Assembly: GCF_030143245.1 (NCBI RefSeq)
Contig: NZ_JARJNS010000004.1
Span: 434,001 to 498,000, forward strand
Origin: Rhabdaerophilum sp. SD176
Lineage (GTDB): Bacteria > Pseudomonadota > Alphaproteobacteria > Rhizobiales > Beijerinckiaceae
DNA length: 64,000 bases
Reading direction: 5' to 3'
Shown here: positions 1 to 64,000 of the stretch, one piece after another
Position numbering within the stretch: position 1 is the stretch's first letter
Layout of the letters: each line of letters begins with the position of its first letter
Position numbers and translations under genes: made by a program
Notes under the pieces: generated by a model
What the model was told of the DNA's origin: nothing
What the model saw: the letters and a program-made list of their open reading frames with translations, nothing else
Database searches by the model: none

Positions 1-1
1 A

Positions 2-934
2 ATGAGCCACCTGACGGCCGACATCATCTGCCGGACGGTTTTCTCGACCACGCTACGGCACCAGGCCGCACATGACGTGTTCGATGCTTTCACCCTGTTC
101 GAGCGCAGCGTCGCGCAGGTGGAGATCAAGCGCCTCATCTTCGACCCGGCCTGGACCAGCGCCCCCCAGAAGCCCGAGGTTCTGGCGGCCTGTGCCACGA
201 TCCGCTCCCATCTGGCGAGCCTCATCGACACGCATGTCGGGGCTGATGCGGCGCGTTTCGACGATATCGCCACCGCCATTCTCGGCGCACGCGATCCCGA
301 CACCAACACTCCCTTCAGTCGGGAAGAGCTGATCGACCAGTTGGGCGTGCTCTTTCTTGCCGGCCACGAGACAAGCGCCAGCGCGCTGACATGGGTCTTC
401 TACCTCCTGGCGACCCATCCGGGAATGGTGGCACGGCTGCGCGCCGAGCTGCGTGAGGTCTGCGGCGAGGGGCCGGTCGAATTCGAGCATACCAAACGGC
501 TGCCTTTCATCCGGAACGTCTTCCGGGAAACGCTGCGCCTCTATCCGCCCATTACTTTCCTGCCGCGCGTGGCTCTGGAGGCCACGACCATCGGCAACCT
601 CAACGTCAGGCGCGGGGCGCTTGTCATGGTGGCGCCCTGGGTGCTGCACCGGCACAAGCGCTACTGGAGAAACCCGCATGTCTTCGATGCCGACCGGTTC
701 AGCCCCGAGCGGGAGGGCGAGATCATGCCTGGCACCTATATCCCGTTCGGCCAGGGACCGCGCGTCTGCGCCGGTGCGGCGTTCGCCACCACGGAGGCCA
801 TCCTCCTCATCGCGCGGCTGTTCCGCCGCTTTGATTTCCATATCCGGGCGCCTGAGCGCGTGCTCCCCGCTGCCCGTCTCACGACCCGCCCGACCGAGCA
901 GATCGTCTGCACGGTCACCCGGGCCGGCCGATGA
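2..934 (+). CDS. Cytochrome P450, 5'-truncated by window edge
   Basis: Heme-thiolate monooxygenase missing its N-terminal part; the first in-window Met is internal to the fold, so the gene starts upstream of base 1. Visible in the 310-residue fragment: the I-helix oxygen-activation motif AGHETS (about residues 120-125), the K-helix ExxR (E176, R179 in ETLRLYPP) and the heme loop FGQGPRVCAG with the axial Cys at about 256. It shares a 4-base ATGA overlap with the downstream ATP-grasp gene, so the two are very likely co-translated. P450s of this kind hydroxylate hydrophobic substrates and need ferredoxin or reductase partners, none of which is in view. Substrate unknown. Family certain; pathway not. 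Confidence 0.95.
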   Translation: MSHLTADIICRTVFSTTLRHQAAHDVFDAFTLFERSVAQVEIKRLIFDPAWTSAPQKPEVLAACATIRSHLASLIDTHVGADAARFDDIATAILGARDPDTNTPFSREELIDQLGVLFLAGHETSASALTWVFYLLATHPGMVARLRAELREVCGEGPVEFEHTKRLPFIRNVFRETLRLYPPITFLPRVALEATTIGNLNVRRGALVMVAPWVLHRHKRYWRNPHVFDADRFSPEREGEIMPGTYIPFGQGPRVCAGAAFATTEAILLIARLFRRFDFHIRAPERVLPAARLTTRPTEQIVCTVTRAGR

Positions 935-2064
935 GCGCGCCGACCGTCCTCATCACGCTGGGACGTTTGCCCAAGGCCCTCGATGTCGCGCGCAGTTTCG
1001 CCTCGCTGGGCTGCAAGGTCGTGGTGGCAGAGCCGTTCGCGCGGCATCTGACCGGCGTCTCGCGGTCGGTCGCGAAATCGGTGGTGGTGCGCCCGCCCAG
1101 TGCCGGCAAGCGGGCCTATCTCGAAGATCTCGCCCGGGTGGTGCAGGAGGAAGCGGTGGATATCGTCATCCCCATCTCCGAGGAGACGATGCATGTCTCG
1201 TTTCTCCGCGATCTGGTCCCGGAGACCGTCACGATCTTCACGCCACCGCCCGGGACGCTGCTGCCGCTGTACGACAAATATGGCTTCACCCGGCTTTGCG
1301 CTGCCTATGGCGTGCGGACTCCTGAAACCCACCGTCTTGGCACGCCCGAGGCCGCAGGCCTGGCGGCACGCAATAAGGTTGTTGTGAAGCCGATCCACTC
1401 ATGCGGCGGGCGCGGCGTCCGGATCCTGCCTGCGGGGAGTGCCGTGCCTGAAGAAGACGTCCCCTGCGTGGTCCAGCGCTTCGTAGACGGAGAGATCTAC
1501 TCGTCATGCGCCATCGCGCATGAGGGGCGCATTGTCGGGAACATCATCTATCGGGGCCGGATGTTTCAGGGGTCCGTGGCCATCCTTTTCGAGCGGGTGG
1601 AGGAAGCGCGCATCGCGGATTGGATCACGCGCTTTGTTGCCGCCTCCGGCCATACCGGCTTCATTTCGTTTGACCTCATCCTCGATGCCGAGGGCGAGGT
1701 CTGGGGCATCGAGTGCAATCCCCGGACGACCTCTGGTCTCCATTTTTTCGAGAATCGGAGCATCGCCGCAGCAGTGCTTGAGGGCTTGCCCGCCGTGCCC
1801 AGGGCCGAGACACGATTGCAGCAATTCTATTCGGTGCTGACAGTTCTGTCGGGCGTCATGTTCCGGCGGGGATATTTTTCGGTGATGCAGCAATTGCTGG
1901 GCACCCGCGATGTGACATGGTCCTGGCGCGACCCGATGCCAGCGCTCTCCATGACCTGGACGACCTGGCCCATCATCCGGCTCGCGATCGATAAAGGCGT
2001 GCCCTTCAGCGAAGTCGCGACTCTCGATGTCGGCTGGTTCGAGGGCGAGACGCCATCCGTGTGA
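931..2064 (+). CDS. ATP-grasp family ligase
   Basis: A 377-residue ATP-grasp enzyme. The N-terminal Rossmann-like pre-ATP-grasp segment (VLITLGRLPKALDVARSF) is followed by the ATP-binding core with KVVVKPIHSCGGRGV (about 149-163) and the metal-binding E-x-N of GIECNPRTTSG (E261, N263). Family members join a carboxylate to an amine or thiol through an acyl-phosphate (the carbamoyl-phosphate-synthase and D-Ala-D-Ala-ligase-like branch). The C-terminal 100 residues are Trp-rich (TWSWRDP, MTWTTWP) and not recognisable to me. The start overlaps the P450 stop (ATGA), which implies a shared product, for example oxidation followed by amide or peptide formation on a small molecule; that is inference. 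The exact substrate cannot be read from sequence. Confidence 0.85.
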   Translation: MSAPTVLITLGRLPKALDVARSFASLGCKVVVAEPFARHLTGVSRSVAKSVVVRPPSAGKRAYLEDLARVVQEEAVDIVIPISEETMHVSFLRDLVPETVTIFTPPPGTLLPLYDKYGFTRLCAAYGVRTPETHRLGTPEAAGLAARNKVVVKPIHSCGGRGVRILPAGSAVPEEDVPCVVQRFVDGEIYSSCAIAHEGRIVGNIIYRGRMFQGSVAILFERVEEARIADWITRFVAASGHTGFISFDLILDAEGEVWGIECNPRTTSGLHFFENRSIAAAVLEGLPAVPRAETRLQQFYSVLTVLSGVMFRRGYFSVMQQLLGTRDVTWSWRDPMPALSMTWTTWPIIRLAIDKGVPFSEVATLDVGWFEGETPSV

Positions 2065-2134
2065 CGAGAACTCTGGCAAAGTTGCTGCCGGTCCTGGCGC
2101 AGGTCGTTGTCGCGCCGGGCCTCGGCAAGGGCAC

Positions 2135-2947
2135 TCAGGCCTCTCGCTTCAGGCGCTCGCCCTGTCGCGTGAGGCCTTGCCCTGCACTGGCGCGGTCCTG
2201 CACCAGCTCGTAATCCGGGTAGACGTTGCCAAAGATGCGGTCCAGCACCGAGGTGAACAATCCATAATGGCCGCGATAGCGCGCATGATGCAGGGCATGA
2301 TAGGTCGGCGTGACCAGCCAGCGGCCGAGCCGCGAGCGGGCGAACCAGCCCGGAAACACCTCGACATTGGAATGGCCGAGCACGTTCAGGGCGTAGTTGG
2401 CCAAACCGTAAGCTGCGAGTCCCGCAACGCTGATCTCAATGGTCCAGGACAATACAATCGCAGCGCCGAGGGCACCGAAGAGCAGCATCAGCCGCTCGAT
2501 CAGCGAGAATGACAGCGATGTCAGCGGATCGGTGACCTGCGCGGTATGATGCTGGCGATGGATAAAGAACAACGCGCGCGTGTGCAGGGCGCGGTGCGTG
2601 ACGTAGAACCACACCTCGAAAAAGACGAACATCAGCGCGAAGGTGACAAGCGCGTTGCTCCAGGTCGCGGGTACAGTTGTCAGCAACCCGGCATAGACCA
2701 TGACCGTGACAGCAGCAGCATCAAGCATGAGGACGGGAATGGCGGCGATGAGTTCCGACCTCAGCTGGCCATCCGGCAAAGCGATGCGGAAAACCCTTCG
2801 GCTGCGAGCGAATGTCGAGAATCGAAGCCACAGGAAGGCGGCTCCGACGATGATGGCGCTTCGGAACACCACTCCGCCAAGGATCATCGCGAATGCGACA
2901 ACCAGCGGCAAGGTGCCCGCCGGGGTCTCGATCATCAGGTCAGACAT
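2135..2947 (-). CDS. Sterol desaturase / fatty acid hydroxylase family protein
   Basis: Integral membrane di-iron hydroxylase of about 270 residues. The start at 2947 (MSDLMIETPAG) is preceded by GAGGAGGGC; an upstream open extension is Arg/His-rich non-coding sequence. Several hydrophobic segments precede the histidine clusters THRALH, HRQHH and the C-terminal YHALHHARY, the pattern that binds the two irons in the fatty acid hydroxylase superfamily. The products of this superfamily are hydroxylated or desaturated sterols, carotenoids or fatty acids. It is convergent to the P450/ATP-grasp pair with about 70 bases between, so a common lipid pathway is possible but unproven. Confidence 0.88.
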   Translation of the reverse strand: MSDLMIETPAGTLPLVVAFAMILGGVVFRSAIIVGAAFLWLRFSTFARSRRVFRIALPDGQLRSELIAAIPVLMLDAAAVTVMVYAGLLTTVPATWSNALVTFALMFVFFEVWFYVTHRALHTRALFFIHRQHHTAQVTDPLTSLSFSLIERLMLLFGALGAAIVLSWTIEISVAGLAAYGLANYALNVLGHSNVEVFPGWFARSRLGRWLVTPTYHALHHARYRGHYGLFTSVLDRIFGNVYPDYELVQDRASAGQGLTRQGERLKREA

Positions 2948-3027
2948 GCGGCCCTCCTCGCGGCTTGGAAGTTGCCGGATTCGACGCGAGCCGAACCGGC
3001 AACCCTCATGATGGTGGATGTGCGGCC

Positions 3028-3339
3028 TCAGTTGCGGGTGAAGGAGCCGCTGCGCGTCGCAGATCGGCCACCGGGGCCGGTATAGGTGCCGTTGGACTGG
3101 AACTGTCCGGGCGCAGTGCGGGTGACGCTGCCTGAACGCGTTGCAGAACGGCCCTGCGGGCCGGTCGTGGTGCCGCCGAAATTGCAGGTGCCGCCCGCGC
3201 ACGAACCGCCGCCTTGGCTTGTGATGGAACGGCCACCGGGGCCGGTCGCGCTGCCGTTGCGGCTCCACTGGGCCTGAGCCAGGGTTGTGCCGGCGATGAG
3301 GATGGTGGCGGTGGCAATGGTCGTGAGCAGGCGGGACAT
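3028..3339 (-). CDS. Small secreted protein with TGPxGRSxT repeats
   Basis: A 103-residue protein with a clear Sec signal peptide (MSRLLTTIATATILIAGTTLAQAQ, cleavage after AQAQ). The mature part is made of near-identical short repeats: TGPGGRSIT, TGPQGRSAT and TGPGGRSAT, each ending in Ser/Thr-rich linkers, with one CAGGTC cysteine pair between the first and second. The start at 3339 was chosen because AAGGAG lies 8 bases upstream and the signal peptide begins there. Low-complexity Gly/Arg/Ser repeats suggest a surface or periplasmic structural or binding role; I do not recognise a named family. It diverges from the response regulator gene at 3541 and could be one of its targets. Confidence 0.7.
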   Translation of the reverse strand: MSRLLTTIATATILIAGTTLAQAQWSRNGSATGPGGRSITSQGGGSCAGGTCNFGGTTTGPQGRSATRSGSVTRTAPGQFQSNGTYTGPGGRSATRSGSFTRN

Positions 3340-3540
3340 CAGAAACACTCCTTGGGTGGCGGCGCCATCAGCGGCGTCGGTCCCCAAACTGGGAGTGCTG
3401 CATTCCACCAGCATTTCGACGAACGGCGTTTTTGTTTCGGTGGATTTCGAGATCACCGTCCTGAAACATTTGGAAACATCCTGGGCTCTGGACCGATGCA
3501 CAGGAAGCCGCGAGAATGTCCGCACTAGACAGGAGGCTTC

Positions 3541-4263
3541 ATGAACCAACTGCACTCTGTCCTGATCGTCGATGACGACATCGAGATCAGGTCATTGCTG
3601 GAGCGCTATCTCAGAGGCAACCAGCTTTCTGCACGAACAGCGGCAGATGCTGGTCAGATGGACAGGATGATGGCGCGCGACAGCTTCGACTGTCTGGTGC
3701 TCGACCTGATGATGCCCGGAGAGGACGGGCTCGCGATCTGCCGCCGTCTCAGGGCCAAGGGCAACGACATCCCGATCATCATGTTGACTGCCAAGGGAAC
3801 CGACATCGACCGGATCATCGGGCTGGAGATGGGTGCCGACGATTATCTCGCCAAACCGTTCAACCCGCGCGAGCTCCTGGCACGGATCAGTGCCGTCTTG
3901 CGTCGGCGTCCAAAAGTGACGACAGGGGTGCCGGAAGCCGACGGCCAGATCGCGATAGGCGGCTTCACCCTGCATCTGAATACCCGCAAGCTGACGCGGC
4001 ACGACACCGAGCATCGCCTGACCACCGGCGAATTCGCGATGCTGCATGCCCTGGCATTGCGGCCGGGGCGGCCCTTGTCACGCGAACAATTGCTCGACCT
4101 CACCAAGGGCGGCGACGTCGCCGTGATGGACCGCAGCGTCGACATCCAGATCTTCCGGCTCAGGCAGCTCATCGAGGACGACCCGACCAAGCCCGAGCTC
4201 ATCCAGACCGTGCGCGGTCATGGCTATGTCTATGTGCCGCGGCTGGACGACGAGCCATCATGA
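3541..4263 (+). CDS. OmpR-family response regulator
   Basis: A 240-residue two-component regulator. The receiver domain (about 5-122) has the acidic pocket (IVDDDIE), phospho-acceptor D55 in VLDLMMPGEDG, T83 and K105 in LAKPFNP. It is followed by a winged-helix DNA-binding domain (about 140-235) ending RQLIEDDPTKPELIQTVRGHGYVYVP, as in OmpR/PhoB proteins. The next gene, a histidine kinase, starts inside its last codon (ATGA overlap), so the two are translationally coupled. The signal is unknown; divergent transcription with the secreted repeat protein makes that gene a candidate target. Confidence 0.95.
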   Translation: MNQLHSVLIVDDDIEIRSLLERYLRGNQLSARTAADAGQMDRMMARDSFDCLVLDLMMPGEDGLAICRRLRAKGNDIPIIMLTAKGTDIDRIIGLEMGADDYLAKPFNPRELLARISAVLRRRPKVTTGVPEADGQIAIGGFTLHLNTRKLTRHDTEHRLTTGEFAMLHALALRPGRPLSREQLLDLTKGGDVAVMDRSVDIQIFRLRQLIEDDPTKPELIQTVRGHGYVYVPRLDDEPS

Positions 4264-5561
4264 GCGGACATGGCTTGCCTCGCTGGCCACGGTCGTTGCT
4301 CGCGCGCAACGCGGCCCTGATTGTGGCTTTGGTGCTCGGCGGCCAGATCATCACCATCCTGGGCCATCTGCTGATGGTTCAGGTGCCGCGTGCCAACCAG
4401 CTGGCAGAACTGACAGGCCGTTACCTGACCGTGCTCGAACAGGCACTGGCATCGGCGGAGACTGGCGAGCGCGACCGCATCATCGCGGCCGCATCCACCG
4501 GCACCTTACGCATCGAACGCAACGGACCACCGGCGGCATCGGACTCGAACTGGCTCTCGCGGGTTTTTGTTGGGCGCATGGAGGTCCTCTTGCCGGGACG
4601 ACAGGTCGTCTTCACGCCAGCCCCTGACGAAGTGCTCTGGCTGGAAGCCAAGGCGGGCGCTGAACGGCTCTGGGTGGTGACCGAAGCCAAGGGCATCGTG
4701 GCCAGCAACTTCTACTCCTGGCTGATGATGTCATGTGCTGGCATCGCCATCGGGCTTGCCGGGGCCCTGCTGATCAACCGGAAGGTCAACCGGCCACTGG
4801 CGGAACTTGAACAAGCGGCTCGCCAGGTCGGGGCGGGCCTTGCCGTGCCGCAACTGCCCGAGGACGGGCCGGTCGAATTGGCCGCCGTCGCTGCAGCATT
4901 CAACCGGATGGTGCGCGATCTTGAAACAATGGAGAGGGATCGCGCCCTGATGCTTGCCGGCATCTCCCATGATCTCAGAACTCCGTTGACTCGGGCGCGC
5001 CTTGCCGTCGAGGTGCTCGGGGATAGCGCTGATAGGGATCTCACCGCGCGCATCGTCGACAGTATCGACAAGGTCGACCGGACACTCGGCCAGTTCCTCG
5101 CATTTGCGCGCGACGAGGCTGCCGAGCCGATTGTCTACGCTGAGATCAACCGGCTGGTTGCCGAGGTGGCCGAAAGCCATCGTCATTCCGGCGCGAAACT
5201 GGATCTTCAAACGGGAGAGTTGCCGCAGGTTGCCATTCGCCCCTTGGCGCTCGAGCGCGCCATCGAGAACCTTGTCGAAAACGCCCTGAAATACGGCAAG
5301 CCGCCCTTTATGCTGAGCACCAGCTTCGATGGCCACACCATCGATATCACCATGCGCGACCACGGCATCGGCATTTCTCCGGACGATGTCGAACGGCTGC
5401 TCCAGCCCTTCCAGCAACTCCGGTCGGACAACGGCCGCTCCGCCGGCCTCGGCCTTCCCATCGTCGCCCGCATCGCCCGGCTGCATGGTGGAGAGCTGAC
5501 GTTCCGGCATACCAACGATGGCGCATTTGAGGCCCGGATCAGGATCGCAACGGGCGTATGA
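4260..5561 (+). CDS. EnvZ-type sensor histidine kinase
   Basis: A 433-residue inner-membrane kinase. Topology: N-terminal membrane helix (about 17-40), a periplasmic sensor segment of some 110 residues, a second helix (about 153-173), a HAMP linker, the HisKA domain with phospho-accepting H237 in AGISHDLRTPLTRAR, and an HATPase domain with N-box (AIENLVENALKYG), G1 (DHGIGIS) and G2 (SAGLGLPIV). It should phosphorylate the response regulator encoded immediately upstream, with which it overlaps by four bases. The periplasmic part is too short and divergent to suggest a ligand. Confidence 0.94.
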   Translation: MSGHGLPRWPRSLLARNAALIVALVLGGQIITILGHLLMVQVPRANQLAELTGRYLTVLEQALASAETGERDRIIAAASTGTLRIERNGPPAASDSNWLSRVFVGRMEVLLPGRQVVFTPAPDEVLWLEAKAGAERLWVVTEAKGIVASNFYSWLMMSCAGIAIGLAGALLINRKVNRPLAELEQAARQVGAGLAVPQLPEDGPVELAAVAAAFNRMVRDLETMERDRALMLAGISHDLRTPLTRARLAVEVLGDSADRDLTARIVDSIDKVDRTLGQFLAFARDEAAEPIVYAEINRLVAEVAESHRHSGAKLDLQTGELPQVAIRPLALERAIENLVENALKYGKPPFMLSTSFDGHTIDITMRDHGIGISPDDVERLLQPFQQLRSDNGRSAGLGLPIVARIARLHGGELTFRHTNDGAFEARIRIATGV

Positions 5562-5949
5562 TGGAAGGCAGCCCCATTCTGCATCGGGACGGGGCCGTTG
5601 AACCAGGCTTCGCCCGTGTCGCGCGGCGGACAGCCCTGGTTTCGTGACATCCAGTGTTGAGCGAGGCCATCATTGCGGCCGGATGCCGTACCGATGCGTG
5701 GTGTCGTTCTCTGACCGCTGACGGCGTTCTGCCTTGGCCCGAACGGATGTGCCGATGCCGCCGCACAGAAAGACGTTGGGCTCCTCGAGCTGTCGAGCCA
5801 CATCGATGGAATATCAATGGGTGAGATCGATCTTGCGGGATGCGATCGCTCACTGAAATCGATAGCGAATTTCCGCAGACCTGACGCCCGTCATAAACTG
5901 TTCATGTGCATGCGATCTGTCATGCAAAGATCTATCGCGAGGGGTAGCC
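5562..5949. other. Intergenic region holding repeat copy A
   Basis: A 388-base gap between the kinase and the phytase-like gene. I see no convincing gene in its first 210 bases. Repeat copy A lies at 5776-5876, and an RBS-like GAGGGGT stands just before the start at 5950. Confidence 0.6.
5776..5876 (+). repeat. tRNA-Asn-tailed intergenic repeat, copy A (short)
   Basis: Starts with TTGGGCTCCTCGAGCTG, nearly the complement of the 3' end of tRNA-Asn (20389-20464), followed by TCGAGCCACAT, then a conserved body with GATCGCTCACTGAAATCGAT and AGCGAATTTCCGC. It matches copies B, C and D in order and orientation, but its centre (about 5818-5840) differs and similarity ends at 5876, so it lacks the roughly 60-base distal part present in the others. 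Confidence 0.85.
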
Positions 5950-7263
5950 ATGAAGCGTATCGGCCTGGGAATTCTCTGCGTTTTGTTCGGTTCCATTTCG
6001 GCAAGGGCGCTGGATGTGACGGTTCTGTCCGAGAGCGATCCAGCGCAACGCTTGCCGGGCATCTCGGCGCCGGGCGGGACGACGCTCAACTATTCGGTTG
6101 GCATCGGCTCCGCTGCCTTCCGTCACCCGCAGGACCCCGCGAATGTCATCTGGACAGTCGGGGATCGCGGCCCGAACATGACTTGCGGGGAGGCCGGAAA
6201 ACTTCTTTCCAAGGCGATTGCGGGGCTTTGCCAGAAACATCGGAACGGGCGCGTCTATCCGATGCCGGACTACACCCCTTCGATCTACAAGGTGGAACTC
6301 GATCTGGCCGGCAAGAGCTTCCGCGTTCTCGATACGATTCCCGTCAAGACCCGCTCTGGAAAGCCGATCGCCGGCCTGCTCAACCCGCAGACGAAGGCGA
6401 CGAAGGATACCGGCCTCGACATGGCCGGGACGGTTCTGCCGGACAATGCGGACAATCTCGATCTCGAGGGGATCGTCCGGCTTTCGGATGGCAGCTTCTG
6501 GATAGGCGAGGAAATGGGGCCATCCATTGCACATTTGTCTGCGGACGGCCGGATCCTGCGGCGTTTCGTGCCGGAAAACCAGGTCGATGACTACCGGAGC
6601 TCGGAAGCGGAGATCATTGGAGCGCTCCCGGCGATCCTCTCCCGGCGGCAAGGCAACCGGGGCATCGAATCCATGGCCATCTCGCCGGATGAGCAATTCC
6701 TGTATTTCATCATCCAGAATCCACTCGCGAACCCGAATGCCGCAACCTACGAAAAATCGCGGAATAGCCGCCTCTTCAAATTCGATCGTGTGGCCGGCAA
6801 ACTCGTGGGCGAGTGGGTCTATCAGCTGGATGAGCCGCGGACCTTCGCGCTCGACCCATCGGAGAAGCAGAACGATCCGCGCATATCGGAACTGACCGCC
6901 CTTGGGCCGGACCGCCTGCTGGTTTTGGAACGCACGGAGAAAACCACCAAGCTTCATGAAATCGTTCTGGCGGGCGCGACCAACATTCTCGGCAGTGCCT
7001 GGGACCGGATAGAGACCAGCCCGTCGCTGGAAGCCGAGAATGATCTGGCGAAGCTGTCCCTTGTTCCCGTTGCCAAGTCCCTGCGCTTCGACAGTGCGCG
7101 CGATTTTCCCGGTGCGCCGGAAAAGATCGAAGGTGTCGCCTTTCTTGGCGACGGCGCCATGGTTCTTATCAATGACAATGATTTTGGCATCCGCGGCGAC
7201 CAGACACGAATCCTGATCGTGCGGGGCGCTGTGTCGCCCGATGCCTCGGTCTACCGGCGCTGA
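5950..7263 (+). CDS. Secreted esterase-like phytase family protein
   Basis: A 437-residue exported protein with a signal peptide (MKRIGLGILCVLFGSISARA). The body is the phytase-like beta-propeller fold: TVGDRGPNMTC near residue 75, DLEGIVRLSDGSFWIGEEMGPS near 175-195, GIESMAISPDEQFLYF and GVAFLGDGAMVLINDNDFG near the end, all typical of this family. Members are predicted periplasmic phosphoester or ester hydrolases; measured substrates are few. RBS GAGGGGT precedes the ATG by a good distance. The gene is bracketed by direct repeat copies A and B about 1.6 kb apart, which may mark a mobile cassette. Confidence 0.85.
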   Translation: MKRIGLGILCVLFGSISARALDVTVLSESDPAQRLPGISAPGGTTLNYSVGIGSAAFRHPQDPANVIWTVGDRGPNMTCGEAGKLLSKAIAGLCQKHRNGRVYPMPDYTPSIYKVELDLAGKSFRVLDTIPVKTRSGKPIAGLLNPQTKATKDTGLDMAGTVLPDNADNLDLEGIVRLSDGSFWIGEEMGPSIAHLSADGRILRRFVPENQVDDYRSSEAEIIGALPAILSRRQGNRGIESMAISPDEQFLYFIIQNPLANPNAATYEKSRNSRLFKFDRVAGKLVGEWVYQLDEPRTFALDPSEKQNDPRISELTALGPDRLLVLERTEKTTKLHEIVLAGATNILGSAWDRIETSPSLEAENDLAKLSLVPVAKSLRFDSARDFPGAPEKIEGVAFLGDGAMVLINDNDFGIRGDQTRILIVRGAVSPDASVYRR

Positions 7264-7333
7264 GGCTGCGTGAATCACCAAACGAAAGCCGTGTGGAAGA
7301 GCGGTCGGCTACCCGACGCGGAAAGCAGGGGAG

Positions 7334-7495
7334 GGCTCCTCGAGCTGTCGAGCCACATTGATGGAAAATCAAGGACTTAACCAGTTTTTGCGGGATGAGA
7401 TCGCTCACTGATATCTATAGCGAAATTCCGCGCTTCCCCATGCCGATATCCCGGTAGGGCGGCTTTAAGCGCTGCGTCTTTATCCTTCCGCACGG
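7334..7495 (+). repeat. tRNA-Asn-tailed intergenic repeat, copy B
   Basis: Begins GGCTCCTCGAGCTGTCGAGCC and runs through GCGGGATGAGATCGCTCACTG, TATAGCGAAATTCCGCGC, GGCTTTAAGCGCTGCG to TTCCGCACGG. Weaker similarity to copy C continues to about 7521. It adjoins, and supplies the last codons of, the broken oxidoreductase gene on the minus strand, so it probably arrived after that gene or brought its deletion. Confidence 0.88.
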
Positions 7496-7783
7496 TTTGC
7501 TCATCGGGATCTTCTCCAGCAGATCCGTGCCGTGGCCGAAACTAAGGGGCGACAACACCAGGTCCTCGATGGTCACGACGGCTGCGCCCTCGAGCGTCCC
7601 GACCGGGACCTGGCACCAGCGGACCGCCTGACCGTCAACATGGACCGTGCAGGCACCACATAGTGCAACGCCGCAGCCATACTTTGTTCCCATGAGCCCC
7701 AGTTCATCACGCAAGACCCAAAGAAGCGGCGTATCGGCCGCAGCCTTTACGATCTGCGGGGCTCCGTTGACGGCAATCTGCAT
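7415..7783 (-). pseudogene. Truncated (2Fe-2S)-binding subunit of an IorA/CoxS-type oxidoreductase
   Basis: The reading frame begins normally: GGAGG is well placed before the ATG at 7783, and residues 1-75 are the plant-type ferredoxin domain with C37, C42, C45 and C57 ([15 protein letters not shown]). The family is about 150 residues and needs a second four-helix [2Fe-2S] domain with CGYC and CRC motifs; this is absent. After about residue 87 the frame runs into repeat copy B, which supplies a meaningless C-terminus. The large molybdenum subunit is not nearby. I infer a remnant of an isoquinoline-1-oxidoreductase-like or aldehyde-dehydrogenase-like operon; it should not be functional. Confidence 0.85.
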
Positions 7784-8414
7784 GCAAACGACCTCCGAGT
7801 GCTACCTGATGGAGCCTAGGATAAATTAGTATGGAGCGATCTTGACGGCCTTGGGGTTTGAAAATGGCTGAATTCGGCCATTTTTCAAACCCCGGGACCA
7901 CCGAAGGCGCGGCAGATCCGGGTCAGACCTTCCGTCCTGATCCTCACAAGCCCGATTGCTTCCTGCGGATCAGGCCAGAAACTCTGATCTCCAGATTTCC
8001 TCTCGTCAAAATGCGCCCGATTTATGGGTCTGGACCCTCAGCGGCACAACGCGTTACTCCGCAGGGAGGGTACTGTCCTGTTCCTGTGCCGTTCCAGCTT
8101 TCGATTTGGCCAGGGCGGCTTTCTCCATGGCCGCAACGTCGATGATTCCGCGCCGGGGGAAGGGGTTTGTCGCATCCGCCTTGCGCGTTCGGTTCACGAT
8201 GTCGATCACGACAGGAGATGTGGCGGCAAGGAAGTGATCTCGCGAATTCGGTAAGCCGGAGAGATCCAGCGACGTCCTGGCGTAAGTATTTGTTTTATAA
8301 CAATTAATTTCGCCCGGCAATTGATTTTTCTTTGTCGCAATTCGTCAAATTGTCTCCCGGAATGGGCAGACGAGGCGCATTGACCCGTCTGTCGATCTAC
8401 GCTTTACCGATCGC
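7784..8414. other. Gene-poor gap before the porin gene
   Basis: A 631-base region with a 41-base palindrome at 7853-7893 and an AT-rich stretch (about 8283-8350) directly upstream of the porin that is the likely promoter area. A minus-strand frame at 8054-8320 ends with a plausible-looking tail (AALAKSKAGTAQ) but starts only at TTG and matches no family I know. It could be a gene remnant. Confidence 0.5.
7853..7893. repeat. Near-perfect palindrome, arms about 17 bases
   Basis: GGGGTTTGAAAATGGC (7853-7868) pairs with GCCATTTTTCAAACCCC (7877-7893) apart from one extra T, around a short centre TGAATTCG. It could fold as a long hairpin, acting as a bidirectional terminator or as the joined ends of a vanished small element. 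Confidence 0.75.
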
Positions 8415-9800
8415 ATGGTCTCTGGATTGCGCGCAAAAAGATTGGCTTGGCCGGCGGCCGGGATCGTCGTTTTCGGTTCGATCCTTGCTGCGTCTGATCC
8501 TGCTTCAGCGCGGTTGCTCAAGGCGAGGCCGGCAAATGCTCCCTTGCTGGCTGCGTGCCATTTCTCAGAAGATACAGATGCTTATCTTCCCTTTCCGGTT
8601 TTCGACGGGCTCGACCTGCGTCAACTGACAGCAGGCTTCGCCAAATCTGCGCAGAAGAACGACAGCGCGAAAGCCGACGATGATGGCGAGGAAGAAGAGG
8701 ACGACGACGACGAGGAGGAGGAAACCGAGGATTCGGAACCGCCCGTGCGCAATTTCATTGCGGCGCACGCGCGGTCGGGCCTGCAGCGCGGGCCGTGCTA
8801 CAAAATTTCGGGGGCCGCGACCTATTCGGTAACGCTGAATGACGGGACCAACGGAGTCAGCCGCGCCAGCGACCGCCTGCTGAAGGAAGCACGCACCACC
8901 TTCGGTTTGCAGATGATCGAGGATTTGCCGATCGGTCGCTTTCGCGCCGCCATTGAACTCGATTGGTCCAGCGCCGCGGGCACCAGTTCGGGATCGGCGA
9001 ACAGCATCTGGATGAGCCTTGGTCCGGTGACGTTGGGTTTGAAGGGCTCGCACTTCGATTTCTGGGCCGGCGACGAGTTCGGGTTCAGGGCAACGGCGCC
9101 CTCGGCCTCGACCTTCCTGTCGTCGCTTGCCCTGCGCACCAGCGAAAAAAGCACGCTTGTCCTTTCGGCGGAGGACCCCATCACGCGCCGGCTGGCCGGT
9201 ACCGGATATGGAGGGGTTGCGGTGCCGGATTTCGTGGCCCGCTGGCAGTACGAGAATGACAGCACCACTTTGCATCTGGGTGGCGCGCTGCGCCAGCTGC
9301 GCTTCGAAGCGCCCACTCGCGCGACGCGGTATGGCTATGCAGCCATCGTCGGCGTTCAGCGGCAAATTGCCTGGTTCGGCACCGGTGATTATGTTATCGC
9401 GCAACTAACCTATGCCGATACGGCGCCTGGATTTCTCGGCATTGCCCAGCCCGGCGGCCTTCTGAATTTCACCTTACCGCGCAATGCCTCGGTTGTCATT
9501 CTGGAGACGATGCGTGGCTGGACCGCTGCTTTGGCCTACAGCCATGGCTGGTCGACGACCTGGCGGTCAAACGCCTTCGCCACCTATGTTGATCTGCAGC
9601 TGGCCGATGGTCCGGTACGCGGCCAGGTTCAGGTCGGACGGGCCGCACTCAACCTCGTCTGGACGCCATTTACAGGGCTCGATTTCACGTGGGAGCTTGG
9701 CGCAGGCCAGATCTATCGGGCCGATACGAACTTGGCGCTGACCAATATTTTCAAGCGCCGAAGCTATTCGGGCCAATTCGCTGTCTCGCGCAAATTCTGA
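8415..9800 (+). CDS. Outer-membrane porin (rhizobial type) with acidic tract
   Basis: A 461-residue beta-barrel protein. It has an N-terminal signal peptide ending near ASARLL, alternating hydrophobic beta strands throughout and a C-terminal Phe (AVSRKF) as required for BAM-dependent insertion. The segment GPCYKISGAATYSVTLNDG begins the porin domain in the manner of alphaproteobacterial porins (Porin_2). Unusual is a highly acidic run (about residues 90-110, almost all D/E) between signal and barrel. It stands upstream of the transporter and fatty-acid genes and may give outer-membrane passage for their substrates; that link is inference. Confidence 0.8.
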   Translation: MVSGLRAKRLAWPAAGIVVFGSILAASDPASARLLKARPANAPLLAACHFSEDTDAYLPFPVFDGLDLRQLTAGFAKSAQKNDSAKADDDGEEEEDDDDEEEETEDSEPPVRNFIAAHARSGLQRGPCYKISGAATYSVTLNDGTNGVSRASDRLLKEARTTFGLQMIEDLPIGRFRAAIELDWSSAAGTSSGSANSIWMSLGPVTLGLKGSHFDFWAGDEFGFRATAPSASTFLSSLALRTSEKSTLVLSAEDPITRRLAGTGYGGVAVPDFVARWQYENDSTTLHLGGALRQLRFEAPTRATRYGYAAIVGVQRQIAWFGTGDYVIAQLTYADTAPGFLGIAQPGGLLNFTLPRNASVVILETMRGWTAALAYSHGWSTTWRSNAFATYVDLQLADGPVRGQVQVGRAALNLVWTPFTGLDFTWELGAGQIYRADTNLALTNIFKRRSYSGQFAVSRKF

Positions 9801-10019
9801 CCAGTATGGGCAAGCTTTCCAATGTGTTGCCGAACCGATGCTTTCCTCAGGTCCAGTGTAGAGCTGGTCCAGATCCGAGGCCGATGAAAACATCCGACCA
9901 GTCCATTGATGCCGGCATTATGTCGCGAGAAAGGACGTTTGCGAAGGCGAGGGCGGGGTGGTGCGCCCAATCGGAGGAGCAATGCAGGCATGTTCCGCCA
10001 CGGGAACGCAAGCCGCATG

Positions 10020-10907
10020 TCATCCGCCCGGCGCTGATGTTGGACGTTCGCTGGATACCTTTTTGGCCGTTGCCCTGAAGAGCAACGTGACCAGCGAAGC
10101 CACGATCACGATGAAGAAGGAATAGAGCGCCGGCACGGCCATGTAGCTTTGCTGGTCAGGCCCGGTGAAGGTGAAGGCGATGATGCTGAAGGCCAGCGGC
10201 CCGTTCTGCAGCCCTGTCTCGATCCCCACCGTGCGTGCGTCAGTCTCATCCATCCGCAGCAGCCGCGCAACGCCATAGCCCAGCGCGATGCCGGCGATGC
10301 CGAGCGTGATAGCAGCGGTGTAAACGCCGCCGCGCGTTTCCATCAGGAACTGCCAGTTGCGCGGCACCCAGGCGGCGATCAGGAACAGGATGAAGACAAT
10401 GCCGAGCATCGAGCCTGTCCGTTCGGTGATCGCGCCGAGCCGCCCGCTGGCCCGCCGAATCAACATCCCGATCGCGACGGGCACGATCATGATCGCCAGC
10501 GCGATGATGATATTTTTGTGCGGGATCGTCAGTTTTAGCGCCCCGGCATAGAAGGTGAGGAGCAACGGGATCGCCACGACGCCAACGACTGTCGAGGCCA
10601 CAGTCATCATGACGGATAATGCCAGGTTCCCGCGGGCGAAATAGGTGAACATGTTCGAGGTCGTTCCGCCGGGCATGCAGGCGATGATCAGGACCCCGAC
10701 GGCCACGGCGTCTGGCAGGTCAAGGATCTTGACCAGGGCGAACCCGAGCATGGGCATGATCCCGTATTGGCAAGCGAGGCCAACAAGGAGTCCCTGTGGC
10801 CGCCTCGACGCCCGGCCGAAATCCCCGAGCGTGAGCGACGCGCCCATCCCCAACATGATGAAACACACGACGATCGCCGATACTGCCTGCTCGAGTTCTC
10901 CCACCAT
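10020..10907 (-). CDS. Bile acid:sodium symporter family transporter
   Basis: A 295-residue inner-membrane protein of the SBF/BASS family with about nine or ten hydrophobic helices. Diagnostic segments are ACMPGGTTSNMFTYFARGN (the Na+-site crossover region, about 77-95) and IETGLQNGPLAFSI (about 230-243). Homologues carry bile acids, pantothenate, pyruvate or other organic anions with sodium. It is divergent from the acyl-CoA ligase gene across a 176-base promoter region, so both may answer to the same substrate, for instance a steroid-like or branched acid destined for CoA activation. Specificity cannot be told from the sequence. Confidence 0.9.
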   Translation of the reverse strand: MVGELEQAVSAIVVCFIMLGMGASLTLGDFGRASRRPQGLLVGLACQYGIMPMLGFALVKILDLPDAVAVGVLIIACMPGGTTSNMFTYFARGNLALSVMMTVASTVVGVVAIPLLLTFYAGALKLTIPHKNIIIALAIMIVPVAIGMLIRRASGRLGAITERTGSMLGIVFILFLIAAWVPRNWQFLMETRGGVYTAAITLGIAGIALGYGVARLLRMDETDARTVGIETGLQNGPLAFSIIAFTFTGPDQQSYMAVPALYSFFIVIVASLVTLLFRATAKKVSSERPTSAPGG

Positions 10908-11083
10908 GGACTTCGTCCCCCCGCCGATTTGGTTTTCTCGTTGCGAAGCAGCCTAGGCGTATCGATGCGCCGGGTTTGTCCACTAATGGTCAAACTCGGC
11001 GCGACTGGCGTGGTATCGGTCGGCGAGAAAAGAAAAAAACGAGAGCCGCCGCCAAAGGCCAGCGGTCCCAGGGAGGTAACACG

Positions 11084-12745
11084 ATGCCCGACACGCTCTA
11101 TCCGGTGCCGTATGAGATGCTGCGCCAATGGGCAAGCAAGACGCCCGACCGGGTTTATCTTCGCCAGCCCGTCAACCGCGTCTACCGCGAGAAGACCTGG
11201 GCACAGGCGCATGATGAGGTGTTGCGCCTGGCAGCGGCTTTCCGTGCGTTAGGCCTGAAGAAAGGCGATGTCGTTGCGATCCTCGGCAAGAACACGGCAG
11301 AGTGGTTCATTTCGGATTTTGCCATCGCAGCAGCCGGCCTTATCCCGGCGCCGATCTATTTTACCGCAGGCGCCGACACGATCCGTTACGTGCTCGAGCA
11401 CAGCGAGGCCAAGGCGATCATCCTCGGGAAACTCGACAATCTCGAGCCTGCACGGCAGGGAATACCCGCGGGCGTCATGACGATTGCCCAGCCCTACGAG
11501 ACGCTGCCCTGCGATCATCAGATGACGGACCTGATCGCCTGCCACGCGCCGTTGGTCGACGTCAACATCCCCAAGATGGATGACACGTTCTCGCTGATCT
11601 ACACCTCGGGCACGACCGGCAATCCCAAAGGCATCGTCGTGACCTTCAGGAATATCGGCTACAGTTCGACAACAGCGGTCGAGGCTCTCAACTATACCGA
11701 AAATGACCGGTTGATTTCCTATCTGCCGCTCGCCCATATCACCGAACGGGCGATGGTTCAGCATGTCGGGCTCTATCACGGCTGTTCGGTTGCCTTCACC
11801 GAGAGCCTCGATACCTTCGCCGAAGATGTGCGCAACGCGTCCCCGACCATCTTTATCTCGGTTCCCCGGCTCTGGATGAAGTTCCAGAGCGGAATCCTCG
11901 CCAAGTTGCCCCAGAAGAAGCTGGATCGACTGCTTCGTATCCCCGTCGTCCGGGGCATGGTGAAGAAGAAGATCAAGAAACTTCTGGGCCTGAGCAGCAC
12001 GCGGATTTGCGGCTCGGGAGCAGCACCCATTTCGCCTGCTGTGCTGGAATGGTTCTCGCGCCTCGACATCAATATTACCGAAGGGTTCGGGATGAGCGAA
12101 ACTTCGGGCCTCGTGACCGTCAATTATCCATTCAGGCATTCCAAGATCGGCACGGTCGGCGGCCCTGCCAAGGAGGCGAGGATCAAGATCTCTGATGAAG
12201 GGGAATTGTTGATTGCGGGTGATTGCATCGTCAAAGGCTACTACAAGGACCCCGAGAAAACCTCCGAGACGTTCCGCGACGGCTGGCTCCATACCGGAGA
12301 CATGGGCGAGATCGACACCGATGGCAGCCTGAAGATCACGGGCCGTGTGAAGGAGTTGTTCAAGACCGGCAAGGGGAAGTATGTCGCCCCGGTCCCGATC
12401 GAGAGCCTGATCGCGGAGAATCCTTACGTGGAGCAGATTTGCGTAATGGGTTCAGGCCTGCCGCAGCCGGTGGCTGTGGTGGTCAGGGGTGACGCGGTGG
12501 GTGACATCATGAGCCTTGGGGAAGAAAAGACGGGCCTTGCCGAGACGCTGAAGAAGACCAATGCGCGCCTTGAGGGGCATGAAAAGCTCAGCCACATCGT
12601 GGTGGCCAAGGAGCCCTGGACGATCGAGAACGGCCTTCTGACCCCGACGAGGAAGATCAAACGCAATCTGGTTGAAAAGAAATATGCCGATCTGATTGCC
12701 AGGCCCAGAACCGATGCCGTGGTCTTCGAGGGGACCAACAGCTGA
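11084..12745 (+). CDS. AMP-binding long-chain acyl-CoA synthetase
   Basis: A 553-residue acid-CoA ligase that activates a carboxylic acid through an acyl-adenylate. The start at 11084 has GGGAGGT nearby; an open extension upstream is non-coding. Signatures: A3 motif YTSGTTGNPKG (about 180), A5 TEGFGMSET, A7 WLHTGDMGEID, and A8 ITGRVKELFKTGKGKYVAPVPIE, all of the FadD15/long-chain class. It heads a same-strand set with a thiolase and an HAD-ECH protein (next gene after 122 bases), forming most of a beta-oxidation path. An acyl-CoA dehydrogenase is missing and must be encoded elsewhere. Confidence 0.93.
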   Translation: MPDTLYPVPYEMLRQWASKTPDRVYLRQPVNRVYREKTWAQAHDEVLRLAAAFRALGLKKGDVVAILGKNTAEWFISDFAIAAAGLIPAPIYFTAGADTIRYVLEHSEAKAIILGKLDNLEPARQGIPAGVMTIAQPYETLPCDHQMTDLIACHAPLVDVNIPKMDDTFSLIYTSGTTGNPKGIVVTFRNIGYSSTTAVEALNYTENDRLISYLPLAHITERAMVQHVGLYHGCSVAFTESLDTFAEDVRNASPTIFISVPRLWMKFQSGILAKLPQKKLDRLLRIPVVRGMVKKKIKKLLGLSSTRICGSGAAPISPAVLEWFSRLDINITEGFGMSETSGLVTVNYPFRHSKIGTVGGPAKEARIKISDEGELLIAGDCIVKGYYKDPEKTSETFRDGWLHTGDMGEIDTDGSLKITGRVKELFKTGKGKYVAPVPIESLIAENPYVEQICVMGSGLPQPVAVVVRGDAVGDIMSLGEEKTGLAETLKKTNARLEGHEKLSHIVVAKEPWTIENGLLTPTRKIKRNLVEKKYADLIARPRTDAVVFEGTNS

Positions 12746-12867
12746 TTGGAGCTGGCCTGAGCGCGCGCTCCGGCCATTCACCGGCCTGCTTCTGACTGCC
12801 AGAAATGACAAAGGCCAGTTCAAGGCAGCGAAACGCATAACCTGTTACACCTGAGAAAGACACGCCC

Positions 12868-14004
12868 ATGACAAAAGCTGTAATCGCGGGGTATGCCCGG
12901 TCGCCTTTCACGCTGGCCCGGAAAGGCGCGCTCAGTTCCGTGCGCCCCGATGACATGGCGGCGCAAGTCATTCGCGGGCTGATCGAGCGGACGGGTGTGG
13001 AACCCGCCGATATCGAGGACCTCATTGTGGGCTGCGCCTTCCCTGAGGGCGAACAGGGCTTCAACATCGCGCGGATGGTTGCACTCATGGCCGGGCTGCC
13101 GGAGAGCGTCGCCGGGGCCACGGTGAACCGTTACTGCGGATCCTCGATGAGCGCGCTCCACATGGCTGTCGGGGCGATTGCCGCCGGGGCGGGCCATGCC
13201 TTCATCTGTGCAGGCGTGGAAAGCATGACGCGCGTGCCGATGCTGGGGTTCAACCCCATGCCCAACGCGGCCTTCGCCAAGCGCATGCCCGCAGCCTATA
13301 TGGGCATGGGCGAGACGGCCGAGAATGTTGCCGATCGCTGGCAGATTTCGCGCGCTGATCAGGAGGTCTTCGCCGTCATTAGTCAGGCAAAGGCCGCCGC
13401 TGCGCAGGCTGCCGGCAAGCTGGCCGACGAGATCGTTGCGGTGGACAGCCCCGCCGGACCTGTGTTGCAGGATGGGTGTCTGCGTCCCGGCACCACGGCC
13501 GAGGCGCTTGCCGAACTCAAGCCGGCATTCAGCCAGACAGGCTCGGTGACAGCGGGCACGTCTTCTCCTCTGACCGATGGAGCCGCCGCCATGCTCGTCT
13601 GTTCGGAGGAATATGCCAAGGCGCACGGAATGCAGGTTCTGGCCCGGATTCGCAGCATGGCGGTGGCCGGATGCAGCCCCGAGATCATGGGCATTGGCCC
13701 GGTCGTGAGCAGCAGAAAGGCGTTGGATCGGGCGGGGCTCAGCGCAAAGGATCTGAACGTGACCGAACTGAATGAGGCCTTCGCGAGCCAGGCTTTGGCC
13801 TGCATGCGCGATCTCGGCCTTGATCCCGACACGGTCAATATTGACGGTGGCGCAATTGCACTCGGGCATCCGCTTGGCGCCACCGGTGCACGGATTACGG
13901 GCAAGGCCGCCATGCTACTGAAGCGCGAGGGCGGCGCGTTTGCGCTCGCGAGCCAATGCATCGGCGGGGGCCAGGGCATCGCAACCGTCCTGGAGGCCGT
14001 CTGA
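12868..14004 (+). CDS. Acetyl-CoA C-acyltransferase (thiolase)
   Basis: A 378-residue thiolase catalysing the last step of beta-oxidation, 3-ketoacyl-CoA plus CoA to acetyl-CoA and a shortened acyl-CoA. Catalytic residues are in place: nucleophile C90 in NRYCGSSM, H334 in GGAIALGHPLGATG and C364 in ASQCIGGGQG. It is the usual length. The stop overlaps the start of the next gene (TGATG), so the thiolase and the multifunctional protein are translationally coupled, as in fadA/fadB-type operons. Confidence 0.94.
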   Translation: MTKAVIAGYARSPFTLARKGALSSVRPDDMAAQVIRGLIERTGVEPADIEDLIVGCAFPEGEQGFNIARMVALMAGLPESVAGATVNRYCGSSMSALHMAVGAIAAGAGHAFICAGVESMTRVPMLGFNPMPNAAFAKRMPAAYMGMGETAENVADRWQISRADQEVFAVISQAKAAAAQAAGKLADEIVAVDSPAGPVLQDGCLRPGTTAEALAELKPAFSQTGSVTAGTSSPLTDGAAAMLVCSEEYAKAHGMQVLARIRSMAVAGCSPEIMGIGPVVSSRKALDRAGLSAKDLNVTELNEAFASQALACMRDLGLDPDTVNIDGGAIALGHPLGATGARITGKAAMLLKREGGAFALASQCIGGGQGIATVLEAV

Positions 14005-16319
14005 TGTCCGGGATCGAGAAAGTTGCCGTCATCGGCGCCGGCGTCATGGGGGCCGGAATCGCGGCCCATGTCGCCAATGCCGGCGTGCCTGTCTTGCTCT
14101 TCGATATCGTGCCCGAAGGGGCGCGCGACCGCAGCTTGGTTGCCAAGGGTGCGCTGGACGCGCTGCAAAAAGCCAAACCTCCGGCCTTCATGCAGGGCTC
14201 GGCGGCGAAACGCGTGGTCCCGTGCAACATCGAGGATGATCTTCCGGCGCTGGCCGAGTGTGACTGGATCATCGAAGCGGTCACGGAACGGCTCGATGTG
14301 AAGCACGCGATTTACGCCAAGATCGATGCGCATCGGAAGACGGGATCGATCGTGTCCTCGAACACGTCGACCATCCCGCTATCTGTGCTGACCGGAGGGC
14401 TTGGCGAGGCGTTTGCCGCCGATTTTGTCGTCACGCATTTCTTCAATCCGCCGCGTTACATGCCACTGCTCGAGCTTGTCGCGAGTTCGCAAACGCGCCC
14501 GACGGCCATCGATTCGGTCCGCGACTTCTGCGATCACCGCCTTGGCAAGGGCGTTGTGCGATGCAACGACCGGCCGGGCTTCATTGGCAATCGCCTTGGC
14601 GTGTACTGGGGCCTCTCGGCGATCAACGCGGCCATAGATCTGGGCCTGACCGTCGAGGAGGCCGATGCCGTGATGGGTCGGCCTTTGGGCATCCCCAAGA
14701 CGGGCATTTTTGGGATGGCCGATCTCGTCGGCCTGGATCTGATGCCGCTCGTGGCCAAAAGTCTTGGCAACGCGCTGCCGCCCGAGGATTCCTTCCATGC
14801 CTTGCTGCGCCCGCAACCGATCATGGAGCAGCTGGTTGCCGCTGGATATACCGGCCGGAAGGGCAAGGGCGGCTTCTACCGGCTGAACCGCGCGGCTGGC
14901 AATCGCAAGGAGGCAGTCGACCTTCAGACCGGCGAGTATCGCCCAGCCATGCGGGTCGACATCCCGATCCTGAAGCATGCCCGCGTGACACCGCTGGCCT
15001 TGATCGACGATGACAGCAAGTATGGCCGTTTTGCACGGCGCGTCCTGGGTGAGACCCTATCCTACGCCGCATGTCTTGTCGGCGACGCGGCCGACAGCGT
15101 CGAGGCCATCGATGAGGCAATGAGGCTGGGTTACGATTGGGAACGCGGACCTTTCGAGTTGATCGACAGGATCGGCATCACAGCATTTGTCGCACGGCTC
15201 AAGGCCGATGGGCTCGCGGTGCCAGAGCTTCTGAAGGTGGCCGGGGCCCGGCCGTTCTACGACGCGAGCGGCGGACGCCGGCAGGTGCTGCAAAGTTCCG
15301 GCGGCTATACGGACATGGTGCGGCCTGATGGGGTCCTGCTTCTGGACGATGTTAAGCGCACGAGCCCGCCGGTGATCGGCGGTGAGTCGGCTGCGCTTTG
15401 GGATATCGGCGATGGCGTTGCGTGTTTCGAGATTACGACGCGCATGAACACGCTCGATGGCCAGGTTCTTGCCCAACTCGAGGCCAGCCTCGAGCGCGCG
15501 GACAAAGACTTCGACGCCCTGGTCATCTACAGCGACGGGCCACATTTTTCGGCCGGGGCGAATCTTGCACAGCTGGCCGGCGCGCTCGACAACGCTGATG
15601 CCATCGCCAACATCGTGGCCTATGGCCAGCACGTCATGACGCGCCTGCGCGACAGTGATATCCTGATCGTTGCCGCGCCGGCGGGCTTGGCGCTGGGCGG
15701 CGGCTGCGAACTGGCGTTGCACGCCAATGCCATTCAGGCGCATGCGGAATGCTATATGGGCCTCGTCGAAGTTGGTGTGGGGCTGATCCCGGGCTGGGGC
15801 GGGTGCAAGGAGCTGCTTTGGCGCCTTTCCACGGCGAAGGCGATGCCGCGCGGTCCGATGCCGGCAGCCATGAAGGCCTTCGAAACCATCTCGACGGCCA
15901 AGGTCTCCGGCTCCGCAGCCGAGGCGAGAGAGATGGGCTTCCTGAGACCGGGTGATGGGATCACCATGAACCGGCGGCGGCTTCTGACGGACGCGAAGAC
16001 GAAGGCGCGCGAGATGGTGACACGTCGGGTCCCTTCCGAACCGCCGCGCTTTCAGCTGCCGGGCCTATCGGGCGAGACGCTTTTGGTCTCATCGGCCGAG
16101 GCGATGGCCCGCATGGGCCTTGCGACGGACCATGATGTCACGATCTGCGCCCGGCTGGCGCATGTCCTGACGGGTGGCGGGGCCAACCTGATCGAGGTCC
16201 TCGACGAGGCTCGGCTGCTGGAACTGGAACGCGAGGCATTCATCGGCCTTCTGGCCGAACCCAAAAGCCGTGAGCGGATCGCGCACATGCTTGAATCCGG
16301 CAAGCCCCTGAGGAATTGA
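14004..16319 (+). CDS. 3-hydroxyacyl-CoA dehydrogenase / enoyl-CoA hydratase fusion
   Basis: A 771-residue beta-oxidation protein. The start at 14004 (MSGIEKVAVIGAG) overlaps the thiolase stop; it gives an N-terminal NAD-binding Rossmann motif GAGVMGAGIAAHVANAG. The dehydrogenase domain (FFNPPRYMPLLELV, about 150) and its C-terminal repeats fill the first 450 residues. The crotonase domain follows, with FSAGANLAQLAGA and the oxyanion-hole region GLALGGGCELALHA (about 515-580). The order HAD then ECH differs from E. coli FadB (ECH then HAD) and matches a class common in proteobacteria. It hydrates enoyl-CoA and oxidises the hydroxy product. Confidence 0.92.
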   Translation: MSGIEKVAVIGAGVMGAGIAAHVANAGVPVLLFDIVPEGARDRSLVAKGALDALQKAKPPAFMQGSAAKRVVPCNIEDDLPALAECDWIIEAVTERLDVKHAIYAKIDAHRKTGSIVSSNTSTIPLSVLTGGLGEAFAADFVVTHFFNPPRYMPLLELVASSQTRPTAIDSVRDFCDHRLGKGVVRCNDRPGFIGNRLGVYWGLSAINAAIDLGLTVEEADAVMGRPLGIPKTGIFGMADLVGLDLMPLVAKSLGNALPPEDSFHALLRPQPIMEQLVAAGYTGRKGKGGFYRLNRAAGNRKEAVDLQTGEYRPAMRVDIPILKHARVTPLALIDDDSKYGRFARRVLGETLSYAACLVGDAADSVEAIDEAMRLGYDWERGPFELIDRIGITAFVARLKADGLAVPELLKVAGARPFYDASGGRRQVLQSSGGYTDMVRPDGVLLLDDVKRTSPPVIGGESAALWDIGDGVACFEITTRMNTLDGQVLAQLEASLERADKDFDALVIYSDGPHFSAGANLAQLAGALDNADAIANIVAYGQHVMTRLRDSDILIVAAPAGLALGGGCELALHANAIQAHAECYMGLVEVGVGLIPGWGGCKELLWRLSTAKAMPRGPMPAAMKAFETISTAKVSGSAAEAREMGFLRPGDGITMNRRRLLTDAKTKAREMVTRRVPSEPPRFQLPGLSGETLLVSSAEAMARMGLATDHDVTICARLAHVLTGGGANLIEVLDEARLLELEREAFIGLLAEPKSRERIAHMLESGKPLRN

Positions 16320-16748
16320 CTGCGCGGGTGAACAACGTCTTCCAAGATGGGCTGGTTGTCGCCCGCAATGCAGGCATGAACATAATTGCCATGGTACGCG
16401 CCTGACCTGTGAGACGGGAGTTCAAGGGGCAAGCCGTTCGGCCCTTGGCTCGGCGGGTTCGGGACGGCCGGCGGTGGTTGGCCTCCAGAACGACCAGATG
16501 CTGCCCCGCTTCTTGTGCTCAGCCGCAAAAAGCGCGGGCACCAATTGGTTAGGAAGATGGCTCCTCGAGCTGTCGGGCCACGTGGATGGAATATCAATGA
16601 CTTAACCCGATTTTTCGGGATGAGATCGCTCGCTGATATCTATAGCGAATTTCCGCGCTTCCCCACGCGAGTATCTGCGTAAATCCGTTTTAAGCGCCGC
16701 GTGTTTATCTTTCCGTGCGGCGGGGTCGATCCCGATCTGCTCCAATCC
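16320..16748. other. Intergenic region with repeat copy C
   Basis: A 429-base gap between the convergent HAD-ECH gene and the YqaA-family gene. The first 238 bases show no gene; the rest is repeat copy C (16558-16720), ending 28 bases from the downstream stop codon. Confidence 0.6.
16558..16720 (+). repeat. tRNA-Asn-tailed intergenic repeat, copy C
   Basis: Begins TGGCTCCTCGAGCTG, which includes the complement of the encoded CCA, the discriminator base and the 3' acceptor strand of tRNA-Asn. It continues with CCCGATTTTTCGGG (a perfect 5-bp stem), TATAGCGAATTTCCGCGC, TTTTAAGCGCCGCG and ends TTCCGTGCGG. Full length, same orientation as A, B and D. Confidence 0.88.
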
Positions 16749-17378
16749 CTACAGAACAAGCGGCAGCACGAAGAAGCCGCCGACGAGGAAGAACAGCAGG
16801 ATGAAGGTCGCAAGCTTCAGCTGTTTCTCCATGAATTCGCGGATCCTGTTGCCATAGACACGCAACGCGGCCGCAAAGATGAAGAAGAACGTGACGCGGG
16901 CGACGATTGTCGCGAACGTGAACTTCAGCAGATCGAAATGCAGGAAGCCCGACATGATGGTTGCGATCTTGAATGGGATCGGAGTCAGCCCCTTCGTGAT
17001 CAAGATCCAGAACCACGCATCATGCGTGCTTTTCTGCAGCTCAGCTGCTTTGTCGCCGAGGCCATAAAGCGAGATGATCCAGAGGCCTAGCGTTTCATAG
17101 AGCCCATAGCCAATGGCGTATCCGACCAAACCGCCGGCCACCGATGACATCGCGCAGACCATCGCATAGTGCCAGGCCTTCTTTGGGTTCGCGAGGCACA
17201 TCGGGATCAGCAGCGGCAGCGGGGGGATGGGGCTAATCGAGCTTTCAATGAAAGAGATCGCAGCCAGCACCCAAACCGCATTCGGGTGGTTCGCATAGGA
17301 GACCACCCAATCGTATGCGCGCTGCAATATGCCGGGCTTTGCCACCGGCGCGACGAGATGATTGTCTTGAGACGTCAT
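16749..17378 (-). CDS. YqaA/DedA-type VTT-domain membrane protein
   Basis: A 209-residue inner-membrane protein of the DedA superfamily (SNARE-associated/VTT domain). It shows the re-entrant segment FIESSISPIPPLPLLIPM (about 43-60), the GGLVGYAIGYGLYETLG helix and a second conserved loop ITKGLTPIPFKIATIMSGF, typical of YqaA proteins. DedA proteins move lipid carriers or polar lipids across the bilayer in the cases studied; the YqaA branch is less known. The gene lies alone between direct repeats C and D, 1 kb apart. Confidence 0.88.
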   Translation of the reverse strand: MTSQDNHLVAPVAKPGILQRAYDWVVSYANHPNAVWVLAAISFIESSISPIPPLPLLIPMCLANPKKAWHYAMVCAMSSVAGGLVGYAIGYGLYETLGLWIISLYGLGDKAAELQKSTHDAWFWILITKGLTPIPFKIATIMSGFLHFDLLKFTFATIVARVTFFFIFAAALRVYGNRIREFMEKQLKLATFILLFFLVGGFFVLPLVL

Positions 17379-17854
17379 TGCAGCCCTTCAACCCGGCACG
17401 CGCCTTGGCGGACGGGTCTTAGCGCTTTGTATTACTATGTCCACATTTAAGAACTGGCTGGCTGCTGATGGGTATAGCCCTGTGGCGGCATCAGCCGCCA
17501 GCACTCAGAAACCTGCTCGGGACAGAAAAGATGTTGGCTCCTCGAGCTGTCGAGCCACATTCTCATGAAATCAACGGCTTAACCCGATTTTGCGGGATGC
17601 GTTCGCTCACTGAAATCGATAGCGAATTTCCGCATTTCCCCACGCGAATATCCAAGTAAATCCGCTTTAAGGGCCGTGGAGATATCCTCGAAACGCGGGT
17701 TGCCGCGTCATCGGAGATCATCCGCCCGCGACCGCCCCAGAGCCTTTTCGGCACCATCACCCCCAATCCCGATCGCTCGGCCTCTTAACCAACCCGCTTA
17801 ACCGGGCGTACAGAGGTTTCGAACAATCTAGGCCAGCTCCCGGTAGGAGGCCTG
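17379..17854. other. Intergenic region with repeat copy D
   Basis: A 476-base gap between divergently transcribed genes. It holds the YqaA promoter side, repeat copy D (17534-17690) and the leader of the ABC transporter with TAGGAGG just before its ATG. Confidence 0.6.
17534..17690 (+). repeat. tRNA-Asn-tailed intergenic repeat, copy D
   Basis: Begins TTGGCTCCTCGAGCTG, 16 bases identical to the tRNA-Asn 3' end region at 20388-20403 (complement strand, including CCA). It continues through CCCGATTTTGCGGG, AATCGATAGCGAATTTCCGC, CCCCACGCGAATATC, AATCCGCTTTAAG and ends less conserved near 17690. Same orientation as the other three. Confidence 0.88.
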
Positions 17855-18637
17855 ATGCCATCCGCGCTGTCTGTTCGCGGCCTTGTCAAGCGCTTCGGCG
17901 CCCAATCCGCTGTCGATCATCTCGATCTTTCGATCCGGGAGGGGGAGTTCTACGCGCTGCTTGGCCCCAATGGCGCGGGCAAGACGACGACGCTCCGCAT
18001 CGTCGCTGGCCTGCTGTCGCCGGATTCGGGTGCGGTCGAGGTCTTCGGCATCGATCGGCTACGCGATCCGCTCGCCGCCAAGCAGGTGATGGCTTGGGTG
18101 CCGGACGAGCCGACGGTCTATGACAAGCTGACGCCAGCCGAATATCTCGCCTTCGTCGCCGCGCTCTGGGGGATCGATGGGGCGGCCGCGCGGCGGCGCG
18201 CCGATGAACTGATGCAGCGCCTCGAGTTGACGCCGGTGGCCGATCAGCGCTGCGAAGGCTTCTCGCGCGGCATGAAGCAGAAGGTGGCGCTCGCCGGCGC
18301 GCTGATCCACCAGCCCCGGCTCCTGATCCTCGACGAGCCGCTCACCGGTCTCGACGCGGCAATGGCGCGCGTCGTCAAGGATATCCTTGGCGAATGCACG
18401 GCGGAAGGCGCGACAATCATCCTGACGACGCATATCCTGGAAGTCGCTGAGCGCATGGCAGACCGGATCGGCATCATCCGCCGGGGCCGGCTCGTCGCCG
18501 AAGGGACGATGGGGGAATTGCGTCAACGCTTCGAGCGCGCCGACGGCACGCTCGAGGAGGTGTTCCTCGATGTGGTCGCAGAGGGACAAGAGACCCGCGG
18601 ACAGGACTCCGACGGACAGGGTATGGCCGCCGCATGA
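17855..18637 (+). CDS. ABC transporter ATP-binding protein
   Basis: A 260-residue ABC ATPase of the exporter (CcmA/ABC-2-like) class. Walker A GPNGAGKTT (37-45), the signature region GFSRGMKQKVALAGAL, Walker B LLILDEPLTGLD and the switch histidine in TTHILEVAE are all present. The strong RBS TAGGAGG supports the start. Its stop overlaps the permease start (ATGA). The C-terminus is a polar tail (GQETRGQDSDGQG). It powers the permease encoded next; the cargo is unknown. Confidence 0.94.
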   Translation: MPSALSVRGLVKRFGAQSAVDHLDLSIREGEFYALLGPNGAGKTTTLRIVAGLLSPDSGAVEVFGIDRLRDPLAAKQVMAWVPDEPTVYDKLTPAEYLAFVAALWGIDGAAARRRADELMQRLELTPVADQRCEGFSRGMKQKVALAGALIHQPRLLILDEPLTGLDAAMARVVKDILGECTAEGATIILTTHILEVAERMADRIGIIRRGRLVAEGTMGELRQRFERADGTLEEVFLDVVAEGQETRGQDSDGQGMAAA

Positions 18638-20145
18638 GCGCCTCCCTCGGATTGCCGATCAGGACAGTGCTGGCGCATGAGGTGCGCCTTGCGCTCCGCA
18701 GGTTCACGAGCCGATCGGGAGGCGGCGGCCTGCGCAATATCGCTTTCGCATTGGTGGTTGCCGCGATGATTGCCGGAGCGCATGGGCTCGCGGCCGTCAT
18801 GATGCCCATGGCGCCGCTCTCCCACGCCAGCGAGGCCGATCTCGCTGCCTTGGCACCCATGCTGATCTTCGCCGGCATGATCTTGGTTGCGGCCGCCATC
18901 GATTCCGCAGTGCATGCGCTTCACCAGCGTGCCGATTATGATCTCCTGTTTTCGGCGCCATTGCCGCCACGGATGATCTTCCTCATCCGCGCGCTCAATG
19001 TGGCTTTGGTGACATTTACGAGAGTGCTGCTCTACAGCGCGCCGCTGATCAACGTCATGGTCTGGCGGCATGGCAATCACTTTCTTGCCGGTTACGGCGT
19101 GCTGCTGGCCATGGCCATGATCGCGACCTGCATCGCCATCGCCATCATCCTGCTGCTGATGGCGCTGGGTAGCACAAATCGCATCCGCATTCTGGCCCAG
19201 GCTTTCTCGGCCATGGCCGCGCTTTCGGCGGTTTTCATGCTTCAGCGGCGCGTTTTATTGCCGGTGGAGGTCAATGAGCTGATCGACGCGGCCTTCAGCG
19301 GCGGCCTGCCCATCTGGCTGGAGATGCCTACACGCGCGGCGTTGGGCGATCCGGGCGCGCTGGCCGTCACGCTTGTCGCAGGCGTGGCGTTGTCGGCGCT
19401 GGCGCTTTCGCTTCTGGCGGAGCCTTTCGTCAAGGCTGCGGTCAAAATGGCCGGTAGCGCCGTTGCGGCGCCCCGCGGCCGTGTCGCCAAAGGAAATGCG
19501 CGGTTCGGGCGCAGCCCTCTCGGCGCACTTTTCTGGAAGGAGCGCCAGCTCGTGCTGCGCGATCCCTCGGCGATCTCGCAGGTGCTGATGCCCTGTCTGT
19601 TCCTCCTGCCAGTGGGGCTGAGCGCCTTCCAGAACGCCAGGTCGGGCAATGTCGATTTTGCGACGCTTGTTGCCGTCGTGATCATCACGACGGGGCAGAT
19701 CGCCGGCGGCCTCACCTTTGTGGCGATGGCTGCCGATGATGCCGGCGATATGGTCACGGCCGCCCCTGTGGATGAGAAGACGCAAATCCGCGCCAAACTC
19801 GCGGCCGTCGCCAGCCTCGCCAGCAGCATTGCGATGGTTCCGCTGCTCCTGATCGCCTGGGCGAACCGGCCCGCTGCCGCCATTGCCGTTATCGGCATTG
19901 TGCTCGCCGTGGCCACCGGCATTCTGGTCAACCTCTGGCATCAGCCCATTGACGGCTCCCGTCATCGGATGCGCCGGCGGGGCTCAGGCTCGGCGCAGGT
20001 GGCGCTGATGGAAATCGCTGTCCTGCTGATGATAGGCCTCGCGGGCTGGCTCGTCATCAGCGGCTATGTCGAAGTGGCACCTGTGCCGCTGATCGTTGCC
20101 GCTCTGCTAATGGGCTTGCTTGGCGCGACGCGGAAGCGGGTCTAG
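18634..20145 (+). CDS. ABC transporter permease (ABC-2-like exporter)
   Basis: A 503-residue membrane protein with roughly ten to twelve hydrophobic segments, starting within the last codon of the ATPase gene. It lacks a solute-binding partner, so export is likely. The family looks like the large two-gene exporter permeases in which each half has six helices; the polar central stretch RFGRSPLGALFWKERQLVLRDPS (about 290-312) is typical. Substrate unknown. It ends 244 bases before the tRNA-Asn 3' end. Confidence 0.85.
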   Translation: MSASLGLPIRTVLAHEVRLALRRFTSRSGGGGLRNIAFALVVAAMIAGAHGLAAVMMPMAPLSHASEADLAALAPMLIFAGMILVAAAIDSAVHALHQRADYDLLFSAPLPPRMIFLIRALNVALVTFTRVLLYSAPLINVMVWRHGNHFLAGYGVLLAMAMIATCIAIAIILLLMALGSTNRIRILAQAFSAMAALSAVFMLQRRVLLPVEVNELIDAAFSGGLPIWLEMPTRAALGDPGALAVTLVAGVALSALALSLLAEPFVKAAVKMAGSAVAAPRGRVAKGNARFGRSPLGALFWKERQLVLRDPSAISQVLMPCLFLLPVGLSAFQNARSGNVDFATLVAVVIITTGQIAGGLTFVAMAADDAGDMVTAAPVDEKTQIRAKLAAVASLASSIAMVPLLLIAWANRPAAAIAVIGIVLAVATGILVNLWHQPIDGSRHRMRRRGSGSAQVALMEIAVLLMIGLAGWLVISGYVEVAPVPLIVAALLMGLLGATRKRV

Positions 20146-20388
20146 CCGATCGGCCCTGTCTCGCGCCGCACCACCTCGCTGGGCGAGATGCCGTAACGGT
20201 CGTGCAAGGCCGGATCGTTTAACGGGGATCCCCGATCAGCAGCAGGGCAGGCGCGGAGCCGACGCCGCATATCCGCGATTCAGCACGATTGCTCGTCCGA
20301 GTTGGTGACGTCACGACTGACCATGCGTCACCCCTGACCAGTGGCATGCTTGCGCGGCCGGAGGCTTTGAAAAAAAGCGGGAAAAGTT

Positions 20389-20464
20389 TGGCTCCTCGAG
20401 CTGGACTCGAACCAGCGACCATTCGATTAACAGTCGAACGCTCTACCAACTGAGCTATCGAGGA
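20389..20464 (-). tRNA. tRNA-Asn (GUU)
   Basis: A cloverleaf on the minus strand. 7-bp acceptor TCCTCGA/TCGAGGA, D-arm GCTCAGTTGGTAGAGC, anticodon loop CTGTTAA (GTT), T-arm CTGGTTCGAGTCCAG, discriminator G and an encoded CCA at 20389-20391. Its 3' end faces left, towards the four repeats that copy that end. tRNA 3' ends are standard integration sites. Confidence 0.97.
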
Positions 20465-20643
20465 ATGAGGCGTGCCGTGTAGCAAAATCCGCAGGGAACG
20501 CAAACCTGTTTTCGCGCGGTCCCCCTAAAATTTTCTGAACGCAGGCCCTGTGCCGGAAGCAGGGCGCAAAATTCATTGTAACGCACGCCCCGCCGCTTGC
20601 TTCGGGCAGGCAACTAGGGTTATAGCCGCTCCTCTTCCCGCGA

Positions 20644-20717
20644 GGCCTCGTGGCGGAGTGGTTACGCAGAGGACTGCAAATCCTTGTACGGGGGTTCGAT
20701 TCCCTCCGAGGCCTCCA
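20644..20717 (+). tRNA. tRNA-Cys (GCA)
   Basis: Acceptor GGCCTCG/CGAGGCC, anticodon loop CTGCAAA (GCA), T-arm GGGGGTTCGATTCCCTC, discriminator T (U in the tRNA, characteristic of tRNA-Cys) and encoded CCA. 74 bases. Confidence 0.97.
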
Positions 20718-20921
20718 ATTTTCCCGTCACGTTCTGGATAGGTGCACCGGCCGATCGCGGCCCGCTTCTGCGCGCGCTGGTCCGCCGCATGCAACGGGCG
20801 GTCTCCGACCCTCGCCCGGGGGCCTTCCGCGATGCTCGAGATGGCTTGCTTTCGCTCCGCGTCTCGCGCAAAAGCGCGGGAGTGGTGCCGCAATACGGCG
20901 ATGGATTCCCGGGGGGCTGAA

Positions 20922-21596
20922 ATGGACGAGATGCGCAACGCCCGTCGTGTCATGGTGGACAACCAGATCCGGACTTTCGACGTGACGGATCCGGCTGTCC
21001 TGCTCGCATTCGAGACGGTGCCGCGGGAAATGTTCGTCTCCTCGGCCGATCGCCGGATCGCCTATTCCGATCGCCCGCTGCAGGTCGGGGCCGGGCTGGC
21101 CGCGCGGCCGATGCTGCCACCCCTGATCCTTGCCCGCATGCTGCAGGCGCTCGAGGCCCGTCCGGGCGAAAAGGCGCTCGATGTCCTCGGCGGAACCGGC
21201 TACGCCGCTGCGCTGCTGACCGCGATGGGGCTGGACGCGACGCTGCTCGAGGCCGAGGCCGGTCATCTCGAGGCGGCCGGCAAGGCCTTAGCCGCTGCCG
21301 GTGCTTCTGTTGCCCTGGCGCCGGCCATGCCGGGTCTGACGGCGAGCTCGGGCGTGGCGCTGCCGGCGAGCAGCTTTGACTGCATCCTCCTCAGCGGTGC
21401 GACGGAAGTTGAGCCGACGGGCCTGTTTCCGCTCCTTGCCGAAGGCGGGCGCCTCGCGGTCATCCTGCACGAGAACGGCGCTTCCCGTGCCATGCTCTAT
21501 GTCAAATCGGGTGAAACGATTGGCCGTCGACGGATCTTTGATGTCCAGGCGGCAGTCTTGCCGGGGTTTGACCGGAAGCCGGCTTTCGAATTCTGA
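20922..21596 (+). CDS. Protein-L-isoaspartate O-methyltransferase family protein
   Basis: A 224-residue SAM-dependent methyltransferase of the PCMT family, which in its typical form repairs isoaspartyl residues. The start at 20922 (MDEMRNARRVMVDNQIRT) matches the usual N-terminus of the alphaproteobacterial form; the open extension upstream runs back almost to tRNA-Cys and is not coding. The SAM motif is LDVLGGTGYAAALLTAMG (about 87-104), slightly altered from the common DVGTGSGY, so catalysis is not assured. In related genomes this gene precedes tolC, as here. Confidence 0.87.
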   Translation: MDEMRNARRVMVDNQIRTFDVTDPAVLLAFETVPREMFVSSADRRIAYSDRPLQVGAGLAARPMLPPLILARMLQALEARPGEKALDVLGGTGYAAALLTAMGLDATLLEAEAGHLEAAGKALAAAGASVALAPAMPGLTASSGVALPASSFDCILLSGATEVEPTGLFPLLAEGGRLAVILHENGASRAMLYVKSGETIGRRRIFDVQAAVLPGFDRKPAFEF

Positions 21597-21892
21597 AGCA
21601 AGCCTGGCGGGGCGGAGGCCCTGTTGCTGACGAACCCTGTCAATTAGTCAGCAGTGTTACCTTTTCGTCTCACCCACACGCTTTTCTGTTTGCCGCCTCG
21701 GGCCGCGGGTTAACCCGAGGTTTACATCCGCCCGGGTGCCGCTAGTAATCGTTCCGGTGGCGGAAATGCGGAGTCGAAAACGATGCACTTTCGTATCTGT
21801 GTCAGCGCGATGGCCCGGATGGGCTCTACCCGGTTGGCAGGCATACGCCTGCGCTCTGCTGGGCATGTGGTCGGTTTCTGGGTAGTTTGAGC

Positions 21893-23275
21893 ATGAAAAG
21901 TTCGGTTTTTCAAAGCGTTGCAACGGCGGCCCTTGTGGCCGGCAGTCTCGTTGTGGCCGCTCCGCTCCGCGCCCAGGATCTGAACGCAGCGCTGGCGCAT
22001 GCCTATATGGCAAACCCGGATCTCAACGCCCAGCGGGCCAATACACGCAGCGTCGATGAAGGGGTGCCCACGGCGAAGTCGGGCAATCGCCCGCGCATCA
22101 CCCTGCAGGGCGATGCCGGGTATACTGCCATCGACGGCAAATCCGGCGGCAACCGCTCGCAGACCGAACTGATGCCGCGCAGCGTCACGCTGTCAGCCAC
22201 CCAGACGATCTATAATGGCAACCGCACCTCCAATTCGATCCGCCAGGCGGAATCGAGCATTTTCGCCTCGCGCGAGACGCTGCGGAACACCGAACAGAAC
22301 ACGCTGCTCGACGGCGTCACGGCCTATATGAACGTGGTCCGCGACCAGGCGATCCTGCAACTCCGCCAGAACAACGTGAATGTTCTGAACGAGCAGGTCC
22401 GGCAGACGAAGGACCGCTTCAATGTTGGCGAAGTCACCCGGACAGACGTTGCCCAGGCCGAAGCGCGGCTCGCCGGCGCGCGGTCCGACCTCGCGGTCTC
22501 GCAGTCGAACCTGCGCGGCTCTGTGGCCCGGTTCAAGCAGATCATCGGGATGGAGCCCAAGCGGCTCGGCGCGGTAAAGCCCGTCGCGGCTGCCCGGCTT
22601 CCGAAGAACCAGGGCGAGGCGGTCAACCGCGCGATCAAGGATCACCCGGCGATTTCGGCCGCCCTGCATGGCGTCGATGCGCAGTCCCTTCAGGTGAAGA
22701 TCGTCGAAGGTGAACTTTACCCGACCGTCTCGCTCACCGGCTCGCTGGCGCGTCGCTATGATTCCAGCACGCAGGGTGACAGCCGCAATGTCGGCTCCGT
22801 GCTCGGCACGGTGTCGATCCCGATCTATGATGGCGGCTCGACCTATTCCCGAACCCGCGCGGCCAAGGAAACCCTCGGCGAGCGGCGGCTCCAGGTTGAT
22901 TCGGCCCGTGACCGCGTGATCCAGGCGGTGGTTGCTTCCTGGGCACTGATGGAAGCAACCGGCTTCCAGATCGAGGGCGCCAATGCGCAGGTGGCGGCGG
23001 CGGAAATCGCGCTGAACGGTGTCCGCGAGGAAGCCCGCGTCGGCCAGCGGACCACGCTGGACGTGCTGAATGCCCAGCAGGAACTGCTGAATGCCCGGGT
23101 TTCGCAGGTCACGGCCCAGCGCGACCGGGTTGTGGCCTCCTATGCCCTGCTCTCGGCAACGGGGCAGCTCTCGGCGCGGTCGCTCGGCCTCAAGGTCGCA
23201 ACCTATGACCCGAAGGTGCATTTCGAGCAGGTCAAGGACAGCTGGCTCGGCCTGCGTACGCCCAGCGGCGAGTGA
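21893..23275 (+). CDS. tolC: TolC family outer-membrane channel protein
   Basis: A 460-residue outer-membrane efflux duct for type I secretion and RND pumps. A signal peptide (MKSSVFQSVATAALVAG, cleaved near APLRAQ) is followed by two OEP repeats with long amphipathic helices (YMANPDLNAQRANTRSVDEG, then a second cycle from about 250). The end repeat GQRTTLDVLNAQQELLNAR (about 385-403) is the TolC hallmark. I chose the ATG at 21893; a TTG at 21887 adds two residues. A GC-rich hairpin (CCGGCC GCAA GGCCGG, 23283-23298) follows the stop but lacks a T run. Confidence 0.94.
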   Translation: MKSSVFQSVATAALVAGSLVVAAPLRAQDLNAALAHAYMANPDLNAQRANTRSVDEGVPTAKSGNRPRITLQGDAGYTAIDGKSGGNRSQTELMPRSVTLSATQTIYNGNRTSNSIRQAESSIFASRETLRNTEQNTLLDGVTAYMNVVRDQAILQLRQNNVNVLNEQVRQTKDRFNVGEVTRTDVAQAEARLAGARSDLAVSQSNLRGSVARFKQIIGMEPKRLGAVKPVAAARLPKNQGEAVNRAIKDHPAISAALHGVDAQSLQVKIVEGELYPTVSLTGSLARRYDSSTQGDSRNVGSVLGTVSIPIYDGGSTYSRTRAAKETLGERRLQVDSARDRVIQAVVASWALMEATGFQIEGANAQVAAAEIALNGVREEARVGQRTTLDVLNAQQELLNARVSQVTAQRDRVVASYALLSATGQLSARSLGLKVATYDPKVHFEQVKDSWLGLRTPSGE

Positions 23276-23460
23276 TGTCCCGCCGGCCGCAAGGCCGGTA
23301 TCCGGGTTGTCCCCATCCAAGCGCAACTGCCTGACAACGCTGGCTTGATCACAAGGCTGGCGCTGCCATACTCGTGCTTATCCGATGTGATTCTGGAGGG
23401 CGCGGTGCCCTCGGAACGCAGCCCGGACAGCCTTGTATTCCCAAAGATGGAGCGTCTGTC

Positions 23461-24036
23461 ATGTCCTCGAAATCCGCTTCCCTGCCGGAGAACCGGGACG
23501 AAAACGAACCGTCGATGGAAGAAATCCTGGCGTCCATCCGCAAGATCATCGCGGATGACAGCCTCGGGATGAAGAAGGACGAACCGGTCCAGAAAAAGTC
23601 GGCCGCCAAGAAGGAGCCGCCGGCGCCTGAGCCCAAGCCGGTCGTTGAGGAAGAGCCCGAAGTGCTCGATCTTGCCGAAGTGGCCAAGGTCGCCAGCGCG
23701 CCGCAGACGGTCGAGATCGAGCCGGAACCGGAGATGGAGCCCATGCCGGAAGTGATGTTCGAGCCCGCGCCTGTCATGCAGGAGCCGCCACGCGCTCCGA
23801 TCAACACGGTCGCTGCCCTTGAGGAGCGGATCGTCTCAGACAATACGGGCGTGCTGGTCGGCCAGGCCTTCCAGACCCTGGCCCGCCATACGGCCATGCC
23901 AGCCATCGGCCGTTCAATCGAGGATGTCGTTGTCGAGATCCTCCGTCCCATGCTGCGCGACTGGATGGACCAGCATCTGCCGGGCATCGTCGAGAAGATG
24001 GTCAAGGCCGAGATCGAGCGCGTCGCCCGCGGCTGA
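23461..24036 (+). CDS. popZ: PopZ-like (DUF2497) polar organizing protein
   Basis: A 191-residue cytosolic protein with the conserved N-terminal motif EPSMEEILASIRKIIADD (about 16-33), a proline- and glutamate-rich disordered middle (about 40-110) and a conserved helical C-terminus (LARHTAMPAIGRSIEDVVVEILRPML then MVKAEIERVARG). This architecture is that of PopZ, which self-assembles at the cell pole and tethers the chromosome origin through ParB in Caulobacter and rhizobia. Position between tolC and valS is conserved in Hyphomicrobiales. A strong terminator follows at 24111. Confidence 0.85.
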   Translation: MSSKSASLPENRDENEPSMEEILASIRKIIADDSLGMKKDEPVQKKSAAKKEPPAPEPKPVVEEEPEVLDLAEVAKVASAPQTVEIEPEPEMEPMPEVMFEPAPVMQEPPRAPINTVAALEERIVSDNTGVLVGQAFQTLARHTAMPAIGRSIEDVVVEILRPMLRDWMDQHLPGIVEKMVKAEIERVARG

Positions 24037-24110
24037 GGGGCGCCAGCCCCGTCGCGCCGGCATGCGGGAGCTTGAACCCGCGGCAGCATCGAATTACAGG
24101 AACCAGAGAC

Positions 24111-24135
24111 AAGGGCGCGAACCGGCGCCCTTTTT
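24111..24135 (+). terminator. Rho-independent terminator after popZ
   Basis: GGGCGC (24113-24118) pairs with GCGCCC (24125-24130) around GAACCG and is followed by TTTTT, with AA on the 5' side extending the stem. Confidence 0.85.
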
Positions 24136-24180
24136 CAATGGCCCGTCCCCCGGGATGTGGACCGCAGCCGGTGATGGACG

Positions 24181-26997
24181 ATGGAAAAGACGTTTGACCC
24201 GAAGCAGATCGAGGCGCGCATTGCCCGCGCGTGGGATCAGTCCGATGCCTTCCGGGCCCAGGCTGCCGGCCGGGCGAATGCCGAGCCTTTCACCATCGTC
24301 ATCCCGCCGCCGAATGTCACCGGCTCGCTCCATATGGGGCATGCGCTCAACAACACGTTGCAGGATATTCTTTGCCGGTACTGGCGCATGAAGGGCCGGG
24401 ACGTGCTCTGGCAGCCGGGCACCGACCATGCCGGCATTGCGACGCAGATGGTGGTCGAGCGCAAGCTTGCCTCGGAAGGCAAGCCGGATCGCCGGACGCT
24501 CGGCCGCGAGTCCTTCCTGCAGGAGGTCTGGGACTGGAAGGCGCAATCCGGTGGCACGATCATCAACCAGCTCAAGCGCCTCGGTGCCTCCTGTGACTGG
24601 TCGCGCGAGCGGTTCACCATGGACGAGGGCCTTTCCCGCGCGGTGCTCGCCTTCTTCGTGCGCCTGCATGAGAAGGGCCTGCTCTACAAGGACAAGCGCC
24701 TCGTCAACTGGGACCCCAAGCTCCTGACCGCGATCTCCGATCTCGAGGTCGAGCAGAAGGAAGTGAAGGGCAGCTATGCCTGGAAGCGTGGCGAGACTGA
24801 CAAGGAAGGCAACCCGCGCGGCTTTGATGCGGCCGCCTTGGGCAAGATCCTCGACCGCGAGCCGGGCGGCCATCTCTACTATCTTGATTATGCGATCGAG
24901 GGGATGGCGTTCGACCCGGCCGATCCCGCGACCTGTATCACGGTGGCGACGACCCGCCCCGAGACGATGCTGGGCGATACTGCCATCGCGGTGCATCCGG
25001 AGAACGAGCGTTTGAAGCACCTGATCGGGCGCCATGCCATCCTGCCGCTGGTCGGCCGGCGCATTCCGATCATTGCGGATGACTATGCCGATCCCGAAAA
25101 GGGCACCGGCGCGGTGAAGATCACGCCTGCGCATGATTTCAACGACTTCGATGTCGGCAAGCGCCATGGCCTCGCCATGGTCAACTTGCTCGACAAGGAA
25201 GGCCGGATCGACCTTTCGGATCCCGCCTTCGCCACCGGCCTTTCGCCCGAAGCACTGGCTCTGGCGGAGCGGCCGCGATTCGAGGCGCGCAAGGCGATTG
25301 TCGCCTTCCTCGAGGCGGCCGGTGTGCTGCGGCAGGTTGAGCCGCATGCCCAGCAGGTGCCACATGGCGATCGTTCCGGCGTGCCGATCGAGCCTTTCCT
25401 CACCGAGCAATGGTATGTCGATGTGAAGCCGCTGGCCGCGAAGGCGATGGAATGGGTTCGCTCCGGCGCGATCACCATCCTGCCGGCGAACAAGGAGGCC
25501 GATTTCTTCCGCTGGATGGAGAATATCGAGCCCTGGTGCGTCTCGCGGCAGCTCTGGTGGGGCCATCAGATCCCGGCCTGGTATGGGCCGGATGGCAGCT
25601 ACGTCGTCGCCGAGAGCGAGGCCGATGCGCGGCGTCAGGCCGAGGCAAAATGGGGCACCGGCGTGACACTGACGCGCGATCCCGACGTCCTCGACACCTG
25701 GTTCTCCTCGGCGCTCTGGCCGTTTTCGACGCTTGGCTGGCCGGATTCGACGGCTGAACTCACCAAATACTACCCGACCTCCGTGCTGGTGACCGGCGCG
25801 GATATCCTGTTCTTCTGGGTCGCCCGCATGATGATGGCCTCGGCAGCCCTCGAGCATGAGGGCAAGCCGCTCGATGTGCCGTTCCGGACCGTCTATCTGC
25901 ACGGCCTCGTGCGGGATGAGAAGGGCCGGAAAATGTCCAAGAGCGTCGGCAATGTGCTCGATCCGCTGGAGGTGATCGAGGCGATGGGCGCCGATGCTCT
26001 GCGCTTCACCATTGCCAGCTTCGCGGCGCAGGGGCGCGACCCCAAGCTCGGCCTGAAGACGGCCGAGGGTTACCGCAACTTCTGCACAAAGCTCTGGAAC
26101 GCCTCGCGTCTCGCCGAGATGTATGCCTGCCGGCGCGCGCCCGGCTTTGACCCGGCGGGCGCGACCGGCGCGCTCAACATCTGGGCAATCGGCGAGGCGG
26201 ACAAGGCTCTGGCCGGCATCGTGGCCGGCATCGAGGGCTATCGCTTCAACGAGGCCGCCTTGTCGGCCTACAAATTCACCTGGAACACGTTCTGCGACTG
26301 GTATCTCGAACTGGCCAAGCCGGTTTTGCAGGGCGAGGACGGGCCGCTCAAGGCCGAGACGCAGGCGACGACGGCCTTCCTCCTCGACCGCATCGTGGCG
26401 ATGCTGCACCCGTTCATGCCCTTCATCACCGAGGAATTGTGGCAGGTCTTCGGGGAATGGGCCGGCCAGAAGCCGGGCCTGCTCTGCGTCGAGGCATGGC
26501 CCGAGCCCGTCGGCCGTGATTCCGCGGCCGCCGAGGCCGAGATCGGCTTCGTGGTCGATCTCATCACCGAGATCCGCTCGGCCCGGGCCGAGATGAATGT
26601 GCCGGTGGCGACACTGGCGCCTGTGGTCTTTGTCGGGCTGGATGACGCTGCTCAGGAACGCGTCGGCCGGGCGACGGATGTCCTTAAGCGGCTCGCGCGC
26701 GTCTCCGAGGTACAGTTCGCGCCGGCTCCGCCGGGCCAGAGCGTCCAGCTTGTGGTGCGGGGGCTTGTTGCCTGCCTGCCGCTGGCGGGCATCATCGACT
26801 TCGCTGCCGAGCGCAAACGCCTGACGACCGAGCGCGACAAGCTGGTCAAGGATGTCGAGGGCACGATGCGCAAGCTGACCAATCCGGATTTCCTCGCCCG
26901 GGCGCCGGAAGAGGTGGTCGAGGAAAACCGCGAGCGCGTCGCGGAGGCCGAAGCCCGCATGGCGAAGATCGACGAGGCGCTGGCTCGGCTGGGGTGA
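24181..26997 (+). CDS. valS: Valine--tRNA ligase
   Basis: A 938-residue class I aminoacyl-tRNA synthetase charging tRNA-Val. HIGH motif as HMGH (51-54) in PPPNVTGSLHMGHALNN, editing (CP1) domain with TTRPETMLGDTAIAVHPEN (about 258-276), KMSKS (584-588) and a C-terminal coiled-coil arm (AERKRLTTERDKLVKDVEG, about 876-894). Normal length for the enzyme. It is read alone between terminators at 24111 and 27007. Confidence 0.98.
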   Translation: MEKTFDPKQIEARIARAWDQSDAFRAQAAGRANAEPFTIVIPPPNVTGSLHMGHALNNTLQDILCRYWRMKGRDVLWQPGTDHAGIATQMVVERKLASEGKPDRRTLGRESFLQEVWDWKAQSGGTIINQLKRLGASCDWSRERFTMDEGLSRAVLAFFVRLHEKGLLYKDKRLVNWDPKLLTAISDLEVEQKEVKGSYAWKRGETDKEGNPRGFDAAALGKILDREPGGHLYYLDYAIEGMAFDPADPATCITVATTRPETMLGDTAIAVHPENERLKHLIGRHAILPLVGRRIPIIADDYADPEKGTGAVKITPAHDFNDFDVGKRHGLAMVNLLDKEGRIDLSDPAFATGLSPEALALAERPRFEARKAIVAFLEAAGVLRQVEPHAQQVPHGDRSGVPIEPFLTEQWYVDVKPLAAKAMEWVRSGAITILPANKEADFFRWMENIEPWCVSRQLWWGHQIPAWYGPDGSYVVAESEADARRQAEAKWGTGVTLTRDPDVLDTWFSSALWPFSTLGWPDSTAELTKYYPTSVLVTGADILFFWVARMMMASAALEHEGKPLDVPFRTVYLHGLVRDEKGRKMSKSVGNVLDPLEVIEAMGADALRFTIASFAAQGRDPKLGLKTAEGYRNFCTKLWNASRLAEMYACRRAPGFDPAGATGALNIWAIGEADKALAGIVAGIEGYRFNEAALSAYKFTWNTFCDWYLELAKPVLQGEDGPLKAETQATTAFLLDRIVAMLHPFMPFITEELWQVFGEWAGQKPGLLCVEAWPEPVGRDSAAAEAEIGFVVDLITEIRSARAEMNVPVATLAPVVFVGLDDAAQERVGRATDVLKRLARVSEVQFAPAPPGQSVQLVVRGLVACLPLAGIIDFAAERKRLTTERDKLVKDVEGTMRKLTNPDFLARAPEEVVEENRERVAEAEARMAKIDEALARLG

Positions 26998-27355
26998 GGG
27001 CGATGCCCGGTCCGGCATTGCCGGATCGGCTTTCTTGACCTTGATCGGGGCTGCGCCTGTCCGGTTCGCTCTTCCCATGGCCCGGGCGCATCATTGTGTC
27101 TGTTTCGCAACAACGCGGAATGATTCCGGATCGGCCTGTACCGCTGCCACGATGCGCCGCTTTTGCGCCACAAAGAAGCGTGTAGCTCGCGGCACTAAAG
27201 CTTTCGAAAATGGGTGGTTTCCCAAGGCGGGGCAGGCGGGTCGACCGTCAACCATGTCGGGAATTCATCCGGCCGGGCAGATTGTCGATCGGGGCCTTGC
27301 ATGGCATCCGGGACAGCCACGGAACGAAAGCTCCGGGGTCGTACAGGGTCGGATC
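26998..27355. other. valS-ilvD intergenic region
   Basis: 358 bases. The first 40 hold a terminator-like hairpin. An open frame upstream of ilvD is continuous with it, but its composition is unlike a protein and the dehydratase family starts at 27356. I see no leader peptide with branched-chain codon runs and no riboswitch. Confidence 0.55.
27007..27036 (+). terminator. Likely terminator after valS
   Basis: CCGGTCCGGC (27007-27016) pairs with GCCGGATCGG (27020-27029), one mismatch, loop ATT, followed by CTTTCTT. It lies 9 bases past the stop codon. Confidence 0.6.
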
Positions 27356-29086
27356 ATGGATCATCGCGTATTCGACAAGTCGAGATTGCCCAGCCGCCAT
27401 GTGACGGAGGGGCCGGAGCGTGCGCCGCACCGCTCCTATTACTACGCGATGGGCCTGACCCGGAACCAGATGCGCCAGCCCTTCATCGGCGTGGCTTCCT
27501 GCTGGAACGAGGCGGCGCCCTGCAATATTGCGCTGATGCGACAGGCCCAGGCGGTGAAGAAGGGTGTGGCGAGTGCCGGCGGCACACCGCGCGAATTCTG
27601 CACGATCACCGTCACCGATGGCATCGCGATGGGCCATCAGGGCATGAAATCCTCGCTGGTCAGCCGCGACGTGATTGCCGATTCCGTCGAGCTGACCATG
27701 CGTGGCCATTGCTATGATGCGCTGGTCGGCCTCGCAGGGTGTGACAAGTCGCTTCCCGGCATGATGATGGCAATGGTGCGCCTCAACGTGCCGTCGATCT
27801 TCATCTATGGTGGCTCGATTCTGCCTGGCTCCTTCAAGGGCAAGCCGGTGACCGTGCAGGACGTGTTCGAGGCCGTCGGCAAGCATTCCGTCGGCGCCAT
27901 GTCGGACGAGGATCTCGAGACGCTCGAATCCGTGGCTTGCCCCTCCGCCGGGGCCTGCGGCGCCCAGTTCACCGCGAATACGATGGCGACGGTTTCCGAG
28001 GCGATCGGCCTCGCCTTGCCCTATTCCGCCGGCGCCCCGGCGCCCTACGAGATCCGCGACCAGTTCTGCATGACGGCCGGCGAGATGGTCATGGAGCTGA
28101 TCGCCCGCAACATCCGCCCGCGCGACATCGTCACCCGCAAGGCGCTGGAAAATGCCGCCACCGTGGTGGCAGCCTCCGGCGGCTCGACCAATGCCGCCTT
28201 GCACCTGCCTGCCATCGCGCATGAGGTCGGCATCAAGTTCGACCTGTTCGATGTTGCCGAAATTTTCAGGAAAACGCCGTATATCGCCGATCTGAAACCG
28301 GGTGGTCGTTATGTCGCAAAGGACATGTTCGAGGTTGGTGGCATCCCCCTGATGATGAAGACGCTGCTCGATCATGGCTTCCTGCACGGCGATTGCCTCA
28401 CCGTGACGGGCCGCACCATGGCCGAAAACCTCGCTTCCGTGAAATGGAACGACGAGCAGGATGTTGTCCGGCCCGCCAATGACCCGATCACTGTCACTGG
28501 CGGCGTGGTCGGCCTGTCCGGCAATCTCGCGCCCGATGGCGCCATCGTGAAGATCGCCGGCATGGCGCCGGACCGGCTCCGCTTCACAGGCCCGGCCCGC
28601 TGTTTCGACAGTGAGGAAGCCTGTTTCGAGGCGGTGAAGAAGCGCGAATACCGCGAGGGTGAGGTACTGGTCATCCGCTACGAGGGGCCGAAGGGCGGCC
28701 CTGGCATGCGTGAGATGCTGTCCACCACGGCAGCCCTCTATGGCCAGGGCATGGGCGACAAGGTGGCCCTGATCACGGATGGCCGTTTCTCGGGTGCGAC
28801 GCGCGGTTTCTGCATCGGCCATGTCGGCCCGGAAGCGGCTGTCGGCGGCCCGATCGCCTTGCTCGAGGATGGCGATATCATCGAAATCGATGCGGTCACG
28901 GGGGTGCTGCAAACTCGCCTTACCGATGCCCAACTTGAAGCGCGTCGTAAGAACTGGAAGCCGCGAGAGACCGAATACGCCTCTGGCGCATTATGGAAAT
29001 ATGCCCAAACGGTCGGGTCTGCGCGCGATGGCGCGGTGACCCATCCGGGCGGCGTTGCCGAGAAGCATTGCTATGCAGATCTGTGA
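27356..29086 (+). CDS. ilvD: Dihydroxy-acid dehydratase
   Basis: A 576-residue Fe-S dehydratase forming 2-keto acids in valine, leucine and isoleucine synthesis. Cluster cysteines are seen in ASCWNEAAPCN, GLAGCDKSLPGMMMAM and CPSAGACGAQFTANT; the IlvD/Edd motifs ITVTDGIAMGHQGMKSSL and LITDGRFSGATRGFCIGHVGPEA are present. The start at 27356 (MDHRVFDKSRLPSRHVTEG) matches the family. The long open extension upstream to 27035 is spurious. Its 3' end overlaps the ExoR-like gene by 14 bases. The length and motifs favour IlvD over the related Edd. Confidence 0.93.
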   Translation: MDHRVFDKSRLPSRHVTEGPERAPHRSYYYAMGLTRNQMRQPFIGVASCWNEAAPCNIALMRQAQAVKKGVASAGGTPREFCTITVTDGIAMGHQGMKSSLVSRDVIADSVELTMRGHCYDALVGLAGCDKSLPGMMMAMVRLNVPSIFIYGGSILPGSFKGKPVTVQDVFEAVGKHSVGAMSDEDLETLESVACPSAGACGAQFTANTMATVSEAIGLALPYSAGAPAPYEIRDQFCMTAGEMVMELIARNIRPRDIVTRKALENAATVVAASGGSTNAALHLPAIAHEVGIKFDLFDVAEIFRKTPYIADLKPGGRYVAKDMFEVGGIPLMMKTLLDHGFLHGDCLTVTGRTMAENLASVKWNDEQDVVRPANDPITVTGGVVGLSGNLAPDGAIVKIAGMAPDRLRFTGPARCFDSEEACFEAVKKREYREGEVLVIRYEGPKGGPGMREMLSTTAALYGQGMGDKVALITDGRFSGATRGFCIGHVGPEAAVGGPIALLEDGDIIEIDAVTGVLQTRLTDAQLEARRKNWKPRETEYASGALWKYAQTVGSARDGAVTHPGGVAEKHCYADL

Positions 29087-29945
29087 GCACACCCTGAGCC
29101 GGGGCACCGGCCTCGCCCCGGTCGGCGCCCGCTGGTCGGGCAGCGTGCTTGGCGCGTTGATGGCGCTGGCCATGGCCATTCCCGCGGCCTGGGCCTTCGA
29201 TGTCAAGGAAGCGCCGCCGGCCCCGGCCGAAAAGGGTACGCTTTTCAAGTCGGTGGGCGAATCCCTGCGCGCTGGTTTGCGTGCGCTGTCCAGCGGCGAC
29301 CCCGGTTCCGCCGTCGAGCCGCTGACTTTCGCTGCCCGCGAGGGCAATGTCGCGGCGCAATGGAAACTCGGCCAGATGTATCGCGAGGGCGAGGGCGTCC
29401 GCCGGGATGATTACAAGGCCTACCAGAACTTCTCGCAGATCGTGAACCTGCGTGCGGATGAGAGCCCGGATTCGCCTCATGCCCGCATGGTAGCGCAGGC
29501 CTTCGTCGCCCTTGGCAGCTACCACCTGACCGGCATCCCGAATACCCGCGTCCGCCGGGATCCGGGCCGCGCGAGGGAAATGTTCCATTATGCGGCCTCG
29601 TATTACAACGATGCCGATGCCCAGTATCATCTCGGACGCGTGTTGGCTGATGGCCTCAACGGCACGAAAGACCTCCAGCAGGCCGCGCGCTGGTTCTATC
29701 TCGCCGCCGAGCAGGGCCATGCCTTCGCGCAGGCCCGGTTCGGCCAGATGCTGTTCAATGGCGATGGCGTGCCGCGCCAGGCACCGCGTGGCCTGATGTG
29801 GATGCAACTGGCCCGTGAGCAGGTGGATCCGACCCGTTATCCATGGGTAGTCGAACTGAACGAGCGCGCCCGGGAAATCGCCACCGAGGACGAGCGGAAA
29901 CTGTCGGAGGCCTTTCTGCGCAAGCGGGGCAAGGGCATCCGCTGA
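29073..29945 (+). CDS. exoR: ExoR-like periplasmic Sel1-repeat regulator
   Basis: A 290-residue exported protein with Sel1/TPR-like repeats. A membrane or signal segment (about 24-41) ends in AWAFDVK, matching the mature N-terminus of rhizobial ExoR. Repeats include AAQWKLGQMYREGEGV, GSYHLTGIPNTRV followed by a repeat on YYNDADAQYHLGRVLADG, and HAFAQARFGQMLFNGDGV. The C-terminal EIATEDERKLSEAF also resembles ExoR. In rhizobia ExoR restrains the ExoS(ChvG)/ChvI two-component system that controls succinoglycan, motility and acid response. The start at 29073 overlaps ilvD; a TTG at 29055 is the alternative. Assignment rests on remembered similarity. Confidence 0.75.
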   Translation: MQICEHTLSRGTGLAPVGARWSGSVLGALMALAMAIPAAWAFDVKEAPPAPAEKGTLFKSVGESLRAGLRALSSGDPGSAVEPLTFAAREGNVAAQWKLGQMYREGEGVRRDDYKAYQNFSQIVNLRADESPDSPHARMVAQAFVALGSYHLTGIPNTRVRRDPGRAREMFHYAASYYNDADAQYHLGRVLADGLNGTKDLQQAARWFYLAAEQGHAFAQARFGQMLFNGDGVPRQAPRGLMWMQLAREQVDPTRYPWVVELNERAREIATEDERKLSEAFLRKRGKGIR

Positions 29946-30004
29946 CAACCGGGTGGATTCGCCCGTCGATCTCGGATAGGTCTTGCCCGCTGGGGGAGAT
30001 GACC

Positions 30005-30778
30005 ATGCCGTCCTTGAAGCCTCTGCTCGAATGTATCCTGCCCGTTCAGGCTGCTTTTGGCTTGATGGTCATGCTGGTTTCCGGCCCGCTTGTCGCCCAG
30101 CCGGCACAGATCATCGGCTCGGCCGAGATTGTCGAGAACCGCGTTTCTGGCGAGATTTCCGGCATCCGCCGTCAGCTGGCGCCCGAAGCCGAGATCTACC
30201 GCAGCGAGCTGATCCGGACCGAGGCTGCCTCCAGCACCCGCTTGCGCTTCTCTGATCGATCGGATCTCCGCCTCGGCCCGTCGGCCCAGATCCGGCTGGA
30301 TTCTGCAATCTATACTGGTCAGGCGGGTACGGCCGTCACGCTCACCCGCGGCGCCTTGCGTTTTGTTTCCGGCAATGGCCCGGTCGGCACCTACCAGATC
30401 CGAACGCCTGTTGCGACGATTGGTCTGCGCGGCACCACGGTCGATATCGTTCTCCGCCAGGGGCGGGCCTTCGTCACCCTGGTGGATGGCGCGGCCCAGG
30501 TCTGCAGTGGCAATCGCTGTGCTTCACTCACCAATCGCTGTGACTATATCGAGGCTGGCGGCGGGCAGGTGAGCCCGGCCCGGCGGCTGAGCCCCAGTAT
30601 CCCGACTTTCAGCACGGCGTGTCGTGGCGCCGCCTGTGGTGGCGCCGGCTGCACCGCAAGCGCAACGGGAACCCTCGGCCCTGCAGCGGCTCCACCCGGT
30701 GGCTATGACCCGGCTGGCGGCGCGTCAAGTGGAGCGGGCGGTTCCGGTGCGTCGGCCGGGGGCGGCAAAGGGCGTTAG
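30005..30778 (+). CDS. Secreted FecR-domain protein 1
   Basis: A 257-residue exported protein. GGGGGAG lies six bases before the ATG at 30005, which gives a hydrophobic signal ending at VAQP. The FecR fold follows: NRVSGEISG, RSELIRTEAASSTRLRF, DLRLGPSAQIRLDS, then RFVSGNGPVGTYQIRTPVAT and GLRGTTVDI. A Gly/Ser/Ala-rich, probably disordered tail closes the protein. It has no transmembrane or anti-sigma domain, so it is not a classic FecR sensor; free FecR domains in alphaproteobacteria are of unknown function. Paralogue of the next gene. Confidence 0.8.
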   Translation: MPSLKPLLECILPVQAAFGLMVMLVSGPLVAQPAQIIGSAEIVENRVSGEISGIRRQLAPEAEIYRSELIRTEAASSTRLRFSDRSDLRLGPSAQIRLDSAIYTGQAGTAVTLTRGALRFVSGNGPVGTYQIRTPVATIGLRGTTVDIVLRQGRAFVTLVDGAAQVCSGNRCASLTNRCDYIEAGGGQVSPARRLSPSIPTFSTACRGAACGGAGCTASATGTLGPAAAPPGGYDPAGGASSGAGGSGASAGGGKGR

Positions 30779-30845
30779 GTCCTGTGCTTTTCCGCACCGT
30801 CTCCAGCCTTCCTTGCGATAAGGTAGCGGAAACGGAGCCCCTGCC

Positions 30846-31811
30846 ATGAACATGGTTCAGCCTTGCCCGCCCTTCTCGCCTGACCGGCGCCACTCCGGAC
30901 GGATGGCGCGCGCCGCCTTTTCAGCCCTCCTCCTCCTGCCCGCAGCCCTGCCGCTGCCCGCCCTGGCGAATGACGTGATCGGCAAGGCCGAAACGATCGA
31001 GAACCGCGTGATGGGCCAGCAGGGCGAGGCCCCGCGGCCGCTGGCTGTTCCGGATCCGGTTCACCGCAACGAACGCGTGACGACCGAGGACAAGGCGCAG
31101 GCCCGCCTCCGCTTCAAGGACGAAACCGATCTCCGCCTCGGCCCGAAGGCCAGCATCAAGCTCGATGCCTTCGTCTATTCCGGCGAGAAGAACGCCGCGA
31201 TGGAACTCTCCGCCGGGGCGATGCGTTTCGTGTCGGGCAATGGCCCCAAAGGCAGCTACATCATCCGCACGCCGGTCGCGACCGTGGGGCTGCGCGGTAC
31301 GACGGTCGAAGTCAGCGTCATCAACAACCGGACCTATGTTTCGCTGCATGAAGGCGCGGCGCAGGTCTGCACGCGTTCCGGCCGCTGCATGGATCTGACC
31401 CAGGCCTGCACGTATGTCTCTGTTGATGGACGGGGCGTGACCCTGCCGCAGCGGCTGTCCTCGCGCCTGCCGGTCTACTCGGCGCAATGCACCGGCGATT
31501 TCTGCGTGGTCGATCGCTGCACGCCGCAGATCAAGGGGCAGGGCGGGGTGGTTCCGCCAGCCGCCCGGCCGCCGCGCGCCACGCCGCCGAAAGCGCCGCG
31601 CCCCCGCCCGCAGCGGCCACGCCGCGTGGTGATCGAGGAAGAGGAGATCATTGATGAGCCGATCTATCGCCGGCCGGCCTATCCGGCTCTGGTCCCGGTC
31701 ATTCCCGGCCTGATCATCGGGCCTGGTTTCGGGCGGCCACGCTTTCCCGGTTCTGGCGACCGCTATCCCGGACGGGTGCCGCAGGGCCCCAAAGGCCGGG
31801 GGTTCCAGTAA
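30846..31811 (+). CDS. Secreted FecR-domain protein 2
   Basis: A 321-residue paralogue of the preceding protein, 67 bases downstream. Signal peptide about 19-41 (ending ALA), then FecR domain segments that track its neighbour: KDETDLRLGPKASIKLDAF, RFVSGNGPKGSYIIRTPVAT, GLRGTTVEV. Four or more cysteines (QVCTRSGRC, AQCTGDFCVVDRC) suggest disulfides. The C-terminal 90 residues are Pro/Arg-rich (PPRATPPKAPRPRPQRPRR) with an acidic EEEEIIDE patch, unlike the Gly-rich tail of its sister. Tandem duplication with tail replacement is the simplest reading. Confidence 0.8.
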   Translation: MNMVQPCPPFSPDRRHSGRMARAAFSALLLLPAALPLPALANDVIGKAETIENRVMGQQGEAPRPLAVPDPVHRNERVTTEDKAQARLRFKDETDLRLGPKASIKLDAFVYSGEKNAAMELSAGAMRFVSGNGPKGSYIIRTPVATVGLRGTTVEVSVINNRTYVSLHEGAAQVCTRSGRCMDLTQACTYVSVDGRGVTLPQRLSSRLPVYSAQCTGDFCVVDRCTPQIKGQGGVVPPAARPPRATPPKAPRPRPQRPRRVVIEEEEIIDEPIYRRPAYPALVPVIPGLIIGPGFGRPRFPGSGDRYPGRVPQGPKGRGFQ

Positions 31812-31829
31812 TGGCCGGGGCGGCTCCGC

Positions 31830-32606
31830 TCAGGTGAGCCGTGCCCAGACGGGCACATGGTCCGAGGGCTTGTCCTCGGCCCGGAGATCCTTGTCGATCC
31901 CGACTTCGGCCAGCCTGTCCGCCGCGCGCGGCGAAAGCAGGAGATGGTCGATGCGGATGCCATTGTTCCGCTGCCAAGCGCCAGCCTGGTAATCCCAGAA
32001 CGTGTAGAGGCCTGCCGCATCGGTGGTGGCGCGGAGGGCTTCCGTGAAACCGAGATTCAGCAGCCGTTGCAGGGCGGCCCGGCTCTCGGGCAGGAAAAGC
32101 GCATCCTGCGCCCAGGCGGCGGGCTCGCGCGCATCGCGTGCATCGGGGATGATGTTGTAATCGCCGGCAATGACGAGCTTTTCCTCGAGCGCCAGCAGGG
32201 TGCGGGCATGGTGGGTCAGCGCATCCATGAAGGCGAGCTTGTAGTCATATTTCGGCCCGGGCGCCGGGTTGCCGTTCGGGAAATACACACCGCAGATCCG
32301 CAGGGCCTCGCCGGGCACCGAGACGACGGCCTCGATATAGCGCGCCTGGCTGTCGTCAAAGCCGGGCAGGCCACGGTTCTCCACCTCCATCGGGTGTTTC
32401 GACAGGATGGCGACGCCGTTGAACGTCTTCTGGCCATGCGTCTCGACAGTGTAGCCCAGCGCTTCGATACTCTCGCGCGGGAAGGCCTCGTCGAGACATT
32501 TGAGTTCCTGCAGGCAGACAATGTCCGGCTGCCGGGCCTGAAGCCAGCGCAACAGATGCGCTTCACGCTGCCGCACCGAATTGACGTTGTAGGTCGCGAT
32601 GATCAT
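31830..32606 (-). CDS. xth: Exodeoxyribonuclease III (AP endonuclease)
   Basis: A 258-residue Mg2+-dependent nuclease of base-excision repair. Signatures: TYNVNSVRQR (catalytic Asn), CLQELK with metal ligand E34, GDYNIIPDARDAREP, RIDHLLLSP and the terminal SDHVPVWARL with the general base His. Full length. It is convergent to the FecR pair and divergent from the ceramidase-family gene. Confidence 0.95.
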   Translation of the reverse strand: MIIATYNVNSVRQREAHLLRWLQARQPDIVCLQELKCLDEAFPRESIEALGYTVETHGQKTFNGVAILSKHPMEVENRGLPGFDDSQARYIEAVVSVPGEALRICGVYFPNGNPAPGPKYDYKLAFMDALTHHARTLLALEEKLVIAGDYNIIPDARDAREPAAWAQDALFLPESRAALQRLLNLGFTEALRATTDAAGLYTFWDYQAGAWQRNNGIRIDHLLLSPRAADRLAEVGIDKDLRAEDKPSDHVPVWARLT

Positions 32607-32674
32607 GTGCCCATCTGTAGCGCGAATCGCCCGCAGGGGGACAGCCGTTTCCCGCCGCCCACAGGAGTTCTCGG

Positions 32675-33376
32675 ATGCAGCCGGAAGCCCGCTTCCTGAT
32701 GGCCTATTGTGAACGTCTCGGCTCGCCCGCCTTCTGGGCCGAACCGCTGAACGCGCTGACCAATGCCGGCTTCGTGCTGGCGGCTGGCATGGCCTTCTGG
32801 CTCTGGCGCCAGCGCCACCCGCGGGATGTGCCTGCCCTCGTGCTGATCCTGCTGATGGTGGCGATCGGCATCGGCAGCTTCCTCTTCCACACCATCCCCA
32901 ACCGTCGGACGGTGCTGATGGATGTCCTGCCGATCCAGGGCTTCATCCTTCTCTATCTCGGCCTCGCCATCCGCCGTTTCCTCGGCGCGCCGCTCTGGCT
33001 GGCCCTGGCCGGCCCGGTCATGTTCTTCGCTGCCTCGGCCGGTCTGGTGCAGCTTGCTGGTGCCAGCGCCTTGCGCGGCGGCATCGGCTATGTCCCGGCC
33101 TTGCTGGCGCTCTATGGCTTCGGTCTTGCTGTGGCGGCCCGCAGCCGACAGGCGGCGCCGGGAAGAGCCGGTCTGACGGGCGATGCCGCCCGGCCCATCG
33201 CCCGCGCCCTGCTGCTCGCCGGCGGGCTCTTCACCCTGTCGCTGGCTTTGCGCACCCTGGACCAGCCGCTCTGCAGCGCCTGGCCCTACGGGCTCCATTT
33301 TCTCTGGCACCTGTTCAATGCCACGGTTCTGGGGTTGCTCGCCCTTGCGGCGATCCGGGCGATCAATCCTCGTTGA
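32675..33376 (+). CDS. Ceramidase-family (CREST) membrane protein
   Basis: A 233-residue protein with about seven membrane helices. The CREST-superfamily signature residues appear: YCE, EPLNALTNAGFV, the first His-containing motif GSFLFHTIPNRRTVLMDVLPI (Ser, His, Asp) and the C-terminal HFLWHLFNA, which together form the zinc site of alkaline ceramidases. The bacterial relatives are annotated as ceramidase-domain proteins; activity on ceramide is not established here, and the organism would have to meet or make sphingolipids. Its end overlaps the convergent gene by 14 bases. Confidence 0.85.
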   Translation: MQPEARFLMAYCERLGSPAFWAEPLNALTNAGFVLAAGMAFWLWRQRHPRDVPALVLILLMVAIGIGSFLFHTIPNRRTVLMDVLPIQGFILLYLGLAIRRFLGAPLWLALAGPVMFFAASAGLVQLAGASALRGGIGYVPALLALYGFGLAVAARSRQAAPGRAGLTGDAARPIARALLLAGGLFTLSLALRTLDQPLCSAWPYGLHFLWHLFNATVLGLLALAAIRAINPR

Positions 33377-33662
33377 TCAGCTGGATCCGCCACATGCCGT
33401 AATGATGGTCCTGGCTCCAGTAGCCCTCGAGATAATCGCTCTCCGGAAAGCGATGCAGCGTCGCCCGCCCGCCGATCTCGACACAGCGCAACTCATAATG
33501 CCCCGGCGCCAGCGCCTTGCCGAAATAGCGCTCCTGCCCGTGCTCGCCCGGATACTCGACCGTGATTTCGTCGTGCTCGAGCCGCACCGCCCCGGTCACG
33601 TTCCGGCTCGGCCGGCCGGTATTGTAGAAGAACTCCACCGCGCTCTTGGCAAACACACTCAT
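33363..33662 (-). CDS. Conserved-looking hypothetical protein, 99 residues
   Basis: The start at 33662 (MSVFAKSAVEFFYNTGRPSR) has an excellent GAGGAGGAG ribosome site 8 bases before it. No signal peptide or membrane segment. The product is rich in His/Tyr/Glu, with EITVEYPGEHGQERYFGKALAPGHYELRC in the middle and FPESDYLEGYWSQ near the end, compatible with a small beta-sandwich. I do not recognise the family. The GHYELRC and ATLHRF segments look globular, and codon use is like the neighbours, so it is probably real. Confidence 0.7.
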   Translation of the reverse strand: MSVFAKSAVEFFYNTGRPSRNVTGAVRLEHDEITVEYPGEHGQERYFGKALAPGHYELRCVEIGGRATLHRFPESDYLEGYWSQDHHYGMWRIQLINED

Positions 33663-33775
33663 GCTGGTCTCCTCCTCGGCCCGTTCCGGGCCTGATGAAA
33701 CCAGCATGGCGGGCTTCCCGGTCCCCCGCCATGATCGGGATCAAAGGGGAGGGGCATCCATGACTTCGGAATCAG

Positions 33776-34063
33776 TCAATTGTTCAGATCCTCGTAGAGA
33801 TCGGCCCAATCCGGATTATCGGCGACAATGAGCCGGACCTTCCAGGCCCTTGGCCAGCGCTTGATGGATGTCTCGCGCTGGATCGCCTCGGCAATGCCGT
33901 CATGGCATTCAATCCAGACCAGCCTGTTCAGGCGATAGCGCCGGGTAAAGTGGCCGCCTTCGCCATTCCGGTGCTCGTAGCTTCATCTGGCGATATCATT
34001 CGTAACCCCGCAATAGAGGGTTCCGTTTGGCCGGTTGGTCATCATGTAGACATAGCCGGGCAT
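33776..34063 (-). pseudogene. GIY-YIG endonuclease domain protein, interrupted by a stop codon
   Basis: Reading back from 34063 gives MPGYVYMMTNRPNGTLYCGVTND, the GIY-YIG core (GYVY then YCGVT). At codon 27 (33983-33985) there is a TGA where the family carries Arg. The same frame then continues uninterrupted with EHRNGEGGHFTRRY, ETSIKRWPRAWK and ends NPDWADLYEDLN at 33776, which is the normal full family of about 95 residues. A single C-to-T change (CGA to TGA) explains it, so either a recent nonsense mutation or a read error. Confidence 0.88.
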
Positions 34064-34171
34064 GAAGTCGCTTCCCGTCAACGATCTCTTGATCGTGCCG
34101 GAAGCCAGCCCGTCGTGGAAGCGATGCAAGGTTGTGCACGCGAAACCCGGTTGTGCCCTTATGGCCGTCAT

Positions 34172-34261
34172 GCCCGCCCTTGGGGCGGGCATCCATGACT
34201 TGTCCACCGGCTCTGCTCGTGGAGGATCGCCAAGTCGTGGATGGCCGGGCCAGGCCCGGCC
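34172..34261. repeat. Cluster of three intergenic palindromes
   Basis: Three consecutive inverted repeats: GCCCGCC/GGCGGGC (34172-34190), ATCCATGACTTG/CAAGTCGTGGAT (34191-34242, one mismatch) and GGCCGGGC/GCCCGGCC (34243-34261). Such palindromic elements are common between genes in this order of bacteria. Confidence 0.75.
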
Positions 34262-34286
34262 ATGACGGAGAGGGCCGGTCAACGGA

Positions 34287-34310
34287 AAAGCCCGGCCGGA
34301 GCCGGGCTTT
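34287..34310 (-). terminator. Rho-independent terminator after nrdJ
   Basis: AAAGCCCGGC and GCCGGGCTTT form a perfect 10-bp stem with loop CGGA; on the minus strand the stem ends in CTTTT, 32 bases past the nrdJ stop. Confidence 0.8.
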
Positions 34311-34342
34311 ATGTCTTATGGATCAAACAAGGGGACCGCCGA

Positions 34343-37300
34343 TCACGAACAGCCCGTCGTTGAACCGCATGTATCACATTTCAGACAGGTGCCGTTCCGC
34401 ACCAGAGTGAAGTTCATGCATTCCGGGCAGGCCTCGCCGACATAGCCCTTCATCTTGGCGATGGAGCGCTTGGTGGCGATATCGTTAGTCGCGGCGGCAC
34501 CGGCCGGTCGCGCCGCCGGCGCCACGAAGCCGAGGCTCTCGATGGCTTCCGCGATCGAGGTATCCGCCTTCAGCGCTGTCGCGCCGGCCATGGCATAGAC
34601 GGTGGTGGTGCTGGTGGCCGTGGCCGCCATTGCCCCGCCGCCGGCACCGCCCTCGACCACGCCGAGATAGTTGGTGGCGCGGCCGCGGACGAGGCCCTTC
34701 GAAACCACCCGCGCCGCCGGCGTCGAGCCCGAGGGCAGGCCCTCGGCATCGTCGCCCCGGCCCAGGGTCGTCGCGCCGAGATCATCCGGCGTCACATGGG
34801 CAAGGTCTTCGCGGCCGAGATAGGAAATGGCCAGCTCGCGGAACACGTAATCGAGGATCGACGTGGCCGACTTGATGGCGTCATTGCCCTGCACGAAGCC
34901 CGCCGGCTCGAACCGGGTGAAGGTGAAGGCATCGACATATTCCTCGAGCGGCACGCCATATTGCAGGCCGAGCGAGATCGCGATGGCGAAATTGTTCATC
35001 ATGGCCCGGAAGGCGGCGCCTTCCTTGTGCATGTCGATGAAGATCTCGCCGAGGCGGCCATCCTCATATTCGCCGGTGCGCAGATAGACCTTGTGCCCGC
35101 CGACAATCGCCTTCTGGGTATAGCCCTTGCGGCGGCCCGGCAGCTTCTCGCGCTCGCGCACCTTCTCGATCCGCTCGATCACGCGCTCGACGATCTTCTC
35201 CGAGATCTGGGCCACGCGCGCCGCGTTCGGCATCGCCACCAGCGCCTCGACCGCCTCGTCGGCTTCCTCGGCCTCGTCCTCGATCAGGGCGGAGTTGAGC
35301 GGCTGGCTGAGCTTGGAGCCATCGCGGTAGAGCGCGTTGGCCTTCAGCGCCAGGCGCCAGGAGAGCAGATAGGCGCTCTTGCAATCCTCGACGGTCGCCT
35401 CGTTCGGCATGTTGATCGTCTTGGAGATCGCCCCCGAGATGAAGGGCTGCGCCGCCGCCATCATGGTGATGTGGCTCTCGACCGAGAGATAGCGCTTGCC
35501 GAGCCGGCCGCACGGATTGGCGCAATCGAAGACCGCGTAATGCTCCTGCTTGAGATGCGGCGCGCCTTCCAGCGTCATCGCCCCGCAGACATGGATATTG
35601 GCGGCCTCGATCTCCTTCTTCGAGAAGCCGAGGAAGGGCAGCAGCTCGAAGCTCATGTCATTGAGCTGCTCGTCGGTGATGCCCATCGCCTTCATCGCTT
35701 CGTCGCCGAAGGTCCAGCGGTTGAAGGCGAACTTGATGTCGAAGGCCGAGGGCAGGCCCTTTTCGAGCTTCTCGAGCATCTCGTCGGTGAAGCCCTTGGC
35801 CCGCAAGGTGGTGTGGTTGATGCCCGGCGCCTGCCGGAGCGAACCATGGCCCACCGCATAGGCCTCGATCTCGCCGATCTGGGCCTCGCTGTAGCCGAGC
35901 GTGCGCAGGGCCGCCGGAACCGCGCGGTTGATGATCTTGAAATAGCCGCCACCGGCCAGTTTCTTGAACTTCACCAGCGCGAAATCCGGCTCGATGCCCG
36001 TCGTGTCGCAATCCATGACAAGGCCGATCGTGCCCGTCGGGGCAATCACGGTGACCTGCGCATTGCGATAGCCATGCTTCTCGCCGAGCGCGAGGGCGCC
36101 ATCCCAGGAGGCCACGGCATGCGTGACAAGCGCCGGGATCGGGCAATTCGCATGGTCGAGCGGCACCGGATTGACCGCAAGGGCCTCGTAGCCGGTGGCT
36201 TCGCCACGGGCGGCGCGGGCATGGTTGCGGATGACGCGCAGCATATGCGCCGCGTTCTTCTTGTAGCCCGGGAAGGGGCCCAGCTCGGAAGCGACCTCTG
36301 CCGAGGTGCGATAGCTCATCCCCGTCATCAGCGCCGTCAGGGCGCCGCAGAGCGCCCGGCCGGCATCCGAATCATAGGACAGGCCCATCGTCATCAGCAG
36401 GCCGCCGATATTGGCATAGCCGAGGCCGAGGGTGCGGAATTCATAGGACAGTTCGGCGATCTCCTTCGACGGGAACTGCGCCATCAGCACCGAGATCTCG
36501 AGCACCAGCGTCCAGACCCGGATCGTGTGCTCATAGGCGCGGATATCGAATGCGCGGCCCTCCGCATCATAATACTGGAGCAGGTTCATCGATGCGAGGT
36601 TGCAGGCCGTATCGTCGAGGAACATGTATTCCGAGCACGGATTCGAGGCATTGATCCGCCCCGAAGCCGGGCAGGTATGCCAGTCATTCATGGTCGTGTT
36701 GAAATGCAGGCCCGGATCGGCCGAGGCCCAGGCCGCATAACCGATCTTCTCCCAGAGGTCGCGGGCCTTCAGCGTCTTGGCCACCTTGCCGTCGATGCGG
36801 CGGATCAGGTTCCAGTCGCCATCGGCCTCGACCGCACGCAGGAAATCATCCGTCAGAGACACGGAATTGTTCGAGTTCTGGCCGGCAACGGTCAGATAGG
36901 CCTCGGAATCCCAGTCGGTATCATAGATGTCGAATTCGAGATCCTTGTAGCCCTGCTTGGCGAACTGGATCACGCGCTTGATGTAGTTGTCCGGCACCAT
37001 CACGCGGCGCGCAGCCTTGATCTCGCGCTTCAGGGCCGGGTTCTTCTCCGGATCGAAGCAGGAATCGCCATCGCCCTCGCAATTGAGGCAGGCGCGCATG
37101 ATCGCCTTCATGGCCTTGGCATTGATCTTCGAACCGGTGACGAGCGCAGCGACCTTCTGCTCTTCCTTCACCTTCCAGTCGATATAGGCCTCGATATCCG
37201 GATGGTCGGCATTGACGACCACCATCTTCGCCGCGCGGCGCGTCGTGCCGCCCGACTTGATCGCGCCCGCAGCACGGTCACCGATCTTGAGGAAGCTCAT

Positions 37301-38062
37301 CAGCCCTGAGGAACGGCCACCGCCGGAAAGCTTCTCGCCTTCGCCGCGCAGCGCGGAGAAGTTCGAGCCCGTGCCGGAGCCGTATTTGAACAGGCGCGCC
37401 TCGCGCACCCAGAGATCCATGATCCCGCCCTCGTTGACGAGGTCGTCCTGCACGCCCTGGATGAAGCAGGCATGCGGCTGCGGATGCTCGTAGGAGGATT
37501 TCGAGCGGGTCAGCTTCCCGGTCTTGTAATCGACATAGAAATGGCCCTGGCCCGGGCCATCGATACCGTAAGCCCAGTGCAGGCCGGTATTGAACCATTG
37601 CGGCGAATTCGGCGCGACGCGCTGGGTGGCGAGCATGTAGCAAAGCTCGTCAAAGAAGGTCTGTGCGTCATCCTCGGAGGTGAAATAGCCCCCCTTCCAG
37701 CCCCAGTAGGTCCAGCAGCCGGCCAGCCGGTTGAAAACCTGCTTGGCGGAGGTTTCGGAGCCATAGCGCTCCTTCTCGGGCAGCGCGGCGAGGGCGGCCT
37801 CGTCCGGCACCGAGCGCCAGAGGAACGAGGGGACATCGTTCTCTTCGACACGCTTCAGCACCGCCGGCACGCCGGCCTTGCGGAAATACTTCTGCGCCAG
37901 CACGTCGGCGGCCACCTGACTCCAGCTCTCGGGAACTTCCAGCTTCTCAAGTCGGAACACCACCGAGCCGTCGGGATTCTTGATCTCCGAGCGTGTCTCG
38001 TGGAAGGCCAGGCCCGAATAGGGCGTCTGGCCTGCCTGGGTGTAAAGCCGTTCGAACTTCAT
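34343..38062 (-). CDS. nrdJ: Vitamin B12-dependent ribonucleotide reductase (class II)
   Basis: A 1239-residue adenosylcobalamin-dependent enzyme making deoxyribonucleotides, oxygen-independent. The start at 38062 ([17 protein letters not shown]) has GGGGACGAGAG before it; the longer open frame upstream is not protein-like. Visible: the [11 protein letters not shown] region, the substrate-site segment [24 protein letters not shown], and a C-terminal Cys-rich tail ([28 protein letters not shown] type) that reduces the active-site disulfide and binds zinc in this family. No cobalamin riboswitch is seen in the leader; a pair of NrdR-box-like sites lies 282 bases upstream. Confidence 0.96.
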
Positions 38063-38797
38063 CTCTCGTCCCCTTTTGGGTGCCTCGGCACCGCTGACCT
38101 TGCTCTTGCGAAGCGCCCGAACCGCTATGGAGAGGCGAATCCGCATTGAGCCGTGAATACTCACGGCCCCCGCCTGCTCCGTTTGACGTGCCAGAACCCC
38201 CGACCCTGTTCGCGGAAGAGACTTTGGGTGGCCCGGAAAGCCGGCCCCCCGGCCGTATCCCGAACCCCGCTTTTTTTGACGCCGGATCTGGCCCGGCGGT
38301 CTCTGTCGCGAAGACGCCCAAGCTAGGACAGCCGCTTCGAGGGCGTCAATATCTAGTTGGGTATCCACATGATGGTCGCAACATCTGGTGACTAACTTGT
38401 GAATCGTGGGGACAATTCGGCGATTCTTCGCAACGGTATGATGAGTCAGGATTTTTCTCGGCGGGTGACTCGGTGGCCTCCTGAACCGGCAAAAAATCAA
38501 GCGGAATCTTCGGCGAATTTTGCCGCATTGGCGGGTTCAGCCGGCAAAGATTCCAGGGGGTGATTCCCCATCGGGCCGCGCCGGGCCGATACCAGATGTA
38601 GCGGCTCAGGGCAGCCGAGGCACAAGGCGCAATGCCGGTCCCGGGCTCTGAAATCACGCGTGAATCCGGTCTCCACCCTTGGAATCGCTGGACCTCGGTC
38701 AGCAAATTTGCGAGAAGCAGCGTCATGCGGCGCTTGCTGGAGCAGGCGGACGAATCACATTCCGCCCGACAGCGATTCGCAAAACCGGAAGACCACG
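38063..38797. other. Divergent nrdJ / NDUFA12 regulatory region
   Basis: 735 bases without a gene. From the nrdJ side: a perfect small hairpin CCGTGA-ATAC-TCACGG (38151-38166) in the nrdJ leader, a T7 tract near 38272-38278, the NrdR-like pair at 38344-38391, then some 400 bases with no recognisable feature up to the NDUFA12 gene. Confidence 0.6.
38344..38391 (-). promoter_or_regulatory. Pair of NrdR-box-like sites upstream of nrdJ
   Basis: Two 16-base sites with cores CAATATCTAG (38347-38356) and CAACATCTGG (38379-38388), read on the minus strand as CTAGATATTG and CCAGATGTTG. Both fit the NrdR consensus acaCwAtATaTwGtgt at its invariant C, A, AT, T and G. Their starts are 32 bases apart, three helical turns, the spacing known for NrdR pairs. 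Confidence 0.65.
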
Positions 38798-39202
38798 ATG
38801 AAGACCCTTCTCCTGCAGATTTTCACCTGGTGGAATGGCCAGACCCTCGGCACCCGTTTCTGGACATGGCGCAAGGGCGAGAAGGTCGGCACCGATCAGT
38901 TCGGCAACATCTATTACCGTACGCGCGGCGGCGCGAAGGATCCGGCCCTTGGCCACGAGCGCCGCTGGGTGATCTATAACGGCGAGGCTGATGCCTCGAT
39001 GATCCCGCCCGGCTGGCATGGCTGGATGCATCACCGGGTTGCGATGCCGCCCTCGCAGGAGGATTACGCCGCGAAGGAATGGGAATTGCCGCATCAGGGC
39101 AACCCGACCGGCACGGCCGATGCCTATCGCCCGGCCGGGTCGATCCTGGCGCAGGGGCAGCCGGCCGGTACGCGCGGTGAATACGAGCCTTGGCGCCCGT
39201 AA
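38798..39202 (+). CDS. NADH:ubiquinone oxidoreductase subunit NDUFA12 family protein
   Basis: A 134-residue supernumerary complex I subunit, homologue of mitochondrial NDUFA12 (B17.2), found in alphaproteobacteria. The characteristic core is GTRFWTWRKGEKVGTDQFGNIYY, then RRWVIYNGEADASMIPPGWHGWMHH (about 48-72), and a C-terminal PWRP-type ending. The start at 38798 (MKTLLLQIFTWWNGQT) follows CGGAAG. Acts on the matrix/cytosolic face of the peripheral arm. Confidence 0.93.
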   Translation: MKTLLLQIFTWWNGQTLGTRFWTWRKGEKVGTDQFGNIYYRTRGGAKDPALGHERRWVIYNGEADASMIPPGWHGWMHHRVAMPPSQEDYAAKEWELPHQGNPTGTADAYRPAGSILAQGQPAGTRGEYEPWRP

Positions 39203-39282
39203 CGCCCTTTTTTCGTCCGGATTTCAGTGATAGGGCAGGCGCCGTTGCCGCGCTGGCGCGGGAAGGGATTCGAAGAAACATC

Positions 39283-39948
39283 ATGATCCGGCATTTTCGG
39301 TTGCTCCCGCTTGTCGGCCTGAGCCTTGCAGGCCTCATGGCGGCTCCGGCCCTTGCCGACAAGATCAAGAACCCCACAGCAGTCTTTTCCGGTCTCGACA
39401 AGATTACCGGGCGGATCATCGCCTTCGAGGCCGCCGTCGACGAGACGGTGCAATTCGGCTCGCTGCAACTGACGCCGCGCATCTGTTATTCCCGGCCGGA
39501 TTACGAGAACCCGCAGACGACCACCTTCCTCGAGGTCGAGGAGGTCAGCACCGACAACCAGTACAAGAAGATCTTCGCGGGCTGGATGTTCGCGGCCAGC
39601 CCGGGCCTGAACGCCATTGAGCACCCGGTCTATGATGTCTGGCTGACCGACTGCAAGGGCGGGACGGAGATCATCAAGACCCCGCCGGAAGCCGACGAGG
39701 TCGAGGAGACGCCGCCGCCACTCGCCGCCGATCGCAAACAGCCGCCCCGGCCGGTCTCTCCGGTCCAGCGTGGCCCGGGCCAGGCCGCTACCAATGCCCC
39801 GTTGCGCCTGCCGGACAGCACCGGCCGTGGTGCGCCGGTCCCGCCGGCGGGCGTTGCGCCGCGCGCCCAGCCACAGCAGCGCTTCTTCCCCACCAATACC
39901 GGGCCGGCCCGCGGCGGCGCGGCCTATGATCCCGGCCCGAGGAACTGA
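39283..39948 (+). CDS. DUF2155 domain secreted protein
   Basis: A 221-residue exported protein. Signal peptide MIRHFRLLPLVGLSLAGLMA ends at ALA. The DUF2155 domain (about 30-130) shows FSGLDKITGRIIAFEAAVDE, FGSLQLTPRICYSRP, then FAGWMFAASPGLNAIEHPVYDVWLTDC. A long Pro/Arg-rich low-complexity tail follows (about 140-221). The family sits beside the NDUFA12 gene in many alphaproteobacteria; its function is unknown, with two conserved cysteines. Confidence 0.88.
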   Translation: MIRHFRLLPLVGLSLAGLMAAPALADKIKNPTAVFSGLDKITGRIIAFEAAVDETVQFGSLQLTPRICYSRPDYENPQTTTFLEVEEVSTDNQYKKIFAGWMFAASPGLNAIEHPVYDVWLTDCKGGTEIIKTPPEADEVEETPPPLAADRKQPPRPVSPVQRGPGQAATNAPLRLPDSTGRGAPVPPAGVAPRAQPQQRFFPTNTGPARGGAAYDPGPRN

Positions 39949-39964
39949 AGTCCAACCGCCAGTT

Positions 39965-40651
39965 TTATGGTGCCGGGGGCTTGGCCCGCCCGAGCGCGGC
40001 AAGCACCGTGCCGATATGGCCGGGCCCCTCGGCCGGCCAGACATGGAAATCGCCCTGCCTGTCCAAGGCTGCATCGAGCAGGGCGCGATAGGCCTTCCTC
40101 GGAATTTCGGTCGCGCCGAATTGCTGGAGGTGGCTCGTGACGAACTGCGTGTCGAGCAGCGTGAACCCGCCCGCCCGGAGCCGCGCCACCAGATGGACCA
40201 GCGCGATCTTCGAGCAATCCCGCGCGCGGTGGAACATGCTTTCGCCGAAGAAGGCTGAACCAAGCGCGATCCCATAGAGGCCGCCGACCAGCGCCTCCCC
40301 GTCATAAACCTCGACGGTATGGCAGAATCCCTGCTCGAACAGCGCGCCATAGAGCCGCCGGATCGGCCGGTTGATCCAGGTCGCGCCTTCCTCTTGCCGG
40401 GGCGCGGCGCAGGCCTCGATCACGGCTGCAAAATCACGGTCCACCACCACGCGATAGCGTGCCTGCCGCACCAGCCGCATCAGCCGGGAGCCGACATGGA
40501 ACCGGTCGAGCGGCAGGATGCCGCGCTTCTGCGGCTCGATCCAGTGAAGGCCGGGATCCTCTGCGCTTTCCGCCATGGGGAAGATGCCGGCCGCATAGGC
40601 ACGCAGCAGGATATCCGGAGTGATCGGGAGATCCTGGTCGTCATCCTGCAT
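39965..40651 (-). CDS. aat: Leucyl/phenylalanyl-tRNA--protein transferase
   Basis: A 228-residue enzyme adding Leu or Phe to N-terminal Arg or Lys, marking proteins for ClpS/ClpAP. Family signatures: [15 protein letters not shown], the W(I/W)xPxxR-like [41 protein letters not shown], and [21 protein letters not shown], with [13 protein letters not shown]. Normal length. First on the minus strand after accC, about 65 bases beyond it, and probably part of the same run. Confidence 0.96.
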
Positions 40652-40716
40652 GGCTACGGCCCGTTTCCTGAAAGGGGCTGGCGCGGTGCCGCGCCGCGTT
40701 GTCGGCGCGTGTGCCG

Positions 40717-42075
40717 TCAGGCCAGTTCACCCATGCCGCCGTCGCGCAGGAACTTCTCCAGCCAATGGATATCATAGAGTCCATTCTGGATATCCTGGTT
40801 CCGGACCAGCGTTCGGAACAGCGGCAGCGTCGTCTCGATCCCGTCGACGACAAACTCGTCAAGGGCACGGCGAAGGCGCATCAGGCATTCATTCCGCGTC
40901 CGCCCGTGGACGATCAGTTTCGCCACAAGCGAATCGTAATGCGGCGGAATCCGGTAGCCCTGATACACGGCCGAATCCACCCGCACGCCGAGCCCGCCGG
41001 GCGGATGGAAATAGGTCACCATGCCGGGCGAGGGGCGGAACGTCGCCGGGTGCTCGGCATTGACGCGGCATTCGATCGCGTGGCCGGACACTTTGATGTC
41101 GCTCTGGCTGACCGAGAGCGGAGAGCCGGCCGCCACCTTGATCTGCTCGTTCACGAGGTCGATCCCGGTGATCATCTCCGTCACCGGATGCTCGACCTGG
41201 ATGCGCGTGTTCATCTCGATGAAATAGAATTCGCCGTTCTCGTAAAGGAACTCGATCGTCCCGGCGCCGAGATAACCCAGCTCCGACATGGCCTTCGCGA
41301 CGATGCCGCCGATCTTCTCGCGCTGCTCGGCATTGAGGGCGGGCGAGGGGCCTTCCTCCCAGACCTTCTGGTGGCGGCGCTGGAGCGAACAATCCCGCTC
41401 GGCGAGATGGATCGCCCCGCCCTTGCCGTCGCCCAGAACCTGGATCTCGATATGCCGCGGCTTTTCGAGATACTTCTCGATATAGACCGCATCATCCCCG
41501 AACGCCGCCTTGGCTTCGGTGCGCGCCGCCGCCAGCGCATAGGAGAGATCCTCCTCGGTGCGGGCCACCTTCATGCCGCGGCCGCCACCGCCGGCTGCGG
41601 CCTTGATGATCACGGGAAAGCCGATCTCGGCCGCAACACGCTTGGCCTCTTCGTCCTCGGTAATCCCGCCTTCCGAGCCGGGAACGACGGGGATGCCAAG
41701 ACGGACAGCTGTCTTCTTCGCCTCGATCTTGTCGCCCATCGTGCGGATATGCTGCGATTTCGGGCCGATAAAGCCGATCTTGTGCTGTTCAAGCACTTCG
41801 GCAAACCGGGCATTCTCCGACAGGAACCCGTAGCCGGGATGGACAGCATCGGCGCCCGTAATCTCGCAGGCGGCGATCAGCGAGGGAATGTTGAGGTAGG
41901 AATCGCGCGGCGAGGGCGGGCCGATACACACGCTTTCATCGGCGAGCTTCACATGCATCGCATCCGCATCGGCCGTCGAATGGACCGCAACCGTGGCGAT
42001 CCCGAGTTCCTTGCAGGCGCGGAGGATGCGAAGCGCGATCTCGCCGCGATTGGCGATGAGGACCTTGTCGAACAT
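40717..42075 (-). CDS. accC: Acetyl-CoA carboxylase biotin carboxylase subunit
   Basis: A 452-residue ATP-grasp enzyme that carboxylates the biotin of AccB at the start of fatty acid synthesis. N-terminal [17 protein letters not shown], glycine loop [12 protein letters not shown], metal/bicarbonate motif [14 protein letters not shown] and C-terminal [12 protein letters not shown] are intact. It follows accB by a single base, so co-translation is expected. Confidence 0.97.
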
Positions 42076-42076
42076 G

Positions 42077-42571
42077 TTACTCGATCACCACCAGCGGTTC
42101 GCCATACTCGACTGGCTGGCCATCCTCGACGAGGATATGCGTTACGGTGCCGGCGCGCGGCGCAACGATTTCGTTGAAGGTCTTCATCGCCTCGACCAGA
42201 AGCAGTTTCTCGCCCTGCTTCACCTGGCTGCCGATTTCGATGAAAGCGGTGGCGCCCGGCGAGGGACGGCGATAGGCCGTGCCAACCATCGGCGAGCGCA
42301 CGGCACCCGGATGGGCCCCGAGATCCGCCGGCTTGTCGGCAGCGGGGGCGGACACCGCCGCGGCTGCGGCCACAGGTGCCGCCGCAACGGCCGGAGCGGC
42401 AGCGACCGTCTGCATGACGGGCGCCACGGTAACCTGCCGGGCCACGCGAATCCGCAGATCCCCTTTCTCCACTTCGATCTCGGTCAGGTCAGTCTCCGAG
42501 ATCAGCAGGGCGATCTGGCGCACCAGATCGGGATCAATGGTCAGGTCTTTGGCCATGGATGGGGCTTTCAT
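42077..42571 (-). CDS. accB: Acetyl-CoA carboxylase biotin carboxyl carrier protein
   Basis: A 164-residue biotin carrier. A helical N-terminus is followed by an Ala/Pro-rich flexible linker (about 48-80) and the biotinyl domain, with the lysine to be biotinylated at K130 in [10 protein letters not shown]. The start at 42571 ([10 protein letters not shown]) was preferred; MAKDL at 42556 is an alternative, since neither has a strong ribosome site. Operon with aroQ upstream and accC downstream. Confidence 0.95.
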
Positions 42572-42591
42572 GAATTCGTCGTCTCGCTGTG

Positions 42592-43032
42592 TCAGGCCGC
42601 AGGCGGCATATCGAGCAATGCGCGGAGGGCGAGCACATAGCTGTTCGCGCCGAAGCCCGCAATCACCCCGATGGCAACCGGTGCGATATAGGAATGATGC
42701 CGGAACTCCTCGCGGGCATGCACGTTGGACAGATGCACCTCGATGGCCCGGACCTTGGCTGCCTTGATCGCATCACGGACAGCCACAGAAGTGTGGGTAT
42801 AGGCCCCGGCATTGAGGATGACATCCGCCATGACCTCACCGGCCTCGTGAATATGCGTCACAAGCCCACCCTCGAAATTCGTCTGCCGGAACACAAGCTG
42901 GATATGCTCGCGCTGGGCGATGGCCTGCAATGAAGCCTCGATATCCTCGAGCGTCTTGGTGCCATAGATGCCCGGCTCGCGCTTGCCGAGAAGGTTGAGA
43001 TTGGGTCCGTTCAGGACGTGAATCTGACGCAT
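42592..43032 (-). CDS. aroQ: Type II 3-dehydroquinate dehydratase
   Basis: A 146-residue shikimate-pathway enzyme. The start at 43032 gives the classic [21 protein letters not shown] with the catalytic Tyr; then [32 protein letters not shown] and the C-terminal [18 protein letters not shown] with the catalytic His. Twenty bases separate it from accB, an order common in alphaproteobacteria. Confidence 0.96.
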
Positions 43033-43146
43033 GCTTCTGCCTGCCCGCCACATTTTGCGTTACGCAAGGGCGCCCTCTCTAGCCCAAAACATCGCAAAAC
43101 GGAAACGCCCTCTGTTGAGAAGTCCGGGCAGGCTGCGAATCCGGTC

Positions 43147-43938
43147 TCAGCATTCCGCCTTCTTGCACTGGCGCCAGGCCTGCACGCGCTTGGAGAGTTC
43201 GTCATAGCCGCGCGCGCCGATGATCAGTTCCTCGGCCACCACATAGCTCGGCGTCCCGTTGATGCCGAGGGCATCCGCCAGCCCGCGAGATTCCTCGAGG
43301 GCCAGCGGAATGGCCGGCGAGGCCATCGCCGTCTCGAGTTTCTTCAGGTCGGCGCCGAGATCCTTGGCCACCGCAAGCGCCTGATCACGGCCGACACTGC
43401 CCCGGGTGTTCAGGAGGTTCGCATGGAACTTCCACAGCTTGTCCTTGTCGAATTGCTGGCGGAGCGCCAGGGCCACCACGGCGGCATCCCGCGAGCCGGG
43501 CGAGAGGATCGGGAACTCCTTGATCACGACGCGGACATTCTTGTCGGTATCGAGGATCTTCTGGATGTCGGCGAGGCCGCGCTTGCAGAAGCCGCAATTG
43601 AAATCGAAGAACTCGACAATGGTCACATCGCCGTTCGGGTTTCCGACAACCGTGTGATGCTCGGACACGTAGAGCGGGCTCTTCGGGTCAGCCGTGAGGC
43701 GCCGGATTGCCTTCTGCTCCTCCTCCTTCTGCCGCCGCTCCAGTTCGATCATCGCCTCCTGGATCACCTCGGGATGCTTGAGGAGATATTCCTTCACGAT
43801 GGATTCGATGGCGCTCCGATCAACAGGCGGGCTGGCCGGCGGCGTGCCCTGCGCGAAGCTTGTGCCCTGGCTGGCGACCAGCAGGATGCTGGAAGCCGCG
43901 AGCATCCGGATGCGGGCGAAGAGGGGGAGGCGGCGCAT
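43147..43938 (-). CDS. DsbA-family periplasmic thiol:disulfide protein
   Basis: A 263-residue exported thioredoxin-fold protein. The start at 43938 has AAGGAACG upstream; a signal peptide (about 7-29, ending FAQG) is followed by a helical segment (SIVKEYLLKHPEVIQEAMIELERRQKEEEQ) and a DsbA-like domain with active site CGFC in VEFFDFNCGFCKRG. The end shows GTPSYVV, the cis-Pro loop. This N-helix plus thioredoxin layout is that of ScsC/BcfH-like or DsbA-family proteins, which may oligomerise and act as isomerases. It is in one run with the M48 protease, 32 bases downstream of it. Confidence 0.9.
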   Translation of the reverse strand: MRRLPLFARIRMLAASSILLVASQGTSFAQGTPPASPPVDRSAIESIVKEYLLKHPEVIQEAMIELERRQKEEEQKAIRRLTADPKSPLYVSEHHTVVGNPNGDVTIVEFFDFNCGFCKRGLADIQKILDTDKNVRVVIKEFPILSPGSRDAAVVALALRQQFDKDKLWKFHANLLNTRGSVGRDQALAVAKDLGADLKKLETAMASPAIPLALEESRGLADALGINGTPSYVVAEELIIGARGYDELSKRVQAWRQCKKAEC

Positions 43939-43970
43939 GGTCGTTCCTTCTGGGCTGCGGAATCGGGAGG

Positions 43971-45386
43971 TCAATTGGTCTTCTCGGGCTTCGCTTCGGC
44001 GATGTCCCGGGCGGCGAGATAGGCAGCGGAATTCGGGGGCAGCAGGGGCATGGCGCGCCGTGCGAAACGCTGCGCATCCTGGAATTGCCCCTCGATCAGG
44101 GCGCCACGGGCAGCGGCGAGGGCGGCATTGCCCTCGTCGCCCTTGCGGCCGTAGGCCTGCGCAAGATAGCGGAATCCTTCGAAATTGTCGGGGTCCCGGC
44201 TGGTCGCGTTGGTCAGTTCCTTGATTGCCTCGGCGATGGATTGCGGTGTGTCTGCGGCCACGAGCGCGTGGCCGAGCATCGTCCGGATCAGCGGCTGGTT
44301 CGGCGCCAGCGACACCGCCCGCCGCAAAGGCGCCACGGCCTGGCTCGCGCGGCCTGCCTCGAGCAGGGCCTGCCCCTTGAGCTCCCAGAAATACGGGTTC
44401 CCCGGCTGCTCGGCGATCAGGGCGTCGATCGCCTTCAGGGCGTTGTCCGGCCGGCCGAACCGGTAGTCGATGATCGCGCGGGCATAGCGGGCCGGCAGGG
44501 AGGTGTTGTGGCCGGGATAGCGCCGTGCCACTTCGCTGGCATTGCCGGTAAAGGCATAGAGCTTCGCCCGGATCATCTCGTGCTTCATCAGCCGGGCCGG
44601 CGGATCCTTCTCGTTGAAGAAGGGTGACTTCACCGCCGCCTCGCGCAGGGAGGCGACACGATCCTGCGGCAGCGGGTGGCTCTGGGTGTATTTGTCGAGC
44701 CGCGTCGAGGAGAACAGCATGTCATTCGACATGCGCTCGAACGTCTCGAGCATGCCCTTCGGCGATTGCCGCGTCTTTTCGAGGAAAGTCAGGGCTGCAC
44801 GGTCTGCCGCCTGTTCCTCGCCGCGCTGGTAGGCCAGCAGCGAACGGCGCGCCATTTCCGGGCCGGTGAGGAGTGCGCCCATCGCCCCGGTCGAATTGCT
44901 GCCGATCTGCCGGGATTGTGCCGCCCCGATCAAAGCCGCGCCGCCGAGCAGGGTGCCGATGATGGCGATGGCCTGCGCCTTTTCGAGTTCGTTGCGGAGC
45001 CGGGCGAGATGGCCGCCGGCAATATGCCCGGCCTCATGGGCCAGCACGCCGATGATCTGGTTCGGCGTCTGCGAATCCATGATCGCGCCGATATTGACGA
45101 AGACCCGCTTTCCGTCTGCGACAAAGGCGTTGAAGCTCCGGTCATTCACCAGCACGACGCGAATGAAGCCTTTCCGCAGGCCCGCCGCCCCGAGGATCGG
45201 GTCAAGATAGTCCCGCATGACCTGCTCGATCTCGGCATCGCGGATGAAGCTGATCCGCCGCTGCTGTGCCTCCACCGGCACGAGCGAGCCGAGAGCAATT
45301 ACGCCCGCCATGACAAGCGAGAGCATCTTCCGGGCCCAATGCCGGGGCCGGGCTTCAGGATGTGAGGGCAGCGCGTCCACTACCAT
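43971..45386 (-). CDS. M48 family metalloprotease with TPR repeats (BepA-like)
   Basis: A 471-residue periplasmic zinc protease. The start at 45386 is preceded by GGAGAAG. A signal or anchor helix (about 19-40, ending VEAQQ) precedes the M48 catalytic domain with HEAGH (117-121) and a downstream Glu ligand in EEQAADRAALTFL. TPR-like repeats follow (about 300-450: KGQALLEAGRASQAVAPLRRA, LAQAYGRKGDEGNAALAAARG). The composition matches BepA/YfgC, which trims or assists LptD and BamA assembly at the outer membrane. A DsbA-family gene next to it suits disulfide-rich outer-membrane targets. Confidence 0.92.
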   Translation of the reverse strand: MVVDALPSHPEARPRHWARKMLSLVMAGVIALGSLVPVEAQQRRISFIRDAEIEQVMRDYLDPILGAAGLRKGFIRVVLVNDRSFNAFVADGKRVFVNIGAIMDSQTPNQIIGVLAHEAGHIAGGHLARLRNELEKAQAIAIIGTLLGGAALIGAAQSRQIGSNSTGAMGALLTGPEMARRSLLAYQRGEEQAADRAALTFLEKTRQSPKGMLETFERMSNDMLFSSTRLDKYTQSHPLPQDRVASLREAAVKSPFFNEKDPPARLMKHEMIRAKLYAFTGNASEVARRYPGHNTSLPARYARAIIDYRFGRPDNALKAIDALIAEQPGNPYFWELKGQALLEAGRASQAVAPLRRAVSLAPNQPLIRTMLGHALVAADTPQSIAEAIKELTNATSRDPDNFEGFRYLAQAYGRKGDEGNAALAAARGALIEGQFQDAQRFARRAMPLLPPNSAAYLAARDIAEAKPEKTN

Positions 45387-45562
45387 GACTTCTCCGCAGG
45401 TCGAACCGGCATAGGCTATAGCGACCAATGCGGTCAATTCTGGGCAGCGGGATTCGCGGTCTTGTGATGGATGGCGAGGCGAATGTCCTGCAGGCTGGGG
45501 GATTATTGACTTGCGGGAAGGAACGGCGGAGAAGGCCCGGCGCCTGAGCCCGAGGAGCCGCC

Positions 45563-46735
45563 ATGCCGAGCCCTATCCTTTCCCGCCGCTCGCAGATCGC
45601 CGCGTTCATCGCCATGGATGTCCTGCGCGAGGCGCGGGATCTTGGCCGCGAGGCAGCCCGCACCGGCCGGCCGGGGATCATCCATCTCGAGGTCGGCGAG
45701 CCCGGCGCCCCTTCGCCGCGCCCCGTGCGCGAGGCCGCCATGCGGGCGCTCGAGGCCGGCCGCATCGCCTATACCGAGGCGCTTGGCCTGCCCGCCTTGC
45801 GCGAGGCCATTGCCGGTCATTATCGCCGCCGCTACGGGATCGATGTTCCTGCCACGCGCGTCGCCGTGACCACGGGCTCCTCCGCCGGCTTCATCCTGGC
45901 CTTTCTCGCCATGCTGGATCACGGCGGGCGCATCGGCATTCCCTCGCCGGGTTATCCCGCTTACCGCAACATCCTGCAGGCCTTGGGCATCGAGGCTGTC
46001 GAAATCCCGACCGGGCCGGAAACAGGCTTCGTGCTCTCTGCCGCGGCGATCCGCGCCGCCCATGCCCGCACGCCGCTCGATGCCGTACTGGTCATGAGCC
46101 CCGCCAACCCGACCGGTGTTCTGACATCGGCCAGCGAAGTGGCTGCCATCGCGTCAACATGCCGCGAACTCGGGCTCTGGCTGGTTTCGGACGAGATCTA
46201 TCACGGCCTGACCTACGAGGGTGAGGAAGCAACGGCGCTTGCCGGCTCGGACGAGGCGATCATCGTCAACTCCTTCTCGAAATACTTCTGCATGACCGGC
46301 TGGCGCATCGGCTGGCTGGTCGTGCCGGAGCGGATGGTCCGGCCGCTGGAATGCCTCGCGCAGAACCTTGCCATCTCGGTGCCCTATCTCAGCCAGGTCG
46401 CTGCGATCGCGGCCTTCGAGGCCGAGGAGGAACTGGAGGCGATCAAGGCCGGCTATGCCCGCAACCGCGCGGTGCTGATGGAGGCGCTGCCGGCACTTGG
46501 CCTGAAGCCGCTGCCGATGGATGGCGCCTTCTACGCCTATTGCGATATCGGCCGGTTCTCGAACGATTCCATGGCCTTCTCGAAAAAGGCCCTGCACGAG
46601 GCCGGTCTCGCCATCACACCGGGCCTCGATTTCGACCGCAGCGAGGGCCATCGCTTCATCCGCCTTTCCTATGCCGGCAGCGAAGCGGATATCCTCGAAG
46701 GCGTGGCGCGCCTGAAGCGCTGGCTGGCGCCCTGA
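45563..46735 (+). CDS. Class I/II pyridoxal-phosphate aminotransferase
   Basis: A 390-residue fold-type I aminotransferase. PLP-binding Lys is K240 in SFSKYFCMTGWRIGW; other signatures are VGEPGAPSPRPV, TGSSAGFILAF, SPANPTGVL and SDEIYHGLTY. RBS GAGGAG is 5 bases before ATG. Substrate not determined by sequence. A small membrane-protein gene begins one base after the stop. Confidence 0.92.
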   Translation: MPSPILSRRSQIAAFIAMDVLREARDLGREAARTGRPGIIHLEVGEPGAPSPRPVREAAMRALEAGRIAYTEALGLPALREAIAGHYRRRYGIDVPATRVAVTTGSSAGFILAFLAMLDHGGRIGIPSPGYPAYRNILQALGIEAVEIPTGPETGFVLSAAAIRAAHARTPLDAVLVMSPANPTGVLTSASEVAAIASTCRELGLWLVSDEIYHGLTYEGEEATALAGSDEAIIVNSFSKYFCMTGWRIGWLVVPERMVRPLECLAQNLAISVPYLSQVAAIAAFEAEEELEAIKAGYARNRAVLMEALPALGLKPLPMDGAFYAYCDIGRFSNDSMAFSKKALHEAGLAITPGLDFDRSEGHRFIRLSYAGSEADILEGVARLKRWLAP

Positions 46736-46736
46736 A

Positions 46737-46955
46737 ATGCCCATTTCCACCATGATCATGCTGGCGGTTCTGGTCGCGATGCGGGTGCTCTGCCTCGCGA
46801 TCGCAGCCCTTTTCGTGATGGTCGCCATCCGCAGCCTGTTCGATGCCGACCTCACGATCCGCTGGTGGCAGGCGCTTGTCGGGGCCGGTATCTTCCTCGC
46901 GACAGGCCTCGCTGCCGGCCTGTTGCGCAAGGCTCTCGCCCGCAATACGCGCTAG
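46737..46955 (+). CDS. Small two-helix membrane protein
   Basis: A 72-residue protein with two hydrophobic helices (about 6-29 and 44-62) and basic ends (LLRKALARNTR). It begins one base after the aminotransferase stop, so translation would be coupled. Family not recognised; codon use fits the neighbours. Possibly a short inner-membrane accessory protein. Confidence 0.55.
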   Translation: MPISTMIMLAVLVAMRVLCLAIAALFVMVAIRSLFDADLTIRWWQALVGAGIFLATGLAAGLLRKALARNTR

Positions 46956-47042
46956 CCCGGACGCCCAGGACGTCCTAAACCCTTGACGCTGGCCGCGACC
47001 CTCGCGAAAAGCGAATCCTCCACCGATCGTGAAAGCAGCATC

Positions 47043-48527
47043 ATGTCGCTCGATATCCGTTCTGCCCCGCCGAAATACTGGATCAAAGGCGCCAAGGCCG
47101 ATTGGGAAATCATCATAGGCATGGAGATCCATGCCCAGGTCAATTCGAACGCGAAGCTCTTTTCCGGGGCCTCGACGGCCTTTGGCGGCGAGCCCAACGC
47201 CCATGTGAGTTTCGTTGACGCTGCCATGCCGGGCATGCTGCCGGTCATCAACCGCGAATGCGTGGCGCAGGCAGTCCGCACCGGCCTCGGGCTGAAGGCG
47301 CAGATCAACCGCAAGTCCCGGTTCGACCGGAAGAACTATTTTTACCCGGATCTGCCGCAGGGCTACCAGATCAGCCAGTTCGCCGAGCCGATCGTTGGCG
47401 AGGGCGAGGTCATTGTCGATATCCCCGGCGAAGCCGAGCCGATCATGGTGCGGATCGAGCGCCTGCATCTCGAACAGGATGCCGGCAAGTCGATCCATGA
47501 TCAGGACCCGGCCAATTCCTTCGTTGATCTCAACCGCGCCGGTGTTGCACTGATGGAGATCGTCTCGAAGCCGGACCTTCGTTCGGCCGAGGAAGCGCAG
47601 GCCTATGTTACCAAGCTGCGCCAGATCCTGCGCTATCTCGGCACCTGTGATGGCGACATGGAGAAGGGCAATCTCCGCGCCGATGTGAACGTTTCCGTCC
47701 GCCGGCCTGGCGAGCCTTTCGGCACGCGCTGCGAGATCAAGAACGTCAATTCCATCCGTTTCATCGGTCAGGCCATCGAGGTCGAGGCCCGCCGTCAGAT
47801 CGCCATTATCGAGGATGGCGGAAAGATCGACCAGGAAACCCGCCTCTATGATCCGGGCAACCGGGAAACCCGCTCGATGCGCTCGAAGGAAGAAGCGCAT
47901 GATTACCGCTACTTCCCCGATCCGGACCTGCTGCCGCTGCTGCTCGAGGAAGAGTTCGTCGCGGTGCTGAAAGCCGGTCTGCCGGAACTGCCCGACGACA
48001 AGAAGGCCCGGTTCATGCGCCAGTACGGCCTGACAGCCTATGATGCCTCGGTGCTGGTCATGGAGCGCGAAAGCGCCGATTTCTTCGAAGCCGTCGCTCG
48101 TGGCCGCGATGGCAAGATCGCCGCGAACTGGGTGATCAACGAGCTGTTCGGTCGCCTCAACAAGGAGGGCCTCGGCGTGACCGAGAGCCCGGTCAGCGCC
48201 GCCCAGCTCGGCGGAATCATTGATCTCATTGGCGCGGGCACCATCTCGGGCAAGATCGCGAAGGACCTGTTCGAGATCGTCTGGACCGAAGGCGGAGACC
48301 CCGCCGGGATTGTCGAGACGCGCGGGATGAAGCAGGTGACCGATACCGGCGCGATCGAGAAGGTCGTCGACGAGATCATCGCCGCCAATCCTGACAAGGT
48401 CGAGCAGGCGAAGGCCAAGCCGACCCTGCTGGGCTGGTTCGTGGGCCAGGTGATGAAATCCTCCGGCGGCAAGGCAAACCCGGCCGCTGTCAACGACCTG
48501 CTCAAGTCGAAACTGGGGATCGAGTGA
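47043..48527 (+). CDS. gatB: Aspartyl/glutamyl-tRNA amidotransferase subunit B
   Basis: A 494-residue subunit of GatCAB, which amidates Glu-tRNA(Gln) and Asp-tRNA(Asn). The start at 47043 ([20 protein letters not shown]) is supported by family length; a TTG at 46983 is in frame. Motifs: [57 protein letters not shown] and the C-terminal tRNA-binding helical tail. gatA and gatC are outside the window. It overlaps the GNAT gene by 4 bases. Confidence 0.97.
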
Positions 48528-49546
48528 ACGTCCCTGTGATCCGGCCCGTCCAGCAAGAGGATCTCGCCGCGGTCCGGGATGTGCTCGTCCGGACCTGGCA
48601 TGCCACTTATGACGAGGCGCTCGGCGCGGCGAAGGTCGCCGAGATAACGTCGCGCTGGCATTCGCCCGAAGCGTTGCAGCGTCAGATGGAGGACATGCTG
48701 GCCCAGCCGGGTCAACGCGCCTTCCTTGTTGCCGAAGCGGATGGCCGGGTGATAGCCACGGCCTCTGCACATCTCGCCCCCGAGGGCTGGATCGAGATCA
48801 GCCGCATCTACATCCTGCCCGAGTTCCAGCGCGGCGGCCTCGGACGCCGGCTCTTGCAGAAGCTGCTCGCAACCTTTCCTGCGGCCCGCCATGCGCGGCT
48901 CGAGGTCGAGCCACGCAATGCCCGCGCGCTGGGCTTCTACCGGCGGCACGGCTTCCTGCCCGTTTCCTCTGGCGTCGCCTGCGGCGGCGATGCCGAAGCG
49001 GGCATCGCTCATCTCGTTCTCGAAGCTGCCTTGCCGCTCTGGACATTGCGCCCGGCCCGTGACGAGGACGCGCAGGATCTGTTCGGACTGCTGGCCTTGT
49101 GTTTCGCCGAGTATCCCGGCTGTTTTGTCGATCCGCATGAGGATCTGCCCGATCTTGTGAAGCCCGGGCATTGGCTCGAACGGACGCGCCCTGGGCCGGA
49201 TGGCCGCCCCATGCCGTTGGGCGGGGCCTTTCTCGTGCTGGAGGATACGCGTGGGCGCATCTGTGCCTCCGTCGCCTATGATCTGCCGGAGCCCGGCATC
49301 GCGGAGTTGCACCGGCTCTATGTCCGGCCGGATTGCCGGCGGCAGGGTATCGCGGCGCGGCTTGTCCTCCATGTTGAGGCTCTCGCGCGCTCCGATGAGG
49401 CGCGCCGGATGATCCTCTGGTCCGACACGCGCTTCACGTCGGCCCACGGCCTCTATCGCCGGCTTGGCTACGAGGCGACCGGGCAGACCCGCGATCTGGG
49501 TGACATTTCGCGGACTTCAGAGTATCAATTTACCAAGATGCTCTGA
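48524..49546 (+). CDS. Tandem GNAT acetyltransferase
   Basis: A 340-residue protein made of two GNAT domains. Domain 1 (about 1-165) has the acetyl-CoA loop [16 protein letters not shown]; domain 2 (about 175-338) has [17 protein letters not shown] and a C-terminal [13 protein letters not shown]. The start is GTG inside the gatB stop (GTGA), so it depends on gatB translation. Most GNATs are single domain; double ones act in mycothiol-like synthesis and other roles. Target unknown. Confidence 0.88.
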
Positions 49547-49728
49547 AGGATGGGGGCATGCTCTTGATCGCGGTCCCTGCCTCGTTCTTGCCCCGGTTCA
49601 TTCAGCTTCCCTACAGGTGCGATAGCGCACTTTTGCATCCAGGCGGCAAGTATATGGGTATATCGACGAAGCCGATTGGCAGGAAGGGGCGGTGCCCCGC
49701 AGGCTTCGACCAACAGCGGAGAATGACC

Positions 49729-50037
49729 ATGATCAACGCGATCTCTTTCAAGAAGACCTCGGCTCTGGCCGCCGCAGCGCTCGCGCTGACCTTCGCGGCC
49801 CTTCCGGTGCAGGAAGCCGAAGCCCGTCGCGGCCGGAACGCCGCTCTGGCAGCCGGTCTGATCGGCGGCGCCCTGATCGGCGGTGCGCTGCTGGCCCCGC
49901 GCGCCTATGGCGCGCCGGTTTACCACGCCCCCGGCCCGGTCTATGTCGAAGAGCCGGTCTGCTACCGTGTCCGCGAGCGCGTCTGGGACGATTATCGCGG
50001 CCGCTGGGTCCGCGTCACTCGCCGCGTCTGCGAATGA
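49729..50037 (+). CDS. Small exported glycine-rich membrane-associated protein
   Basis: A 102-residue protein with a signal sequence (about 9-32, ending AEAR), a Gly/Ala-rich hydrophobic stretch AALAAGLIGGALIGGALLA resembling a glycine-zipper, and a polar tail with CYRVRERVWDDYRGRWVRVTRRVC. GGAGA supports ATG 49729. This type of small protein is frequent in rhizobia and has no known function. A terminator closes the gene. Confidence 0.8.
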   Translation: MINAISFKKTSALAAAALALTFAALPVQEAEARRGRNAALAAGLIGGALIGGALLAPRAYGAPVYHAPGPVYVEEPVCYRVRERVWDDYRGRWVRVTRRVCE

Positions 50038-50071
50038 CGGGCAAGCCGGGCTGACCGGAATGAATTCGTGA

Positions 50072-50097
50072 CCCCGCCCCGAAAGGGCGGGGTTTTT
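50072..50097 (+). terminator. Rho-independent terminator
   Basis: CCCCGCCC and GGGCGGGG form a strong stem around CGAAA, followed by TTTTT. It stands between the convergent small-protein and DedA genes and closes the former. Confidence 0.9.
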
Positions 50098-50101
50098 CGT
50101 C

Positions 50102-50656
50102 TCAGGTAAATTTGAGAAAGCCGGAGAAGATGCTCCGGAACCATTCCGATGAGACAACGAGATGCCCCGGCGCGAAGAAGGTGACGATCCACCCCAAGGC
50201 TCCGAGCAGGTTCGCGGCCATGAAGGGGATTGGCCGCATTCGCGAGATTCCGGCGACGATTGGAATCAGGACGCGCAAGGGCCCGGCGAAATGACCGATC
50301 ATCACGCCCCATACACCCCATTTGCGTGAGAAGGCGATCGTTTTTCCCACAGTCTCGGTATAGGTGCGGAACGGCCAGAAGGTCAGGATCCGGTCGCCCA
50401 TCGAGGCGCTGATCAGATACATGATCGAGAAGCCGAGGGATGCGCCGAGCCAGCCCGCAAGCAGCGAGGGCATCAAGGGCACCCCGGCAGCTGCCATGAT
50501 GCCGCCGATGGCGAAAAGCAGGAATGTCGAGGGAATGAAGACCGAGACAATCACGATGGTCTCGCCCATTGCCATCAGGAAGATGGCGAGCGGTGCCATG
50601 GACTGGTTGGCCTGGACGAACTCGAGGATCCGGGACGTTTCGATCTCAATGGCCAT
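50102..50656 (-). CDS. DedA family membrane protein
   Basis: A 184-residue integral membrane protein with a VTT domain. It shows the motif pair typical of DedA: FIPSTFLLFAIGGIM (about 41-55) and GHFAGPLRVLIPIVAGISRM (about 120-139), the latter close to the family G-R/HFxGPLRxxxPxxAG motif. DedA proteins flip or recycle lipid carriers such as undecaprenyl phosphate. Full length for the short class. Confidence 0.9.
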   Translation of the reverse strand: MAIEIETSRILEFVQANQSMAPLAIFLMAMGETIVIVSVFIPSTFLLFAIGGIMAAAGVPLMPSLLAGWLGASLGFSIMYLISASMGDRILTFWPFRTYTETVGKTIAFSRKWGVWGVMIGHFAGPLRVLIPIVAGISRMRPIPFMAANLLGALGWIVTFFAPGHLVVSSEWFRSIFSGFLKFT

Positions 50657-50787
50657 GGGAACCGGGGTTCGAGAGGCGGCGGGGCAGGGTGTGTTAGCGG
50701 GACGGGAAGCCCCCGTCTAGCGCCTGTGCCAGGTTATGGGTAATCGAGGCGCAAGAACGAATTCCGGAAGGCGGAACAGAGGCAGAC

Positions 50788-51261
50788 ATGGTGCAGGAAC
50801 AGCCGGTTGTGGAGGGGGCTTTGGCGGCCGATTTGCCGGCGCTGGTGCAGATCCTCGCGGAAGACGAGGTCGGGGGCAAAGGCGATGCCTGGACGAATGA
50901 TCTTGCGCCGGGCTACCGGGCTGCCTTCGAAGCCATCCTTGCCAATCCGGATCACCGCGTGATCGTCGCGCGCCACGAGGGCCGGGTGCTCGGCTTCGTG
51001 CATCTCTATTTCCTGCGTGGCCTGCCTTCACATGGCCGGCTCAAGGTTGTGCTGAATTCCGTGTTTGTTGCCGCTGCGGCCCGCGGCATGGGGGTCGGCG
51101 CCAGGCTCGTGGCGGCGGCGGAAGCCATCGCCCGGCAGGGCGGCGCGACAGAAGTGACACTGACTTCGGGCAAGAAGCGCGTCGATGCCCATCGGTTCTA
51201 CCGCAACCTCGGCTACGAGCAACGCCATGAGGGCTTCGGCAAGGCGCTCGCCGGTCAGTGA
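50788..51261 (+). CDS. GNAT family N-acetyltransferase
   Basis: A 157-residue single-domain acetyltransferase. Motif A is VFVAAAARGMGVGARLVAAAEAIA (about 91-114) and motif B includes HRFYRNLGYEQRHEGFGK. The early segment AEDEVGGKGDAWTNDL is a common acceptor-side region of the family. Substrate not known. It runs convergent into a small secreted protein gene, overlapping by 7 bases. Confidence 0.9.
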   Translation: MVQEQPVVEGALAADLPALVQILAEDEVGGKGDAWTNDLAPGYRAAFEAILANPDHRVIVARHEGRVLGFVHLYFLRGLPSHGRLKVVLNSVFVAAAARGMGVGARLVAAAEAIARQGGATEVTLTSGKKRVDAHRFYRNLGYEQRHEGFGKALAGQ

Positions 51262-51569
51262 CCGCGCGCCTTCAGCCGTTCCCGGCATTCCCGGCTGAAC
51301 GCGCGCCAATCCTGCTCGCCCTTGCGTCCGCCCGCCTTGAGAGCGCGCCATTCCTGACCGCATCGCCGCGTTCGGGCGAGGCTTTCGCGTTGCCGATCGC
51401 TGGCCTTTCGCTGGGGCCGGAGGAAGGGGCCGGCCGCATCGGCCTGGCCGGAATTGTCCTCGGGCCGGAGCGGATGCTGCCCGGGCAGCTGGGCTGGCAG
51501 GCCGGGCGAGGGTGACAGAAGGACAAGCAGGGGCAGGGCCACAATGACTGCCCGGAAACGCCGATGCAT
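51255..51569 (-). CDS. Small exported protein with RCGQEW / CRERL motif
   Basis: A 104-residue protein: signal peptide MHRRFRAVIVALPLLVLLSPSP (cleaved near LPAQ), a polar middle, and a C-terminal domain RCGQEWRALKAGG then WRAFSRECRERLKARGH. Paired cysteines with W/K/R spacing recur in many small secreted alphaproteobacterial proteins; no function is known. A longer open frame starts at 51638 but lacks a ribosome site; the choice of 51569 rests on the signal peptide. Confidence 0.65.
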   Translation of the reverse strand: MHRRFRAVIVALPLLVLLSPSPGLPAQLPGQHPLRPEDNSGQADAAGPFLRPQRKASDRQRESLARTRRCGQEWRALKAGGRKGEQDWRAFSRECRERLKARGH

Positions 51570-51758
51570 TCGGAAAACCTGAAATATAACTGAAAGAACA
51601 ACGACATGCTGCGCCGCTTTTCTCGCCCCGTAAAGCAAGCGGACGTTGCATTTCCGGCATCGTCACGTTTTTGTGCCCGGCCTTATCGCGGCTCCCCCCT
51701 TGTTGCGGCGCGGCGCATCGCGATATGACAGGGCACATTCCGAATGCTGGAGCGCCTC

Positions 51759-52460
51759 ATGCAGCCGATCGATCTTCACTACTGGCCGACACCGAACGGC
51801 TGGAAGATTTCCATTGCCCTCGAGGAAATGGGGCTTCCCTATGAGGTCCACCTCGTCGACATCACCAAGGGCGAGCAGTTCCAGCCCGATTTCCTGAAAA
51901 TCGCGCCGAACAACAAGATGCCGGCCATCGTCGATTATGACACTGTCGGCGGCGAGCCGATCTCGCTTTTCGAGAGCGGCGCCATCCTCCAGTATCTCGG
52001 CCGCAAGACCGGTCAGCTCTACCCGGTCAACGAGCGCAAGCGCGTCGAGGTTGACCAGTGGTTGTTCTGGCAGATGGGCGGCTTCGGCCCGATGCTCGGC
52101 CAGACGCACCATTTCCGGATCTATGCGCCGGAAAAGATCGAGTATGCGATCAACCGCTATACCAACGAAACCAAGCGGCTCTATGGCGTGCTCGACAAGC
52201 GCCTGAAGGACCGCGAATGGGTGGCGGGCGACTATTCGATCGCCGACATTGCCATCGGCCCCTGGGCGAAGCTCTGGGAACGGCAGGGCCAGGACATTAC
52301 CGAGTTCCCTCATGCAAAGCGCTGGCTCGATGCCTTCCTGGCACGCCCGGCCGTACAGCGGGGCCTCGCCGTGAGCTCGGAGAAGCGGGACCCGTCCTCG
52401 CAGAACATGAAGGATCCCAAGGTTCAGGAGATCCTGTTCGGAAACAAGGCGAAATCCTGA
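51759..52460 (+). CDS. Glutathione S-transferase family protein (YfcG/Nu-type)
   Basis: A 233-residue thioredoxin-fold GST. The N-terminal start MQPIDLHYWPTPNGWKISIALEEMG at 51759 has GGAGCG upstream. The catalytic region TPNGWK and the cis-Pro loop NNKMPAIVD with FESGAILQYL are those of the Nu-class YfcG, which is a disulfide-bond oxidoreductase using glutathione. The C-terminal helical domain (GDYSIADIAIGPWAK) is intact. Confidence 0.93.
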   Translation: MQPIDLHYWPTPNGWKISIALEEMGLPYEVHLVDITKGEQFQPDFLKIAPNNKMPAIVDYDTVGGEPISLFESGAILQYLGRKTGQLYPVNERKRVEVDQWLFWQMGGFGPMLGQTHHFRIYAPEKIEYAINRYTNETKRLYGVLDKRLKDREWVAGDYSIADIAIGPWAKLWERQGQDITEFPHAKRWLDAFLARPAVQRGLAVSSEKRDPSSQNMKDPKVQEILFGNKAKS

Positions 52461-52463
52461 TCG

Positions 52464-52886
52464 ATGCGGTTTGCGGTCCTCGCCTTGCTGCTTTGCGCAT
52501 CCGAGGCAAGGGCCGGATCCATCGAGATTACCCGGTCCTGTTTCGGCGATTTCTGCCTCGAATCGCGTGAGGCCTTCATGGCGGTGGCCGCTGACCCGGC
52601 CCGCCACCATTATCGCATCCGCTTCTCGCGCACCCAGTCGATGCTCTATGTCCAGACCGGGCCTGAGCCGAAATTCCCGCATTGCGAGCCGCTCTGCGAC
52701 GTGGCCGAGCAAGCCGGCGAGCCACGCAGCCGACAGGCGCATACCGGGCGGCTGGTCGGGCGGCTGGTTGGGCCGGTCCCCGGCTGCGCAGGCCAGCCGG
52801 ATCGCTTCGTCCATCTCTATGTATATGATACCTCGGCCAGTCCCGACTGGCTGACCGTGGTGCCGAATTGCCCCGGAATCAGATGA
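52464..52886 (+). CDS. Exported cysteine-rich hypothetical protein
   Basis: A 140-residue protein beginning three bases after the GST stop. Signal peptide MRFAVLALLLCASEARA. The mature part has six cysteines (CFGDFC, CEPLC, then single ones) that could form three disulfides, and RFVHLYVYDTSASPDWLTVVPNC at the end. No family recognised. Cotranscription with the GST is likely. It overlaps the convergent helicase gene by 8 bases. Confidence 0.65.
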   Translation: MRFAVLALLLCASEARAGSIEITRSCFGDFCLESREAFMAVAADPARHHYRIRFSRTQSMLYVQTGPEPKFPHCEPLCDVAEQAGEPRSRQAHTGRLVGRLVGPVPGCAGQPDRFVHLYVYDTSASPDWLTVVPNCPGIR

Positions 52887-53979
52887 CGACCGTCAGCGCC
52901 TTCGCTGCGCGGGTGATGGCGGTGTAGAGCCACCGCGTGCGGTGCTCGCGGAAAGCGAAGCTCTCGTCGAACAGCACCACGCGGTCCCATTGCGAGCCCT
53001 GCGCCTTGTGCACGGTGAGCGCGTAACCGTAGTCGAATTCCTCGACATGCCGGCGGATTTCCCAGGGGATCTCCTCGCCGATCCCCTCGAAAAAGCCACG
53101 TGGCACCACAACCTTGACCGTCGGGCCATTCCCGTCATCCGGGGCCACGCGCATATGGACAAACTCGCCCACGCGCTCTCCGACCAGCTTCACGGTCCAG
53201 GTCGAGCCGTTGAGCAGGCCCTTCTGACGGTTGTTGCGAAGGCAGACGAGTTTCTCGTCCTTTTCCGGCAGGGCATCGATCTTGCCCAGCAAGGTGCGGA
53301 TCCGCGCATTGTATTTTCGTCGGGTCTCGTTCCGGCCCACCAGCACCTGGTCGGCTGCCAGGATCTGCTGCGCGTCGATCTGCTCGCGGCGGATGACCCG
53401 GCTGTCGCCATATTCGCCGGCCGGCAGCCGCTCGCCGTTCCGGGCGAGCATCGAAAGATGGATGATGGGATCGCCGGCGGCCTGCCGGTGCACTTCCGTC
53501 AGCATCACATCCGGCTCGGCCTCGGTGAAGAAGCCGCCGCCCTTGACCGGGGGAAGCTGCGCGGGATCGCCGAGGACCAGCACAGGCACACCGAAGGACA
53601 GAAGGTCTGTCCCCAGTTCGGCATCGACCATCGAGCATTCGTCAACGATGACCAGTTCCGCCTTCTTCACATCAGATTGCCGGTTGAGGACGAAGGTCGG
53701 CTCCTCGTTCTCGCTGTCTTTCGAGCGATAGATGAGGGAATGCAGGGTCTGGGCATCGCCGCAGCCTCTGTCGCGCATGACGGCAGCGGCCTTGCCGGTA
53801 AAGGCGGCGAACAGCACATCGCCGTCGATACCCTCGGCAATGTGTCGCGCAAGGGTTGTCTTGCCGGTGCCCGCATAGCCGAACAGCCGATAAACCGGCT
53901 CTCCGCGCTTCCGGCGGGCCGCCTTGTGCCAATCGGAAATCGCGGCAAGCGCGCGATCCTGCTGCGGGCTGAACTCCAT
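52879..53979 (-). CDS. RecD-like ATP-dependent DNA helicase
   Basis: A 366-residue superfamily 1B helicase. Walker A GYAGTGKTT (34-42), Walker B VIVDECSMVD, LVLGDPAQLPPVKGGGFF, motif for DNA contact and, at the end, the RecD/UvrD C-terminal motif YGYALTVHKAQGSQWDRVVLF. It lacks the RecBCD partner-binding N-domain, as in stand-alone RecD-like proteins, many of phage or plasmid origin. Function likely in DNA repair or replication-fork processing. Confidence 0.92.
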   Translation of the reverse strand: MEFSPQQDRALAAISDWHKAARRKRGEPVYRLFGYAGTGKTTLARHIAEGIDGDVLFAAFTGKAAAVMRDRGCGDAQTLHSLIYRSKDSENEEPTFVLNRQSDVKKAELVIVDECSMVDAELGTDLLSFGVPVLVLGDPAQLPPVKGGGFFTEAEPDVMLTEVHRQAAGDPIIHLSMLARNGERLPAGEYGDSRVIRREQIDAQQILAADQVLVGRNETRRKYNARIRTLLGKIDALPEKDEKLVCLRNNRQKGLLNGSTWTVKLVGERVGEFVHMRVAPDDGNGPTVKVVVPRGFFEGIGEEIPWEIRRHVEEFDYGYALTVHKAQGSQWDRVVLFDESFAFREHRTRWLYTAITRAAKALTVVI

Positions 53980-54031
53980 CCCGCCTCTATAGCCGTTCAG
54001 CCCGATTCGGGAATGGGGGTCCCTCGGGGTC

Positions 54032-54421
54032 TCAGTCCACGCGGACCCAGTTCACGCTGCGGCACACGAGGCCCGCCAGTGCGCAACCCTCGGTGATCAT
54101 CTGTTTCCCGTTGATCAGCACCTTGCCGGAATAGCTCTTGCCGTCTTCCGGGTTGAACGCCTTGCCGACCCAGCGATTGTCACCATTCGGCTTCATGTCG
54201 AAAAAGACGCGCTGGCCCACTTTTGCCGGGCCGGATGTTTCCTTCAGCCAGATGATCGACCCACAGGACGCATCACCGCATTTCGAGAAGCGGACCCGGC
54301 TCGCATTCGTATCCGTGCGCTGCCAGGTGCCCTGGAGCTCATTGGCCATGACCGGGGTGGCCATGAGGCCAAGGCCCGAAGCCATCGTGGCAGCCAGTAG
54401 CATTGCGTGGGCGTTTCGCAT
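54032..54421 (-). CDS. DUF2147 family exported protein
   Basis: A 129-residue protein with a signal peptide (about 1-26, ending VMAN) and the DUF2147 fold: LQGTWQRTDTNASRVRFSKCG, SIIWLKETSGPAKVGQRVFFDMK, NPEDGKSYSGKVLINGKQMITEGCALAGLVCRSVNWVR. This family is periplasmic and of unknown function. AGGGAGA precedes the start. Confidence 0.88.
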   Translation of the reverse strand: MRNAHAMLLAATMASGLGLMATPVMANELQGTWQRTDTNASRVRFSKCGDASCGSIIWLKETSGPAKVGQRVFFDMKPNGDNRWVGKAFNPEDGKSYSGKVLINGKQMITEGCALAGLVCRSVNWVRVD

Positions 54422-54800
54422 GGTCAGATTCTCCCTGTTTGAATTTGTTCTTATGAGATCAGTTCACATATAAACAAAAAAACGTCAAGGGCCTCGTCAG
54501 ATGGCCGCGCGAGGCCGCGTCAGGGCGTCAATCTTGGGAATGGTTGAGAGAAGCTTCCGGAAAGGAATCTTGCCTGAAGCTGAATCCTTGATTCCAATAG
54601 GGAAATCAGGATTTCAGCCTTAGCGGAGCGTGAATGCCGGACAGGCTGGTAATTTCGGAAACGTGTCGTTAGGCACATCGATTCAGGGGTTCTTTGAAAG
54701 TTTGCTTCAAATTTGACGCATCGAAGGCAACGACATGGCTCAAGGCCAGCAGATCCTTCGATCAGGGCAGTCGTCAACAGAAGTGATACAGGGGGCTACA
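54422..54800. other. Divergent intergenic region
   Basis: 379 bases. The DUF2147 side is AT-rich (minus strand TTGACG followed by a T tract and GTTTATATG) and probably carries its promoter. An in-frame ATG at 54735 would extend the Sel1 protein. No RNA gene is recognised. Confidence 0.5.
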
Positions 54801-55049
54801 ATGGGTATGGTGCAGCAAATCAATGCAGCCGGCGAACCGGAACTGAACTTCTTCGAAATGGGCGTCAACTATGCCTGCGGCCGGGCCGGCACTTTCGATC
54901 TGGTCGAGGCGCACAAGTGGTTCAATATCGCCGCTCTGCGTGGCGATACAGAAGCCGCCCGGCGCCGGCAGGAAATCGCCGCCGAACTGAGCGCGGCCGA
55001 GATTGCGGCTGCACAGCGCCGCGCCCGGGAATGGCTGTCGATCCATTGA
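54801..55049 (+). CDS. Small Sel1-like repeat protein
   Basis: About 82 residues from ATG 54801 (preceded by AGGGGG) or 104 from 54735. The core is one Sel1-type unit, FFEMGVNYACGRAGTFDLVEAHKWFNIAALRGDTEAARRR, with C-terminal helices rich in Ala/Glu/Arg. No signal peptide. Single-unit Sel1 proteins of this size are common in rhizobia; a cytosolic binding role is possible. It ends 139 bases before tRNA-Ser. Confidence 0.75.
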   Translation: MGMVQQINAAGEPELNFFEMGVNYACGRAGTFDLVEAHKWFNIAALRGDTEAARRRQEIAAELSAAEIAAAQRRAREWLSIH

Positions 55050-55188
55050 CGCCGTGGGTCTTAAGCCCGCAACGGGGGTGCTTCCTGGCGCCCCTTTTGC
55101 TGTGCGGACCAATCCTTCCGCCTCGGATTGCGGCTTGAACTCCAGCCCGCCCTCGGGCATAGAGCGTCCTCGCTGCTTCGGCAGCGCC

Positions 55189-55280
55189 GGAGACGTGGCC
55201 GAGAGGCTGAAGGCACTCGTTTGCTAAATGAGCATACCTCGAAAGGGGTATCGAGGGTTCGAATCCCTCCGTCTCCGCCA
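55189..55280 (+). tRNA. tRNA-Ser (GCU)
   Basis: 92 bases with acceptor GGAGACG/CGTCTCC, anticodon loop TTGCTAA (GCT), a long variable arm (ATACCTCGAAAGGGGTAT), T-arm GAGGGTTCGAATCCCTC, discriminator G and encoded CCA. Its 3' end is followed, 172 bases on, by a tyrosine recombinase gene, so it is the likely integration site. Confidence 0.97.
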
Positions 55281-55343
55281 TTTTTGCCTTCAATCGTTGA
55301 TAATGCTATAGATTTTGGCCTGTTCAGCTCTCGTGAGCCCGAT

Positions 55344-55391
55344 TGGTCAAAATCATGGTCAAAATCCTGGTTAAAATCCTGGTCAAAATTC
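55344..55391 (+). repeat. Four 12-bp direct repeats before the integrase gene
   Basis: TGGTCAAAATCA, TGGTCAAAATCC, TGGTTAAAATCC and TGGTCAAAATTC stand head to tail between the tRNA-Ser end and the recombinase start. Direct arrays of this size at an attL are typical arm-binding sites for integrase or excisionase, or iterons. Confidence 0.85.
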
Positions 55392-55452
55392 CCATCTCCG
55401 GCAGTGTTTCCGGCGTCTCTGCTCGGCATGCTTCAAGCCGGGGAGGCCGCTG

Positions 55453-57309
55453 ATGGGGCGCTCGAAAAAATCGAGCCCGACATATCTGCACCGGCGCGCA
55501 GATACGGGCGACTATGTTTACCTCAGAGCGATTCCGGCCCGCTTTCGTCCCTATTTCGTGGGTGAGGTCAGGCTTGGCTGGGCACAGCGCAGCTATGCGA
55601 TCAAAGGGCAGGGCACCATAAAGATCAGCTTGGGCACCGATGACGTCACGCTTGCCTGTGAGCGTGCGCTTAAAATTCGTAGCCAGGTCGAACCGCTGAT
55701 CGCGGCCCTGAAGCGCAAGCCTTCGGCGAGGGTTGCGGCGCCGTCGCCACAACTTGTGCCCCGGCTACCGCCCGAAGTCATTCGGGGCATTGGCGACCGG
55801 ATCTATGCCGAGCTTCTCGCTACTGACGACGAGGCGACTCTCTATCCCGAGCGGGATATCTATGGTCTGGCGGAGGTGGCTGGGCAGGAGGGCGAGATCC
55901 TCGACCCGCGCGATTCAAGCTATGGCGGAAGGATCGACGACGCTTACGAGACGCTCCTCGCGGCCGCGCGCCGTGACCTTGCCGCAGTCGACATCACACC
56001 CGTTGAGGAAACCGTCACGCTCGAATTCGACGACGGCCCTTTCCTCGCGAAATCCATCGTTGATAGCGAACTTGAGCGATGCGGCATCGCGATCCTGCCA
56101 GGGCATCCCGATCGAAGGGTGCTGGCGCTGACAATCCTTCGTACGCGCGTTCGGGCCTATGAGGATCTCTTGGCTCGCCGGCAGGGTAAGCCAGTTCCAA
56201 CACCAGCGCAGCCAGAAGCCATTCTGCCGCGCCCTGACGCTGATGGCCCCACTCTGACCCAACTTGCCGAGCGATTTCTGGCCGAGGTGGACCTGCCGGC
56301 GAAGACAAAGCAGCTTTATCGCCGCTATCTCCTGATGTTCGCAGAGTTCAGGGGAGATCGCGCCGCCAAGCTGGTCACGGCGCAGGATATGATCGCGTTC
56401 CGAAACCTACTGCTCCGGCTGCCGACGATCGTGCCAAGGGCGATGGCCGGTGCCTCTCCAGAGGCCCTTGCGGAATGGGCCGATCAAACACCGGGAACAC
56501 CGCGTTTGTCACCACAAACGGTGAAGAATCGCGGCCTTGGTGCCGTGTCGTCGATGTTTGCGTGGGCGGTTGACGGGATGATCCTCGAGGTCAATCCTCG
56601 TCTTGGTGTGCGCGTTAAGAATGCAGAAGGGACGAAGCTCAAGAGGCTGCCTTACACGATGGATCAACTCGCCCGGATTTTTGCGATGCCGATCTATTGT
56701 GATCCCACCATTCGGCCGAAGGGCGGGGGAGGGGAGGCCGCAGTTTGGCTGCCTCTGCTCGCCCTTTTTACAGGTGCTCGCCTGGAAGAGTTGGCGCAGC
56801 TTCGCGTGGTGGATGTGCAGCGCCTCGAAGGCGTCGATGTTCTGGACCTCATGATCATCGATGATGATCCGATCGCCTCGACCAAGCGCAAGACGAAAAG
56901 CTCTCGCCGACTAGTGCCGATCCATCAGAAGCTCATCGAACTCGGGTTCCTCACCTATTGCGCAGCAATGAAGCGGAATGGTGAGACTCGCTTGTTTCCC
57001 GCCGTTACCTCTGCCTCAACCGAGAAATCCGCCGGGTTTTCCAAATGGTGGCGACGTTATTCACGAGCTTATAGTGAGATCAGTGGTGCCGAATTCGTAT
57101 TTCACTCGTTCCGACACTTGTTCACCGATAAGCTGTTGGAAGTCACCGAAGACGAAAGGCTCCGTTTGCGCGTCACGGGACATGCGAATACCAGCATGAA
57201 CGCGAAGTATGGTCGCGGCCACGAGATCGGAAAAATAAACGAGATAGTTCAAAGGGTTGAGTTCCGGGGGCTCGACTTCAGCCATATCAGATTGCCGACC
57301 TATGCTTGA
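55453..57309 (+). CDS. Tyrosine-type site-specific integrase
   Basis: A 618-residue recombinase, longer than usual (about 400). Residues 1-80 resemble the N-terminal DUF6538-like domain (YLHRRADTGDYVYLRAIP). A core-binding SAM-like region follows (about 270-390), then the catalytic domain with R443 in FTGARLEELAQLRVVDV, a Lys in KSSRRLVPIH, H551 and R554 in FHSFRHLF, H577 in GHANTSMNAKYG and nucleophile Y586. GGGGAGG precedes the start. Its place behind tRNA-Ser and the 12-bp repeats says it integrates an island there; the island extends right. No excisionase or transfer genes are visible. Confidence 0.93.
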   Translation: MGRSKKSSPTYLHRRADTGDYVYLRAIPARFRPYFVGEVRLGWAQRSYAIKGQGTIKISLGTDDVTLACERALKIRSQVEPLIAALKRKPSARVAAPSPQLVPRLPPEVIRGIGDRIYAELLATDDEATLYPERDIYGLAEVAGQEGEILDPRDSSYGGRIDDAYETLLAAARRDLAAVDITPVEETVTLEFDDGPFLAKSIVDSELERCGIAILPGHPDRRVLALTILRTRVRAYEDLLARRQGKPVPTPAQPEAILPRPDADGPTLTQLAERFLAEVDLPAKTKQLYRRYLLMFAEFRGDRAAKLVTAQDMIAFRNLLLRLPTIVPRAMAGASPEALAEWADQTPGTPRLSPQTVKNRGLGAVSSMFAWAVDGMILEVNPRLGVRVKNAEGTKLKRLPYTMDQLARIFAMPIYCDPTIRPKGGGGEAAVWLPLLALFTGARLEELAQLRVVDVQRLEGVDVLDLMIIDDDPIASTKRKTKSSRRLVPIHQKLIELGFLTYCAAMKRNGETRLFPAVTSASTEKSAGFSKWWRRYSRAYSEISGAEFVFHSFRHLFTDKLLEVTEDERLRLRVTGHANTSMNAKYGRGHEIGKINEIVQRVEFRGLDFSHIRLPTYA

Positions 57310-57643
57310 TTTTTGGCCTAAGCTGAATGAGCTGGCCCTGTTGTTCGCTCGAAATCGGGTCAACAAGATGTCCCAGCTTCGCAGTGAAACCTGCCGATCC
57401 GGATTGCGCCGCCATTTCGGTCGTTTGGCTAGCACGAGGAGTCCATCCGAAACCGGACATTTGTTTCGGCACTGTCCGTGCGACAGGTATAAAGGGCTTA
57501 CGGTCGCCCACGACGCTAATCACCCAAGAGCACAGCACAATCGACGGGCCGCCTGAGGCCCGATGTCGGATACCGGAGACTTTGGCCGCGATCCGCAATC
57601 AACGGGCCGCGCCATTCGGACAGGGGCTCTGGGAAAAAAGGAG
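57310..57643. other. Gap after the integrase
   Basis: 334 bases of lower GC than the flanks with no convincing gene. Both strands have open frames, but their products are low-quality and lack ribosome sites. No copy of the tRNA-Ser 3' end is found here. Confidence 0.5.
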
Positions 57644-58819
57644 CTACTCGACGAGTACGCCGCCTGGGGGCAAGGGTTCGCTGATCTGGGTCGGGATGGT
57701 GACAATCAGTTCAGCGGCCCGGGTCGTACCGCCGATGATTGCAGCCACAGGGTTTTCGATACCATCGCGTGGGTTCAGTTCTTGGCCAGCAGCAAGCCGT
57801 CGGCCGATAAGCTGCACGATCGCCGGGCTTTGCGCGAACTTGCCATGATTCAGCGGATCATCGGAGGAGACCCCCGACAGGTCGACAACCATCACGCCGG
57901 CTCGCTCAAGCCCGCTCCGGTAAGGCTCCTGGGTCGGATTGATCGCTCCGAGCCGCGCCTTGCTGCCCAGAAGCCAGCGTGAAGCCGAGAGGGCCTTGTC
58001 ATCCGTGGAGGTGAAAAGGACGATCGACGGCCTTGTCCTGGCGCTCCGGAGAATAGTCGCATGTGCCCTCGCGACATCGATATCGACATCAGGCGAGGCA
58101 AGCATGACGTCACGGATTTTCGGGTTGATACCTTTCCGGCGCACAACCATCTGGCGCAGGGTCTCGAGGGTCAGCCAGCCCCCCATTGAATGGGCGAGGA
58201 CCGTGACCTGCGCCACTTCAGGTGATGCAGCCAGTGCATCAAGCGCGGCTTCCAGCCCATCGCGCGCCAGAGCGGCGCTCTCCCGGTCATAAGGATAGGC
58301 GCGTGCCGAACCCCAAGAGGCCCAGCTGAACAAAACCGGCGTGACCGCCGCACCGCTGTCCTGAACGATCTGCGCGAAACGGAAGGTCGCCTCGTCAAAG
58401 CGTGTATTGTAGCCATGGACAAACAGCAGCACGTGCCGGTCCGGCTGTGCGGCCAGCCTGTTTCGTAGCCGCTTGGTGAAGCCAGGCCTGTCCAACGGCT
58501 CAAAGGCCCTGAGCTGGAAGTGGCGTCCCGGGTCCGGCTCCCCCGAAGGCCATTGGATCTCGCCGATTGTTCGATTTTTGGGGATCGACAGGGCCAGCCG
58601 GGCAAACTGGGGCACGTCGTTCCGCTCACCGGAAAAACGCAGGCCGGGATCGGCCGACGGCTTGCGTGTGGCGATCGCGAAGATCTCCAGCGGAATACCG
58701 GGCGTGCCGGTCGTGGATTCCGGGACCATCAGTCCGGGTTCCGGTCGCGAGGAACAGGCGCCTAGGAGGCCCAAGGCTAAAAGTGCCGCCATGGTCCGAC
58801 CGGCGAGGCATAACGACAT
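57644..58819 (-). CDS. Lipoprotein alpha/beta hydrolase (DUF900-like)
   Basis: A 391-residue predicted lipoprotein: GGAGGAACACC before the start, a hydrophobic N-terminus and a lipobox LLGAC (Cys at about 22). The hydrolase fold has the oxyanion turn VLLFVHGYNTRFDEATFR (about 130-147) and nucleophile elbow LAHSMGG (about 208). The class is widespread and includes esterases and lipases; substrate unknown. First of four minus-strand genes after the integrase gap. Confidence 0.82.
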   Translation of the reverse strand: MSLCLAGRTMAALLALGLLGACSSRPEPGLMVPESTTGTPGIPLEIFAIATRKPSADPGLRFSGERNDVPQFARLALSIPKNRTIGEIQWPSGEPDPGRHFQLRAFEPLDRPGFTKRLRNRLAAQPDRHVLLFVHGYNTRFDEATFRFAQIVQDSGAAVTPVLFSWASWGSARAYPYDRESAALARDGLEAALDALAASPEVAQVTVLAHSMGGWLTLETLRQMVVRRKGINPKIRDVMLASPDVDIDVARAHATILRSARTRPSIVLFTSTDDKALSASRWLLGSKARLGAINPTQEPYRSGLERAGVMVVDLSGVSSDDPLNHGKFAQSPAIVQLIGRRLAAGQELNPRDGIENPVAAIIGGTTRAAELIVTIPTQISEPLPPGGVLVE

Positions 58820-58861
58820 GGCGGTGTTCCTCCGGAAGACAGAGCCGGGGCTGGAATGTGA

Positions 58862-59410
58862 TCAGCCCTTGATCTGCGCCTTCACGGTCGGCATCAGCAG
58901 CGCCTTGCGGTTTTTCTTGCAAGCGGCTTCCGTTGCCTGCTCGATCCTCGCAAAGCCCTTGGTATCGATGCGCGGCTGGCTCTTCTCTGACGCGACAAAT
59001 CCGGCGATCCAGGCGCTAAGGAGAAACTGTCCTTCGGCCTCGCTCGCCCGGTAATCGGCGCAGGACACCTTTGCGATATCGATGCTCAGCGGGCCACCCG
59101 GTGCAGATCCCGGATTGCGGGAGGCAGCCTCGATCAGGCTCATCACACGCTGGTCCCGGTTACGCGCACACCATTGTTCCATCGTCGCGATGTTGGTCCG
59201 CATGATTCGCAGGTTGATCTCCGTCTGGCCTTCCTTCTGGTTGAACCAGCCACTCATCCACGCAATGAAGTCCCGCCGCATTTCAGGTGCCATCGTCGCG
59301 TAGTCGATGCAGGTGACCTTGCTCATGTCCAGCGTGACTTGCGCCTGTGCCGGTGCGGCCATCACGACGGGGGCGAGAAGGCAAAGGGACCTGAGAAACC
59401 TGAACATCAT
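58862..59410 (-). CDS. Exported protein with two HdeA-like repeats
   Basis: A 182-residue protein with a signal peptide (about 2-23, ending AQAQ) and two similar halves: VTLDMSKVTCIDY with a C-terminal helix ending WCARN, and LSIDIAKVSCADY with a helix ending ACKKN. Each half has the paired cysteines, aromatic and helical pattern of HdeA/HdeB, periplasmic acid-stress chaperones, which normally have one such unit. Tandem duplication is unusual. The start at 59410 follows GGAG; a second ATG is immediately next. Confidence 0.8.
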   Translation of the reverse strand: MMFRFLRSLCLLAPVVMAAPAQAQVTLDMSKVTCIDYATMAPEMRRDFIAWMSGWFNQKEGQTEINLRIMRTNIATMEQWCARNRDQRVMSLIEAASRNPGSAPGGPLSIDIAKVSCADYRASEAEGQFLLSAWIAGFVASEKSQPRIDTKGFARIEQATEAACKKNRKALLMPTVKAQIKG

Positions 59411-59501
59411 GAAGTCAACTCCTGCGCTATGTCGATCCGGCCCGAAAGGGGCGGCAATCGGACAATAGGCTGTCGGGCGCGGCGCGACTTGCCATTTGAC
59501 G

Positions 59502-61823
59502 TCAGGGGCGGCTGAGTCGCTGCTCCAACTGGCGGATGCCGGGATCGTCTGGCCGCAACCGGGCCAGGCGTGCGGCCAGCGCCCGGGCCGCCTCGTTGTC
59601 GCCGCGGCGGATTGCATCCTGGAATAGGGCCCCGGCGAGATCGAGATCGCCGGGGAAAAGGCCTGAGCCCTTGCGCAGGATTTCGCGAGCCTGATCCGGC
59701 TGCCCTGCCGACTGGAGGGCCAGGGCGTAGGCATAGAGATGACGCGCCTGTGGCTGACGATGCTCAGCAGCGATCCGGAACTCCGTCAGCGCATCTGAAG
59801 GCTTGCCGGAGCGCAACAGAGACAGTCCAAGCGCGTAGCGTGCGGCCGCGGCATCGGGATCGCGCGCGAGGGCGGCGCGCAGGATCGAGCCGGCCTCCGT
59901 CTCACGGCCTGTCCGGCGCAGAAGATCCGCGAGATTGATGGCCGTTGCGGCGGAACCGGGGTCCAGCCGCCATGCCGCACGATACTCGGCTTCAGCATCG
60001 GCGATGCGCCCCCGCTTCAGAAACAGCACGGCAAGGGCCATGCGGGCCTCTGGCCTGTCGAGATGCGCTGTTTCGGCAGCCTCCGCCTCACGGAGTGCCG
60101 CCATGAGCCGGCCGGCATCCGGTGGTGCCAGTGTATCGGGCCTGAGATCCGCCAGCGCGATGGCGGCGGCGATCCTGACGACTCGGATCGGATCCGCAAG
60201 GCTGGGGAGGAGACGCTGACGCCTGATCTCCACCGGCAATGATTCGTGCTCCCGGATCGCCGTGGCTCGTACCAGCGGATCGGAATCCGCCAAGGCGATG
60301 GCAAGAACCCGGGCAGTGCCCAGCGCCGGCCAGTTGCCCAATTCGGCAAGCGCCGTTGCCCGCGCGGTGGCCGGTTGAGCCGGGTCGATGGCCAGAGCCT
60401 GGAGGACAAGGCGTGCGCCCGGATCGCCGGCCCGAGAATCGTGAAAGGCCTCCCCGAAGGCCTGGAAGCCCTTGCGGGGTGGCCCGTGCAGGCGCTCGAG
60501 TGCAGCCGCGGCCCAGATGGCCGGCTTGTCGGCATGGCAGGCCTGGCAGGTATTCGGTGTTCCCAGCCGGGCTGTCTGGTCTGGCCGCGGGATTCGGAAC
60601 GAATGGTCGTGCCGCCGGTCGATCTGCATGTAGGTCCGGGCCGGCATGTGACAGGCGACACAATCCGGCGATCCGGGTCCGGTGACATGGCCGGTATGGG
60701 CGGGCACCGAAAAGCGCGCTGGCTCATGGCACTGGCCGCAAATCTCAGCCCGCCCGGCACGGAGCTTTCCGGCATGTGGATCATGGCAATGGCCGCAGGT
60801 CACGCCTTTCTGGAACATCAGGCTCTGCCGGAAGCTGTGATCATTGAACACCTCGTCTTTCATCTGGCCGTCATGCTCGAACAGGTCCGGCGCCAGCAAG
60901 ACGGGGCGATGGCCATCAAGGAAGGGCTGGCCAGGCTGCCAGCCAGCTTCAATCTGGCTGCGGCGGCTATGGCAACGGGCGCAGGTCTCGACTTCGGCCG
61001 AGGGGCCGGGAGGGCCCGTCAAGCCGGTTCTGCCGGACGCTGCGGGGAGGGGACCGACCCGCGGCTGCCCGGCCGGGAAGCCCTTCAATGGTTCCTCCCC
61101 CGGCGCTCCCCTGGCCGCCCAGCCGAGATGGCCTGCGGCCGGTCCGTGACAACTTTCGCAGCCGGCGCCCAGTTCACGCCAGCGGGTCTCGAACCGGTCT
61201 GCCTCCGGGCGATAGCCCTTCTCATACCCTGTCACATGACACTCGATGCACATGTGGTTTGCATTCTGCTGGAGGCCCAACCAATGCCGCGGATCTCCCG
61301 GGGCGATGGGTTCATCGCCATAGATTGCAAACCAGCGCTGCCCGCCATCAACGGCCGGCCGGCTGTCCCAGGCCCAAGGGAGCACCTGCAACCGCCCATC
61401 CGGCAGGGTGACGAGATACTGCTGGAGAGGCGTCCAGCCGAATGTATGCGAGAGCGTGAACCTCGCCGGCTGACCCGCCTTGTCCGAGGTTTCCACAAGA
61501 TATCTCCCCTGCTCGCGGAAGAAGCGGGCTGAGCTTCCCCCGGCAGAGGTGGTGGCATTGCCGAAATCGCCGAGCACGGCGCCGGGCCTGTCAATCGCGA
61601 ACATTGCATGGGCATGATGGGAGCCCGACCAAGCCTCGAATTGCGTGGCATGGCACCCGCGGCAGGCTCCGGAGCCCACGAAGCCCTGCTCTGCCGGCAG
61701 GTGGTTGGCAAGACGGTCCTGCGCTTTCGGCAACAAGGGCATCATTGCGAAAATCGCAACCCCAATCATGGCGATCGTCAATACGATCCAGACCGGCAAA
61801 TGGCGGGCAGTGGCATGGATCAT
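59502..61823 (-). CDS. Multiheme cytochrome c with HEAT/TPR-like repeats
   Basis: A 773-residue protein from the start at 61823, where a membrane helix (about 9-33) begins. Eight CxxCH heme sites are seen: CRGCH, CIECH, CESCH, CARCH, CGHCH, CGQCH, CVACH and CQACH, all in the first 440 residues. A HEAT-like region (about 470-590, ARATALAELGNWPALG, IRVVRIAAAIALADL) and TPR units follow (AEYRAAWRLDPGSAATAINLADLL, YALGLSLLRSGKPSDAL). Such octaheme/TPR cytochromes are periplasmic electron-transfer or hydroxylamine/nitrite-type enzymes or partners. The longer open frame to 62222 overlaps another gene and is rejected. Confidence 0.88.
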   Translation of the reverse strand: MIHATARHLPVWIVLTIAMIGVAIFAMMPLLPKAQDRLANHLPAEQGFVGSGACRGCHATQFEAWSGSHHAHAMFAIDRPGAVLGDFGNATTSAGGSSARFFREQGRYLVETSDKAGQPARFTLSHTFGWTPLQQYLVTLPDGRLQVLPWAWDSRPAVDGGQRWFAIYGDEPIAPGDPRHWLGLQQNANHMCIECHVTGYEKGYRPEADRFETRWRELGAGCESCHGPAAGHLGWAARGAPGEEPLKGFPAGQPRVGPLPAASGRTGLTGPPGPSAEVETCARCHSRRSQIEAGWQPGQPFLDGHRPVLLAPDLFEHDGQMKDEVFNDHSFRQSLMFQKGVTCGHCHDPHAGKLRAGRAEICGQCHEPARFSVPAHTGHVTGPGSPDCVACHMPARTYMQIDRRHDHSFRIPRPDQTARLGTPNTCQACHADKPAIWAAAALERLHGPPRKGFQAFGEAFHDSRAGDPGARLVLQALAIDPAQPATARATALAELGNWPALGTARVLAIALADSDPLVRATAIREHESLPVEIRRQRLLPSLADPIRVVRIAAAIALADLRPDTLAPPDAGRLMAALREAEAAETAHLDRPEARMALAVLFLKRGRIADAEAEYRAAWRLDPGSAATAINLADLLRRTGRETEAGSILRAALARDPDAAAARYALGLSLLRSGKPSDALTEFRIAAEHRQPQARHLYAYALALQSAGQPDQAREILRKGSGLFPGDLDLAGALFQDAIRRGDNEAARALAARLARLRPDDPGIRQLEQRLSRP

Positions 61824-61982
61824 GACGGGGCCATAGCGACCTTCGCTTGAGAACACGCCTACTTTCTGGTCCAGCCTTCCGCACTTCGCCAGCGCATCGC
61901 GCCATCTGGCGCCAAATGGCAAGCCGGGTGTCCGTCCCACCGATAGTCTCCGTGCAATTCTGATTTGCTCCGGAGCCTGCGA

Positions 61983-62390
61983 ATGTTGCCCAGACTTCTT
62001 GCCGCCGCCTGTGGGGGAGTATTGGCCCTTGGTGCGCTTTCGCTTGGTCCCGCCGGTCTTCCGGGCCGGGACGCAGTCGAGGCACGTCCAGCAGGCCCGG
62101 CCACGCGGCCGGCCGGCAGGCCCGGTGCCGCCCCAGCCCGGCGACCGGTCCATGTCCACCACCACCATCATCGGCCTCGCCCGATCATTGTCGCCCCCGT
62201 TCGGCCGCTTCCGGTTGTCCATCCCTGGTATTGGGGTCGCGTGGTGGCAGGCGTGACGATCGGAACGGTTATTGTGGTCACGGCCGCAGGGCTTGCGCCA
62301 AAGGCGCCGTCCTCAACACTTTGCTGGTTCTGGACCGATGACACCCAGCTGCGGGGCTACTGGGACTATTGCGTGCCGCCGACCTCCTGA
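61983..62390 (+). CDS. Small exported hypothetical protein with His-rich segment
   Basis: A 135-residue protein, divergent from the cytochrome. GGAG precedes ATG 61983, giving a signal peptide (MLPRLLAAACGGVLALGALSL). The middle is Pro/Arg-rich with HVHHHHH, then a hydrophobic helix VVAGVTIGTVIVVTAAGLA and a conserved-looking tail CWFWTDDTQLRGYWDYC. The tail is shared by many short rhizobial proteins of unknown role. A possible metal-binding periplasmic lipoprotein-like component. Confidence 0.65.
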   Translation: MLPRLLAAACGGVLALGALSLGPAGLPGRDAVEARPAGPATRPAGRPGAAPARRPVHVHHHHHRPRPIIVAPVRPLPVVHPWYWGRVVAGVTIGTVIVVTAAGLAPKAPSSTLCWFWTDDTQLRGYWDYCVPPTS

Positions 62391-62431
62391 GCCGCCCGTC
62401 AATCAAGAGAATTCAAGAAGGGAGTTCCGCC

Positions 62432-63247
62432 ATGGCGGTCACGAAGCGTAGTCCGATCCAGCACATTCGGGGGATTGGCGGTATGGTTGCAGGCCTTGTC
62501 CTGATGTCCGGTGCAGGACAGGCAGCGGATTTCGGAAGGCCGGCACCAGTGGTCAAGGCGCCGGTTGTTGTCGGCCCTGCCTTCACCTTCACCACCTCGG
62601 CCTATCTCTGGGCCACCGGCCTCGAGGGGCGTCTCCGCACGCTCCCGCCGTTTCCGGCAGCGAACGTGAATATCGGCTTCGACGAGGTGATGAAGAATTT
62701 CGACGGCGGCCTCATGGGGACCGCCGAGATGCGTTACGGCCGCTATATCGGGTTTTTCGACTTCATGGCGAGCAAGATCTCGCCCGGCAAGGCGATCAAC
62801 CCGGCAGGCTATCCCGGCAGTGTGAAGATGGTCAGCGGCTCCTTCACCGGCATGGCTGCCGCCGGGTATCGCTGGGTCGATGATCCCCGCTACTCGGTGG
62901 ATGGCTTTGCCGGGATCCGCGGCTTTGCCATGCGCAATTCGCTGAAGGTTCAGGTCGTTCCGGTCGCGCTCAAGCTGACCAATTCCGAACAATGGATCGA
63001 TGCTGTCGTGGGCGGCCGCCTGAAGGTGAATTTTGCTCCGTCTTGGCACAGCGTCCTGATGGGCTTCGTTGGCACAGGCGGCTCACGATACATGTGGGAT
63101 GTCTATGGCGGCATTGGCTATGACTTCAACAAGAGCTGGTCTGCCTTTGCCGGGTATCGCGCGATGAAGGTCGACTACCGTCGGGGCTCCTTCGTTTACG
63201 ATGCCTACCAGCATGGACCTTTGCTCGGGATCCAATCGCATTTCTGA
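62432..63247 (+). CDS. Outer-membrane beta-barrel protein
   Basis: A 271-residue protein: signal peptide (about 13-34, ending GQAAD), then amphipathic strands including FTFTTSAYLWATGLEGRLR, RYIGFFDFMASKIS, SGSFTGMAAAGYRW, and the end VYGGIGYDFNKSWSAFAGYRAMKVDY, closing GIQSHF with the C-terminal Phe. GGGAG precedes the start. It resembles the small Omp/porin-like proteins adjacent to sulfatase or cytochrome genes; function unknown. Confidence 0.8.
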   Translation: MAVTKRSPIQHIRGIGGMVAGLVLMSGAGQAADFGRPAPVVKAPVVVGPAFTFTTSAYLWATGLEGRLRTLPPFPAANVNIGFDEVMKNFDGGLMGTAEMRYGRYIGFFDFMASKISPGKAINPAGYPGSVKMVSGSFTGMAAAGYRWVDDPRYSVDGFAGIRGFAMRNSLKVQVVPVALKLTNSEQWIDAVVGGRLKVNFAPSWHSVLMGFVGTGGSRYMWDVYGGIGYDFNKSWSAFAGYRAMKVDYRRGSFVYDAYQHGPLLGIQSHF

Positions 63248-63314
63248 GGCCGGTGGATCAGCCGGCACAGGATGCCGCGCTGGTTCGACATCAAACCAAC
63301 CGCAAGGGGGAACC

Positions 63315-64000
63315 ATGTTGAAACAGTTTCTGCGTGGTGCGAGTGTTGCCCTGATGGCGCTGGCGCCATCCTGGGTTACAGCACAGGCGCCGCAAAAGCC
63401 GCATATCCTCTACATAGTGGCAGATGATCTCGGCCGGGCCGATCTTGGCTTCCAGGGCGCCGAATTCAAGACGCCGACGCTGGATCAACTCGCCAGCGAG
63501 GGGGCCGTTCTGGATCAATTCTATGTCCAGCCGATGTGCACGCCGACGCGCGCAGCCCTGATGACGGGCCGCTATCCGATCCGCTACGGCATGCAGAGCT
63601 TCGTCATCCTGCCGGAACAGACCTACGGCATTCCGCTGGAAGAGAAGCTTCTCCCGCAATTGCTCAAGGAAGCGGGTTATTCGACCTCGATCATCGGCAA
63701 ATGGCATCTTGGCCATGCCGATCGCAAGCTTTGGCCTCGCCAGCGGGGCTTTGACTACCAGTACGGTGCGTTGATCGGCGAGGTCGACTACTACAACCAC
63801 GATGTGCATGGCACCAAGGACTGGTATCGGAATAACCAGCTCCGGAACGAGCAAGGATATGCCACCACGCTTTTCGGCCGCGATGCCGTGCGCTACATTG
63901 AGGCGCATGATCCGAAGAAGCCGATGTTCATGTATCTCGCCTTCAACGCGCCACATACGCCGCTTCAGGCGCCGAAGGAATACATCGACCGGTTTAAGTC
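63315..64000 (+). CDS. Sulfatase (arylsulfatase), 3'-truncated by window edge
   Basis: The first 228 residues of a sulfatase. A signal peptide (MLKQFLRGASVALMALAP, near TAQA) is followed by the metal-binding start HILYIVADDLGRADLG and the activation site CTPTRAALMTG with C75, which is converted to formylglycine by FGE. KWHLGH supplies further ligands. It hydrolyses sulfate esters in the periplasm. GGGGG lies before ATG 63315. The stop is outside the window; a formylglycine-generating enzyme is not in view. Confidence 0.93.
   Translation, partial: MLKQFLRGASVALMALAPSWVTAQAPQKPHILYIVADDLGRADLGFQGAEFKTPTLDQLASEGAVLDQFYVQPMCTPTRAALMTGRYPIRYGMQSFVILPEQTYGIPLEEKLLPQLLKEAGYSTSIIGKWHLGHADRKLWPRQRGFDYQYGALIGEVDYYNHDVHGTKDWYRNNQLRNEQGYATTLFGRDAVRYIEAHDPKKPMFMYLAFNAPHTPLQAPKEYIDRFK

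What the first reader, a model, noticed from the sequence alone, without database searches (positions are those of the whole stretch)
5776..17690. Four direct copies of a repeat that begins with the 3' end of tRNA-Asn
Copies A (5776-5876), B (7334-7495), C (16558-16720) and D (17534-17690) lie on the same strand. Each starts with GGCTCCTCGAGCTG, the complement of the tRNA-Asn(GUU) acceptor and T-arm 3' end at 20389-20464, in C and D including the encoded CCA. The rest of the tRNA is replaced by a conserved body of up to 150 bases with small hairpins. All copies lie on the 3' side of tRNA-Asn. Seen: the match and the order. Inferred: either remnants of successive integrations at tRNA-Asn, each leaving an attL with a conserved element arm, or a tRNA-derived non-autonomous mobile repeat. 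I know of no named family with this structure.
Basis: partly seen in the sequence, partly recalled or inferred. Interest (0 to 1): 0.75.

Follow-up and report, generated by a model that had tools for sequence, protein, structure and literature searches.

The report
Stacked genomic-island scars beside a tRNA
One tRNA gene in this bacterium has been hit again and again by incoming mobile DNA, and each arrival left a similar scar of roughly 150 bases, so the scars can be read like layers; the process is known, but this example is unusually legible.

Summary
The four repeats are real, and a fifth (E) lies 4 kb before the window. These are the only strong copies in the 3.96-Mb genome; all lie on one strand within 24.4 kb on the 3' side of tRNA-Asn. 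Each is best read as the distal end (attR) of an inserted element: 14 nt of tRNA-Asn 3' end joined to a conserved attachment arm of about 100-165 nt with an IHF-like box.

Two before/after comparisons support this. In sister genome G015 (no copy) the DNA that flanks copy E here abuts tRNA-Asn directly. The far end of the C-D (DedA) segment abuts tRNA-Asn in G013 but copy D here. Copies tend to decay with distance from the tRNA (permutation p=0.0033).

No integrase was found in the segments of G000, G016, G014 and G013. In G003 the same arm ends a 17-kb stretch whose other end carries a tyrosine integrase, 75 bp from a tRNA-Asn-like end: the likely cognate enzyme.

This is tandem accretion of integrase-less (CIME-like) elements at a tRNA gene, much as described for Dehalococcoides ssrA islands (passages). 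It is a new member of a known kind.

The parts
20389..20464 (-). tRNA-Asn(GUU): the integration target; its 3' end (TGG + CTCCTCGAGCTG as read on the + strand) is the shared core
   Evidence: ARAGORN; Rfam; conserved next to tRNA-Cys in 16 of 17 genomes of the genus
17531..17689 (+). Copy D: core 17536-17549, IHF-like box 17569-17581, attachment arm; copy nearest the tRNA
   Evidence: profile hit; core; IHF box 0 mismatches
16553..16723 (+). Copy C: core 16559-16572, IHF-like box 16592-16604, attachment arm
7330..7496 (+). Copy B: core 7334-7347, IHF-like box 7367-7379, attachment arm
5773..5877 (+). Copy A: core 5779-5792, IHF-like box with 1 mismatch 5812-5824; arm shorter than in B, C, D
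17690..20388 (.). Segment D-tRNA: ABC transporter ATPase-like ORF 17855-18637 and the ORF behind it 18634-20145 (no Pfam match; called permease by position and composition)
   Evidence: ORFs; Pfam of 18634-20145 gave 0 families; ATPase named from its sequence, no family search run
16724..17530 (.). Segment C-D: one DedA/VTT-like gene 16749-17378 (-); also in G013 and G016
   Evidence: VTT_dom E 1.8e-5, below Pfam's cut-off; shared segment
7497..16552 (.). Segment B-C: 2Fe-2S ORF 7415-7783 (-) that runs into copy B, SBF symporter 10020-10907 (-), acyl-CoA synthetase-like, thiolase-like and 3-hydroxyacyl-CoA dehydrogenase-like ORFs
   Evidence: Pfam run on 7415-7783, 8415-9800 and 10020-10907 only; the other names are recalled from sequence
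5878..7329 (.). Segment A-B: one esterase-like-phytase gene 5950-7263 (+)
   Evidence: PF13449 E 1.2e-47
1..5772 (.). Part of segment E-A inside the window: P450-like and ATP-grasp-like ORFs, fatty acid hydroxylase 2135-3268 (-), response-regulator-like and sensor-kinase-like ORFs; the segment starts at copy E (C19:430043, about 4 kb before the window)
   Evidence: Pfam run on 2135-3268 only among these

Best explanation
Each repeat is the distal attachment site (attR) of an element that integrated at the 3' end of tRNA-Asn: a 14-nt core identical to the tRNA end, followed by about 100-165 nt of the element's own arm with an IHF-like bend site and a possible integrase arm site. A new element recombines with the core in the intact tRNA, rebuilds the tRNA 3' end from its own copy, and pushes older elements away from the tRNA; the old cores and arms stay behind as ordered scars. 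The enzyme is most likely a tyrosine integrase of the kind found in G003. The present segments carry no integrase and are decayed, CIME-like elements. Shown: the junctions, the empty site, the order, the absence of a detectable integrase in the arrays. Inferred: the recombination itself, the role of IHF, that the G003 enzyme is the cognate one, and that the integrases were lost rather than never present.
For: (1) Own genome: the five copies with E<=3.4e-13 lie on one strand within 24.4 kb on the 3' side of tRNA-Asn. (2) Empty site: the 300 nt left of copy E's core match the 300 nt next to tRNA-Asn in G015 at 88% and the flanks of the outermost copies in G016 (91%) and G014 (81%); comparisons with G000's own tRNA flank give 49-53%. 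(3) Second before/after pair: the end of the DedA segment abuts tRNA-Asn in G013, copy D in G000 and copy 6247 in G016. (4) 6 of 17 genomes of the genus have copies; of 17 copies, 9 are on a contig with tRNA-Asn, on its 3' side in one orientation, and one more is tied to it by an exact 99-nt contig overlap. (5) 15 of 17 copies have the tail with at most 3 mismatches (read; 8 exact and 2 with one mismatch). (6) IHF consensus WATCAANNNNTTR 33 nt from the core: 0 mismatches in 6 of 17 copies, 1 in 5; 15 of 2000 shuffles of one copy reach 0. (7) Profile score falls with distance from the tRNA: rho -0.6, -0.86, -1.0 (5, 7 and 2 copies), combined permutation p 0.0033. (8) G003: the same arm at C14:35600, type I restriction genes, then a tyrosine integrase with TGGCTCC 75 bp beyond its stop; in homologous loci the stop-to-tRNA distance is 7-93 bp in 19 of the 23 loci measured. 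(9) Array genes are closer between G000 and G013 at fourfold sites (0.80-0.89) than 7 of 8 host genes (0.51-0.71; exception 0.86).
Against: No integrase or remnant was found in the arrays (best E 4.7), so the enzyme is not seen where the scars are. In G003 the integrase is 16 kb from the arm copy, the tRNA-like match is only 7 nt, and that contig does not contain the tRNA. The TCCCCA motif that repeats 3 times beside the G003 integrase is absent from the corresponding ends of the integrase-less segments except one. 6 of the 7 G016 copies and the G003 copy lie on contigs without tRNA-Asn. Two of 17 copies (G013, G012) lack the tail. The decay test uses a profile built from the same copies, some of which are orthologous or truncated. 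Only 6 of 17 copies have a perfect IHF box. G000-G016 fourfold identity of the ATP-grasp gene (0.77) is within the host range.
Confidence: 0.9

Rival explanations
1. Cassettes moved in trans: the segments never carried an integrase and are small mobile cassettes inserted at tRNA-Asn by an integrase encoded elsewhere, so the arm works like an integron attC site anchored on a tRNA.
For: No integrase found in 14 complete segments and one interrupted by a contig gap (5 in G000, 6 + 1 in G016, 2 in G014, 1 in G013). The DedA segment is about 1 kb, has one gene, is found in three species and is more similar between them (fourfold 0.89-0.92) than host genes.
Against: The proximal ends of the segments lack the repeated TCCCCA motif seen beside the G003 integrase, except one. 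The 2Fe-2S ORF 7415-7783 runs into copy B, which looks like deletion. No G003-like integrase (E<=1e-15) in G000, G014, G015 or G016. Transfer in larger blocks explains the similarity too.
Confidence: 0.15
2. A tRNA-derived non-autonomous dispersed repeat (SINE- or MITE-like) that copies itself.
For: The copies share a tRNA tail and a body.
Against: Five copies in one genome, all at one locus and orientation; no terminal inverted repeats evident; precise junction with the empty site at the tRNA; segments between copies differ.
Confidence: 0.02
3. Chance or convergent similarity: a transcribed or regulatory element with a CTCGAG palindrome that merely resembles the tRNA end.
For: CTCGAG is palindromic and the tail is only 14 nt.
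Against: In G015 the tRNA-Asn itself occupies the exact place of the outermost core, and the DedA segment end is joined to tRNA-Asn in G013 and to a copy in G000. No Rfam family reached its cut-off in the window except tRNA.
Confidence: 0.01
4. The array grew by tandem duplication or homologous recombination between repeats rather than by site-specific insertion.
For: Two neighbouring segment ends in G016 (5431 and 967) are similar and both segments hold RHS-like ORFs, so some duplication is likely there.
Against: Segments in G000 have different genes; new segments appear exactly between an old segment and the tRNA.
Confidence: 0.05

Closest known systems
Dehalococcoides ssrA genomic islands (PMC3146451; passages seen)
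   Same: Tandem islands downstream of one RNA gene, each ended by a direct repeat of its 3' end; 28 repeats aligned with extra conservation beside them; 15 islands without an integration module, suggested there to be cis-mobilizable elements.
   Different: Target is tmRNA and the recombinase cluster differs; the conserved part outside the repeat is a 15-bp motif there, about 100-165 nt with an IHF-like box here.
CIMEs and tandem accretion of ICEs/IMEs (PMC5704250; passages seen)
   Same: Elements that keep att sites but lost integration and transfer genes, stacked by later insertion at the same site.
   Different: Best described there in streptococci; here up to 7 copies per genome, some segments about 1 kb, and excision not tested.
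Additive flexible genomic islands (Methylophilaceae tRNA-Lys repeats, PMC10872708, passages and part 1 of section 13; Actinomarinales, PMC7771536, passages)
   Same: Gene cassettes inserted at a tRNA and marked by direct repeats of its 3' end.
   Different: In what I saw of those papers no conserved arm of this length is described.
Klebsiella asn-tDNA islands (PMC4891358; passages seen)
   Same: Islands at asparagine tRNA genes, 17-20-bp repeats of the tRNA end, some composites by tandem accretion.
   Different: Different host and integrases; those islands usually keep an integrase gene.
Tycheposons (known to me through PMC10872708, and recall; original paper not seen)
   Same: Cargo elements at tRNA genes with a tyrosine recombinase.
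   Different: No tycheposon genes were sought; segments here carry no recombinase.
Integron cassette arrays (recalled)
   Same: Ordered cassettes separated by a conserved recombination site, with growth at one end.
   Different: No IntI, no attC-like fold beyond shuffles, target is a tRNA gene.

Membership tests
Tandem accretion array of genomic islands at a tRNA gene | Direct repeats of the tRNA 3' end bound each inserted segment | tested here: met
   15 of 17 copies keep the tail with at most 3 mismatches (read)
Tandem accretion array of genomic islands at a tRNA gene | Empty site in a relative, with flanks joined at the tRNA | tested here: met
   G015 against G000, G016, G014
Tandem accretion array of genomic islands at a tRNA gene | New elements added at the tRNA-proximal end | tested here: met
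   DedA segment end next to tRNA in G013, next to copy D in G000 and copy 6247 in G016; decay gradient
CIME (cis-mobilizable element) | No integration or transfer genes | tested here: met
   no tyrosine integrase and no large serine recombinase in the arrays; conjugation genes were not searched for systematically
CIME (cis-mobilizable element) | Both attL and attR retained | tested here: inconclusive
   distal arm and cores retained; the proximal arm motif seen in G003 is absent from the segment ends except one
CIME (cis-mobilizable element) | Mobilised in cis with a neighbouring element | not testable with these tools
   needs excision or transfer assays
Tyrosine-integrase att site | IHF site and integrase arm sites in the arm | tested here: inconclusive
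   IHF consensus perfect in 6 of 17 copies; TCCCCA shared by the arm (12 of 17 copies) and the G003 integrase end; binding not tested
Integron | IntI integrase and folded attC sites | tested here: not met
   no integrase in the arrays; no fold beyond shuffles for copy C
SINE/MITE-like repeat | Copies dispersed over the genome | tested here: not met
   five copies at one locus

The most novel reading that the evidence does not exclude
A tRNA-anchored cassette system: integrase-less one-gene cassettes, each ended by the same arm, are moved between species in trans by an integrase that visits on elements such as the one in G003, and are stored in order at tRNA-Asn, much as an integron stores cassettes.
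Probability: 0.15. Interest if true: 0.7.

Novelty: new member of a known kind. Interest (0 to 1): 0.36.

Why it matters
The locus shows a time-ordered record of gene gain in one place, with an empty relative, an intermediate, and a candidate autonomous element in sister species. That makes it possible to ask when and how elements lose their integrase, and whether integrase-less cassettes still move, using one recombination site. It also shows how a housekeeping tRNA gene stays intact through at least five insertions. The principle is already established, so the gain is a clear case rather than a new mechanism.

Tried and rejected
Palindromic body: the first profile hit both strands, but I had put two G016 copies in backwards; with the copies turned correctly the minus-strand hits vanished. 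The palindrome idea is withdrawn.

RNA or hairpin function: Rfam at its cut-offs gives only tRNAs; below the cut-offs only weak matches outside the copies. Copy C does not fold better than shuffles. Other copies were folded without a shuffle control.

Phage or plasmid origin: no match of copy C in the phage or plasmid records; none of the body pattern in viral contigs; no relative of the G003 integrase there by its six peptide patterns.

Wider occurrence: family sample, 7 of 397 genomes at E<=0.001, of which six are the genus members and G203 is a 26-nt match; order sample, 3 of 397, of which two are matches of 26-32 nt. In these two searches only 2 candidates per genome were scored. A body pattern in named genomes gave 7 stretches in 5 genomes: four Beijerinckiaceae/Hyphomicrobiales/Methylobacterium MAGs and one Paenibacillus alvei contig, which I take for chance and did not follow up.

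A trans-acting integrase in the array genomes: I looked at non-Xer integrase places of G000, G016, G014 and G013 (17 stretches, one of them from G001). Where a tRNA was found it was Tyr, Thr, Ser, Leu or Trp, except G001 (Asn and Cys). No copy was found near them.

Fourfold-site test: I dropped three ORFs (host_28920, host_31857, g290) because identity of 0.88-1.0 at 'fourfold' sites with low protein identity shows a wrong reading frame. host_34343 (0.86 in G013) is kept as an exception. host_39124 had no match in G013.
Full report
What is there. The window holds four same-strand copies of a repeat (A-D) that start with 14 nt of the tRNA-Asn 3' end. The own genome (G000, 3.96 Mb, 25 contigs) has a fifth, E, 4 kb before the window. 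The five have E<=3.4e-13 and the next of 23 listed places has E=0.304. All lie at C19:430043-451676, on the 3' side of tRNA-Asn at C19:454389 and in one orientation.

Relatives. In the genus, 6 of 17 genomes have copies at E<=0.001: G000 5, G016 7, G014 2, and G013, G003, G012 one each, 17 in all. Nine of the 17 are on a contig that holds tRNA-Asn, on its 3' side. The G012 copy is linked to it by an exact 99-nt overlap of contig ends. The other seven (six in G016, one in G003) lie on contigs without it. In samples of the family and the order, further matches are only 26-32 nt long, with the limit that two candidates per genome were scored.

Empty site. G015 has no copy. Next to its tRNA-Asn lies the DNA that in G000, G016 and G014 lies outside the outermost copy: 300-nt flanks are 81-91% identical among these four, against 49-53% when compared with G000's own tRNA flank. 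So the whole array sits exactly at the tRNA 3' end.

Intermediate state. The DedA segment (C-D) is in G000, G016 and G013. Its proximal end is joined to tRNA-Asn in G013, to copy D in G000 and to copy 6247 in G016. Later segments were therefore inserted between it and the tRNA, at the core. The G013 copy at the distal end of this segment has lost its tail, and G013 has an extra stretch inside the segment.

Order and age. Profile scores fall with distance from the tRNA: rho -0.6 in G000 (5 copies), -0.86 in G016 (7) and -1.0 in G014 (2), combined permutation p 0.0033 (scores, test). This is supportive only: the profile was built from the same copies, A and E are short, and E and G016's 22254 are orthologues.

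The arm. Alignment of 17 copies shows a conserved body of about 100-165 nt. At 33 nt from the core start lies a match to the IHF consensus, perfect in 6 of 17 and with one mismatch in 5; 15 of 2000 shuffles of one copy do as well as a perfect match. The consensus itself is recalled. TCCCCA lies 101 nt from the core in 10 copies and at 107 and 112 in two whose start is shifted or lost, 12 of 17 in all. Copy C does not fold beyond shuffles on either strand.

The enzyme. PF00589 hits at E<=1e-8 in the 17 genomes include none on the array contigs of G000 (C19), G016 (C5, C11), G014 (C4) or G013 (C85). A profile from the G003 integrase and 32 relatives finds nothing in the arrays better than E=4.7, while it recovers G003 (2e-147) and a fragment in G001 (4e-37). 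No large serine recombinase lies there either. That covers 14 complete segments and one cut by a contig gap. In G003 the arm copy (C14:35600) is followed by type I restriction genes and, 16 kb on, a 341-aa tyrosine integrase. Beyond its stop codon, 75 bp on, comes TGGCTCC, the last seven bases of tRNA-Asn. In related integrase loci the tRNA starts 7-93 bp beyond the stop in 19 of 23 measured; the exceptions are L113, L130, L133 and L136; 24 of the 34 held loci have a tRNA and L110 was not measured. The stretch between stop and TGGCTCC holds TCCCCA or its complement three times. I read this as an element of about 17.3 kb with its own integrase and the same distal arm. Weak points: seven bases are few, the contig does not include the tRNA, and behind TGGCTCC comes an AbiEi-like ORF and conjugation genes (TrbI, CagX, VirB8). 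Next to tRNA-Asn in G003 itself is a serine recombinase ORF that reaches into the tRNA end, with ArdC, ParB and RepA-like genes further on: probably a second, later element.

Movement between species. At fourfold-degenerate sites G000 and G013 agree at 0.80-0.89 in four array genes, but at 0.51-0.71 in seven of eight host genes, the exception being 0.86. For G000 and G016 the contrast is weaker: array 0.77-0.92; host and backbone 0.61-0.80, with 0.85 and 0.86 in one gene each. So array DNA has probably moved between species, singly or in blocks.

Decay or trans movement. The segments' proximal ends lack the repeated TCCCCA motif except one, and the 2Fe-2S ORF at 7415-7783 runs into copy B. Both favour decayed elements. 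The one-gene DedA segment in three species leaves room for movement in trans.

What is known. The passages I saw describe this process: CIMEs and accretion (PMC5704250), tandem ssrA islands with 28 repeats and 15 integrase-less islands (PMC3146451), additive islands with tRNA-Lys repeats (PMC10872708), cassettes at tRNAs in Actinomarinales (PMC7771536), and Klebsiella asn islands (PMC4891358). Seven paper searches listed nothing on this locus or genus, but they showed only the top of long lists. Verdict: a new member of a known kind, with a well-preserved order.

Noticed in passing
L073:525-2201 (-) (G003:C13): A serine recombinase ORF (Resolvase, Recombinase and zinc-ribbon domains) ends inside the tRNA-Asn 3' end, a second kind of recombinase at the same tRNA.
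   Followed up: partly
L079 about 5141-19492 (G011:C14): About 14 kb without any copy of the repeat, with TctA and TctC transporter genes, lies between tRNA-Asn and the gene that abuts it in several other genomes.
   Followed up: no
L110/L156 (G001:C12:229039-229329): A fragment of the same integrase family lies beside tRNA-Cys, the neighbour of tRNA-Asn.
   Followed up: partly
L064:804-5438 (G016:C5): Two neighbouring segments have similar proximal ends and RHS-like ORFs, perhaps a duplicated segment.
   Followed up: no
window 7415-7783 (-): A 2Fe-2S ORF of 122 aa reads into the arm of copy B, so its 3' end was probably cut when the segment formed.
   Followed up: no
L120:1725 (G291:C126): An exact copy of the 14-nt tail without the body, about 1.6 kb from the contig's integrase end; maybe chance.
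   Followed up: no
L083 (Paenibacillus alvei contig): One exact match to the 22-letter body pattern in an unrelated genome, probably chance.
   Followed up: no
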